Assembly (NCBI GenBank): GCA_963920705.1
Contig: OY987228.1
Span: 14,553,187-14,617,186, forward strand
Source: Odiellus spinosus
Lineage: Eukaryota > Arthropoda > Arachnida > Opiliones > Phalangiidae
Length of the DNA: 64,000 nucleotides
Direction: 5' to 3'
Below the pieces are notes generated by a model. The model searched no databases and was not told where the DNA came from. It saw only the letters and a program-made list of their open reading frames with translations. Of the stretch, positions 1 to 64,000 are shown in pieces. The position numbers were made by a program, and so were the translations under genes. Numbering within the stretch: position 1 is the stretch's first letter; each line of letters starts with the position of its first letter.

Positions 1-199
1 GTTTGGGAAACAACATTAACGAAAACTTATGATGTTTACGAAAGTCTAAAATTTCCATGAAGAGCAACGGCTAATTTTGTTGAGGTGCGATGCCAACTGA
101 AACTGATGTAGGGAAGACAAATGATCAATCTCCATATTACATCGAAAGTCACGACTACGAAAGTGGTTTTACCGGGGTCGAAATTATCACTTGTAAGTA

Positions 200-704
200 T
201 ATATGGGTAGGATTATAGTATGTGGTAATAAGGTCAAAATTCATTTTAGAGCAAAACCGAGTACACCAATCGATAGAGCGTTAAATTTAGAACCAAAAAA
301 ACCCCCGCTTTTTTATTATTCTTTTTTTTTACCTTGAAAAATTCCAAAAATAGAGTCTTACAAGACGCATTTTCCCAAGTTTTTTCGGGTCAATTTAAGT
401 GGCGTAATTCTCCTCGTATCAAATGGAAACTATTTTAATAGTGTATATTAGACCTCAACAATTTAACCTAACCTAACGCGCGTTGCGTTTCCCATCACTT
501 GGAAATGGCGCAAAAAAATCTCGATGGCTAACACTCGTCAAATACATTTTCTTCAAATATTTTAAGGTAAGAAAACGATTTAAATTTAAAAACTGGGGGT
601 TTTTTCGAACCTAAATTTAACGCTCTATCGATTGGTGTACTTAGTTTTGCTCTAAAATGATTTTGGACCTTATTACCACATACTATAATTGTACCTATAT
701 GTGG
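200..704. mobile_element. Foldback/MITE-like element with long inverted arms
   Basis: The left arm (about 200-300) and right arm (about 600-704) are near-perfect reverse complements over roughly 100 bp. Both contain the block GTACACCAATCGATAGAGCG in opposite orientation, next to a matching TTTAGAGCAAAAC block and a run of C or G. Similarity continues more weakly inward, so most of the element could fold into one hairpin. No coding sequence is visible. I could not fix exact ends or a target-site duplication, so the superfamily is unknown. It lies just upstream of the first clear TBC1D5 exon, probably in a 5' intron or the promoter region. Confidence 0.7.
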
Positions 705-888
705 GATCGTGTATAAAAAAAAGTTATAAATTGTCACTGAATTAAATTAACATTACAGGTAAAAAACTAGTCAAAGAAATGAATCATTCTGGAACTGGGA
801 GTTACCAGTAGGTTGTCCATGTATTTGCGGCATGATTTTTATTATGCAAGCGTCCTCATTATGCTTTTTATACCTCTCTTTTGTACAG

Positions 889-3800
889 AGAAGAATGGAA
901 GGCACTTTTCGATGGACCAGATTATTTCAGCCGCCTTAAACAAGATGGTTGTAAAGGTCACCTGCGTAGCTCACGATTCAGAAGTATCTGCTGGAAGGTA
1001 TTCTTTGTATTTTGCCGTTACAAGTGTTATAATGTAGTTAAATCTTGCCTTTCAAAGGTATATTTAGATTGCTTACCGGAAGAAAGACACGACTGGATAA
1101 CCAAAACCTGGGAAATGCGAAGAAAGTATCGTCATATGCAAGATAAGGTTAGTATTTCTTTATATTGTATTGAAGGTATACTAGCTGAGGTGACGGACCC
1201 AGTTTGAAAAGTCACACTTGCTTATGTTGGGAACTCCATAACGATCTTAGTTTGCTAAAAGTAAAAATCAACAAAGTAACAAATTGGTCCACTGCCTAAG
1301 CTTGTGTCCCTTAAAGTTCCTTAAAATATAAACTGATAATTATCTTGAAAATTTCTTAGTTAGCTACAAATCCCAGATCGGATGCTAATGATTTGGATTT
1401 GATCCTGAATAATCCTTTGTCTCAAGAAGATAAAGTTAACTTAATTTACAAAATTTGTAATAAAACTAGAAGTATTTGCTAAAATTCTTAATTTTTTTTT
1501 TTTTTTTTTTCAGAGCCCTTGGAATAAATTTTTCCAAGATAGTGAACTTCAAGTCACAATAAAGCAAGACGTTATTAGAACGTAAGGATTCTTATTTCCT
1601 CAATAATAGAATGGAAATTTAATGTTTTTAAAACAAATAGATTCCCAGAAATAGATTTTTTCCAAACTCCAGATGTACAAATTATGATGGTGCGAATTTT
1701 ATTCTGTTACGCCAGGCAATATCCAGATATATCTTACAGACAAGGCATGCACGAACTACTAGGTATTCATCGCTAACAAAAATAGAGTAAATGATTATGC
1801 TAGAAATGCCCTATTATATCTTGGGACTATTCAAAATTCAAGGAACATGTTGTGGGTGGGGTTTCAAACTCTACTTTTTGCTCTACGTGTCACATGATGG
1901 CCTTTTGAAGTTTCAATCTGTTCCTTGATATAACTTAGTTACCTTGGCCATTCCTAGTGTAATTTAAGCTAATTATTTATCATATTATTGCCATTCTTCA
2001 ATATTTTCCCAATTTTTTAGCACCACTTCTTTACGTTTTGCACTCGGATCAACAAGCTTTATTACACGCTAGCGAATTAGACTCTATTAGGCAAGAAATC
2101 AAAGAGCTACTTGACCCAGAGTTTACAGAACCAGATGCTTTGTAAATATAAACTGATTTAGAATTTCAATTTTTTATAGGACTGTAGGAAAAGTGAAATT
2201 TTCAATGTAATATTCAAATTATTTCAATCGAATAGACAGTCGAAACTACTAAATTTTACGTAGTAACTAGTCGATGCCAGGGCCGTGTTTCAAATTGAAG
2301 TTGTATGTACTTTCTAGTTTTTCGAATATGCTTGGCACCATTCTAATCAAATGAATATTCGATTGGAAAATTTTGAGTACTAGATTATTATTTTAATAAT
2401 TTATTACATAAAATCTATTTATAATTTAGTTTCCTCTTCTGTCAATTGATGGAGAATGTTGAAACGTGGTATATTAGTAGTGATAGAAGACATGGCAAGG
2501 TATTATTACGAGATTAATTTTAAAAGGTAGTAATTTTTCATCATACATTTTTAACAATTTTAGATGGAGCACTTAAAACTAGCGCCATTTTCCCGTCCTC
2601 CAGAAACGAGTCCCAACAGTGTCATTGAAGTAAAATTAACAAAAATTCACGAGCAGCTTTTGAAACGGCATGATTCCGAAGTTTTCTATTGTCTGAAAGA
2701 CTTGGATATTGGTCCACCTGTATATGGAATGCGCGTACCGTTTACTGTTATTTTATTTCAAATATCCTTAAACTAACTTTTACTTTTATACGTCTATAGT
2801 CGATGGCTTCGTCTGTTATTCGGCCGAGAGTTTTTCATTCAAGATCTCTTAGTGATATGGGATTCCATCTTCTCGGCTAGTAGTTCTTTTGATCTTGTGG
2901 ACTATATTTTTGTATCCATGCTTGTCAATATAAGGGAACTTTTGTTGGCCGGAGACTATACGGCGTGTCTTGGATATTTAATGAGGTAAAAATTGTCAAT
3001 AATGGGGTAGAAGCCCTATGATGTCTGTATCAGGTTCCCATTTATCCCGTATCAATATTCTGAGATAGGTGGCTCTGTTTCAAATGATTTCAGATATCCA
3101 GGAGTTCCCGATATCAGGTGTATTATTGATTTGGCCTTGCATCTTAAAGAACCATTGCGATGGCCCAAACCACCGAGCAAAGGCCAAATACAAGCCCCTC
3201 CTCCAACAAAACGCAGTATTAGATACACTGATCGCCCTAAAACACTTATGATAAATGAAGCTTTTCTTCCGGAACAACCCATAGTGGATACAAAACCACC
3301 TAGTCCAGCTGTAGCAGCAGCTGCCGGTATGTCATTTTAGTATTTTGCAACAGTGTATGTACAGTATTTGAAAATTGTAGTACAGTAAAACCTCGTTAGA
3401 TATAGGTCTAGTTTTAGCAAACGAACTTTGATTATAACAAAATTTGTTGTAACCAGTGATTTCTTTTTTTTTTTTTTAAGCAGAGGAAAATTTTGGTATA
3501 TCTGTAGCAGGCTAACTCAGGTTATATGCTAACCTTTTTCCTTATAACCAGTGGCTTGAACAAATACTTCATCTTCAGTGTTCTGTGTCGTTACCAAACG
3601 AAATAGGTTATTTTCCCCAGAGTCTGGTGTAGAGAAGTTACGTGATCTGACTTCACACTACCAAGGATGTTAGCTATCAACTCGCTTGGTTTAAAAACTT
3701 TAAAAATAAAACATGCAGATGCCACATCATGTAGTTTCTATTCCCCCACTGTCTATTTTACACACGGCTCCCCTTAGAATTTTCAAGGTTTTACTGTAGC

Positions 3801-4709
3801 AACGATAATAAGATTTATAAATTTTTTTATAATAAATTTTACTTTTCTCTTGTATAATTTTTTAAAAGGTCTTTCAGAGTTTGTTCACATAAACATTCCC
3901 AAGGAAAAGGAAAAGCCAATTCAGGCATCGACGGAAAAAAATTCCAAGCAACAACAGGTGAAGAAAACCACTCATTCGAGACATTGGAGTGCAAACTGGG
4001 AGCATCTAGTCACCAACGGTTCACCCGGAGATATCCGAAAATTAAAGAAAGAAGATTTGCTAAAAGGAACAAATCTAAGCCAGAGTTTAAGTCGGTTGGA
4101 CAATGGTTGCAAAGAAATGGTTCCTTTGCAAACCCCAAATTGGCACACTGACCGCAATTTGGTAATTAAAATTTATTTAAGAACTATTTTCAGTGATAGG
4201 ACTTATCAAAAATGACATTAATAGGTCCGAGAAGGTCACGACGTCATTGCTGGTTCGCCATCTTCGCAAATGTCTAAATTACGTTCGATGAACGATTATT
4301 GCTGGAGAAGAATGACTCTACATTTGGATCGACTTCAGGAAGGATTGCTGAAACAACAACTTCAAAATGAGGATGAGTTGCTTTTGGCCGTTGCTGGTCT
4401 TAAAAGGGTGATTATTTTTTCAAAATCTTCTCTTCAGATTTCGGCTTCACGCCTTGTAACTTACATAGATTATTTTTATTAATGAACATTTTCTAAAAGG
4501 TTCGAGACATACTGAAAGGCACCTTAACCTTTACGGAAGAAGTTATCAACGATGAAAATAAAGAAAATGGTCTAGTTTTGAACGATGATGATACACCGTG
4601 GCAAATATTGGACGTAGCCGAAGCTAACGAGGAAAGTGGTCAATGTGTAGAAATTGGAAGAAAACGAATCCAAGATGCTTCGGGTGTACAATTTCACAGA
4701 GTAACGTAG
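889..4709 (+). CDS. TBC1D5: TBC1 domain family member 5-like Rab GTPase-activating protein (5' end incomplete)
   Basis: The product should stimulate GTP hydrolysis by a Rab of the Rab7 type and work with retromer on endosomes, as known for TBC1D5. Predicted exons: 889-997, 1058-1147, 1360-1434, 1514-1581, 1641-1762, 2021-2141, 2430-2499, 2564-2730, 2800-2985, 3094-3326, 3869-4161, 4225-4407 and 4500-4709 (stop TAG). The N-terminal part reads EEWKALF then LRSSRFRSICWK, typical of TBC1D5. The TBC domain has YRQGMHELLAP and later WLRLLFGREFF, DLVDYIFVSML and YTACLGYLMRYP. The C-terminal part is low-complexity and ends with a conserved-looking DDTPWQILDV segment. The start codon is not resolved: an ATG exon at 90-192 ends at a good donor but its phase does not fit the exon at 889. 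The junction at 2731-2799 needs a GC-AG intron. A DNA transposon sits in the 3327-3868 intron. Confidence 0.85.
3383..3796. mobile_element. pogo/Tigger-like MITE in a TBC1D5 intron
   Basis: Both ends carry inverted CAGTAAAACCT-type termini (CAGTAAAACCTCG on the left, AAGGTTTTACTG on the right), each next to a TA dinucleotide that fits a TA target-site duplication. These termini are typical of pogo/Tigger (Tc1-mariner) elements. The 414-bp interior has no transposase reading frame, so it is non-autonomous. It lies between the exons ending at 3326 and starting at 3869. Confidence 0.75.
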
Positions 4710-4983
4710 AACATTTTCATTTTGGATCCAGTTCCAACACTATAGAAAAAAATTTAAGTTTTTTTTTAACTTAAAAGAAATTAAATCAAACGGCAATTTA
4801 TCGTGTAAAGCAAATTGTATTTATTTCAGAAATCATATAATTAAATTTAGCATAAATGAAGCTTCATATTTTAATATTTTGGTTTTTTTATATGATACAG
4901 TAATTTCATTTTCATTTCCGCGTTAAAAAAACATTTTGGACTTAATATAAATTTTTTTTTTTTTACAAAAAATTACTGGCATT

Positions 4984-6127
4984 TTACTGATTAACTTGCC
5001 GCAATATGGATAGCACCATATCTTGCAGCCTTTGAGGCTTGCAATATTCTTCGAGCCATTGAATGACTGATCCTGATAGTTTGGCAAAATTCGAAACTGA
5101 CAAACTTTTATCGAAAGTCTCGAATAAACTGTCGCAAATTGCCTGAAACTATAAAAACCATTAAATTTGGCTTTTGGATCACAGTTTTTAATTGTTCAGA
5201 ATAATTATTCTCAATCGTACCAATTGAAATTTTATTTCATCACTAATTTGGTTATTATTTCCTTGAGCTCCGGCTTGATGCTGATGTGTCTTAATTATTT
5301 GCTCGTAATTTCTATATTCACGGAATAAATTCTATTAAATTCAAATCTCTAGTAACTACTAAGAGTATGCTATATATGATTTTACGTTTTCATTATTTGA
5401 AGTGCCACTAATTCTTTCCTCAACGTGTTTAGTTCATCTTCTTGCGTTTTTTTTTGTTGCAGAAGGTAATGTATGTAATCAATTGCTACAGAGAATTATT
5501 ACAATTATATTCATCCCCAAAAATAATTATAAATTTTTTTCCCTACACCGTTGTAAAACCGTAGCCTTGCTTAGTTTGTACCCATTATCATGAAGTTGCT
5601 GTTGCTGTGGTTGGCAAGTCGGAACTAGACTTTGTAAGTCTTCATATCCTTTCTAAAATAATTTCTAAAAATTTAGACACCATAGTTATGATGATTAAAA
5701 TTTTAATTTTCTATACTTTGATGGCGTCTCTTCTTTTCTGTTCAGCTTGAGTGTGCGCCTGTCTTCGTGTCTCTTTGATATTAACTGTAGATTTGTGGTC
5801 ACTGTCTTCGTCATCGGTATTATGGGCTGAGGATGAGGTCAAAAGATCAATAGAGCCAGTTGGTGATGTTCTCGAAAATGGAAATAGGTTAGTACCACCT
5901 GTCAAGGTCACTAATGTTGATTTTTGGTCGCTATCAGCTGAAAAAGAAATGGCAAGGCTTATCAAAAGTTCAGATTAAAATAATATTTCGGTTAAATATC
6001 CTTTGAATAACTATAATAATTTATCAGAGCTAACTTAGATATTTAAAAAGAAAAAAGTTATATATAAAATGTGTGAAAAAAACGTAAACAAACCTCCAAT
6101 ATTTGAGGAAGTCAAGGAAGTCGCCAT
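4984..6127 (-). CDS. Mlx: Max-like protein X (bHLH-ZIP transcription factor)
   Basis: Mlx pairs with Mondo/ChREBP proteins to bind carbohydrate-response E-boxes; the fly orthologue is bigmax. Exons on the minus strand: 6127-6094, 5937-5717, 5652-5547, 5485-5386, 5311-5221 and 5142-4984. They total 711 nt with every phase consistent, giving 236 residues. Order: an acidic/Ser-rich N-terminus, the basic region with RRQAHTQAEQKRRDAIK, the helix-loop-helix (KGYEDLQSLVPTCQ, LSKATVLQRSIDYIHYL), the leucine zipper (QQKKTQEDELNTLRKELVAL), and the Mlx-type C-terminal dimerisation/cytoplasmic-retention domain (CDSLFETFDKSLS, GSVIQWLEEYCKPQ). The length matches short Mlx isoforms. The start was chosen because exon 1 joins exon 2 in phase. 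Its 3' end faces TBC1D5 across 274 bp. An AATAAA on the minus strand lies at about 4832-4827. Confidence 0.9.
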
Positions 6128-11840
<5,713 letters not shown>

Positions 11841-12251
11841 AAAGAATAATCGTAGCCTTTTCCTATTCTATATATATGATTATCTTTCATTTAGATTCAA
11901 TTTAGCATTTACTGCGCAAATATTTTTGCTTTGGTAGAAAAATTGTTTCAAAATTTAAAACTAGCGTCAGATAGTCGTGAAAATTAAATTTTACTAATCA
12001 TTTTTTGTTTCTAAACTTAAATTACCTAATACTTTTGCTTAAACCGTAACATTGATATTTTAAAGTAACGTTAACTAAAATATAAAGACTATAATTCATT
12101 GAGCAGTGCAGTATATTTTTATTAATTACTACATAATTTTCTTTTTAAAAACTAACATAAGCGGAATATGACTTTTTTTGTTTTTCAAAATAAAGTTTTT
12201 ATATAGTCTCAATTACTTATTTTGGCATCATTTTTCATACTATAAAATAAA
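11841..12251. other. Convergent 3' spacer of Abi and the PSTPIP-like gene
   Basis: This 411-bp AT-rich gap holds the 3' UTRs of two convergent genes. AATAAA-like signals occur on both strands. I see no further gene or repeat. Confidence 0.5.
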
Positions 12252-15200
12252 TTATACAACGTCAGTGTGGGCGCCGTATTCCAAATTATGAGACGGGAAA
12301 TATCCCATTTGTCCATCCTGGGTTTTAACTTGCCACCATTCGCGGTTAGTTTGATTTATCACTTGAACGTATTCGTCTTTTGAAAGGGTTATCTCGAAAG
12401 AACTCTGCTTTAAAGATATAATTTTGCAATTTTTAAGTAAATGGGACTGTAAATGTAATATCAAAAACACCAAAAACCTCGTTATAACAAATAATTGCTT
12501 TTAATGAAATTCTTGCCTGAAAAAGAAACATTACGAAGTTTGGTTATGTTATAACCTAACATTTTGCATCTAATTTTGTTATATTCTCTTTGATTTGAAG
12601 GCCCTATCTGCTCTGAAACTTGCCCCTTTAAAATAGTCTTCCCTTACGCTCTCAGCCTAGCTTTGACTGTACAAATTGTTTTGTACAACGTCGTCTGTTA
12701 AGCTAGAAAAGAAGGCGACTTTAAAGGGGATTTGAAAATTGCAGATAGTCCCTTTAAGGCAGATGCACACAGACCTATTTTCGCGCGCCCATATTAAGAC
12801 AATGGGCGCACCAGAGCGAAATGTGTGAAAAGAAGTCTGTGTGAATCCAGCTTTAGGCCAATTTTAGACAGGTTAAAGATTTGGCTTTCACAAAAACAAG
12901 TGAATGTTCAGAATTCACCCTTCAATTTCGAGTTAAGGCTATTTAAAAGTTTATTAAAATCAATAGATGTCAGTTCAATTCAATGTGCCTTCTATTGTTT
13001 ACCAGTAAGCCTTTAAATGACCTCGCTCATCAATCCGAAAATGGATGTGGTTTTGGGATTGACCAGAGCTTGCATAACCAGTCTCCCCCCCCCCCCCATA
13101 GAATTTTGTTATAACGAGGTTTTACTCTATTGCGTAATACTTGGGCATTGTAGGGCTCTAAAACTCGCCAAACAAACTCTTCGAAATTCTGTGCTGATTC
13201 ATAAATTTCGTTGTCTATCAAAATAGTAGGGGCTGGAAGGCTAGGATAACTTGGAGTTGGAGTTGAAGTTTCTGATTTTAGGCTTTCAACTTTTCTCTCC
13301 GGTGTAGTTTTGAATTCTCGTCTGTTTGAAAATAATTTAAGAACAGGTTTTCTTGAATTTTTTTAATTCCTTTATCCTTATGCAATTTGAAATTTGTCTT
13401 AATTGTGGAAAACTTCACTTGGCTTATTTACTTCTGGCTGAACCTTTTTATAATAGCAGAGATATATAATAGCCCCCTTCGGGGGAAGTATGAAAGGTAG
13501 GCAAAATCGACGAACAACAAGTGCCCGGCGTAAATCGCGGCGGATCGACACACCGCTTTACTCCCAAAAAATAGTTACACCATTTTGAACCTCACTAAAT
13601 TTTCCCTACGCACACTTCCGGAACTCGCGAGCTGAAGTCAACCTTCGACTCCAATTTAACAGACAGCCTGACTCCTGAGACAGGAAGTTCTAAACACAAA
13701 TCGAGCCGTCTTGTTTATACAAAGACCATTTACTAGAGTAGCGACATTGAGAAGTCCAGCGCGAGCTAGTGGCCTAGATAGTCAGCAGCGGGCTCTTGTT
13801 GTTCATGATTTTTAGCATTGGTAGTATAGGGGCTTTCATACTTCTCCCCGAAGGGGGTTATTATATACCTCTGATAATAGTGAGCTTTTTGTAACTGCGA
13901 CGTCATAAACTATCTAACCTCTGTACTGACGACCATATTGGACTGACATTACGTCTCCTAATTCATCCCCCAACTAATAGCACTGTATATTTCAAATAGT
14001 ACACTCAGTGTAAACCTTGAAGGCCTTGATTTTACTGTACACTGAACCTTTAATTATGGCAGAAGTAACTTTAGAAAGAAGTAGGTAAAAAATGTATATC
14101 GCCTTTGCTGAGATTAATTAAAGTTTTACATATAAATATATTTTTCATTCTATCCAAGATAGTTGAAAAACTTTTGAGACAAAACTTCATCTTGCATATG
14201 GATTTTAAGGCTAATGCAGCAGACCCAGTTTGAAAAGCTTCACTGTTATGTCACTTAACAATGATCGTAACTTCCAACTTTTCAAAAATATTCTGCAGTC
14301 ATAAGCCCCTGTCCAGAGTGAAATATAGGCGGTGGTGAATTAGAGGTCACGTGATGCAGTGGCGGCGGAACGGGTGGGGACAGGGGGACATTGTCCCCCC
14401 CTCAATTAAACCAGGTGGGGACAACCAATATACGTGTCCCTCCCCAAATTGTTCAGTCAATACTCTGATTAATCTCAGAATATAATTGAATTCAATGAAT
14501 TATAAGAAAAATCAGTCTATAATCTCAACCTGTTTGGAGTTTTTAAGAAAATAATATAATATAATAACAAAAATTATAAAGAGACTGTCTTTAAATAAGG
14601 TATACATAGTTTTCACTAAAGGGGGTAAGTGCCGTTCCCCCCATGTTGCCAGCCACTTGTGAGTGCAGGGGGAAAGGCTAGAGTTCAGTTTTGAAACTGA
14701 TCTGTTCTGAACTGCACTCACAAGCTCCTGGCAACCTGGGAATGAAAGCAAAGCTGGGTAAGAGGGGTGGAATTTTCTTTTGCCCCTTTACTGAAAACTA
14801 TGTATATGATTTATTTCTACGCGAGTCCGTCTGTAGAAGAGCGATAGTACAACCATAGCCTTCAGGTATATTGGTCTTGAGCAACTTGTTTCCAAGTTCT
14901 TTAACGAAAAATGTCCCCCCCCCCAAAATAAGAACCGTCCGCCGCCACTGACGTGATGTGACGTCGCACTAGCTAGAATTTTTTAAACGGCAGTGGGGTT
15001 AAACTCCTGAGGCTAAAAGGGGGGCCTAACCAGGATAGATAAGCGTTAAATCCTCCTGGTGGAAAACTGTACAACTAAAATAGGCAGTGATCTATGTTAT
15101 CCGATTATCTGATTCTTTTCCCCACTCGGTCTAAATTCACTCTGCTCGCGTCCATGTCAATTTATTAATTTACTCTTTGAGGCCATTGTCGTTCAATTCC

Positions 15201-18200
15201 TCCGTATCCTTTTTACCAATAACTGCGTAAATAGGTTCTTCTTTTTTTTCGGATTTTGGTGATGGTGTTTCGCAGTGACTTAACTGGGAAGATTCGCTTC
15301 GGTAAGGTTCATATACAACTGGCTCTATAATTAGTAAGCAAAAAATAAATACGATATCATTTTAATATTTTTGAACACCTGGATTAAGAGCTCTACTCTT
15401 AACTCGGTCTATTTTTCCCAGTTTGATTCTCTTTTATAAATAGTTGAATGTCTCCTTCCAAGTCTAACTTTTCTAAAATCTTTCGGATTTCTTCTTGATT
15501 CTATTATTATAAATATAAATTATAGATCATCGTTTACTCTTTCGTTTGAAATTTGAATAACTTTTCTCATAAAATCTTACATCATCCTCCTTTGTAGCAT
15601 ACGCTGAAAATATATTGCTAACATTCCAAAATGAATCTCGTAGACATTTAATCCTATGTTTTTCTAAAGCCTCAAATAGCTAAAAAGAAAGATTTTACTT
15701 CAACATATTTGCTTCTAATTTGAAAAACAGGAATAATATTCTTAACTGGAAACGCATACCTCTGATTAGAAAACTAAACAAATATAATATATAACACGTT
15801 TTTGAAATCAAAGGTTAATTAAAAAACTTCGGGGTGGGATATTTCTAACTCGTTAGTTCCAATTATGGACGTTTTAGCCATGTCAATTATCATACTCCCA
15901 ATTTGTTAAAAGTACCTCTCCACTCGCGTAAGAAATAAGAAAAGCCAAAGCTGAGAGCCGATGTTTGACGCAGAATAGTATCAGGGTTCGTACAAAATTT
16001 TGTAAGTTAATTTTCCTGATTTAACCAGGTTTTGCCTACCTATTTGTAGATAACTTCCCAGACAAATTTAAATTTTTTAGACGAATTTATTCTTACGAGC
16101 TAACTCTTAACAATTTCTACTTTTATTTGACATAGTTTACTCGGAATATGTAAAAAAAATGTAATCTTAAAGGTAAATATTTTCATTTTAAAACAATTAC
16201 GTTACAATTGGTCAACCTATCTTAACACTTCTTTGACTTGTACTAAAATATTAAAATTCTCTGACCATTTGGCATCATTTTCAAATTCCCTGACTTTTCC
16301 CCGACCTTTTGGGTCAATTTCAAAAGTCCCTGACCTTTAGGGTCAATTTCCAAATTCCAAAAAATCTTCTATTAACTTCTGTACATATGGAAAGGCACTT
16401 TCATACACCATCTTCGGTATGGTATAATTTCTTTTGGTAGCCTCCCCCCCCCCCCCCACCCTTCCCAGGGCTGACAGTCGTTAAACTGGAGGCATGGTAT
16501 GATTTCAGTTTTAAATATTATTTAAATTTTAGGGCTAGTAACCATAAAACCATTTCAAAATTTATAGGAAAAAAAAAAATAATAAACCAGTAAAGATAAA
16601 ATAACGGATAAGATATAGTACTTGACAGGTCGTTATCGTTTCTTTCTCCCATTGTATTCTTAAGTCTTCTAACCCCTTCAAAGATTCTTTATAAGCTTCA
16701 TCGGCTTCATTAACAACGTCCAAACTCTTGCTGTGTTTCATTTTCAACTTAAAATTAAAGCCAAAAATATAATTTTTCATAACTTATGGGGAATAAGTTA
16801 CGAATTTTTGATAATACTAATATAAATGTAAAATTGTTACTGACAAACCTTATCAATTTCTTTGGGATGAATATTAGATTTTCCCATTTCCGCCAATAAA
16901 GCTTGGCCAATTTGTTCCGCTGTTTTACTTTTATGAAAGTAATTTCTTTTCATCTGATTAAAGGATAAAATAGACTTATTAAAAAATAAATGCTGAAGAA
17001 AAGAACAACCAATATCGTACTTCTGAAACTTTTTTAATAGTATTTTTCCGACAGTTTTGTAGCTTAGTAACTTCAGCTTCGGCTTGTTTTCTTTTTAAAC
17101 GGTCAATTTCTAGTTGGTCGTGTAAAGAATTAGCTTCTTTCATCAAATCGTTGGCCAAAGCTATATTATCTAATCCCACTAGTTCCGTTCTGGCCCCTAA
17201 TTCACCCCATGCTTCTCTTAAAGCTCTGAAATTAAAATATTACAATTATTATAATATACTATATTTAGACTTTGTTTGTTCAGCAGAAGCTAAAGCTTCA
17301 TATGTACTAGTTTTATATTCAGGCGTCATACATTGGTGTATAATAAATTGAGGTTTAATCGAAAGTAGGTTGATTTTGGACTATATTTGTATAAGCTACG
17401 TTAACACGAGACACTTTGAATCTGTTTCCAACCCGCTTTGAATTTTCAAATCAACTTATTGAACTAATAAGTTCATTTTAATACAAAGGATATAGAAACA
17501 GATGACCCCAACATTTTACAATTTGACCTTTCTAAAAAGGTTAAAATTTGTTTTATTGTATCGTGTGCGAACGAGACTTTAATGATACAACGGTTTCGCT
17601 TTGGTCTTGTGGGTGAGGCCCTAATCATCCTGGTTATCAACTTTATCTTGAACACCGAAGCAAAACTGTTGAAACACTTTTACAGGCGCGAGCAAAACGA
17701 ATCATGGTAGGCTGCATTTATAGTTTATAGATTACCTACCCAATTTCTTCTTTTCCACAACAAAGTTTAGAAATTTTAACAAGTGATTTTCCATAGTTTT
17801 CTTGAGCATGAGCCCTTTACGTCAAAAAATAAATATAGGACGACACATCATACTTATAATAATTATAGTTTATAACAAATTTAAATATTAAATTTGTGTT
17901 ATTTTTCTAAATTTTCTAGGTGTACTCAATCAAAAGGATGATTACTTTCTATCCTATTTTGGTATAATTCACGATTATTACTGATAGTACCAATAAATCG
18001 TTCATTTTAAAATAATTAAAATAAATTTGCGATATTCGAGGTGATATTAATATGAATTAGGATGGAAATTTTAGCTTTTATATGGATGGGAATTATAAAA
18101 TTGAAGGACGAAGTTCCTCGTAAACCCACCCGCGAGTTATTTGAGACTATCAATATACTAGGGTTTGTTTAGGTAGAGTTTCAGTAGCTTAGTCTAAAGA

Positions 18201-18581
18201 GTTATTTAATATTTCTTCACTCGACACTCGCTGCCAAATAAGGAACTGCACTTAAATATATTACTAAGAATATTGCATTTTAAAATTTTAAACACTTCCT
18301 TGTTGAATTAAGCGGGATGAAATAACTTTCATTCTGTACGGATTTAAAAAAAAAAAAAAAAAAAAATACTATTTATTAGGTTTAAATTTGACCCGGTATT
18401 GTTTCGAATGTTCCATAGCATTCGTTAAAAGTTATAACCTTCGCTAAAGACAACTTAAGAAACCTATAAAAAGATTTTACCTGTGCCTTAGGAAGTCTAT
18501 GTATTCATTCCACATTCGCTTACCGGCCTTCAATTTACGGCACAAGACTTCGAATCCCGAGAAATCGGTGTTGTTTTCATT
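12252..18581 (-). CDS. F-BAR and SH3 protein, PSTPIP-like (first exon not found)
   Basis: PSTPIP proteins bend membranes with an F-BAR domain and link PTP-PEST phosphatases and WASP to actin. Minus-strand exons, all joining in phase: 18581-18481, 17814-17740, 17225-17021, 16953-16849, 16747-16622, 15679-15581, 15500-15404, 15324-15174, 13321-13141 and 12404-12252 (stop TAA). The F-BAR part reads TDFSGFEVLCRKLKAGKRMW, ENYGKSLVKISKL, ALREAWGELG, then NYFHKSKTAEQ, YKESLKGLEDLRIQWEKE, and LRDSFWNVSNIFS. A linker with YEPYRSE and PIYAVIG follows. The C-terminal SH3 is VLEPYNAQ, EWWQVKTQDGQMGYFPSHNL. The domain order and spacing fit PSTPIP1/2 better than nostrin or syndapin. The first exon, with the start Met, must lie upstream of 18581; I could not identify it. 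The intron 12405-13140 is almost wholly made of transposon sequence. Confidence 0.78.
12468..13129. mobile_element. pogo/Tigger-like element filling a PSTPIP-like intron
   Basis: The left end carries AAACCTCGTTATAACAA (about 12473-12490) and the right end its inverse TTGTTATAACGAGGTTT (about 13107-13122). This is the same terminal type as the element at 3383-3796 (CAGTAAAACCTCG). The interior has no transposase and includes a second, nested repeat (12601-12750) and a C15 run near 13085. The outermost left bases are degraded. Confidence 0.6.
12601..12750. mobile_element. Short inverted-terminal repeat element, family copy 1
   Basis: It starts GCCCTATCTGC and ends GCAGATAGTC, with an inner inverted pair of CCCCTTTAAA and TTTAAAGGGG. 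A second copy in the opposite orientation is at 29294-29420, sharing the CTTTGACTGTACAAATTGTT-type centre. It is nested inside the pogo-like element, so it inserted later. No coding capacity is visible. Confidence 0.6.
13457..13873. mobile_element. hAT-like MITE with 7-bp target duplication
   Basis: The 417-bp element begins CAGAGATATATAATAGCCCC and ends with the near-inverse, finishing ATACCTCTG. Inverted similarity extends about 75 bp inward and includes CCCTTCGGGG-type steps. The heptamer ATAATAG flanks both ends directly (13450-13456 and 13874-13880). CAGAG termini suggest hAT, which usually makes 8-bp duplications, so the assignment is tentative. It lies in the PSTPIP-like intron between exons at 13321 and 15174 and has no coding sequence. 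Confidence 0.8.
14356..14950. mobile_element. Non-autonomous hAT element with perfect 8-bp target duplication
   Basis: Termini are CAGTGGCGGCGGAAC and GTCCGCCGCCACTG, the classic CAGTGGCGG hAT type. The octamer ACGTGATG is repeated exactly at 14348-14355 and 14951-14958. A GGGGACA / TGTCCCC pair lies just inside the termini. Another transposon is nested at 14605-14802, so about 397 bp belong to the hAT element. No transposase is present. Confidence 0.88.
14605..14802. mobile_element. TA-flanked MITE nested in the hAT element (copy A)
   Basis: The ends are CATAGTTTTCACTAAAGGGG and its near-inverse CCCCTTTACTGAAAACTATG, each next to TATA/TA. A second copy of similar length (21365-21551) lies 3' of the Bcl-2 family gene. 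The terminal similarity and TA flanks fit a mariner-like MITE. Its position shows it inserted after the hAT element. Confidence 0.75.
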
Positions 18582-20013
18582 CTGCAATTACGCGAACATT
18601 AAATTTACCCGTTGGATTAACACTTTCGTACTTTGATTACCCAGAAACTCGTTGAGAAAGATTCCATTTTCTGTTTAGTATAAAAAACCGCGTGGCATTT
18701 AATGAAAGGCAACTCGCGAAAGAGTGTTAGGGAAAAAGATTAGATAATTCTTGGCGAGATTCCTTCTAAAGGAGCGCCTTTTTTTTACTTCCTGCGGTTT
18801 CGTTGTTTATCAAAATTTTGCTGAATCGACGGAGTACAGGTGTTTTGAGCTACAGCTGTTTCTTCTACTAACCTGAGTACATATACACTCCGAAAAGCGC
18901 GAGTCGGCAAATCGTTTGACATAAATTATGTGGTGTTATGTATACTTTTCTTTGATGAATTATTCATGGCCTGGGTAGACCAGGAACATTCGAAATCAGA
19001 ACAAAAGTAAGACTAATTAAGTTTGACCGATTGATTCCAGACACTAAATTTAATTAACAGAAATTTATTCGTAAGCATTTTCAACCTTAATCGATTACAA
19101 TTATTTATAGTTACTTTTAATACGTACGATTTTTATAGTAATCGACTATGAAACTGAAGCGAAAACGTGGTTCTCGCAAATAGATGTTTAAATTCCCCGG
19201 CCTGATTTTGGCGGGAATTTTTCCGCGCCGTTCTACAAGTTCTTGGGCAATCAATGACGCAAACGGTATGTTTTAGTTTTGAGCAAAGACTATATAACAT
19301 ATGGACACTACGTTTCGTTCAGGTTTAAAAAGTGTTAACGTTTTTAAAACCACCGTGCATAAAGGAAAGTTGAACCGATGGCTAGAGGCGCTACTGATAC
19401 CCTCTGAGGAACCGGGGAAATATTTGTACCGACGGCGAGGAGGCGCCACTGTTTGTATGCAAGTTCCTTCTTAGAACATGCAGTCAAATCTGGCAGGCAT
19501 TGACAAACTAATCCGCTACACGGGTATATAGCCTGGCTTAACATTATATAGTCTTTGGTTCTGCGAATCTGCGTAAGGGGAATTTTTTCCCCTCGTTCAT
19601 TTTTTTTTGACTGTCTTAAGTTTTTGAATCCAGTTTGGAGTCGGGCCTTTGGTAAAAAAAAAAAAAAAAACTAAGCACCATATTATAGTTACGCGAGAGT
19701 GATTGTAAGTTAATGTTTTACTTAATTTAGCAATATTATATTATTAAAAATAGGGTCTGTTAGGTATTTGTCAAATTTTTTAAGCCTTGGTCGTAATTTT
19801 GGTTGAGTTGAGTGAGTCAGCCTGTCAGTGTCAGGCCATGGATGTATAAAGAACTAACGTTAGTTCTTTATACATCCATGATACATCCATGGTCAGGCAG
19901 GCTGTCATTGGTTTCAGACTTTCAGTTACCTTGGCTTGTGAAGAGTTATATTTTAAAAAAATTAACTTAATTTTATTAACCTTTAGAATTCTATTAATGC
20001 TACAAGATTTAAA
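18582..20013. other. Spacer between the PSTPIP-like and Bcl-2 family genes
   Basis: This 1.4-kb divergent gap should hold the missing first PSTPIP-like exon and both promoters. It contains an A-run near 19655-19672 and the 55-bp palindromic element at 19837-19891. A minus-strand open frame at 19344-19544 shows no family I recognise. Confidence 0.4.
19837..19891. mobile_element. 55-bp palindromic mini-transposon, family copy 1
   Basis: The insert starts CATGGATGTATAAAGAAC and immediately folds back with GTTCTTTATACATCCATG, followed by an extra ATACATCCATG. It is bounded by the direct heptamer GTCAGGC (19830-19836 and 19892-19898). The same ends and the same 7-bp duplication length occur at 28087-28126 and 56856-57546, which shows transposition rather than chance. 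Confidence 0.82.
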
Positions 20014-21097
20014 ATGGCCAAGCCTGCTATTCCAGAGGAGAATAAGGAGGATACAGTTAATGAAGGGGCATCAACTTCCGAACCCAGTAATAGCGTAGTT
20101 GATGGACGGAATGTACGCGCTGGGGGCCATGTACTACCCAGAATAATTCAAACTGTAACGGTTCCCTTATCAGTTCGAATTACTACTACTCGTCAACCTG
20201 GTATAGAAGAAACCCGATTGGAAGGCCAAGAACTGTTTGTAGAATTTCTTCAGGACCAAATTAACTTCCAACAAGTTGAAATACCATCTGATTTACAACA
20301 GCATATCCATTATGAGCAACCTCCTCAAGAAAAGTACCAGTTTACCATTAGTTTCTTTTAGGTTGATATCTTTAATACAACTTATTTGTTAGTATTCAAA
20401 GCTTTGCTCAAGCCGGCAATACACTTAGAATGTTAGCTGATGAATTTGCGAAAAGCGAAGGACGCCAAAGAGTTAGAGAAGTGTCAGATAGAGTTACGGT
20501 AAGTGAACTAAAAAAGTAGACTCGAAGAACTTTAATTCTCTAAACCATACAGCGGAATGAATTAATGATACTTTCAGGGTGGACTACAAAATATCACGAA
20601 AGAAGATTTCCTAGACTTTTTGCAAAATGTTTTTGCTGACAATCAAAATCCAGTCGAACGAATTATCACTCTATTCTTCTTCTGCAGCGATGTCATTATT
20701 AGTTCCATCAAAAAGCAGCTTTTCGAATATGCAAAGAATTTTATTAGCTGGTCCATTTCCTTCATCGTACAACGAGTTTGTACTTGGGTAGCCGAGAAAG
20801 GTGGCTGGGTAAGGAACATTGCGATTGGTGTTTGCGGTATATTATTGCTTGTTAGTTGTTACGGTTTTCATGTTACGATGAAAAATAGTTTTTAATGTCA
20901 TTTAACTCGCCAATTCTGTCAAAGAACAATTTTCTTCATCAGTAAGACTCAATTTTTTACTTTTCAAATCTTATTAGAATGTCATTTTGGGACTCGTAGC
21001 GCAGAGTTTTCAAAATGTTTTGAAATACATCGGGGCAGTCACCATCTTAACCGCTCTTGCCTTTGCCAGTTTCTCTTACTATTGGAAACGAAAGTGA
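20014..21097 (+). CDS. Bcl-2 family protein, BAX/BAK-like
   Basis: The product should act at the mitochondrial outer membrane in apoptosis control; whether it promotes or blocks death cannot be read from sequence alone. Exons: 20014-20333, 20393-20498, 20578-20808 and 20978-21097, in phase, giving 258 residues. A disordered N-terminus of about 60 residues precedes a possible BH4-like helix (EGQELFVEFLQDQI). The BH3-like motif is TLRMLADEFAKS near residue 120. BH1 is NPVERIITLFFF, lacking the usual Trp-Gly of NWGR. BH2 is WVAEKGGW near residue 215. The C-terminus is a hydrophobic tail anchor, VTILTALAFASFSYYWKRK. If intron 3 is retained, a different hydrophobic tail is read to a stop at 20895. 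The overall pattern resembles BAX/BAK more than Bcl-2 guardians, but I would not claim orthology. Confidence 0.82.
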
Positions 21098-23556
21098 TCT
21101 AGAGTTATCTTTAGCTTTGGATAAATTTTTAAAAATATTTTTTATACCTTTGATAAAAATCTAAAGCTCATTTTGTAAGTTCTATTTTTGTATAATTCCT
21201 TATACAATGTTTTTAAGAAGAGTTTTACAAAAAGACTAATCTTGCGCAAATTTTTATTATATAAAACATAAACTTTTGCAGAAATAAATCTAAAAGTTAA
21301 ATTTCTAAAGATTTAATTTAAAAATATAAAAAAATCCTAGTCCATCCAACTGTTATATATATAACATAGTTTTCACTAAAGGGACTAGAAAAAAATCCCA
21401 ACCCTCATTCGCAGATTTTCTTCATCACAGTGCATTCAGAACCTCTGTGAGTTGAGTTCATGTTTGGATCTGTTCCAATCAGAAGCGCCTTCCTCTCTCT
21501 CTGCTTCAAGCTTGACTCGCAAAGGTACTAATAACACTGGGGGAAACTATGTATATGAAAATTTCTGCTTAAGTATAGCCAAGAACTCATTTATCTAAGA
21601 ACATTGGAATCTAACTTCAACCACTTGGTAGTCAAAATTCGCCTGCTTATTGTTTTACAAAAAGTTATGTTTAAAGGGGTACTAGACTTGGATATGTTTT
21701 TTTCTAACCCATTTGAATATTTAGGTAATTAACAGTGGAATATCAAAGTCGCGAACTAGCCTCTCTACTCTGTTATCCATTTTGAAGAAAAGTTAATTGC
21801 TGATTCCATTGAAATAGTATAAAAATGTGGCGAGAATTAGTTTAACTCTAAAGCCCTTGTTATTTCTATCAAATTCAGTTTACGCCTTATTTCAAAGACA
21901 AACTCTCATTGGCATCAGCAATTGAATCCTTTTGAAATAAATCAAATTACTTTGAGCCTAATCTTAATTTAGTAAATTTAATAATTAATGGCGAATTATT
22001 ACGAAGACTTTTGCGAGTTCTTATAATGTTTTTAGGTTATTTTAAAAGTCTAAATTGATTAAAAAGGCTAGTATCCCTTTAAGATGTTTTTTTTACTAAT
22101 GAAATTACTGGTTGGATGTTACAAGTGTACCCACCAACTTCTTTTTCACGGGTGGGTACATTTTTAACATCTAAAAAGCTTTTGATTTTTCTCTTGATGA
22201 TAATTTCCTAAGCCATGGTTCATAGTTTCCTGCTAAAAGTTAGGGTTTACTGTATTATTTGGGATTGGGAATTCAAACTTTCGAAAATCAATTTTCTAGG
22301 ATTGGTTAAGAATGTATTTTCTAGCTCCCACGTTATTTGGTATGGGAGGATTGGTTTAGAATAAATTTGCAAGCTCCCATGTTGTTAGGACCATAAATTA
22401 TTTCTTGGTAGGTTTTTTTTATATTATAATGGAACAGAGTTCCTAGCATGTTTGTTTGTTTCAGTGTAATTCAATTTTTGTTATCACATTTTGTATCAAA
22501 TTGAAGTTTTTAAATTGAATAGGCCAATTTAATAAGGTTTAAAGCGAAACTTGGAGCTAAAAATGGAACAGCTTTGGAGTTTATTTACGAAATCACCGTG
22601 CCGAAAAATGTATTTGAGAATTTTTCACTATTTTTAGGAACGTTTTTGGTGTTTTAAATTAATTTCTAAAGTTTGGTAAAATTTCTATAAAAATGTAAAT
22701 TTGGATCAATGATATTATTTCAGCCTTCCAAGTTTCCCTTTAATTATTATATGTTTTCTGTTTAGGCCCAACAAGGTCTGCTCCATTGTTTATACTAGAG
22801 TGGACACTTTTTTATTTAAAAAAAACCTAATGAAAGCAACCTATTAAATTGACCCGACAAATCAGTGAAAAAACTGAGCATTGCACATTGGTTAAAATTG
22901 AAACCAAAAATTGACCAAAATAACTAAATGCTTTTGTTATAATGCTCAATTTTAAATGGATTTCAAATAGTGCAAATGATAGTATTTAAAATTAGTTTTT
23001 TCCATAAATATATGTGAATCATTATTTTTGTCATAACTTTATTAAATTTAAAATATTTCATTCATTAAACCATTTTGTCTCTTTATTTTATTTTTGGCGC
23101 TCTCATTATTATTCGCCGGTTTCAACTTTTTTTCATCTCAAGGACAATGACCTCATTTTGGTAAGGGGGTGGAAACCAATTTTTATCAAATATATTCATA
23201 TCATTGGTGGAAACTATAATTGACGTCATAGGCGGTTAATCGCTCTCGCTCAGTAGAGAGTTTGAGCACGCGTATGAAAGGCGCGAACGCGTACTTGTGC
23301 TTACGGTTCCCCAGGGTTTAAGTCACGTGATTTCATTTGTACTGTATTAATACAGAACGACGCGTACACGTCCGCGTTTATATTATTTTAAGGCTACAGT
23401 ATATTTTTTTAGCTCTTGTTTGATTGTTTCGAGTGGTTGTGCAACTATTACGATTGACGCAAAGTTGTGAAATAATAGATTAGAGATTTTAAGAGTATAT
23501 AAAGCGGTATTTCGACATTCGTTTTTTATATCAGCCTGTACGTGTTTTATTGTCAC
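21098..23556. other. Intergenic region with one MITE
   Basis: It holds the 3' UTR of the Bcl-2 family gene (AATAAA near 21283), the MITE at 21365-21551 and otherwise AT-rich sequence. A stretch at 22600-22700 resembles 10120-10200 in the Abi intron (shared TTAATTTCTAAA(A/G)TTTGG), so it is probably an old dispersed repeat. From 23220 the GC content rises with CGCG-containing sequence, likely the promoter of the next gene. Confidence 0.45.
21365..21551. mobile_element. TA-flanked MITE, copy B
   Basis: The termini CATAGTTTTCACTAAAGGGA and GGGGGAAACTATG match those of the copy at 14605-14802, and TATA-type sequence flanks both sides. It is 187 bp with a C/T-rich interior and no coding capacity. 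Confidence 0.7.
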
Positions 23557-26500
23557 ATGAGCCGAGAATCTTCCGTAAGTAATTTGGATTATAACGCAGA
23601 ATTTCGAGAAAAATCTTCAAGTTCTTCTCCACCGAGGCTTATTAGTAGCACAACGTCTTCTTTAAGTTCTTTAAAAATTACAAATAACAGAAGAACCAAT
23701 CATGATGTACTAGAAGACCAGAAAAAGTCGTTTACAAGCCCGGAAACTTCCAGAATTTCTTTAAGAAGCGAAGTAAATACAGAAGATGGAAGCCCAGTAA
23801 ATCACGAGAGACCACTTTCAATCTTAACCTTGAATCCTTCGTTAAGTACTAAGCCCGAAGCTCAACAGCAAGATGAGAAGCCAGTAACTAACGTTGCGGT
23901 CGTCGCCTCCCCGAAAAAGAAGACCCAGACATTCCGACCAAAGGAATGCAAGTGGTACAGTAGCTCTAACTTGAAGTATGGAGATTATAAAGAATGTACC
24001 AATTATGTTCGATATGGATATTGCCGTTTTGGTGCTAAATGCAGATACGAGCACCCTGATGTTGACCAATTTAGCGTCATCTCGGAACCATTGACTGAAG
24101 CTATCGATTTGGAATTGAGTAACAATGATGAAACAACAGTTACAGAGAAAAAAATTAACAAGAGAGGACCTTGTTGGTTTTTTAAAAGAACCGGCTCTTG
24201 TTTCAAAGGAGACTCTTGCGAATTTACCCATATTATTAAAGTTTCTCAAACAAACAAGGCAGAACCAAATGAAAATCCGTCATCGAGTAACGAAGAAGAT
24301 AAAACTGATAGAAAAGATAACCCTTCAAAGGAAGAAAACAAACTTTGTAGAAATTATATGCGCTATGGAAGATGCCGATTTGGTAGTAGTTGCAAGTTCA
24401 GCCACTTTAATAAGGATTTCCCCCAGCCCATGTCCAGCGTGGAAATTAAACAAGAAACCACCTTGAAAGCGCCAGAGATATTCTCTATTGAAAATTCAAC
24501 CAAATTACTTGAGTTTGTAGAGCAGAAAGAGAGTTCAGGCAACGCCAGTGATAAGAAAAAAGAGGATGTGGGAATAGCAACTAGGAAGAACTTTATCAAC
24601 CCGTCAAAGCCTAGTTTGTACATTGCAGACCTTTCGGATGAAGACCTCAAAAATCTTTGGTGAGTTTTTTTTTTTAATTTCAGGGGGATTAATTAATTTT
24701 AAGAGCTGAATTTTCTAGTGTCCAATTTAAAATAAATTAATATTAATGGAGTTTTTAATTAGCAGAGCTTTGGCAAATTAGGTAGATTTCAAAACGTACT
24801 TGAAAAAATGTTAGCATAAGTATTAGTAATGTTATGGAACATTTTGGGTGTCTTATCCTCTGAAAGGGAGAATAAAAGTCTTTCCCAATGTGGATGGTAC
24901 TGCTTTGACATTCATGCCACTATAACTAACAAATATCCTTCAAAGTCATTAAAATTTCTTATTTATACAATTTTTTTTTATAGTAAGGATGAAGTTTTGT
25001 GGGTGAAGAAGAAATTCCAAAAACGAATAATCAATGAATGTGGAAATACTTTTGAAGTTTATTTCTACCCCTCCGATCGTGATTGGGTACGGGTTTAAAA
25101 CTTTAATTTCCTATAATAAAGAGTTTTCATTTAATACTTTTCAACTTTTACTAAACAGCCTTTTGAAGTTAAGTACATTGTTCTGCGTATTGAAATTACA
25201 GATGATTATCCCAAAGAAGTAATTATTATTATAATTTTTAGTTACATTTTTAAACTTCTACTGACAATATTTTTTATTTATTTTTCCTGCGTATAGATAT
25301 GTTTGGTCCAGTGCTTGAACAAAGATGAAGTTCTACCTATAATTCTTTTAAGGTAAGACTGTTTTAAATATTTTTGATAATTTTCAATATTTTTATTAAT
25401 CTCTTTTTGAAACTTTTCGTTACAGACATATAAACAAGACGATAAAAGAATGGTTAAATTCAAAATTTGAAGCTACCAAGAAGTTAAAGAAAGTTGAACT
25501 TTTATTACGACCGTTCTGCAAGTGGCTAGATCGTAATTTGCAGGATGTGTTCATCGAAGGATTAAAAAAGGTGAAGAAAGACCTAGAAGCTCAGGCGGCT
25601 GGCATTGAATTTGTTCCGTGCGAAGATATTCTGGAATCGAGTCAGAGAAATTTTGAAAATTTAAATGACGAAAACTCTGAAGCTAATTTGGAATCGGAGT
25701 TTAATCAGAATGAAGATACGGAAAATCAACCGAAAATAACATCAAACGAGCCAGTTAAAGCGAAGAATGATTTTCCCTCCTTTACTCCGAAAAGGGGAAC
25801 TGAAATCAAACTTCGTAATCTGGAATTAACCGATCACGCTGGTACTCTGAGTTGTCGCAAGCTGGCTTTAACCATACAGTGTGGTCGCTGCCGTTTTAGG
25901 TCTGACATCATTACGCCACCACATCGTATCAATCAGATTATTTGTTCCCGATGTCATCATAATCAACGAGCCACCTTCCGACCCCAACTTCTTCATCAAT
26001 TTTTGGCTGTTTTAGGCTATTTGGACCTGGAAGAATGTTCGGTGATTGATGTCCCGCTATCAAAATGTAACTTCAGTGTCGGATGCTTGAATTGTAACCG
26101 ACAAGTTGATACTGAGGTAGAGATATAATTTTTAAAATTTTATCGTCTTTGTTTGTTTTTCCTAATTTGTGTTTTAAATTAAAACAGGGTCTTCAGTTTG
26201 GACAAAAACAAAATATCTGGTGCCTATATTGCAACAGCAAAATGGGCTTACGCATTGAATCGGTGAAATTCCAATACTTGCAACTAGTTCCAATTATCTC
26301 TGGCTCCTCTCAGGTTGTTAAATTAGGAAAAACTGTTAAAAAAGTTCACGATCCAGCCATACAGGAAGGGAAACCTTTACCCGAAAATGGGACTTGCAAG
26401 CATTACAAGAAAAGTTTCAGGTGGCTTCGGTAAGTTTCAATTCTTTGAATTGGATATCTTATCTTCACTTTATCAGTGTAGCTAATGGACACGAATTAAT

Positions 26501-27014
26501 TAACACCCTATAGTTTTCCATGCTGCGGCAAAGCGTACCCTTGCGATTTCTGCCACGATGAGAAGGAAACGGATCACGAAATGAAAAGGGCTAACAGAAT
26601 GATTTGCGGATATTGCGCCAAGGAACAAGTAATTGTTCATAAAATTGAAGTTTAATAGGTTCATTTTCTAAAGTTTCGTTTCTTTTTTTAGCCGTATACA
26701 AACGGTAAAGATTGCATATCTTGTTTTAACAGCGTGACGAAAAGAACTGGAACTCATTGGGAAGGGGGCAAAGGGTGTCGAGACAAAATAAAAATGAGCA
26801 GGTAAAAAACTAAAAATCATTTTAGTTATTTATTATAGCGTTTTCCATTTACCAATTTAAAGATCAATCTGAAGCTTTTGAGAGCTTTTTTTTAGTAAAA
26901 GTTGTTTTACGTAACTATTATAACGGTTCATCTTTTTTCTTCTTTAGAGAGGATAAACAAAAATATCAAGGTGTTACCAAGACTATGTCGAAAAAGGCTC
27001 AGTTAAGCAAATAA
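23557..27014 (+). CDS. CCCH / RWD-like / CHY zinc-finger protein, copy 1
   Basis: I do not recognise a named orthologue. Exons: 23557-24659, 24984-25086, 25159-25218, 25297-25352, 25426-26116, 26188-26429, 26514-26628, 26692-26801 and 26948-27014; all phases fit, giving 848 residues. A Ser/Lys-rich N-terminus leads to three CCCH fingers (C-x8-C-x5-C-x3-H) near residues 147, 206 and 264, e.g. CTNYVRYGYCRFGAKCRYEH. Next is an RWD-like region (about 368-480) with the YP step of DDYPKEICLVQC and HINKTIKEWL. A Cys-rich ribbon (CGRCRF, CSRCHHNQ, CLNC, CLYC) follows, then a CHY finger with CKHYKKSF, FPCCGKAYPCDFCHDEKETDH and CGYCAKEQ. CCCH fingers usually bind RNA and RWD/CHY parts suggest ubiquitin-related contacts, but function here is inference. 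An AATAAA (27010-27015) overlaps the stop codon. A diverged tandem paralogue follows at 28666. Confidence 0.85.
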
Positions 27015-28665
27015 AATATAAAATTTACACATTAAAATTCTTTTGTATAAAATATTATAATTTTGGATAAAATGAATGTGAGTTTTTAGAGAAAAATCGA
27101 TCTGCCTATATCTGTATTTTTTTGTAAAATACCGGGAATATATAAATATAGCAATATTGAATATTGCCATGCAACGGGGTGCCAACATTTTGAAAAGCCC
27201 GCCAAAATTCCTGAGTTAGTAAATCTAGTGGCGCCCTCTTGCATCCTTCTTCTACAATTTTGTTTTGAGATTTTTATGAAACTGGTTAGTTCTCTCTCGG
27301 ATCCCCTACAGGTTGTTTAGAAGGACTTCGATATTAAGAAGAATAATTGCTGCCATAAAGTATATATATATATATATGAAAACGACTCGTAAATATATCA
27401 GATCCAGAACTAAAGGAAATAATAGACTGGAAGCGCATTCCCCTCATGGAAGACAAAACAAAGGTAAGCCTAGACTCTTTATTGAGGATTTAGAAAGAGA
27501 AAAACGGTCTGGTCTCCCAAGGAATGGAAACAAATTGAAACCAAATAAAGCAAAACATTATGCAAAAGAAAGTAGGCTGAGGTGATAGGTTTCCTAATTG
27601 GAATTTAATAAGGAAATCGTCCCAAGGGTTTTCATTATTGCGACTTACAGGCTGAGGAAGAGCCCAACCCATCAACGTCTAAAAAACACTATTTCTCTCT
27701 ACGAATATTTCTGAATTCCCCACCATATCGTCTGCAAGTCCAAGGCCTAGCAGCTAGGAAATTTTTTTTTTTTTCTGGGGCTATGCCTACATTTTCTGGG
27801 ATACATTTTCCACTCTAATAAATGTACCCTGCTAAGTGAAATCATTTGATTTCGATTTCGTGTATGGATACTGGATCTGTAGCGTTAAGACGACTTATAA
27901 AACGATTTTAATTACCATTAACATGAGGGATTAAAAAGTCTAGTAAAGTAAATTACTAAATGAGATACGAAATACTCCATTCATATTGATAAGTATAGTT
28001 CAGTTACTTTGGTGTAAACTGAGAAACAACGAATAAATATTAGTACGAAATGTGATCTAAGCCTTGGTTATGTTTGCCTCTTAAACCATGGATGTATAAA
28101 GAACTAACGTTCTTTATACATCCATGCTTAAACGAAGGATTAATTTGGTCGGCATTTTTTAAAGTAATCAAGTGTTGAAATCTAGTTAGCGTTTTGGAAA
28201 AGAATAAACCTATATAGGTGTTCTTTATTTTTTACAAGTTTAGTGATTTGAATTGATGATAACGGGAATTCATATCGCCTTGGTCGAATTGGTGCTAAAG
28301 AGTTAATCTCGGCAGTAACTTTCGTCACTAGTGAATTGCCTAATAATCAATTTCTCAGGTGACGCAAGATAGTGAAATAATAGATATGTATTTCGTCATT
28401 CGTTTTATTGTGTCAATTATCGCGATCGTTATTATTTGTATCATCAAATCCATCGTATGCAAGACTGATTGAAGTTAATTCACAGTCTTTTATTTCAGTC
28501 AATGGATCTAACACTAGCTTTTTAATTTTACCGTCATTCAGAATTTCAGATACGGGTTTTTATATATAAATATAAAAAATAAGTCAAGAATTATTTATAA
28601 CTAATTCTGGTATTTTTAATTGTCTCGAAGAATTTAGTGAAATATTGTCCAGTTCTTCTCAACCA
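27015..28665. other. Spacer between the two CCCH/RWD/CHY paralogues
   Basis: It holds the 3' UTR of copy 1, whose sequence to about 27090 is recognisably similar to the 3' UTR of copy 2 (37600-37693), plus the 40-bp palindromic element at 28087-28126. An open frame at 27313-27585 is Lys/Arg-rich with no recognisable domain. The sequence before 28666 is similar in part to the copy 1 promoter/5' region. Confidence 0.5.
28087..28126. mobile_element. 40-bp palindromic mini-transposon, family copy 2
   Basis: The insert is CATGGATGTATAAAGAAC, a short AACG centre and the inverse ending CATCCATG. The heptamer CTTAAAC is repeated directly at 28080-28086 and 28127-28133. It is almost nothing but two inverted termini. 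Confidence 0.82.
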
Positions 28666-31600
28666 ATGCCCAACAACAACCATAATGATCAGAAAACGCC
28701 TACTACGAGCTTGGGAACCTCAAAAAATTCTCGATCAAATGAAGGAAATACTGAAGAAGGAAGCTTGCTTGAATCACCAGCTTTAGACCCTATGAGGTGT
28801 TGGTGGCTTACTACACCAGCTAAGCACGATGCTCAACAAGAGGGGAAGTTAGCAATTAATACAGTCTCCCAAAAAAAGATTAAATCCATTCGACCCAAGG
28901 AATCCAAGTGGTACTACGATAAACAATGTACAAATTATCTTCGATACGGATATTGTCGGTTCGGTATTAAATGCAAGTACGAGCACCCTGATGTTGACCA
29001 ATTTAGCGACATCCCAGAATCATCAAACGAAGAAGACGATTTTGAATTGAGTAACAATGATCGAACAAAAGTTACCGAGAAAGAAACTAAGAAGAGAGGA
29101 CCTTGTTGGTTTTTTAAGAGAACCGGTTCTTGTCTCACAGGAGATTCTTGCGAATTTTTGCACATTATGAAAGAATTGCAAATAGACAAGAAAAAGTCAA
29201 ATGAAAGTTTGTGTGTCGCAGACCTATCGGATGAAGATCTGAAAAATCTTCGGTGAGAATTTTTTCTTTATCTAATATTTTCGAGGAGTTAGTGACTATC
29301 TGCGATTTTTAAAGCTCCTTTAAAGTCGATTTCATACCATAACAAATTGTACAGTCAAAGCAAAGCTGTGTGCATATTCGAAGATGATTTTAAAGGGGCA
29401 AATTTCAGAGCAGATAGGGCTTTAAGTACTTTTCGAAACTATCCATTTAATTTATACATAAAATATATTGGGCTTGAAAGAGTTTTATAACGTGAGGGAT
29501 GAGCCACTATGTGTATTAAAATGAGGCTCTGACGAATTTTTCATGAATCAACGACCCATTGAGCTGGCTCAACGACCCATTGGTCTGGCTCAACGACCCA
29601 TTGGTCTGGCTCAACGACCCATTGGTCTGGCTCAACGACCCATTGGTCTGGCTCAACGACCCATTGGTCTGGCTCAACGACCCATTGGTCTGGCTCAACG
29701 ACCCATTGGTCTGGCTCAACGACCCATTGGTCTGGCTCAACGACCCATTGGTCTGGCTCAACGACCCATTGGTCTGGCTCAACGACCCATTGGTCTGGCT
29801 CAACGACCCATTGGTCTGGCTCAACGACCCATTGGTCTGGCTCAACGACCCATTGGTCTGGCTCAACGACCCATTGGTCTGGCTCAACGACCCATTGGTC
29901 TGGCTCAACGACCCATTGGTCTGGCTCAACGACCCATTGGTCTGGCTCAACGACCCATTGGTCTGGCTCAACGACCCATTGGTCTGGCTCAACGACCCAT
30001 TGGTCTGGCTCAACGACCCATTGGTCTGGCTCAACGACCCATTGGTCTGGCTCAACGACCCATTGGTCTGGCTCAACGACCCATTGGTCTGGCTCAACGA
30101 CCCATTGGTCTGGCTCAACGACCCATTGGTCTGGCTCAACGACCCATTGGTCTGGCTCAACGACCCATTGGTCTGGCTCAACGACCCATTGGTCTGGCTC
30201 AACGACCCATTGGTCTGGCTCAACGACCCATTGGTCTGGCTCAACGACCCATTGGTCTGGCTCAACGACCCATTGGTCTGGCTCAACGACCCATTGGTCT
30301 GGCTCAACGACCCATTGGTCTGGCTCAACGACCCATTGGTCTGGCTCAACGACCCATTGGTCTGGCTCAACGACCCATTGGTCTGGCTCAACGACCCATT
30401 GGTCTGGCTCAACGACCCATTGGTCTGGCTCAACGACCCATTGGTCTGGCTCAACGACCCATTGGTCTGGCTCAACGACCCATTGGTCTGGCTCAACGAC
30501 CCATTGGTCTGGCTCAACGACCCATTGGTCTGGCTCAACGACCCATTGGTCTGGCTCAACGACCCATTGGTCTGGCTCAACGACCCATTGGTCTGGCTCA
30601 ACGACCCATTGGTCTGGCTCAACGACCCATTGGTCTGGCTCAACGACCCATTGGTCTGGCTCAACGACCCATTGGTCTGGCTCAACGACCCATTGGTCTG
30701 GCTCAACGACCCATTGGTCTGGCTCAACGACCCATTGGTCTGGCTCAACGACCCATTGGTCTGGCTCAACGACCCATTGGTCTGGCTCAACGACCCATTG
30801 GTCTGGCTCAACGACCCATTGGTCTGGCTCAACGACCCATTGGTCTGGCTCAACGACCCATTGGTCTGGCTCAACGACCCATTGGTCTGGCTCAACGACC
30901 CATTGGTCTGGCTCAACGACCCATTGGTCTGGCTCAACGACCCATTGGTCTGGCTCAACGACCCATTGGTCTGGCTCAACGACCCATTGGTCTGGCTCAA
31001 CGACCCATTGGTCTGGCTCAACGACCCATTGGTCTGGCTCAACGACCCATTGGTCTGGCTCAACGACCCATTGGTCTGGCTCAACGACCCATTGGTCTGG
31101 CTCAACGACCCATTGGTCTGGCTCAACGACCCATTGGTCTGGCTCAACGACCCATTGGTCTGGCTCAACGACCCATTGGTCTGGCTCAACGACCCATTGG
31201 TCTGGCTCAACGACCCATTGGTCTGGCTCAACGACCCATTGGTCTGGCTCAACGACCCATTGGTCTGGCTCAACGACCCATTGGTCTGGCTCAACGACCC
31301 ATTGGTCTGGCTCAACGACCCATTGGTCTGGCTCAACGACCCATTGGTCTGGCTCAACGACCCATTGGTCTGGCTCAACGACCCATTGGTCTGGCTCAAC
31401 GACCCATTGGTCTGGCTCAACGACCCATTGGTCTGGCTCAACGACCCATTGGTCTGGCTCAACGACCCATTGGTCTGGCTCAACGACCCATTGGTCTGGC
31501 TCAACGACCCATTGGTCTGGCTCAACGACCCATTGGTCTGGCTCAACGACCCATTGGTCTGGCTCAACGACCCATTGGTCTGGCTCAACGACCCATTGGT

Positions 31601-34600
31601 CTGGCTCAACGACCCATTGGTCTGGCTCAACGACCCATTGGTCTGGCTCAACGACCCATTGGTCTGGCTCAACGACCCATTGGTCTGGCTCAACGACCCA
31701 TTGGTCTGGCTCAACGACCCATTGGTCTGGCTCAACGACCCATTGGTCTGGCTCAACGACCCATTGGTCTGGCTCAACGACCCATTGGTCTGGCTCAACG
31801 ACCCATTGGTCTGGCTCAACGACCCATTGGTCTGGCTCAACGACCCATTGGTCTGGCTCAACGACCCATTGGTCTGGCTCAACGACCCATTGGTCTGGCT
31901 CAACGACCCATTGGTCTGGCTCAACGACCCATTGGTCTGGCTCAACGACCCATTGGTCTGGCTCAACGACCCATTGGTCTGGCTCAACGACCCATTGGTC
32001 TGGCTCAACGACCCATTGGTCTGGCTCAACGACCCATTGGTCTGGCTCAACGACCCATTGGTCTGGCTCAACGACCCATTGGTCTGGCTCAACGACCCAT
32101 TGGTCTGGCTCAACGACCCATTGGTCTGGCTCAACGACCCATTGGTCTGGCTCAACGACCCATTGGTCTGGCTCAACGACCCATTGGTCTGGCTCAACGA
32201 CCCATTGGTCTGGCTCAACGACCCATTGGTCTGGCTCAACGACCCATTGGTCTGGCTCAACGACCCATTGGTCTGGCTCAACGACCCATTGGTCTGGCTC
32301 AACGACCCATTGGTCTGGCTCAACGACCCATTGGTCTGGCTCAACGACCCATTGGTCTGGCTCAACGACCCATTGGTCTGGCTCAACGACCCATTGGTCT
32401 GGCTCAACGACCCATTGGTCTGGCTCAACGACCCATTGGTCTGGCTCAACGACCCATTGGTCTGGCTCAACGACCCATTGGTCTGGCTCAACGACCCATT
32501 GGTCTGGCTCAACGACCCATTGGTCTGGCTCAACGACCCATTGGTCTGGCTCAACGACCCATTGGTCTGGCTCAACGACCCATTGGTCTGGCTCAACGAC
32601 CCATTGGTCTGGCTCAACGACCCATTGGTCTGGCTCAACGACCCATTGGTCTGGCTCAACGACCCATTGGTCTGGCTCAACGACCCATTGGTCTGGCTCA
32701 ACGACCCATTGGTCTGGCTCAACGACCCATTGGTCTGGCTCAACGACCCATTGGTCTGGCTCAACGACCCATTGGTCTGGCTCAACGACCCATTGGTCTG
32801 GCTCAACGACCCATTGGTCTGGCTCAACGACCCATTGGTCTGGCTCAACGACCCATTGGTCTGGCTCAACGACCCATTGGTCTGGCTCAACGACCCATTG
32901 GTCTGGCTCAACGACCCATTGGTCTGGCTCAACGACCCATTGGTCTGGCTCAACGACCCATTGGTCTGGCTCAACGACCCATTGGTCTGGCTCAACGACC
33001 CATTGGTCTGGCTCAACGACCCATTGGTCTGGCTCAACGACCCATTGGTCTGGCTCAACGACCCATTGGTCTGGCTCAACGACCCATTGGTCTGGCTCAA
33101 CGACCCATTGGTCTGGCTCAACGACCCATTGGTCTGGCTCAACGACCCATTGGTCTGGCTCAACGACCCATTGGTCTGGCTCAACGACCCATTGGTCTGG
33201 CTCAACGACCCATTGGTCTGGCTCAACGACCCATTGGTCTGGCTCAACGACCCATTGGTCTGGCTCAACGACCCATTGGTCTGGCTCAACGACCCATTGG
33301 TCTGGCTCAACGACCCATTGGTCTGGCTCAACGACCCATTGGTCTGGCTCAACGACCCATTGGTCTGGCTCAACGACCCATTGGTCTGGCTCAACGACCC
33401 ATTGGTCTGGCTCAACGACCCATTGGTCTGGCTCAACGACCCATTGGTCTGGCTCAACGACCCATTGGTCTGGCTCAACGACCCATTGGTCTGGCTCAAC
33501 GACCCATTGGTCTGGCTCAACGACCCATTGGTCTGGCTCAACGACCCATTGGTCTGGCTCAACGACCCATTGGTCTGGCTCAACGACCCATTGGTCTGGC
33601 TCAACGACCCATTGGTCTGGCTCAACGACCCATTGGTCTGGCTCAACGACCCATTGGTCTGGCTCAACGACCCATTGGTCTGGCTCAACGACCCATTGGT
33701 CTGGCTCAACGACCCATTGGTCTGGCTCAACGACCCATTGGTCTGGCTCAACGACCCATTGGTCTGGCTCAACGACCCATTGGTCTGGCTCAACGACCCA
33801 TTGGTCTGGCTCAACGACCCATTGGTCTGGCTCAACGACCCATTGGTCTGGCTCAACGACCCATTGGTCTGGCTCAACGACCCATTGGTCTGGCTCAACG
33901 ACCCATTGGTCTGGCTCAACGACCCATTGGTCTGGCTCAACGACCCATTGGTCTGGCTCAACGACCCATTGGTCTGGCTCAACGACCCATTGGTCTGGCT
34001 CAACGACCCATTGGTCTGGCTCAACGACCCATTGGTCTGGCTCAACGACCCATTGGTCTGGCTCAACGACCCATTGGTCTGGCTCAACGACCCATTGGTC
34101 TGGCTCAACGACCCATTGGTCTGGCTCAACGACCCATTGGTCTGGCTCAACGACCCATTGGTCTGGCTCAACGACCCATTGGTCTGGCTCAACGACCCAT
34201 TGGTCTGGCTCAACGACCCATTGGTCTGGCTCAACGACCCATTGGTCTGGCTCAACGACCCATTGGTCTGGCTCAACGACCCATTGGTCTGGCTCAACGA
34301 CCCATTGGTCTGGCTCAACGACCCATTGGTCTGGCTCAACGACCCATTGGTCTGGCTCAACGACCCATTGGTCTGGCTCAACGACCCATTGGTCTGGTTC
34401 AACGACCCATTGGTCTGGTTCAACGACCCATTGTTCCCAATGGGTGGCACTGTCCTATATTTTGTTCTTTGATTTATTAAGCATATTTAACTATGGAAGA
34501 ATTATCAATGAATGCACACGAAATTCATTTTGCAATACAGTAACGATGAAATTCTTTGGATCAAGAAGAGATTTCAAGGAAGACTTATCAACGAATGTGG

Positions 34601-37600
34601 AAATAAATTTGAAGTTAATTTCTGCCCTTCTGATCCGGTACAGCTATTTTGAAAGCTGCCCTACATTATCTTTTAAATTTCAAATAAATATATTTTATTT
34701 TCTTTCTTCAGTTTTCTCCTGGGCAAGATAGGGATATTGATCTGATTATTGAAATCCCAGATGATTATCCCAAAGAAGTAAGATTATATTATTACCTCGA
34801 GCAAGAGTATATGAAAACTATCCTTAAGAGTGTGCAATCGAGGCCAGAGGGAAGAAAAAATTCAGGGAAATTAAAATTCTTCTTCTAATGAGTTGGGAGA
34901 AATGGTCAGTGAATCTCAATCAGAACATTTTGAACGAACCCTAATCTAATCACTTTATTCCATTAAAGTAAACAACGCCCCCTAGCTTAATACTATCAGC
35001 AAAGGTCCAGGTAAATGTACCGACAGATTCTGATTCGAGGCACTCTAGCGGCCGCAGTTGGTGTAAATAGTGAAATCGGAAGCGCCAATCTTTGAAGCAA
35101 TTCTGGAGATGTAAGGGAAGACAATATAACCAAGCGCGGCCCGCCAAAATTCCGTCCCTCTCTCCCGACTCAAAATATCGAGGAAGAGTCCAAATCACTC
35201 CAGCCAGGCAGGGGTGATGACTTTTTTGTCTAGTTTTAAGTGATGGGCTAGTACGTTTACCTGGCCTTTGCTGATAGTATTAGGGAATAAAGTGATAGAC
35301 TTATGATAAAAGCAAGAGTGAAAAGCTATAAATAGGTGGGGTATGCAACGCCGAATTAACTCTTCCAATAGGCCTTATTATAAAATAATCTTGGAAACGA
35401 ATAAAAGAGCCGTTAAAAAGCACCCGTTTGTTTTGAAGATGGTCCCTTTTTTCAAGGCTGGTACAAAGTGTAGGATTTTCTATACTTTTTCCAACCTTGA
35501 AACTAACAAAAAGAGCCGTTAAATAGAACCCGTTTATACGGAAGATGGTACATTTTTTTCAAGGTTGAAACGTAGTCAGAATTTATGTTATCGTCTATTT
35601 ACTTTTTAAACTCTTAACAAAATTTTTGATAAGAAATTCCGTTTGTCTCGTAGGTATGTTTTATCCAGTGCTTGAACAAAGATGATGTTCATTCCGTTCT
35701 ACTTACACGGTAAAATCACTAGTTTAAAAAATATCTTTACTTTAAAAATTGAAGTTTACGTATTAAATTCATTTAGAAAATTCTTACAGATATATCAACA
35801 AAAAAATGAAAGAATGGCTCTGTTCAAAATATGAAGCTTCGAAGGAATTGGAGAAAGTGGAGCCGCTTTTACAACCTTTCTTCAATTGGTTAGATAATAG
35901 TTTGAATCGTCTATATTATGAAGGATTGGAAAAGGTTGATGAAGACTTTGAACTAGAAGCGTTTGGCATTCAATTTGGTTTCGAAGACATTGTTAAACAC
36001 GAAAAACCCAAGCCAGTTAAAAGTAGTGGAACTGAAATCAAACTTCCTAATTTGGAGCTGACTGATCACGCCGGTACTCTGAGCTGTCACAAGCTGGATT
36101 TTACAGTACAGTGTGTTCGCTGCCGTTTTAGGTCCGACATCATAACGCCACCGCGTCGTGTCAACCAGATTATTTGCTCCCGATGCCGTCATAATCAACG
36201 AGCCACTTTCCGACCCCAACATCTTCAACAATTTTTGCCTGTTTTAGGCTATTTGGACCTGGAAGGATGTTTGTTGATTGATATTTCGCTCTCAAAATGC
36301 AGCTTCGTAGTCGAATGTTCGAACTGTAACCGACGAGAAGATATGGAGGTATATCTAAATTACACATGAGTTCGTGCGTCTTTCTTTACGCTAAAAATGC
36401 ACATGCGAAGCTAGAGGCGCTTTGATAATCTTCGTTGCAAACTCCGGTTGATTTTGAGTTTTTATTTCAAAACCCGCGCCAAGTTCGAATTTTTTTGTGA
36501 GGATCAGCGTATTACTTCGAGGCATATCGCTTAAGCCTAACGCAAGGTCTAGGCCTAGTTTAATTATTATACGTGTTGGAGATTAGAGATTATATATATA
36601 TTTTTTTGCTATTATTAATAAAGAAAGAACTCTAATGTAAGAGAAATTTCAATAATTTTGTCTTTACAAAACAGGCTCTGCAGTTTGGAGAAAAACGAAT
36701 TATCTGGTGCTTTTATTGCGACAGCAAAATGGGTGTTCGAGTGGAATCGGTGAAATTTCAATACCAGCAACCAACTGTCACTACTGGCTCCACGCCGTTT
36801 GTAAAACTCGGGAAAACTGCTAAAAAAGTTCATCCTGTCGTACAAGAAGGGAACCCTTTACCCGAAAATGGAACTTGCAAGCATTGGAAGAAAAGTTTCA
36901 TTTGGCTTCGGTGATTCCGAATTATATCATCTCAGCTTTATCATCCGCGTCACTAATGGACCCAAATCAATTAACACCCTATAGTTTTCCATGCTGCGGC
37001 AAAGCGTACCCTTGCGATTTCTGCCACAATGAGAAGGAAACGGATCACGAGATGAAAAGGGCTAACAGAATGATTTGCGGATATTGCGCCAATGAACAAG
37101 TAATTATTCATGAAATTGGAGTTTAATAGGTTTCTAAAGTTTGGTTTCCCCATTTTAGCCATATACAAATGGTAAAGATTGCGTATCTTGTTTGAGAAGC
37201 GTAACAAAAGGAACCGGAACTCATTGGGAAGGCGGGAAAGGGTGTCGAAACGAAATACAAATTAACAGGTAAATATCATTTTATTTTACAAAAGCCGCGT
37301 TCACAAAAGAGACAAGTTTTTGTAACTGGTTTTAACAGTTTTAGAAAAGTAATATAGTGAAATTGAGTCAGTTGTAGAGATTATTGGTTATAAATTAATA
37401 TTATTTGCTCGAAACTGAACATTCAAAACGATTTTGAAACGGGTTTATTGTCCATACTGTGAATGAAGCTAAGTTGTAACGTAGCTTATGTAAAAGGTGT
37501 TTTACGTAACTATAACGGTTCTTCTTTCTTTAGAGAAGACAAACAAAAATATCACGGTGTAACAAAGACTTTGTCAAAAAAAAAAAAAAAAAAAACCTAA
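28666..37600 (+). CDS. CCCH / RWD-like / CHY zinc-finger protein, copy 2 with a 5.3-kb satellite-filled first intron
   Basis: This is a diverged tandem paralogue of the gene at 23557. Exons: 28666-29252, 34541-34637, 34712-34777, 35654-35709, 35790-36348, 36675-36910, 36985-37099, 37159-37268 and 37534-37600. Exon borders and phases match copy 1 throughout and the frame stays open, giving 630 residues. Only two CCCH fingers remain (CTNYLRYGYCRFGIKCKYEH and CWFFKRTGSC...CEFLH); the third and its linker are missing. The RWD-like part (YPKEVCFIQC), the Cys-rich ribbon and the CHY finger (CKHWKKSF, with Trp for Tyr; CCGKAYPCDFCHNEKETDH) are kept. The start is uncertain: similarity to copy 1 extends upstream of 28666 (EFSE...SSSS) without an in-frame ATG, so an upstream exon or a shifted start is needed. 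The last exon ends in a 20-A run, coding a short Lys tail. Intact frames suggest a working gene. Confidence 0.72.
29294..29420. mobile_element. Short inverted-terminal repeat element, family copy 2
   Basis: It starts GACTATCTGC and ends GCAGATAGGGC, the reverse orientation of the copy at 12601-12750, and shares its ACAATTTG / CTTTAAAG internal blocks. It lies at the start of intron 1 of the copy 2 CCCH gene, just before the 21-bp array. Confidence 0.6.
29548..34434. repeat. 21-bp tandem array in an intron, about 232 copies
   Basis: The unit is TCAACGACCCATTGGTCTGG plus C. The first TCAACGACCC starts at 29548 and the last at 34420, a distance of exactly 232 x 21 bp, so the array has no net indel. 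By eye only the first unit (GAGCTGG instead of GGTCTGG) and the last two full units (GGTTC instead of GGCTC) differ. The unit has no stop codon in three of its six frames, so open frames of about 1,640 codons arise on both strands (for example repeating LAQRPIG on +), but these have no codon or domain support. The whole array sits in intron 1 of the copy 2 CCCH/RWD/CHY gene; the equivalent intron of copy 1 is 324 bp. Confidence 0.97.
34949..35296. mobile_element. MITE with asymmetric inverted arms in intron 3 of copy 2
   Basis: ATCACTTTATTCC at 34949 is inverted at 35284-35296. Further in, TAATACTATCAGCAAAGG is inverted as CCTTTGCTGATAGTATTA. The left arm has an extra 26 bp or so (with AACAACGCCCCCTAGC) between the two blocks that the right arm lacks. 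No coding sequence. Confidence 0.7.
35393..35590. repeat. Direct duplication, two units about 106 bp apart
   Basis: AGAGCCGTTAAA begins at 35406 and again at 35512, each followed by CCCGTTT, a GAAGATGGT block and TTTTTTCAAGG. The two units are clearly related but diverged. They lie in the same intron of the copy 2 gene as the MITE at 34949. Confidence 0.6.
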
Positions 37601-37693
37601 TTATGCCAATAAAATATGAAAATTGTTAAATTTTTAATTCTTTCAATTATAGTAAAATATTATGATTTTGGATAACGTAAATGTAAAGTTTTA

Positions 37694-37736
37694 GGGAAGC
37701 TGCAAAGGGTGGTAAGACAAAATAAAATAAGCTGGT
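37694..37736 (+). pseudogene. Fragment resembling CCCH/RWD/CHY exon 8
   Basis: Just after the 3' UTR of copy 2 there is a stretch (GGGAAGCTGCAAAGGGTG, then AAGACAAAATAAAATAAGC and GGT) that matches the end of exon 8 in copy 1 (26760-26803) and copy 2 (37228-37270), including the position of the splice donor, with several small changes. It suggests a third, truncated gene copy or a template switch next to the satellite complex. Confidence 0.5.
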
Positions 37737-37832
37737 GAAAATCTCAGTTTTCGGAAAAGCAGTTTTTTCCGGAAGAGCAATTTTTTTTCCAGAAGAGCAC
37801 TTTATTTTCCAGAAAATAATTGATTTTTTTTT

Positions 37833-38390
37833 CCAAATCTCAATTTTCCAAATCTCAATTTTCCAAATCTCAATTTTCCAAATCCCAATTCTCCAAATCC
37901 CAATTTTCGTAATCCCAATTTTCGTAATCCCAATTTTCGTAATCCCAATTTTCGTAATCCCAATTTTCGTAATCCCAATTTTCCAAATCCCAATTTTCCG
38001 AATCCCAATTTTCCGAATCCCAATTTTCCGAATCCCAATTTTCCGAATCCCAATTTTCCGAATCCCAATTTTCCGAATCCCAATTTTCCGAATCCCAATT
38101 TTCCGAATCCCAATTTTCCGAATCCCAATTTTCCGAATCCCAATTTTCCGAATCCCAATTTTCCGAATCCCAATTTTCCGAATCCCAATTTTCCGAATCC
38201 CAATTTTCCGAATCCCAATTTTCCGAATCCCAATTTTCCGAATCCCAATTTTCCGAATCCCAATTTTCCGAATCCCAATTTTCCGAATCCCAATTTCCCG
38301 AATCCCAATTTCCCGAATCCCAATTTCCCGAATCCCAAGTTTCCCGAATCCCAAGTTTCCCGAATCCCAATTTTCCAAATCTCAAAAATC
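37833..38390. repeat. 15-bp tandem array, left flank of the inverted satellite complex
   Basis: About 37 copies of TTTTCCGAATCCCAA. Variants are in local blocks: the first few carry CCAAATCTC, then five CGTAATCCC, then more than twenty CGAATCCC, and the last ones CCCGAATCCC. The final units again read CCAAATCTCAA and run into the junction with the 17-bp array. Related units in reverse orientation flank the other side of the complex at 48,640-48,800. Confidence 0.93.
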
Positions 38391-38395
38391 TCTCA

Positions 38396-41300
38396 AATTT
38401 CCAAGGGGTGTATTTTTACAGGGGGTGTATTTTTACGTGGGTGTATTTTAACAGGGGGTGTATTTTTACAAGGGGTGTATTTTTACAGGGGGTGTATTTT
38501 TACAAGGGGTGTATTTTTACAGGGGGTGTATTTTTCCAGGGGGTGTTTTTTCCAGGGGGTGTATTTTTCCAGTAGGTGTATTTTTCCAGGGGGTGTATTT
38601 TTCCAGGGGGTGTATTTTTCCAGGGGGTGTATTTTTCCAGGGGGTGTATTTTTCCAGGGGGTGTATTTTTCCAGGGGGTGTATTTTTCCAGGGGGTGTAT
38701 TTTTCCAGGGGGTGTATTTTTCCAGGGGGTGTATTTTTCCAGGGGGTGTATTTTTCCAGGGGGTGTATTTTTCCAGGGGGTGTATTTTTCCAGGGGGTGT
38801 ATTTTTCCAGGGGGTGTATTTTTACTGGGGGGTGTATTTTTACTGGGGGGTGTATTTTTACTGGGGGGTGTATTTTTACTGGGGGTGTATTTTTACTGGG
38901 GGTGTATTTTTACTGGGGGTGTATTTTTACTGGGGGTGTATTTTTACAGGGGGTGTATTTTTACAGTGGGTGTATTTTTACAGGGGTGTATTTTTACAGG
39001 GGGTGTATTTTTACAGGGGGTGTATTTTTACTAGGGGTGTATTTTTACTGGGGGTGTATTTTTACTGGGGGTGTATTTTTACTGGGGGTGTATTTTTACA
39101 GCTGGTGTATTTTTACAGGGGGTGTATTTTTACAGGGGGTGTATTTTTACAGGGGGTGTATTTTTATAGGGGGTGTATTTTTACAGGGGGTGTATTTTTA
39201 CAGGGGGTGTATTTTTACAAGGGGTGTATTTTTCCAGGGGGTGTATTTTTCCAGGGGGTGTATTTTTACTGGGGGTGTATTTTTACTGGGGGTGTATTTT
39301 TACAAGGGGTGTATTTTTACAGGGGGTGTATTTTTACAGGGGGTGTATTTTTACTGGGGGTGTATTTTTACTGGGGGTGTATTTTTACTGGGGGTGTATT
39401 TTTACAGGGGGTGTATTTTTACAGGGGGTGTATTTTTACAGGGGGTGTATTTTTACAGGGGGTGTATTTTTCCAGGGGGTGTATTTTTCCAGGGGGTGTA
39501 TTTTTCCAGGGGGTGTATTTTTCCAGGGGGTGTATTTTTACTGGGGGTGTATTTTTACTGGGGGTGTATTTTTACTGGGGTGTATTTTTACTGGGGGTGT
39601 ATTTTTACTGGGGGTGTATTTTTACTGGGGGTGTATTTTTACTGGGGGTGAATTTTTACATGGGGGTGAATTTTTACAGGGGGTGTATTTTTACAGGGGG
39701 TGTATTTTTACTGGGGGTGTATTTTTACTGGGGGTGTATTTTTATTGGGGGTGTATTTTTACAGGGGGTGTATTTTTACAGGGGGTGTATTTTTACAGGG
39801 GGTGTATTTTTACAGGGGGTGTATTTTTACAGGGGTGTTTTTTTACAGGGGGTGTATTTTTACAGGGGGTGTATTTTTACAGGGGGTGTATTTTTCCAGG
39901 GGGTGTATTTTTCCAGGGGGTGTATTTTTCCAGGGGGTGTATTTTTCCAGGGGGTGTATTTTTCCAGGGGGTGTATTTTTCCAGGGGGTGTATTTTTCCA
40001 GGGGGTGTATTTTTCCAGGGGGTGTATTTTTCCAGGGGGTGTATTTTTCCAGGCGGTGTATTTTTCCAGGGGGTGTATTTTTATAGGGGGTGTATTTTTA
40101 CAGGGGGTGTATTTTTACAAGGGGTGTATTTTTCCAGGGGGTGTATTTTTCCAGGGGGTGTATTTTTACTGGGGGTGTATTTTTACTGGGGGTGTATTTT
40201 TACTGGGGGTGTATTTTTACTGGGGGTGTATTTTTACAGGGGTGTATTTTTACAGGGTGTGTATTTTTACAGCTGGTGTATTTTTACTGGGGTGTATTTT
40301 TACTAGGGGTGTATTTTTACTGGGGGTGTATTTTTACAGGGGGGTATTTTTACTGGGGGTGTATTTTTACAGGGGGTGTATTTTTACAGGGGGTGTATTT
40401 TTACAGGGGGTGAATTTTTACAGGGGGTGTATTTTTACAGGGGGTGTATTTTTACAGGGGGTGTATTTTTACAGGGGTGTATTATACAGGGGGTGTATTT
40501 TAACAGGGGGTGTATTTTTACAGGGGGTGTATTTTTACAGGGGGTGTATTTTTACAGGGGGTGTATTTTTACTAGGGGTGTATTTTTACTGGGGGTGTAT
40601 TTTTACTGGGGGTGTATTTTTTCAGGGGGGTATTTTACTGGGGGTGTATTTTTACAGGGGGTGTATTTTTACAGGGGTTGAATTTTTAGAGGGGGTGTAT
40701 TTTTACAGGGGGTGTATTTTTACAGGGGGTGTATTATACAGGGGGTGTATTTTTACAGGGGGTGTATTTTTACAGGGGGTGTATTTTTACAGGGGGTGTA
40801 TTTTTACAAGGGGTGTATTTTTACAAGGGGTGTATTTTTACAAGGGGTGTATTTTTACAGGGGGTGTATTTTTACTGTAGGTGTATTTTTACTGGGGGTG
40901 TATTTTTACTGGGGGTGTATTTTTACAGGGGGTGTATTTTTACTGGGGGTGTATTTTTACAGGGGATGTATTTTTACAGGGGGTGTATTTTTACAGGGGG
41001 TGTATTTTTACAGGGGGTGTATTTTTACAGGGGGTGTATTTTTCCAGGGGGTGTATTTTTCCAGGGGGTGTATTTTTCCAGGGGGTGTATTTTTCCAGGG
41101 GGTGTATTTTTCCAGGGGGTGTATTTTTACAGGGGGTGTATTTTTACAAGGGGGTGTATTTTTACAGGGGGTGTATTTTTACAAGGGGTGTATTTTTACA
41201 AGGGATGTATTTTTACAGGGGTGTTTTTTACTGGGGGTGTATTTTTACTGGGGGTGTATTTTTACTGGGGGTGTATTTTTACAGGGGGTGCATTTTTACA

Positions 41301-44300
41301 AGGGGTGTATTTTTACAGGGGGTGTATTTTTACAGGGGGTGTATTTTTACAGAGGGTGTATTTTTACAAGGGGTGTATTTTTACACGGGGTGTTTTTTAC
41401 AGGGGGTGTATTTTTACTGGGGGTGTATTTTTACTGGGGGTGTATTTTTACAGGGGGTGTATTTTTACTGGGGGTATATTTTTACAGGGGGTGTATTTTT
41501 ACTGGGGGTGTATTTTTACTGGGGGTGTATTTTTACTGGGGGTGTATTTTTACAGGGGGTGTATTATTTCAGGGGGTGTATTTTTACTGGGGGGTGTATT
41601 TTTACTGGGGGTGTATTTTTACTGGGGGTGTATTTTTATTGGGGGTGTATTTTTATTGGGGGTGTATTTTTATTGGGGGTGTATTTTTACAGGGAGTGTA
41701 TTTTTACAGGGGTGTATTTTTACATAGGGTGTATTTTTACAGGGGGTGTATTTTTACTAGGGGTGTATTTTTACAAGGGATGTATTTTTACTGGGGGTGT
41801 ATTTTTACTGGGGGTGTATTTTTACAGATGGTGTATTTTTACAGATGGTGTATTTTTACAGGGGGTTTATTTTTACATGGGGTGTATTTTTACAGGGGGT
41901 GTATTTTTCCAGGGGGTGTATTTTTCCAGGGGGTGTATTTTTCCAGGGGGTGTATTTTTACAGGGGGTGTATTTTTCCAGGGGGTGTATTTTTCCAGGGG
42001 GTGTATTTTTCCAAGGGGTGTATTTTTCCAGGGGGTGTATTTTTCCAGGGGGTGTATTTTTCCAGGGGGTGTATTTTTCCAGGGGGTGTATTTTTACTGG
42101 GGGGTGTATTTTTACTGGGGGTGTATTTTTACTGTTGGTGTATTTTTACTGTTGGTGTATTTTTACTGGGGGTGTATTTTTATTGGGGGGTGTATTTTTA
42201 CAGGGGGTGTATTTTTACTGGGGGTGTATTTTTACAGGGGGTGTATTTTTACTGGGGGTGTATTTTTACAGGGGATGTATTTTTACAGGGGGTGTATTTT
42301 TACAGGGGGTGTATTTTTACAGGGGGTGTATTTTTACAGGGGGTGTATTTTTACAGGGGGTGTATTTTTACAGGGGGTGTATTTTTACAGGGGGTGAATT
42401 TTTCCAGGGGGTGAATTTTTCCAGGGGGTGTATTTTTCCAGGGGGTGTATTTTTCCAGGGGGTGTATTTTTACAGGGGGTGTATTTTTACAGGGGGTGTA
42501 TTTTTACAGGGGGTGTATTTTTACAAGGGGTGTATTTTTACAAGGGATGTATTTTTACAGGGGGTGTTTTTTACTGGGGGTGTATTTTTACTGGGGGTGT
42601 ATTTTTACTGGGGGTGTATTTTTACAGGGGGTGTATTTTTACAGCTGGTGTATTTTTACAGGGGGTGTATTTTTACAGGGGGTGTATTTTTACAGGGGAT
42701 GTATTTTTACAAGGGGTGTATTTTTACAGGGGGTGTATTTTTACTGGGGGTGTATTTTTACTGGGGGTGTATTTTTACTGGGGGTGTATTTTTACTGGGG
42801 GTGTATTTTTACAGGGGGTGTATTTTTACTGGGGGGTGTATTTTTACTGGGGGTGTATTTTTACTGGGGGTGTATTTTTACTGGGGGTGTATTTTTACAG
42901 GGGGTGTATTTTTACAGGGGGTGTATTTTTACAGGGGTGTATTTTTACAGGGGGTGTATTTTTACAGGGGGTGTATTTTTACTAGGGGTGTATTTTTACT
43001 GGGGGTGTATTTTTACTGGGGGTGTATTTTTTCAGGGGGGTATTTTACTGGGGGTGTATTTTTACAGGGGGTGTATTTTTACAGGGGTTGAATTTTTAGA
43101 GGGGGTGTATTTTTACAGGGGGTGTATTTTTACAGGGGGTGTATTTTTACAGGGGGTGTATTTTTACAGGGGGTGTATTTTTACAGGGGGTGTATTTTTA
43201 CAAGGGGTGTATTTTTACAAGGGGTGTATTTTTACAGGGGGTGTATTTTTACTGTAGGTGTATTTTTACTGGGGGTGTATTTTTACTGGGGGTGTATTTT
43301 TACAGGGGGTGTATTTTTACTGGGGGTGTATTTTTACAGGGGATGTATTTTTACAGGGGGTGTATTTTTACAGGGGGTGTATTTTTACAGGGGGTGTATT
43401 TTTACAGGGGGTGTATTTTTACAGGGGGTGTATTTTTCCAGGGGGTGTATTTTTCCAGGGGGTGTATTTTTCCAGGGGGTGTATTTTTCCAGGGGGTGTA
43501 TTTTTACAGGGGGTGTATTTTTACAAGGGGGTGTATTTTTACAGGGGGTGTATTTTTACAAGGGGTGTATTTTTACAAGGGATGTATTTTTACAGGGGTG
43601 TTTTTTACTGGGGGTGTATTTTTACTGGGGGTGTATTTTTACTGGGGGTGTATTTTTACAGGGGGTGTATTTTTACAGCTGGTGTATTTTTACAGGGGGT
43701 GTATTTTTACAGGGGGTGTATTTTTACAGGGGGTGTATTTTTACAGGGGGTGTATTTTTACAAGGGGTGTATTTTTACAGGGGGTGTATTTTTACAGGGG
43801 GTGTATTTTTACTGGGGGTGTATTTTTACTGGGGGTGTATTTTTACTGGGGGTGTATTTTTACTGGGGGTGTATTTTTACAGGGGGTGTATTTTTACAGG
43901 GGTGTATTTTTACAGGGGGTGTATTTTTACAGCGGGTGTATTTTTACTGGGGGTGTATTTTTACTAGGGGTGTATTTTTACTGGGGGTGTATTTTTACAG
44001 GGGGTATTTTTACAGGGGGTGTGTTTTTACAGGGGGTGAATTTTTACAGGGGGTGTATTTTTACAGGGGGTGTATTTTTACAGGGGGTGTATTATACAGG
44101 GGGTGTATTATACAGGGGGTGTATTTTTACAGGGGTGTATTTTTGCAGGGGGTGTATTTTTACCGAGTGGTGTATTTTTACAAGGGGTGTATTTTTACAC
44201 GGGCTGTTTTTTACACCGGGTGTATTTTTACTGGGGGTGTATTTTTACTGGAGGTGTATTTTTACAGGGGGTGTATTTTTACAGGGGGTGTATTTTTACT

Positions 44301-44408
44301 GGGGGTGTATTTTTACTGGGGGTGTATTTTTACTGGGGGTGTATTTTTACTGGGGGTGTATTTTTACAGGGGGTGTATTTTTACAGGGGTGTATTTTTAC
44401 AGGGGTGT
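38396..44408. repeat. 17-bp tandem array, left arm (G/T-rich on +)
   Basis: About 350 copies of GGTGTATTTTTACAGGG. Frequent variants are TCCAGGG, TACTGGG, TACAAGG and rare 14-16 or 18-bp units. Variants come in runs, and longer blocks are repeated: a distinctive stretch (TTCAGGGGGGTATTTTACTG with a following GTTGAATTTTTAGAGG) at about 40,621-40,700 recurs at 43,031-43,110, 2,410 bp away, and its neighbours repeat with it. Because 17 is not a multiple of three and the + unit lacks stops, all plus frames are long and open with a 17-residue period; this is a by-product of composition. Each unit has a run of four to six G. Confidence 0.95.
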
Positions 44409-47400
44409 ATGCACCCCCGGTAAAAATACACCCCCGGTAAAAATACACCCCCGGTAAAAATACACCCCCGGTAAAAATACACCCCCGGTAAAAATACACC
44501 CCCGGTAAAAATACACCCCCGGTAAAAATACACCCCCTGTAAAAATACACCCCCTGTAAAAATACACCCCCTGTAAAAATACACCCCCTGTAAAAATACA
44601 CCCCCTGTAAAAATGCACCCCCTGTAAAAATGCACCCCCTGTAAAAATACACCCCCCAGTAAAAATACACCCCCCAGTAAAAATGCACCCCCAGTAAAAA
44701 TGCACCCCCAGTAAAAATACACCCCCCAGTAAAAATGCACCCCCTGTAAAAATGCACCCCCTGTAAAAATGCACCCCCTGTAAAAATGCACCCCCTGTAA
44801 AAATGCACCCCCTGTAAAAATGCACCCCCTGTAAAAATGCACCCCCCGTAAAATGCACCCCCCGTAAAAATACACCCCCGTAAAAATACACCCCCTGTAA
44901 AAATACACCCCCTGTAAAAAAACACCCCCTGTAAAAAAACACCCCCTGTAAAAATACACCCCTGTAAAAATACACCCCCTGTAAAAATACACCCCCTGTA
45001 AAAATACACCCCCTGTAAAAATACACCCCCAGTAAAAATACACTCCCAGTAAAAATACACCCCCAGTAAAAATACACCCCCAGTAAAAATACACCCCCTG
45101 TAAAAATACACCCCCTGTAAAAATACACCCCCTGTAAAAATACACCCCCTGTAAAAATACACCCCCTGTAAAAATACACCCCCTGTAAAAATACACCCCC
45201 TGTAAAAATACACCCCCTGTAAAAAAACACCCCCTGTAAAAATACACCCCCTGTAAAAATACACCCCCAGTAAAAATACACCCCCAGTAAAATTACACCC
45301 CCAGTAAAAATACACCCCCTGTAAAAATACACCCCCAGTAAAAATACACCCCCTGTAAAAATACACCTCCTGTAAAAATACACCCCCAGTTAAAATACAC
45401 CCCCAGTAAAAATACACCCCCAGTAAAAATACACCCCCTGTAAAAATACACCCCCTGTAAAAATACACCCCCTGTAAAAATGCACCCCCTGTAAAAATGC
45501 ACCCCCCGTAAAATGCACCCCCCGTAAAAATACACCCCCGTAAAAATACACCCCCTGTAAAAATACACCCCCCTGTAAAAAAACACCCCCTGTAAAAAAA
45601 CACCCCCTGTAAAAATACACCCCTGTAAAAATACACCCCCTGTAAAAATACACCCCCTGTAAAAATACACCCCCTGTAAAAATACACCCCCAGTAAAAAT
45701 ACACTCCCAGTAAAATTACACCCCCAGTAAAAATACACCCCCAGTAAAAATACACCCCCTGTAAAAATACACCCCCTGTAAAAATACACCCCCTGTAAAA
45801 ATACACCCCCTGTAAAAATACACCCCCTGTAAAAATACACCCCCTGTAAAAATACACCCCCTGTAAAAATACACCCCCTGTAAAAAAACACCCCCTGTAA
45901 AAATACACCCCCTGTAAAAATACACCCCCAGTAAAAATACACCCCCAGTAAAATTACACCCCCAGTAAAAATACACCCCCTGTAAAAATACACCCCCTGT
46001 AAAAATACACCCCCAGTAAAAATACACCCCCTGTAAAAATACACCTCCTGTAAAAATACACCCCCAGTTAAAATACACCCCCAGTAAAAATACACCCCCA
46101 GTAAAAATACACCCCCTGTAAAAATACACCCCCTGTAAAAATACACCCCCTGTAAAAATACACCCCCTGTAAAAATACACCCCTGTAAAAATACACCCCT
46201 GTAAAAATACACCCCCTGTAAAAATACACCCCTGTAAAAATACACCCCCAGTAAAAATACACCCCCAGTAAAAATACACCCCCAGTAAAAATACACCCCC
46301 TGTAAAAATGCACCCCCAGTAAAAATACACCCCCCAGTAAAAATGCACCCCCTGTAAAAATGCACCCCCTGTAAAAATGCACCCCCTGTAAAAATGCACC
46401 CCCTGTAAAAATGCACCCCCTGTAAAAATGCACCCCCTGTAAAAATGCACCCCCCGTAAAATGCACCCCCCGTAAAAATACACCCCCGTAAAAATACACC
46501 CCCTGTAAAAATACACCCCCTGTAAAAAAACACCCCCTGTAAAAAAACACCCCCTGTAAAAATACACCCCTGTAAAAATACACCCCCTGTAAAAATACAC
46601 CCCCTGTAAAAATACACCCCCTGTAAAAATACACCCCCAGTAAAAATACACTCCCAGTAAAAATACACCCCCAGTAAAAATACACCCCCAGTAAAAATAC
46701 ACCCCCTGTAAAAATACACCCCCTGTAAAAATACACCCCCTGTAAAAATACACCCCCTGTAAAAATACACCCCCTGTAAAAATACACCCCCTGTAAAAAT
46801 ACACCCCCTGTAAAAATACACCCCCTGTAAAAATACACCCCCTGTAAAAAAACACCCCCTGTAAAAATACACCCCCTGTAAAAATACACCCCCAGTAAAA
46901 ATACACCCCCAGTAAAATTACACCCCCAGTAAAAATACACCCCCTGTAAAAATACACCCCCAGTAAAAATACACCCCCTGTAAAAATACACCTCCTGTAA
47001 AAATACACCCCCAGTTAAAATACACCCCCAGTAAAAATACACCCCCAGTAAAAATACACCCCCTGTAAAAATACACCCCCTGTAAAAATACACCCCCTGT
47101 AAAAATGCACCCCCTGTAAAAATGCACCCCCCGTAAAATGCACCCCCCGTAAAAATACACCCCCGTAAAAATACACCCCCTGTAAAAATACACCCCCCTG
47201 TAAAAAAACACCCCCTGTAAAAAAACACCCCCTGTAAAAATACACCCCTGTAAAAATACACCCCCTGTAAAAATACACCCCCTGTAAAAATACACCCCCT
47301 GTAAAAATACACCCCCAGTAAAAATACACTCCCAGTAAAATTACACCCCCAGTAAAAATACACCCCCAGTAAAAATACACCCCCTGTAAAAATACACCCC

Positions 47401-48620
47401 CTGTAAAAATACACCCCCTGTAAAAATACACCCCCTGTAAAAATACACCCCCTGTAAAAATACACCCCCTGTAAAAATACACCCCCTGTAAAAATACACC
47501 CCCTGTAAAAATACACCCCCTGTAAAAATACACCCCCTGTAAAAAAACACCCCCTGTAAAAATACACCCCCTGTAAAAATACACCCCCAGTAAAAATACA
47601 CCCCCAGTAAAATTACACCCCCAGTAAAAATACACCCCCTGTAAAAATACACCCCCTGTAAAAATACACCCCCAGTAAAAATACACCCCCTGTAAAAATA
47701 CACCTCCTGTAAAAATACACCCCCAGTTAAAATACACCCCCAGTAAAAATACACCCCCAGTAAAAATACACCCCCTGTAAAAATACACCCCCTGTAAAAA
47801 TACACCCCCTGTAAAAATACACCCCCTGTAAAAATACACCCCTGTAAAAATACACCCCTGTAAAAATACACCCCCTGTAAAAATACACCCCTGTAAAAAT
47901 ACACCCCCAGTAAAAATACACCCCCAGTAAAAATACACCCCCAGTAAAAATACACCCCCTGTAAAAATACACCCCCATTAAAAATACACCCCCAGTAAAA
48001 ATACACCACCTGTAAAAATACACCCCCTGTAAAAATACACCCCCTGTAAAAATACACCCCCTGTAAAAATACACCCCCAGTAAAAATACACCCCTTGGAA
48101 AAATACACCCCTTGGAAAAATACACCCCCTCTAAAAATACACCCCTTGGAAAAATACACCCCTTGGAAAAATACACCCCCTGGAAAAATACACCCCCCGG
48201 AAAAATACACCCCCTGGAAAAATACACCCCCAGGAAAAATACACCCCCCGGAAAATTACACCCCCCGAAAAATACACCCCCCGGAAAAATACACCCCCCG
48301 GAAAAATACACCCCCTGGAAAAATACACCCCCTGGAAAAATACACCCCCTGGGAAAGTACACCCCCTGGAAAAATACACCCCCTGGAAAAATACACCCCC
48401 TGGAAAAATACACCCCCTGGAAAAATACACCCCCTGGAAAAATACACCCCCAGGAAAAATACACCCCCAGTAAAAATACACCCCCTGTAAAAATACACCC
48501 CCTGTAAAAAAACACCTCCTGTAAAAATATATCCCTTGTGAAAAACACCCCCTGTAAAAATACACACCCTGTAAAAATACACCCCCTGTTAAAATACACC
48601 CCTGTAAAAATACACCCCCT
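44409..48620. repeat. 17-bp tandem array, right arm (inverted, C/A-rich on +)
   Basis: About 245 copies of CCCTGTAAAAATACACC, the reverse complement of the left-arm unit. Variants include CCCAGT, CCCCGGT (first seven or so units), ATGCACC blocks and, at the far end, CTTGGAAAAATACACC. Higher-order repetition is clear: the rare block CACCTCCTGTAAAAATACAC recurs at about 45,364, 46,043, 46,989 and 47,701, and GTAAAATGCACCCCCCG at about 44,850, 45,510, 46,456 and 47,134. Pairs of these are about 1.6 kb apart, indicating a large block duplication. Confidence 0.95.
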
Positions 48621-48625
48621 TGGAA

Positions 48626-49895
48626 ATTTGAGAGATTTTTGAGATTTGGAAAATTGAGATTTGGAAAATTGAAATTTTTTGAGATTTGGAAAATTGAAAT
48701 TTTAGAGATTTGGAAAATTGAGATTTGGAAAATTGAGATTTGGAAAATTGAGATTTGGAAAATTGAGATTTGGAAAATTGAGATTTGGAAAATTGAGATT
48801 TTTGAGATTTGGAAAATTAAGATTTTTGAGATTGGGAAAATTGAGATTTTTGAGATTGGGAAAAATTGAGATTTTTGAGATTGGGAAAAAATGGAGATTT
48901 TTGAGATTGGGAAAATTGTGATTTTTGAGATTGGGAAAATTGAGATTTTTGAGATTTTTGAGATTTGGAAAGTTGAGATTTTTGAGATTTGGAAAATTGA
49001 GATTTTTGAGATTTGGAAAATTGAGATTTTTGAGATTTGGAAAATTGAGATTTTTGAGATTTGGAAAATTGAGATTTTTGAGATTTGGAAAATTGAGATT
49101 TTTGAGATTTGGAAAATTGAGATTTTTGAGATTTGGAAAGTTGAGATTTTTGAGATTTGGAAAATTGAGATTTTTGAGATTTGGAAAATTGAGATTTTTG
49201 AGATTGGGAAAATTGTGATTTTTGAGATTTGGAAAGTTGAGATTTTTGAGATTTGGAAAATTGAGATTTTTGAGATTTGGAAAATTGAGATTTTTGAGAT
49301 TTGGAAAATTGAGATTTTTGAGATTTGGAAAATTGAGATTTTTGAGATTTGGAAAATTGAGATTTTTGAGATTTGGAAAATTGAGATTTTTGAGATTTGG
49401 AAAATTGAGATTTTTGAGATTTGGAAAGTTGAGATTTTTGATATTTGGAAAATTGAGATTTTTGATATTTGGAAAATTGAGATTTTTGAGATTTGGAAAA
49501 TTGAGATTTTTGAGATTTGGAAAATTGAGATTTTTGAGATTTGGAAAATTGAGATTTTTGAGATTTGGAAAATTGAGATTTTTGAGATTTGGAAAATTGA
49601 GATTTTTGAGATTTGGAAAATTGAGATTTTTAAGATTTGGAAAATTGAGATTTTTGAGATTTGGAAAATTGAGATTTTTGAGATTTGGAAAATTGAGATT
49701 TTTGAGGTTTGGAAAATTGAGATTTTTGAGATTTTTGAGATTTGGAAAATTGAGATTTTTGAGGTTTGGAAAATTGAGATTTTTGAGATTTTGAGATTGG
49801 GAAAATTGAGATTTTTGAGATTTGGAAAATTGAGATTTTTGAGATTCTGAAAATTGAGATTTTTGAGATTTGGAAAATTGAGATTTTTGGAGAAT
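48626..49895. repeat. 15-bp then 24-bp tandem array, right flank of the inverted complex
   Basis: It begins with a few 15-bp units (GAGATTTGGAAAATT at 48,716-48,800), the reverse-complement type of the left-flank 15-mer. It then becomes a 24-bp unit made of GAGATTTTT plus the 15-mer, repeated about 40 times from 48,930. A few units read GGGAAAATT, GTGATTTTT or GATATTTGG. The 24-mer is therefore the 15-mer with a 9-bp addition, which then spread. Confidence 0.93.
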
Positions 49896-49920
49896 TGGAA
49901 AAAAAAAAAAAATAATTGTT

Positions 49921-50395
49921 TTTTTTACAAGGGGTACCCCTTTGGAAAAATTTCGATCATTTTTTGTAAAATTTTTGATTATTTATTTTACTGGGGGTGT
50001 ATTTATTTTTTTTTTTACATGGGGTACCCCTTGTAAAATTTTGGATTATTTATTTTACAGGGGTGTATTTATTTTTTTTTTACAAGGGGTACCCCTTGTA
50101 AAAATTAAATTATTTATTTCGATTTTATTATAAGGGTTACCCCTTGTAAAATTTTGGATTATTTATTTTACAGGGGTGTATTTATTTTTTTTACAAGGGG
50201 TACCCCTTGTAAAAATTAAATTATTTATTTCGATTTTATTATAAGGGTTACCCCTTGTAAAATTTTGGGTTATTTATTTTACAGGGGGTGTATTTATTTA
50301 TTTTTTTTTGCAAGGGATACCCCTTGTAAAATTTTTGGTTACTTATTTTACAGGGGGGGGGGGTATTTTTTTTTTTTTCACTAGGTACCCCTTGG
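49921..50395. repeat. Block of longer units with CAAGGGGTACCCCTTG palindromes
   Basis: The palindrome CAAGGGGTACCCCTTG recurs at 50,082 and 50,193 and in altered forms at 49,928, 50,016 and 50,312. Between 50,082 and 50,311 two units of about 111-119 bp repeat almost exactly (AAATTATTTATTTCGATTTT, then AAGGGTTACCCCTTG, then TATTTATTTTACAGGGGTG). T-runs and GGGGTGTATTTATT link it to the 17-bp satellite. Confidence 0.85.
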
Positions 50396-50399
50396 AAAA

Positions 50400-51079
50400 A
50401 TTTATTTTTTTGAAAATAAAACACCATTTGAAAATAAAAGACCCCTTGAAAATAAAACACCACTTAAAAATAAAACACCCCTAGAAAATAAAACACCCCT
50501 AGAAAATAAAACACCCCTAGAAAATAAAACACCCCTAGAAAATGAAACACCCCTAGAAAATAAAACACCCTTTGAAAATAAAACACCTCTTGAAAATAAA
50601 ACACCTCTTGGAAATAAATTACCCCTCTAAAATAAAACACCCCTTGAAAATAAAACACCCCTTGAAAATAAAACACTTCTTGAAAATAAAACACCCTTTG
50701 AAAATAAAACACCCTTTGAAAATAAAACACCCCGTGAATTTTAACACCCCTTGGATAAAAATCGATAAAAAAAAATTAAGATTTCCAAGGGGTACCGCTT
50801 GAAAATAAAACACCCCTTGAAAATAAAACACCATTTGAAAACAAAAAAACACCCCTTGAAATCAAAACACCCCCTTGAAAATAAAACACCCCTTGAAAAT
50901 AAAACACCCTTTGAAAATAAAACACCCTTTGAAAATAAAACACCCTTTGAAAATAAAACACCCTTTGAAAATAAAACACCCTTTGAAAATAAAACACCCT
51001 TTGATAATAAAACACCTCTTGAAAATAAAACACCTCTTGAAAATAAAACACCTCTTGAAAATAAAACACCCCTTTAAAA
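50400..51079. repeat. 18-bp array, GAAAATAAAACACCCCTT type
   Basis: About 35 units of GAAAATAAAACACCCCTT with block-wise variants (CCTAGAAAAT, CCTTTGAAAAT, CTCTTGAAAAT). It is interrupted at 50,732-50,800 by a non-repeat spacer with GTGAATTTTAACACCCCTTG and ATAAAAATCGATAAAA, which recurs at 53,042-53,100. Confidence 0.9.
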
Positions 51080-51229
51080 TAAAACATCCTCGAAAATAAA
51101 ACATCCTCGAAAATAAAACATCCTCGAAAATAAAACATCCTCGAAAATAAAACATCCTCGAAAATAAAACATCCTCGAAAATAAAACATCCTCGAAAATA
51201 AAACATCCTCGAAAATAAAACATCCTCGA
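51080..51229. repeat. 17-bp array, CATCCTCGAAAATAAAA type
   Basis: About nine perfect units of CATCCTCGAAAATAAAA. It differs from the preceding 18-bp units by one deleted base and a CTCG core, and passes directly into the next 18-bp array. It is a short intermediate between the two. Confidence 0.9.
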
Positions 51230-53030
51230 AAATAAATTACTTCTCGAAAATAAATTACTCCTCGAAAATAAATTACTCCTCGAAAATAAATTACTCCTCG
51301 AAAATAAATTACTCCTCGAAAATAAATTACTCCTCGAAAATAAATTACTCCTCGAAAATAAATTACTCCTCGAAAATAAATTACTCCTCGAAAATAAATT
51401 ACTCCTCGAAAATAAATTACTCCTCGAAAATAAATTACTCCTCGAAAATAAATTACTCCTCGAAAATAAATTACTCCTCGAAAATAAATTACTCCTCGAA
51501 AATAAATTACTCCTCGAAAATAAATTACTCCTCGAAAATAAATTACTCCTCGAAAATAAATTACTCCTCGAAAATAAATTACTCCTCGAAAATAAATTAC
51601 TCCTCGAAAATAAATTACTCCTCGAAAATAAATTACTCCTCGAAAATAAATTACTCCTCGAAAATAAATTACTCCTCGAAAATAAATTACTCCTCGAAAA
51701 TAAATTACTCCTCGAAAATAAATTACTCCTCGAAAATAAATTACTCCTCGAAAATAAATTACTCCTCGAAAATAAATTACTCCTCGAAAATAAATTACTC
51801 CTCGAAAATAAATTACTCCTCGAAAATAAATTACTCCTCGAAAATAAATTACTCCTCGAAAATAAATTACTCCTCGAAAATAAATTACTCCTCGAAAATA
51901 AATTACTCCTCGAAAATAAATTACTCCTCGAAAATAAATTACTCCTCGAAAATAAATTACTCCTCGAAAATAAATTACTCCTCGAAAATAAATTACTCCT
52001 CGAAAATAAATTACTCCTCGAAAATAAATTACTCCTCGAAAATAAATTACTCCTCGAAAATAAATTACTCCTCGAAAATAAATTACTCCTCGAAAATAAA
52101 TTACTCCTCGAAAATAAATTACTCCTCGAAAATAAATTACTCCTCGAAAATAAATTACTCCTCGAAAATAAATTACTCCTCGAAAATAAATTACTCCTCG
52201 AAAATAAATTACTCCTCGAAAATAAATTACTCCTCGAAAATAAATTACTCCTCGAAAATAAATTACTCCTCGAAAATAAATTACTCCTCGAAAATAAATT
52301 ACTCCTCGAAAATAAATTACTCCTCGAAAATAAATTACTCCTCGAAAATAAATTACTCCTCGAAAATAAATTACTCCTCGAAAATAAATTACTCCTCGAA
52401 AATAAATTACTCCTCGAAAATAAATTACTCCTCGAAAATAAATTACTCCTCGAAAATAAATTACTCCTCGAAAATAAATTACTCCTCGAAAATAAATTAC
52501 TCCTCGAAAATAAATTACTCCTCGAAAATAAATTACTCCTCGAAAATAAATTACTCCTCGAAAATAAATTACTCCTCGAAAATAAATTACTCCTCGAAAA
52601 TAAATTACTCCTCGAAAATAAATTACTCCTCGAAAATAAATTACTCCTCGAAAATAAATTACTCCTCGAAAATAAATTACTCCTCGAAAATAAATTACTC
52701 CTCGAAAATAAATTACTCCTCGAAAATAAATTACTCCTCGAAAATAAATTACTCCTCGAAAATAAATTACTCCTCGAAAATAAATTACTCCTCGAAAATA
52801 AATTACTCCTCGAAAATAAATTACTCCTCGAAAATAAATTACTCCTCGAAAATAAATTACTCCTCGAAAATAAATTACTCCTCGAAAATAAATTACTCCT
52901 CGAAAATAAATTACTCCTCGAAAATAAATTACTCCTCGAAAATAAATTACTCCTCGAAAATAAATTACTCCTCGAAAATAAATTACTCCTCGAAAATAAA
53001 TTACTCCTCGAAAATAAATTACTCCTTGAA
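51230..53030. repeat. 18-bp array, CTCGAAAATAAATTACTC type, about 100 copies
   Basis: The unit CTCGAAAATAAATTACTC repeats about 100 times with almost no variation; only the first unit (TTCTC) and the last (CTTGAAAAT) differ by eye. The six-residue open frames it creates on the minus strand have no other support. Confidence 0.96.
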
Positions 53031-53089
53031 AATAAAACACCTCGTGAATTTATAACACCCCTTGGATAAAAATCGAAAAAAAAAAAAAA

Positions 53090-54056
53090 GATTTCCTTGA
53101 AATGAAGACACGCTTTTAAAAATAAGACACGCTTGGAAAATAAGACGCGCTTGGAAAATAAGACGCGCTTGGAAAATAAGACGCGCTTGGAAAATAAGAC
53201 GCGCTTGGAAAATAAGACGCGCTTGGAAAATAAGACGCGCTTGGAAAATAAGACGCGCTTGGAAAATAAGACGCGCTTGGAAAATAAGACGCGCTTGGAA
53301 AATAAGACGCGCTTGGAAAATAAGACGCGCTTGGAAAATAAGACGCGCTTGGAAAATAAGACGCGCTTGGAAAATAAGACGCGCTTGGAAAATAAGACGC
53401 GCTTGGAAAATAAGACGCGCTTGGAAAATAAGACGCGCTTGGAAAATAAGACGCGATTGGAAAATAAGACGCGCTTGGAAAATAAGACGCGCTTGGAAAA
53501 TAAGACGCGCTTGGAAAATAAGACGCGCTTGGAAAATAAGACGCGCTTGGAAAATAAGACGCGCTTGGAAAATAAGACGCGCTTGGAAAATAAGACGCGC
53601 TTGGAAAATAAAACGCGCTTGGAAAATAAAACGCGCTTGGAAAATAAAACGCGCTTGGAAAATAAAACGCGCTTGGAAAATAAAACGCGCTTGGAAAATA
53701 AAACGCGCTTGGAAAATAAAACGCGCTTGGAAAATAAAACGCGCTTGGAAAATAAAACACGCTTGGAAAATAAAACACGCTTGGAAAATAAAACACGCTT
53801 GGAAAATAAAACACGCTTGGAAAATAAAACACGCTTGGAAAATAAAACACGCTTGGAAAATAAAACACCCTTGGAAAATAAAACACCCTTGGAAAATAAA
53901 ACACGCTTGGAAAATTAAACACGCTTGGAAAATAAAACACGCTTGGAAAATAAAACACGCTTCGAAAATAAAACACGCTTCGAAAATAAAACACGCATCG
54001 AAAATAAAACACGCTTCGAAAATAAAACACGCTTTGAAAATAAAACACGTTTTGAA
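53090..54056. repeat. 18-bp array, GCTTGGAAAATAAGACGC type with a variant gradient
   Basis: About 53 units of GCTTGGAAAATAAGACGC. From left to right the unit changes stepwise: AAGACGC (about 28 units), AAAACGC (about 8), AAAACAC (about 6), two AAAACACCC units, and finally CTTCGAAAAT units. Isolated single-base variants (CGATTGG near 53,453; AAATTAAAC near 53,913) occur once each. The array ends at unique sequence near 54,057. Confidence 0.94.
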
Positions 54057-54877
54057 AAGCTTTAGTACCATTCGACCGACGGGGTTTTTGGTGTGTCCCA
54101 TTCGACCGAACGTCGCGTAAAAGTGCGACTAATCAGAAACACCTCGAAAATCCTATCTAAAAACCATGATCTTATCAAATCTCAAAATGAACACGCACTC
54201 TCCCTATTAAGATGATGCAGTAGCTATGAATTTAGCAATGTCTACTTAATATCTCTCTAGAGTTTTCTATAATGTATGTATTTATATTGAAAATAAAATG
54301 GAAATTGCATTATTTGCACTTTTAGCTTCACCTACTCAAGCAAAGAAAATGTAACTGAAGCTAAAAATGATATAGTTAATCCATTTAACCCAACCTAACT
54401 CAACCTATCCTAACCCAACCTAGCCATACGCGACTACTTGATTTTCGTCACTTCCAACGACGGCGGCGGCGACGACATCGAACCATAAAATGCAATACCT
54501 ACACTCCTCCTAATCAGAGGGGTGTAGGTAAAAAAGTAAAAGACTCGAGAAATCTAAAAATGCTTGGCCGAAACTCTTACCTTCTACTCCTCTCCTTTCT
54601 ACCCTCTGTGGTATGACTGACTACTGATTGCTCCTGATCCGGCCTTGTTGAGTCGGGATTCGAGCTCAGCATACTGTACAATGTGCAAAAACTACTTGGT
54701 TACGCACCGAAAGTGACCCGTTACAGAAAAAACTTTGTTGTTAACCTTTGGCACAGTCCAATTATCCACGGCTGCGCGTACCCGGCCTAATGACGCTGTA
54801 ATTTATTTCGATAAATCATTGTATGATCCTAAAAAGTTGGAGCATAATACAGCATATTAGCTCTCTTGTTTATAATA
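54057..54877. other. Spacer between the satellite complex and AIP
   Basis: It starts with two CCATTCGACCGA copies (54,069 and 54,098). At 54,388-54,426 there is a degenerate run of CCTAACC / CCCAACC steps on +, reminiscent of TTAGG telomere-like motifs but too irregular to be telomeric. No gene is seen; the AIP promoter should lie near its right end. Confidence 0.45.
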
Positions 54878-56624
54878 ATGTTGGAGTCTAGCTTTGAAAG
54901 TGGAGGTATAAAAAAAACTGTGCTTCATATAGGAGAAGAACTTCCAGAATATGCTAATGGCACCAAAGTCTGTTATTTTTTATTAATCCCATTCCCTATG
55001 TTTTACTAATACTCATCAAATTTTATCGGTTCAGATAACGTTTCACTTTCGTACAAGACAAATTCACTCCAGCGAGTCTATAATAGATGTTTGTGACATA
55101 TTGGATGACAGTCGCAAAACTGGCAAACCCATGGAATTGATCTTAGGGAAGCAATTCAAAATGCCAGTTTGGGAGAGCTTGTTAAAAACCATGAGAATTG
55201 GAGAAGTGTCCACTTTCATTGTTGACAAAAGTGTAATCACAAATTTTATTGTTTGTTTGTTTTTTTAGAAGTTTTAATGCTTTATCCCTTTTATAATTAG
55301 TTAGTGGATGCTTATCCACTCGTATCTGAAAGCTACAAAGCTTACGCTGGTATAGCAACAAATAAAGAACATAGATGTTGTGGAATGAATATCATGAAAA
55401 ATCCTACGTCGTCAGACAGTTTAATTACTCAACCCAAAGATTTGGAGTTTACTATGGGTATATCTTTCATTAATACATTTAATCTTTAATTAAATTTAAG
55501 TATTATTTTAGAAATTGTCGGTGTTAAAGGGCCTGGCGAATATGAAAAAGAATCTTGGGCCATGGCCCCATCGGAAAAACTGAATTCTATTCCTTTGTTA
55601 AAGGATCAAGGAAATAAATTTTTCAAAGACAAAAAATACGAAGACGCAGCGTCTAAGTATGAAGAAGCTCTGGGTAGACTCGAACAACTAGTTTTAAGGT
55701 ATTTAAGGATTTGAAAGTAAATTTAATTATCAATTATATAACTTCCATTAGTAGATTAGTTAAAATTTAATTTATTGGGTATATAAATTTCAGAGAGAAA
55801 CCGGGTGACGAAGAATGGTTAAAGTTGGAGAAAATGAAAGTTCCATTACTACTTAATTATGCACAGTGTAAGCTGATAGAGGAAGATTATTATGCCACGA
55901 TACAACATACAACTACCGTTTTAGAGTTAGAAGCCGGTACGCAATCACAATTTTTGAATCGTAGCATTTTTGGGTTTTTATTGCAACAATAGGAAAAGTT
56001 TATTTCGCTCGTTAGTGTCGTTACTGGAAACTGCTGATGAGTATATGAAAAATATCACACAAGGCTTTGACAGTAAAGATAACGTGAAACCTTGTGCCTG
56101 ATTTTTCTTATTCATCCGGAGTTCCTGACAAATTTCAAAATTTTGAGGTTGAGCTTTTATTTAAAGTGCAAGGAATGTCCCTCACTAGGTGAAGGCAAGG
56201 GAGGTGGCTTATCTACTTCTCCCCATACTGATATTCTAAGATAGTGAAAGATTGAATTTCCTTCTATAGTTTAAAAAAATTAAAGTTTTCTCTAAAGTGA
56301 CATAATACTGGGGAAATATCAGTATCAGTTTTGATTTATCAATTTTGTCATAAGACATAACTGATATCAATGTTAAAATACTATGCCTAGGCCAACACTA
56401 ATTAAATTAATTTTACAGATAATGTAAAGGCTTTATTTAGAAGAGGAAAAGCGCATATAGGAGCCTGGAACCCTACCGAAGCTAAAGAGGACTTTGAAAA
56501 AGCTATGGCATTGGATCCTTCACTTAAATCGACTATTTTAAAAGAACTTAAAACTATACATACCTTACAAAAACAAAAAGATGCGGAGGATAAAAGCAAG
56601 TTGCAAGGAAAGATATTTTTCTAG
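54878..56624 (+). CDS. AIP: AH receptor-interacting protein (FKBP-like domain plus TPR co-chaperone)
   Basis: AIP is a cytosolic co-chaperone that binds Hsp90 through its TPR domain and stabilises client complexes. Exons: 54878-54967, 55035-55232, 55301-55457, 55512-55698, 55794-55936 and 56419-56624; phases fit and give 326 residues, close to the usual 330. Residues about 1-160 form the FKBP-like domain ([40 protein letters not shown], then [20 protein letters not shown]). The TPR part has [40 protein letters not shown] and [20 protein letters not shown]. The length and missing canonical PPIase active-site residues fit AIP or AIPL1 rather than FKBP4/5. AATAAA lies at about 56,700. The start ATG opens the conserved N-terminal block directly. 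Confidence 0.92.
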
Positions 56625-56855
56625 GACTTCAAATTTTGTTGTACAAATTGTTGCTTTTAAATGTAACTGTAATTTTAATGTAAAATTCGAACTATACTAA
56701 ATAAAAGTTATAACTGTTATGAAATATTACATGCTTACCTTATGATGAGGCTAACTGATTTGAATTGCCCGCACATATTTTGGAGGTCATGACCTCTTGT
56801 AGTTCTAGAATATTACGCAAAAAATAAATCAAAATCTATCACCGCTCACTGGCAT

Positions 56856-57242
56856 CATGGATGTATAAAGAACTAGCGTTCATGGATATATCACTCTGAG
56901 AAAAACACGGACACGTTTTTCGTGTACTGCTGGCGCCACCTATTAATAGTATTTTTCATTAGAGCCAGGGTGGGCAAACGTCACTTCCTTTTTTTTTGGG
57001 GAAACTGGGGGGGGGGCTAGGGTAGCACTTTTGCGCCTGCGCGCTCGTGGGAAATTTTAAACGGTGTCTCCAGTTTATCTGGGACAATTCAAACGGTTTT
57101 TGTGGTCTGTTTTTGTGTCTTCTGTTCTTATTCCCCCCCATTATGATCCGACTTGGTATTGGTACTTATATTTTAAATAAATTCATTTTCACCATTTAAC
57201 TCTGTTTAAAATCCATTTAACAACATTCAAACAAAGGAGGAG

Positions 57243-57276
<34 letters not shown>

Positions 57277-57546
57277 AAATTCCAATGGTTGGCGCATAAT
57301 CCCGTGAACAAGTCATAATTTGAGCAGACGACAACTATTTGAATTTTTAAAATAGTTGGTGGCTCCCCCTGTTTTTTTTTATCGATGTCGGACAAAACGC
57401 CCTACTTCCGGCAAGTTCTATATTGGAAAAGGGGGAAAAAGGCTATCTTGCCCCCGCGCTTCTAACCAAAATCACCTCCTACAGAAATTGCCTTACCGAA
57501 GGTACGAGTGATATATCCATGAACGCTAGTTCTTTATACATCCATG
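56856..57546. mobile_element. 691-bp transposon with perfect 41-bp inverted ends, same family as the mini-palindromes
   Basis: The left end CATGGATGTATAAAGAAC and the right end GTTCTTTATACATCCATG belong to exact 41-bp inverted repeats (56856-56896 and 57506-57546). The heptamer CTGGCAT flanks both ends (56849-56855 and 57547-57553). The interior has a G10 run, a run of over 30 A near 57243 and no transposase frame. This is the longest of three related insertions in the window and sits between AIP and the EF-Tu gene. Confidence 0.85.
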
Positions 57547-57604
57547 CTGGCATTAACATACCACGCGAGTAACTGCGGTTGCCGTTGGTTATCATATTAT
57601 AAAA

Positions 57605-59654
57605 ATGGCAAATACTAGAGTCATGTTAAAACTTTTCTCATCAATAGGTAATTAACGTTTTAAATTTGTTTAAATAAAAATTGAATTTCCTTTTGAGACT
57701 ACTGCTATCATTGCTATGTTCATCGGGAATTAGCCACTAGCCACTGCCACTAACAAAGGCCTAATTGATAAACCAATTGAATTTCAAATATTTCAGGTAG
57801 TGGAGGAAACTCTTTCAACAAAATTGGCTTGACGACATCGAAGTTTACCTTGGTTGGTATTTTGTTAAAATTGATAGCCTAAATGGTCTCTAGATTAAGG
57901 AAATTACGTTATCATACGAGTTTAAACTTTATCAGAGTTGCGGCATTTTTCCGGCGAAAGTTTCTTGTCAAACTACCTTTGTGCGATGTTTTGCCACGCC
58001 ACTACCAGGTTCTAAGAAAATTTTTCAAAGAGAAAAACCTCATTGTAACATTGGAACTATCGGTCACGTTGATCATGGAAAAACTACGCTGACAGCCGCT
58101 ATAACCAAAGGTTGGTCCTTTATGACAATTTGAAGAAATTGAAAATTTCTCTAATGTATAGAACAGTTCTAGCCGAAAAAAAATTAGCCAAAATAAAGAA
58201 ATATGATGAAATTGATAATGCTCCTGAGGAAAAATTAAGAGGTATAACCATCAATGTGGCTCATGTTGAATATTCCACCGATAAAAGACATTACGGTCAT
58301 ACGGATTGCCCAGGCCATGCTGACTACATTAAAGTAAGTACTGTAATTCATTAAAATTCTTTAGAAATAATATAAATGGAATCTGTTTTCATTAGAATAT
58401 GATCACGGGTGCGGCTCAAATGGATGGAGCAATTTTAGTCGTAGCTGCCACGGATGGAGCTATGCCTCAAACGAAGGAGCATTTAATTCTAGCAAAACAA
58501 GTTAAGTAATCACAACTGTTAACTAAGGATTTAACCTAACTATTCCTTCCAATGACATGCATAGATCGGAATTAATCACATTGTCGTATTTATCAACAAA
58601 GCCGACGCTGCTGATAAAGAAATGATTGAATTAGTGGAAATGGAATTGAGAGAATTAATGACTGATTTGGGATTGAAGGGGGATGATGTTCCTGTCATTG
58701 TTGGTTCAGCTTTATGCGCTTTAGATGGCAAAAATCCGGAACTGGGCAAGGATTCGATTATGAAGCTATTAGACACGGTTGACGAGTTTATTCCAACACC
58801 AATTAGAGCTTTAGATAAACCATTTTCTTTGCCAATTGAAAGCGTTTATTCGATTCAAGGTAGAGTTAAATTTTAACATCTTTTAATGAAAAGATATTAT
58901 CATTCTTTAATTTTTAGGCAGAGGAACTGTCGTAACGGGACGTCTAGAAAGAGGTATTTTAAAAAAGGGATTAGAATGCGAGATCATTGGCTATAATAAA
59001 CATATTAAAACAACAATAACCGGTAACTTGAACTTAATGAAAGTTGGAATCTTAGTCAAAGTTAATATTACCTTTTTCATTTCAGGTTTGGAAATGTTTC
59101 ATCAAATTTTAGAGGAATCACAAGCTGGTGATCAAGTAGGGGCTTTAATTCGAGGAATAAAAAGAGACGAAATTCGAAGAGGAATGGTAGTTTGTAAACC
59201 TGGTACCCTAAAAGCTCACGACCACGTTGAAGCCCAAGTTTACGTACTTAAAAAGGATGAAGGAGGCAAAGGCAAACCGTTTTTTAATTATTACCAGCCA
59301 ATGATGTTTTCAAAGACGTGGGATTGCGCCGTCAGCGTGCGAGTTACTGATAAAGAAATGGTTATGCCTGGAGAAGATTCCAAGTATAAATAATGATTAT
59401 TGCATTTGAAAGAGTACCTTTTAATGTTTTTGTTTGAATTCTTGACGTTTAGACTAGTCTTGAAACTTATCAAAACGATGGTGATTGAAGCTGGACAAAG
59501 ATTTACTTTAAGAGATGGTTCCGTGACATTGGGCACTGGAGTAATTACGAACATTCTGACGAACTTGACTCCTGAAGAAAGATTAGATCTAGAGAAAGGA
59601 CAAAAGAAGAAGAAGAGGAGGGATGGTGAAGCTGAAGCCACAAATGTCAATTAA
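57605..59654 (+). CDS. TUFM: Mitochondrial elongation factor Tu
   Basis: EF-Tu delivers aminoacyl-tRNA to the mitochondrial ribosome using GTP. Exons: 57605-57647, 57797-57852, 57936-58110, 58167-58333, 58396-58500, 58565-58859, 58918-59022, 59086-59383 and 59453-59654; all phases fit, 481 residues. The first 70 residues are basic and hydroxylated, as in a mitochondrial presequence ([24 protein letters not shown]). The G motifs are all present: G1 GHVDHGKT, the switch GITIN, G3 DCPGHADY, G4 NKAD and G5 SAL. Domain 2 has [18 protein letters not shown] and domain 3 ends with [19 protein letters not shown]. The tail continues with a Lys-rich [20 protein letters not shown], longer than the short human end. 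AATAAA is at 59,726. Exon 3 was placed at 57936 because this joins the presequence in phase. Confidence 0.94.
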
Positions 59655-61464
59655 TTTACGCAATATTTTAAATGATTTAAGTAAATGTCAAACTAGACTG
59701 TATCGTTATTTCTTTTTTCAATTTAAATAAACGAAAAGTAGGAGATGAAAATAGTTTTTTAATATAGAGAAACCGTTAGGTAATAAATATAGTTTAAATT
59801 TAATTAGAAGCCATGGTACATAAGTGGAAAAGGTGTTAATAAAAAAGTACCTTTAAGCTTAAATTTGGCATATATTCTAATTACTTTTTCACAAATAGTT
59901 ATTTTTTGAGCTTGAATAAATTTATATTTTATTAAAACACTCTTAGTTAAAAAGTGAGTGCATAGATAAAGTGACCTGACATTAAATTAGGTTTTTTTTA
60001 ATATTTAAAAATTATTTAAAAATATAGTTATTTCACCTTGCCATATGGCGTCATATTCAAAAGTGACAAAGCAGCTTGTTTGCCAAGGCTTAAATTTAAA
60101 AACTTTCCAGGGAACCATGAAATAATTAATAGGGCACTATTAATTAATCCATGGAGCTCCCCCTCTTTACTAACCTTGTGGCAAATAATAACCCCTAGCG
60201 GTTGTAGAGTGATTTAAAATGGCGGGCTTGCATATACTAAAAATTTTGCCACCCTGTCAAATGGCGCCATATACAAACATGGAGAGGCAACGTGTTTGCC
60301 AAGGCTTACGTCTAAAATAAGGGGGGGGGGGGCGACGTTATGCAACCACAAGTATGGTATTAATGGGCTAGAGCTAGATGCACAATCTTTTTTAATGTTG
60401 ACACGCAAAAAGAAGATTTATATTCAAGTTATCCTCTATACAAATTTCATGCGCCGCAGAGGGACATGTCAACCCAGTGGTGCGTTAATTTCGAAGTGAA
60501 AGGCGAGAATGAGAAAAAGTTTATATTTTTGTCGATTATTGGGTGAGACTTCTACGCTTTTCTTTCGTATCCTGTTCAAACTGCTCCTGGAGGACTCAGA
60601 TATTCTTTGACGTGCTCCGTGAACAGTCAGAGAAAACCGAGAAGAGGGTAGTTTATCTAGCCCAATTTACGCTATTAAAATATTCTAATAAAGCAATCTC
60701 CTAAGGTGTCATCCCTATGGGAAAAAATTCATTGTATTTTTTTATAACGCATTATCAAACGACGTTTTGGTTGCGAAAATAGCGTGTTTTCGATAGAACG
60801 AATGAAGGAAAGGAAAAAGTTAACAATGCAAATTGTAGTATACTTCGTTATTGAAAATGGAAAAAATTCGAAAGAATTGAGAAAGCATCCTTTGTAAAAG
60901 CAAGAAAATCTTTCTTACAGAATGCCATCGTGCGTTACTTTGTGCGTGAAAATTCTGGGTTTAAAAATATAATATATTTAAAGTCATTTGGCTAAAGAGA
61001 GTAAATTGTTGAAAAAATTTAAAATTCTTAAAATTGACAAAGCGAATGTCTGGCACGAATGAGAAAGTTATGTTTTAATAATTTAAAAAGGGACTTCATT
61101 GATAAAAACTTTAGAAATATTTACAAAGCTTAAATTCTCTAATTTCGTTATAGCTTTTTCCAATATTTTCCTTATTATTAAGGGGTCTTGTATAGTTGAT
61201 ATTCGGAGGAAAATTATTGTCAAGGTAGAAAGTATAAAGGCCAAAATGTTTTTTTCAAGAATTTTTAGTTTAAAGGCTCAAATTGTTACCATAGAGTCAG
61301 TTCTTCGTTTTCTTTCACTGAGGCACGTGGGGATGAAAGGAGGGAAGGCTGGGTTCTCTATTATACGAATTTCCCGTTTAAAGTTATTCCTTTAATTTGA
61401 GAGTCCCTGGATCAAAGGCACCAAAATCGTCGGGGGAGGGGGGAGGATTGAGTTCTTTTTATTT
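59655..61464. other. Convergent spacer with a diverged direct duplication
   Basis: It lies between the EF-Tu 3' end and the last predicted CaMKK exon. Segments at about 60,040-60,110 and 60,245-60,315 are diverged direct copies (both with ATGGCG, CATAT and TGTTTGCCAAGGCTTA). A G10 run follows at 60,321. Open frames at 61,099-61,395 and elsewhere show no recognisable family. Confidence 0.45.

Positions 61465-64000
<2,536 letters not shown>

What the first reader, a model, noticed from the sequence alone, without database searches (positions are those of the whole stretch)
37833..49895. Giant (~12 kb) inverted satellite: two arms of related minisatellites mirrored about 44,409
The order on the left is 15-bp array, junction, 17-bp array. 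From the centre the right side gives 17-bp array in reverse complement, the same junction, then a reverse-complement 15/24-bp array. Arms are about 6.6 and 5.5 kb. Simple tandem arrays usually keep one direction. A mirrored multi-array structure suggests one array block was copied head-to-head and both arms then evolved separately. It could form a very large hairpin or cruciform and be fragile.
Basis: seen in the sequence. Interest (0 to 1): 0.82.

Follow-up and report, generated by a model that had tools for sequence, protein, structure and literature searches.

The report
Mirrored minisatellite block, foldback-like
A 12-kb block in which two kinds of short tandem repeat run outward in mirror image from one point is real and belongs to a family of such mirrored repeat blocks scattered through this genome; it is best explained as the overgrown arms of a foldback-type mobile element.

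Summary
In detail: 37829-49905 reads 15-bp array, junction, 17-bp array, centre at 44410, then the same layers inverted, ending in a 24-bp relative of the 15-bp array. Right-hand layers continue to 54048. It is not unique. The non-repetitive junction occurs 18 more times in the 443-Mb genome, at 7 further loci; 3 of those 7 also hold it as an inverted pair in the same head-to-head sense. Places matching a head-to-head centre number 198, tail-to-tail 48. At C5:16.13 Mb the same core lies inside about five further mirrored layers with an inverted repeat F of about 170 bp; F also bounds a 6.5-kb foldback element with minisatellite-bearing inverted arms (C1:14.11 Mb). The window's arms share few unit variants and no mirrored unit order, so each grew separately and an assembly mirror is unlikely. 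Best explanation: a macro-dyad satellite seeded by a foldback-type element. No target-site duplication, conserved ends or transposase was shown for it, so membership is not claimed. Closest known: Tetris, Galileo, Rehavkus, and the macro-dyad satellites of Tribolium. New here: multi-layered, polarity-coherent arms, dispersed in short blocks.

The parts
37748..37828 (+). left outermost piece: 20-bp degenerate repeat and a cassette-like AATAATTGATTTTTTTT remnant
   Evidence: TRF rows 37748-37814; the cassette motif AATAATTGATTTTTTTTAC is also in L009 and L044, and inverted in L052
37829..38385 (+). layer E, left: 15-bp array TTTTCCGAATCCCAA / TTTTCCAAATCTCAA
38383..38408 (+). junction J, left copy (CAAAAATCTCTCAAATTTCCAAGGGG)
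   Evidence: exact match
38405..44410 (+). layer A, left arm: 17-bp array GGGGTGTATTTTTACAG, 354.5 copies, main higher-order offset 2377 bp
44402..44417 (.). centre GGGGTGTATGCACCCC: stem GGGGTG/CACCCC with a 4-nt loop
44412..48620 (-). layer A, right arm: inverted 17-bp array, 248.5 copies, main higher-order offset 1625 bp
48616..48641 (-). junction J, right copy, inverted and exact
48623..49902 (-). layer E, right: 24-bp arrays (TTTTCCAAATCTCAAAAATCTCAA in left sense)
49915..50403 (-). layer C: GGGGTACCCC palindromic cassettes, right side only
   Evidence: same motif beside E at C14:3.1 Mb and C5:16.13 Mb
50410..54048 (-). layer D: 18/36-bp array TTGAAAATAAAACACCCC, in the polarity that D has on the right side of mirrored loci L017, L019, L021, L028; no left partner here

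Best explanation
The block is a kilobase-scale mirrored (macro-dyad) satellite. It belongs to a dispersed family whose seed was a foldback-type mobile element with short tandem repeats in its long inverted arms. Inferred course: a seed carrying E-J-A in both arms, head to head, was inserted at several places. At each place the arms then expanded by unequal exchange or slippage, largely independently, so that family order and polarity stayed mirrored while unit order, copy number and even period (15 against 24 bp) drifted apart. At this locus the element's termini are lost or were never present, and the left side lost or never had the outer layers. Shown: the mirror, the conserved junction in inverted pairs, occurrence at loci with unrelated flanks, coherent polarity in the loci read, arms without shared unit order, and F repeats around the same core at one other locus. 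Inferred: transposition as the means of dispersal, and expansion by unequal exchange.
For: J occurs at 20 places in 8 loci with 0 reversed-pattern controls; 4 of 8 loci hold an inverted pair, each + then -. Head-to-head centres match at 198 places (control 0), tail-to-tail at 48 (control 3); these count places, tandem copies included, and many of the 48 are, by eye, a short cassette hairpin or unrelated sequence, as is at least one listed head-to-head place. In 35 fetched sources, blocks of 5 or more units switch + to - 20 times (A/B type), 4 times (D) and once (E), and - to + 3 times, all 3 in the tandem-hairpin locus L030. Many sources were fetched because they have a head-to-head centre, so that count is biased; the 12 junction-fetched loci included in it (of 20) show no tail-to-tail turn. 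Eleven flanks of 8 loci (6 of the 8 J loci) show no similarity to each other. At C5:16.13 Mb the same E-J-A core is nested in further mirrored layers and F repeats. F's terminus marks 640 places (control 0), is joined to the 16-bp E-type array at 16 places, and bounds a 6.5-kb element at C1:14.11 Mb whose inverted arms (about 1.4 kb, 90.7% identical over 1,067 aligned columns) carry a 50-bp minisatellite. Arms without shared unit order.
Against: The window has no F terminus and no conserved ends: the outer edge of E abuts cassette, 30-bp repeat, 18-bp repeat or unique DNA depending on the locus. No target-site duplication could be shown; an AATAATTG direct repeat at the E edges is also a motif of cassette C. 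F termini are mostly unpaired: among 94 of the 100 listed, neighbours within 40 kb are +- 5, -+ 4, -- 4, ++ 2, and the C2 places whose flanks were read look like duplicated segments. C5:16.13 Mb is the only locus seen with F on both sides of the E-J-A core, and its left F lacks the outermost bases. Five of 8 J loci lie on C5 (15.2-22.8 Mb), which fits local spread as well as transposition. No transposase was linked: none of the 72 MULE-domain hits lies within 650 kb of any of 35 array sites, and no other transposase family was searched. The F arms at C5:16.13 are 85% identical to each other, but the left one is 86-87% identical to copies on C6 and C4, so nothing speaks for a fresh insertion.
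Confidence: 0.58

Rival explanations
1. In-place inverted duplication by fold-back (snap-back) replication. Each 17-bp unit holds TGTA-TTTT-TACA; a nascent 3' end could fold back there and copy its own arm, making a palindrome without transposition. Mirrors would then arise again and again in any array of this family.
For: Centres at four C3 loci (9.34, 23.16, 23.66 and, on the other strand, 21.77 Mb) read GGGGTGTA-TTTT-TACACCCC, what such priming would give. C1:32.71 Mb shows unit-level mirror symmetry at its centre (0 of 126 off-register comparisons as high) and C2:2.38 Mb narrowly (0 of 8, 0.816 against 0.815). The partner arm is the best match for 7 of 12 arms tested.
Against: Ten of 12 loci with a usable comparison, the window among them (69 of 156), show no unit-level mirror at the centre. 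The junction J is identical in both window arms and at other loci, which a copying event inside a 17-bp array does not give unless the copy ran through several kb. The window's arms hold different E periods.
Confidence: 0.24
2. The mirror is kept by selection: the centre acts as a site with a direction, such as a replication start or a chromatin anchor, and arrays of the wrong polarity are lost.
For: Strong strand asymmetry that flips at the centre (GC skew about +0.66 to +0.68 on the left, about -0.68 to -0.70 on the right); several different repeat families point the same way within an arm in the loci read.
Against: Common descent of the arms gives the same polarity without selection. The centre bin is the most divergent of six in 6 of 12 arms, although it is the most uniform in the left arm at C5:16.13 Mb. 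Centre sequences differ between several loci. No functional data exist.
Confidence: 0.07
3. Assembly artefact (false palindrome).
For: Only one assembly was available; no reads could be read.
Against: A chimeric or hairpin read would give near-identical mirrored arms. Here arms share 8-16% of 34-mers, have different E periods, different higher-order offsets and different lengths, and other loci repeat the plan.
Confidence: 0.04

Closest known systems
Tetris, a foldback transposon of Drosophila virilis (PMC4079207; abstract, passages and sections 10 and 19 read)
   Same: [quoted passage not shown] the repeats outgrow the element into satellite-like arrays; outer terminal domain shared with another element (DAIBAM).
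   Different: Tetris units are about 220 bp, TIRs up to 1,735 bp, with 8-10 bp target-site duplications and a middle domain. Here units are mostly 15-32 bp, the window's arms 5.5-6.6 kb, with several layers, almost no loop and no duplication shown.
Macro-dyad satellite arrays of Tribolium madens (PMC13081366; abstract, passages and section 7 part 2 read)
   Same: Kilobase-long inverted subarrays, predominantly two per array, with conserved transition zones between two satellites.
   Different: There the arrays fill multi-megabase, likely (peri)centromeric regions and have highly conserved inversion sites. Here the block is short and lies between gene-bearing stretches, units are 15-32 bp, and the inversion site is shared only by some of the loci read.
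Galileo (PMC3688188; abstract read) and FB of Drosophila (recalled, and as cited in PMC4079207)
   Same: Long internally repetitive terminal inverted repeats; in Galileo the tandem repeats contain transposase binding sites.
   Different: No transposase or binding site is linked to the present arrays.
Rehavkus (passages of PMC6446971 and PMC10218199 read)
   Same: A minisatellite next to or in the inverted termini; F with its adjoining 16-bp array has that layout.
   Different: Rehavkus has 9-bp target-site duplications and a transposase with a PHD finger; neither was shown here.

Membership tests
Foldback DNA transposon | long inverted arms containing tandem repeats | tested here: met
Foldback DNA transposon | dispersed copies at unrelated sites | tested here: met
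   8 J loci; 11 flanks of 8 loci, 6 of them J loci, without mutual similarity
Foldback DNA transposon | conserved terminal sequence at both ends | tested here: not met
   for the window and the other J loci read the outer edges differ; met for C1:14.11 Mb and partly for C5:16.13 Mb, whose left F is truncated, so the window block is not filed as a member
Foldback DNA transposon | target-site duplication of 8-10 bp | tested here: inconclusive
   AATAATTG flanks the E layers but is a cassette motif; C1:14.11 Mb offers only a 3-bp CTG
Foldback DNA transposon | a transposase that mobilises it | tested here: inconclusive
   72 MULE-domain hits in the genome, none within 650 kb of 35 array sites; two frames of L064 without Pfam match; no other transposase family searched
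Macro-dyad satellite (Tribolium type) | kilobase inverted subarrays of one satellite | tested here: met
Macro-dyad satellite (Tribolium type) | conserved transition zone between two satellites | tested here: met
   J exact at 13 of 20 places, 1-3 mismatches at 7
Macro-dyad satellite (Tribolium type) | conserved inversion site | tested here: not met
   one form shared by four C3 loci (one on the other strand), a 2-bp longer form at C1:32.71 Mb; different at the window, C5:16.13, C1:34.07 and C3:16.23 Mb
Macro-dyad satellite (Tribolium type) | megabase (peri)centromeric location | tested here: not met
   a block of about 16 kb with gene-like frames on both sides in the window; the position of centromeres is unknown
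Rehavkus | MULE-like transposase with PHD finger and 9-bp duplications | not tested
   no search for a PHD-finger transposase was made; the blocks read are arrays

The most novel reading that the evidence does not exclude
A class of 'onion' satellites: blocks in which several different minisatellite families are nested as mirrored shells around one point, all pointing the same way within an arm, dispersed by a foldback element and then kept symmetrical by exchange between the two arms of the same locus. They would be the missing step between foldback transposons and macro-dyad centromeric satellites.
Probability: 0.2. Interest if true: 0.7.

Novelty: new variant of a known kind. Interest (0 to 1): 0.47.

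Why it matters
Foldback elements and satellites have been linked in Drosophila virilis, and mirrored satellites described in Tribolium. Here both features meet at many short, scattered loci of one genome. That makes it possible to ask whether mirrored satellites are born from foldback elements or by in-place palindrome formation, and how the arms of a multi-kilobase palindrome survive and diverge.

Tried and rejected
Unit-level mirror at the window's centre: rejected. Growth from the centre outward (youngest units in the middle): not supported, no consistent gradient; the centre bin is the most divergent in 6 of 12 arms, the most uniform in the left arm at C5:16.13 Mb. AATAATTG as target-site duplication: rejected as evidence because it is a cassette motif. 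Empty site from the tandemly duplicated gene block (24970-27093 against 34527-37744): the left flank aligns up to about 37.7 kb but nothing matches the right flank, so no empty site. A link between the arrays and the MULE-bearing element whose terminus abuts the right side at 54058: not supported; of 7 other copies fetched (5 show the full terminus, L057 and L058 a diverged one) none has these arrays beside it, though L062 has an unrelated short tandem repeat there. F pairs on C2 as complete elements: rejected, their flanks look duplicated. Structured-RNA families: none at gathering thresholds in window, L052, L053, L055. Papers: searches; one search found nothing; no listing or passage that I saw describes this repeat family, but only that library was searched and the species is not known to me.

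The host could not be named.

Full report
What is there. The window lies at C4:14553187-14617186 of a 443-Mb genome in 286 contigs with no name. TRF finds a 15-bp array 37829-38385, a 17-bp array 38405-44410, its inverse 44412-48620 and 24-bp arrays between 48623 and 49902. The non-repetitive junction between the outer and inner array is present at 38383-38408 and, inverted and exact, at 48616-48641. GC skew is near +0.66 to +0.68 on the left arm and near -0.68 to -0.70 on the right and flips in the bin that holds 44.4 kb. The centre reads GGGGTGTATGCACCCC, a stem with a 4-nt loop; 340 nt around it fold as one hairpin at -182.6 kcal/mol against a shuffle mean of -58.64 (100 shuffles).

What was missed. 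On the right the layers go on: palindromic GGGGTACCCC cassettes at 49915-50403 and an 18/36-bp array at 50410-54048. The latter has the polarity that this family shows on the right side of mirrored loci L017, L019, L021 and L028. On the left only a short cassette-like remnant stands before the 15-bp array. The block is therefore asymmetric, about 16.3 kb in all.

It is a family. The junction matches at 20 places with up to 3 mismatches (13 exact), in 8 loci, with no match to the reversed pattern. Four loci, the window, C5:16.13, C5:22.8 and C5:15.2 Mb, hold it as inverted pairs, each in the order + then -; the other four show one orientation only, and their far sides were not read. Five of the eight loci lie on C5. 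The head-to-head arrangement GGGGTGTA..TACACCCC matches at 198 places (control 0), the opposite one at 48 (control 3). These are places, not loci: one C2 locus gives eight. Many of the 48, and at least one listed head-to-head place, are by eye a cassette hairpin or unrelated sequence. The exact 17-bp unit occurs 8,932 times on one strand and 14,876 on the other (control 0). In 35 fetched sources, blocks of A/B-type repeats turn from + to - 20 times and from - to + 3 times, all three in L030, a tandem of small hairpins; D turns 4 to 0 and E 1 to 0. Many of these sources were chosen because they contain a head-to-head centre, so the count is biased; the 12 junction-fetched loci included (of 20) show no tail-to-tail turn.

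A larger relative. C5:16122001-16142000 (L052 and L053) has the same E-J-A core inside more mirrored layers: going outward from the centre, 17-bp, junction, 15/16- or 24-bp, 30-bp, cassettes, 24/25-bp, 16-bp, then a unique inverted repeat F of about 170 bp, then 18-bp repeats; the right side carries one block twice, and the left F lacks the outermost bases that other F copies have. The two F copies there are 85% identical; copies on C6 and C4 are 86-87% identical to the left one. The F terminus TTTTAGCTAGACCCAACCC is found at 640 places with up to 1 mismatch (control 0), the F/E boundary at 16 places with up to 3 (control 0). A 6.5-kb stretch between two F termini at C1:14.11 Mb is a foldback element: inverted arms of about 1.4 kb, 90.7% identical over 1,067 aligned columns, with a mirrored 50-bp minisatellite. 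Its longest open stretch has 158 codons; this and a 112-codon one have no Pfam match. Its flanks offer a 3-bp CTG as possible duplication, which chance would give about once in 64. Of 94 F termini listed on C1 and C2, few have neighbours within 40 kb (+- 5, -+ 4, -- 4, ++ 2), and the C2 places whose flanks were read look like duplicated segments. F is therefore often one-ended in what was seen.

How the arms evolved. The window's arms share 8% (left to right) and 16% (right to left) of distinct 34-mers; for 7 of 12 arms in six loci the partner arm is nevertheless the best match. Both window arms have a TATTTTAACAG unit within 100 bases of the junction; none of the other 18 junction copies has it there, though 7 of the 18 have it farther in. 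Rare shared 40-mers show no significant mirrored order in the five loci with enough of them (window rho -0.51, p 0.09; C5:16.13, L025 and L026 near 0; L029 0.60, p 0.21, with some near-centre runs in register); L027 had three runs only. The main higher-order offsets are 2377 bp left and 1625 bp right. Identity in mirrored register at the centre beats every off-register comparison only at C1:32.71 Mb (0 of 126) and, narrowly, C2:2.38 Mb (0 of 8), not at the window (69 of 156) or nine other loci; a thirteenth locus gave no comparison. No consistent gradient of divergence points to growth from the centre. The window's arms behave as two ordinary arrays that started alike and grew apart. This also speaks against a false palindrome in the assembly.

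Reading. Mirrored family order, an identical junction in both arms and at other loci, unrelated flanks (11 flanks of 8 loci), coherent polarity and the F-bounded relatives favour a foldback-type seed that was dispersed and then overgrown by its own minisatellites. The weak points are plain: no conserved ends at the window, no duplication, no transposase (none of 72 MULE-domain hits within 650 kb of 35 array sites), clustering on C5. The main rival, fold-back copying at TGTA-TTTT-TACA, explains the identical centres of four C3 loci and the unit-level mirror at C1:32.71 Mb, and may act on top of dispersal. I give the first 0.58 and the second 0.24.

Known kinds. Tetris of Drosophila virilis is a foldback element whose tandem repeats in the arms became satellite arrays (PMC4079207). 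Tribolium madens has kilobase macro-dyad symmetries of two satellites with conserved transition zones and inversion sites in megabase regions (PMC13081366). Rehavkus elements carry a minisatellite at their termini (PMC6446971; PMC10218199), and Galileo's repetitive arms bind its transposase (PMC3688188 abstract). The present block works like the first and looks like the second, and fulfils the full definition of none. I rate it a new variant of a known kind.

Noticed in passing
54058-54340: The right side of the block abuts the terminus (GCTTTAGTACCATTCGACC) of another repeat; at C275, C107 and C82 matches to this stretch lie on both sides of a MULE-domain hit, so it looks like a deleted copy of a MULE-bearing element.
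   Followed up: partly
29548-34433: A 21-bp array of 232.7 copies, 99% matches, GC-rich (57%), open over its whole length in three frames; diverged relatives on C1, C3, C4, C6 and C14.
   Followed up: no
24970-27093 and 34527-37744: Duplicated stretches, aligned pieces 68-82% alike, each with a frame of a cysteine-rich protein without Pfam match (25538-26128, 35806-36369); two CCCH zinc-finger frames lie nearby at 23542-24663 and 28645-29256.
   Followed up: partly
10762-11136: Minus-strand frame with a sub-threshold THAP domain (23.0 bits, cut-off 23.9); a transposase remnant or host gene.
   Followed up: no
L030 (C3:27050000-27059900): A tandem of about 2-kb units, each itself a head-to-head hairpin, the only source with tail-to-tail turns; an F copy lies 3.4 kb beyond at C3:27063264.
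   Followed up: partly
C3:4465479-4468570: F matches occur five times at a spacing of exactly 741 bp, a tandem array that includes the terminal repeat.
   Followed up: no
C2:30.30-30.63 Mb: F copies with the same flank in direct or inverted orientation, hence probably duplicated segments in this region.
   Followed up: partly
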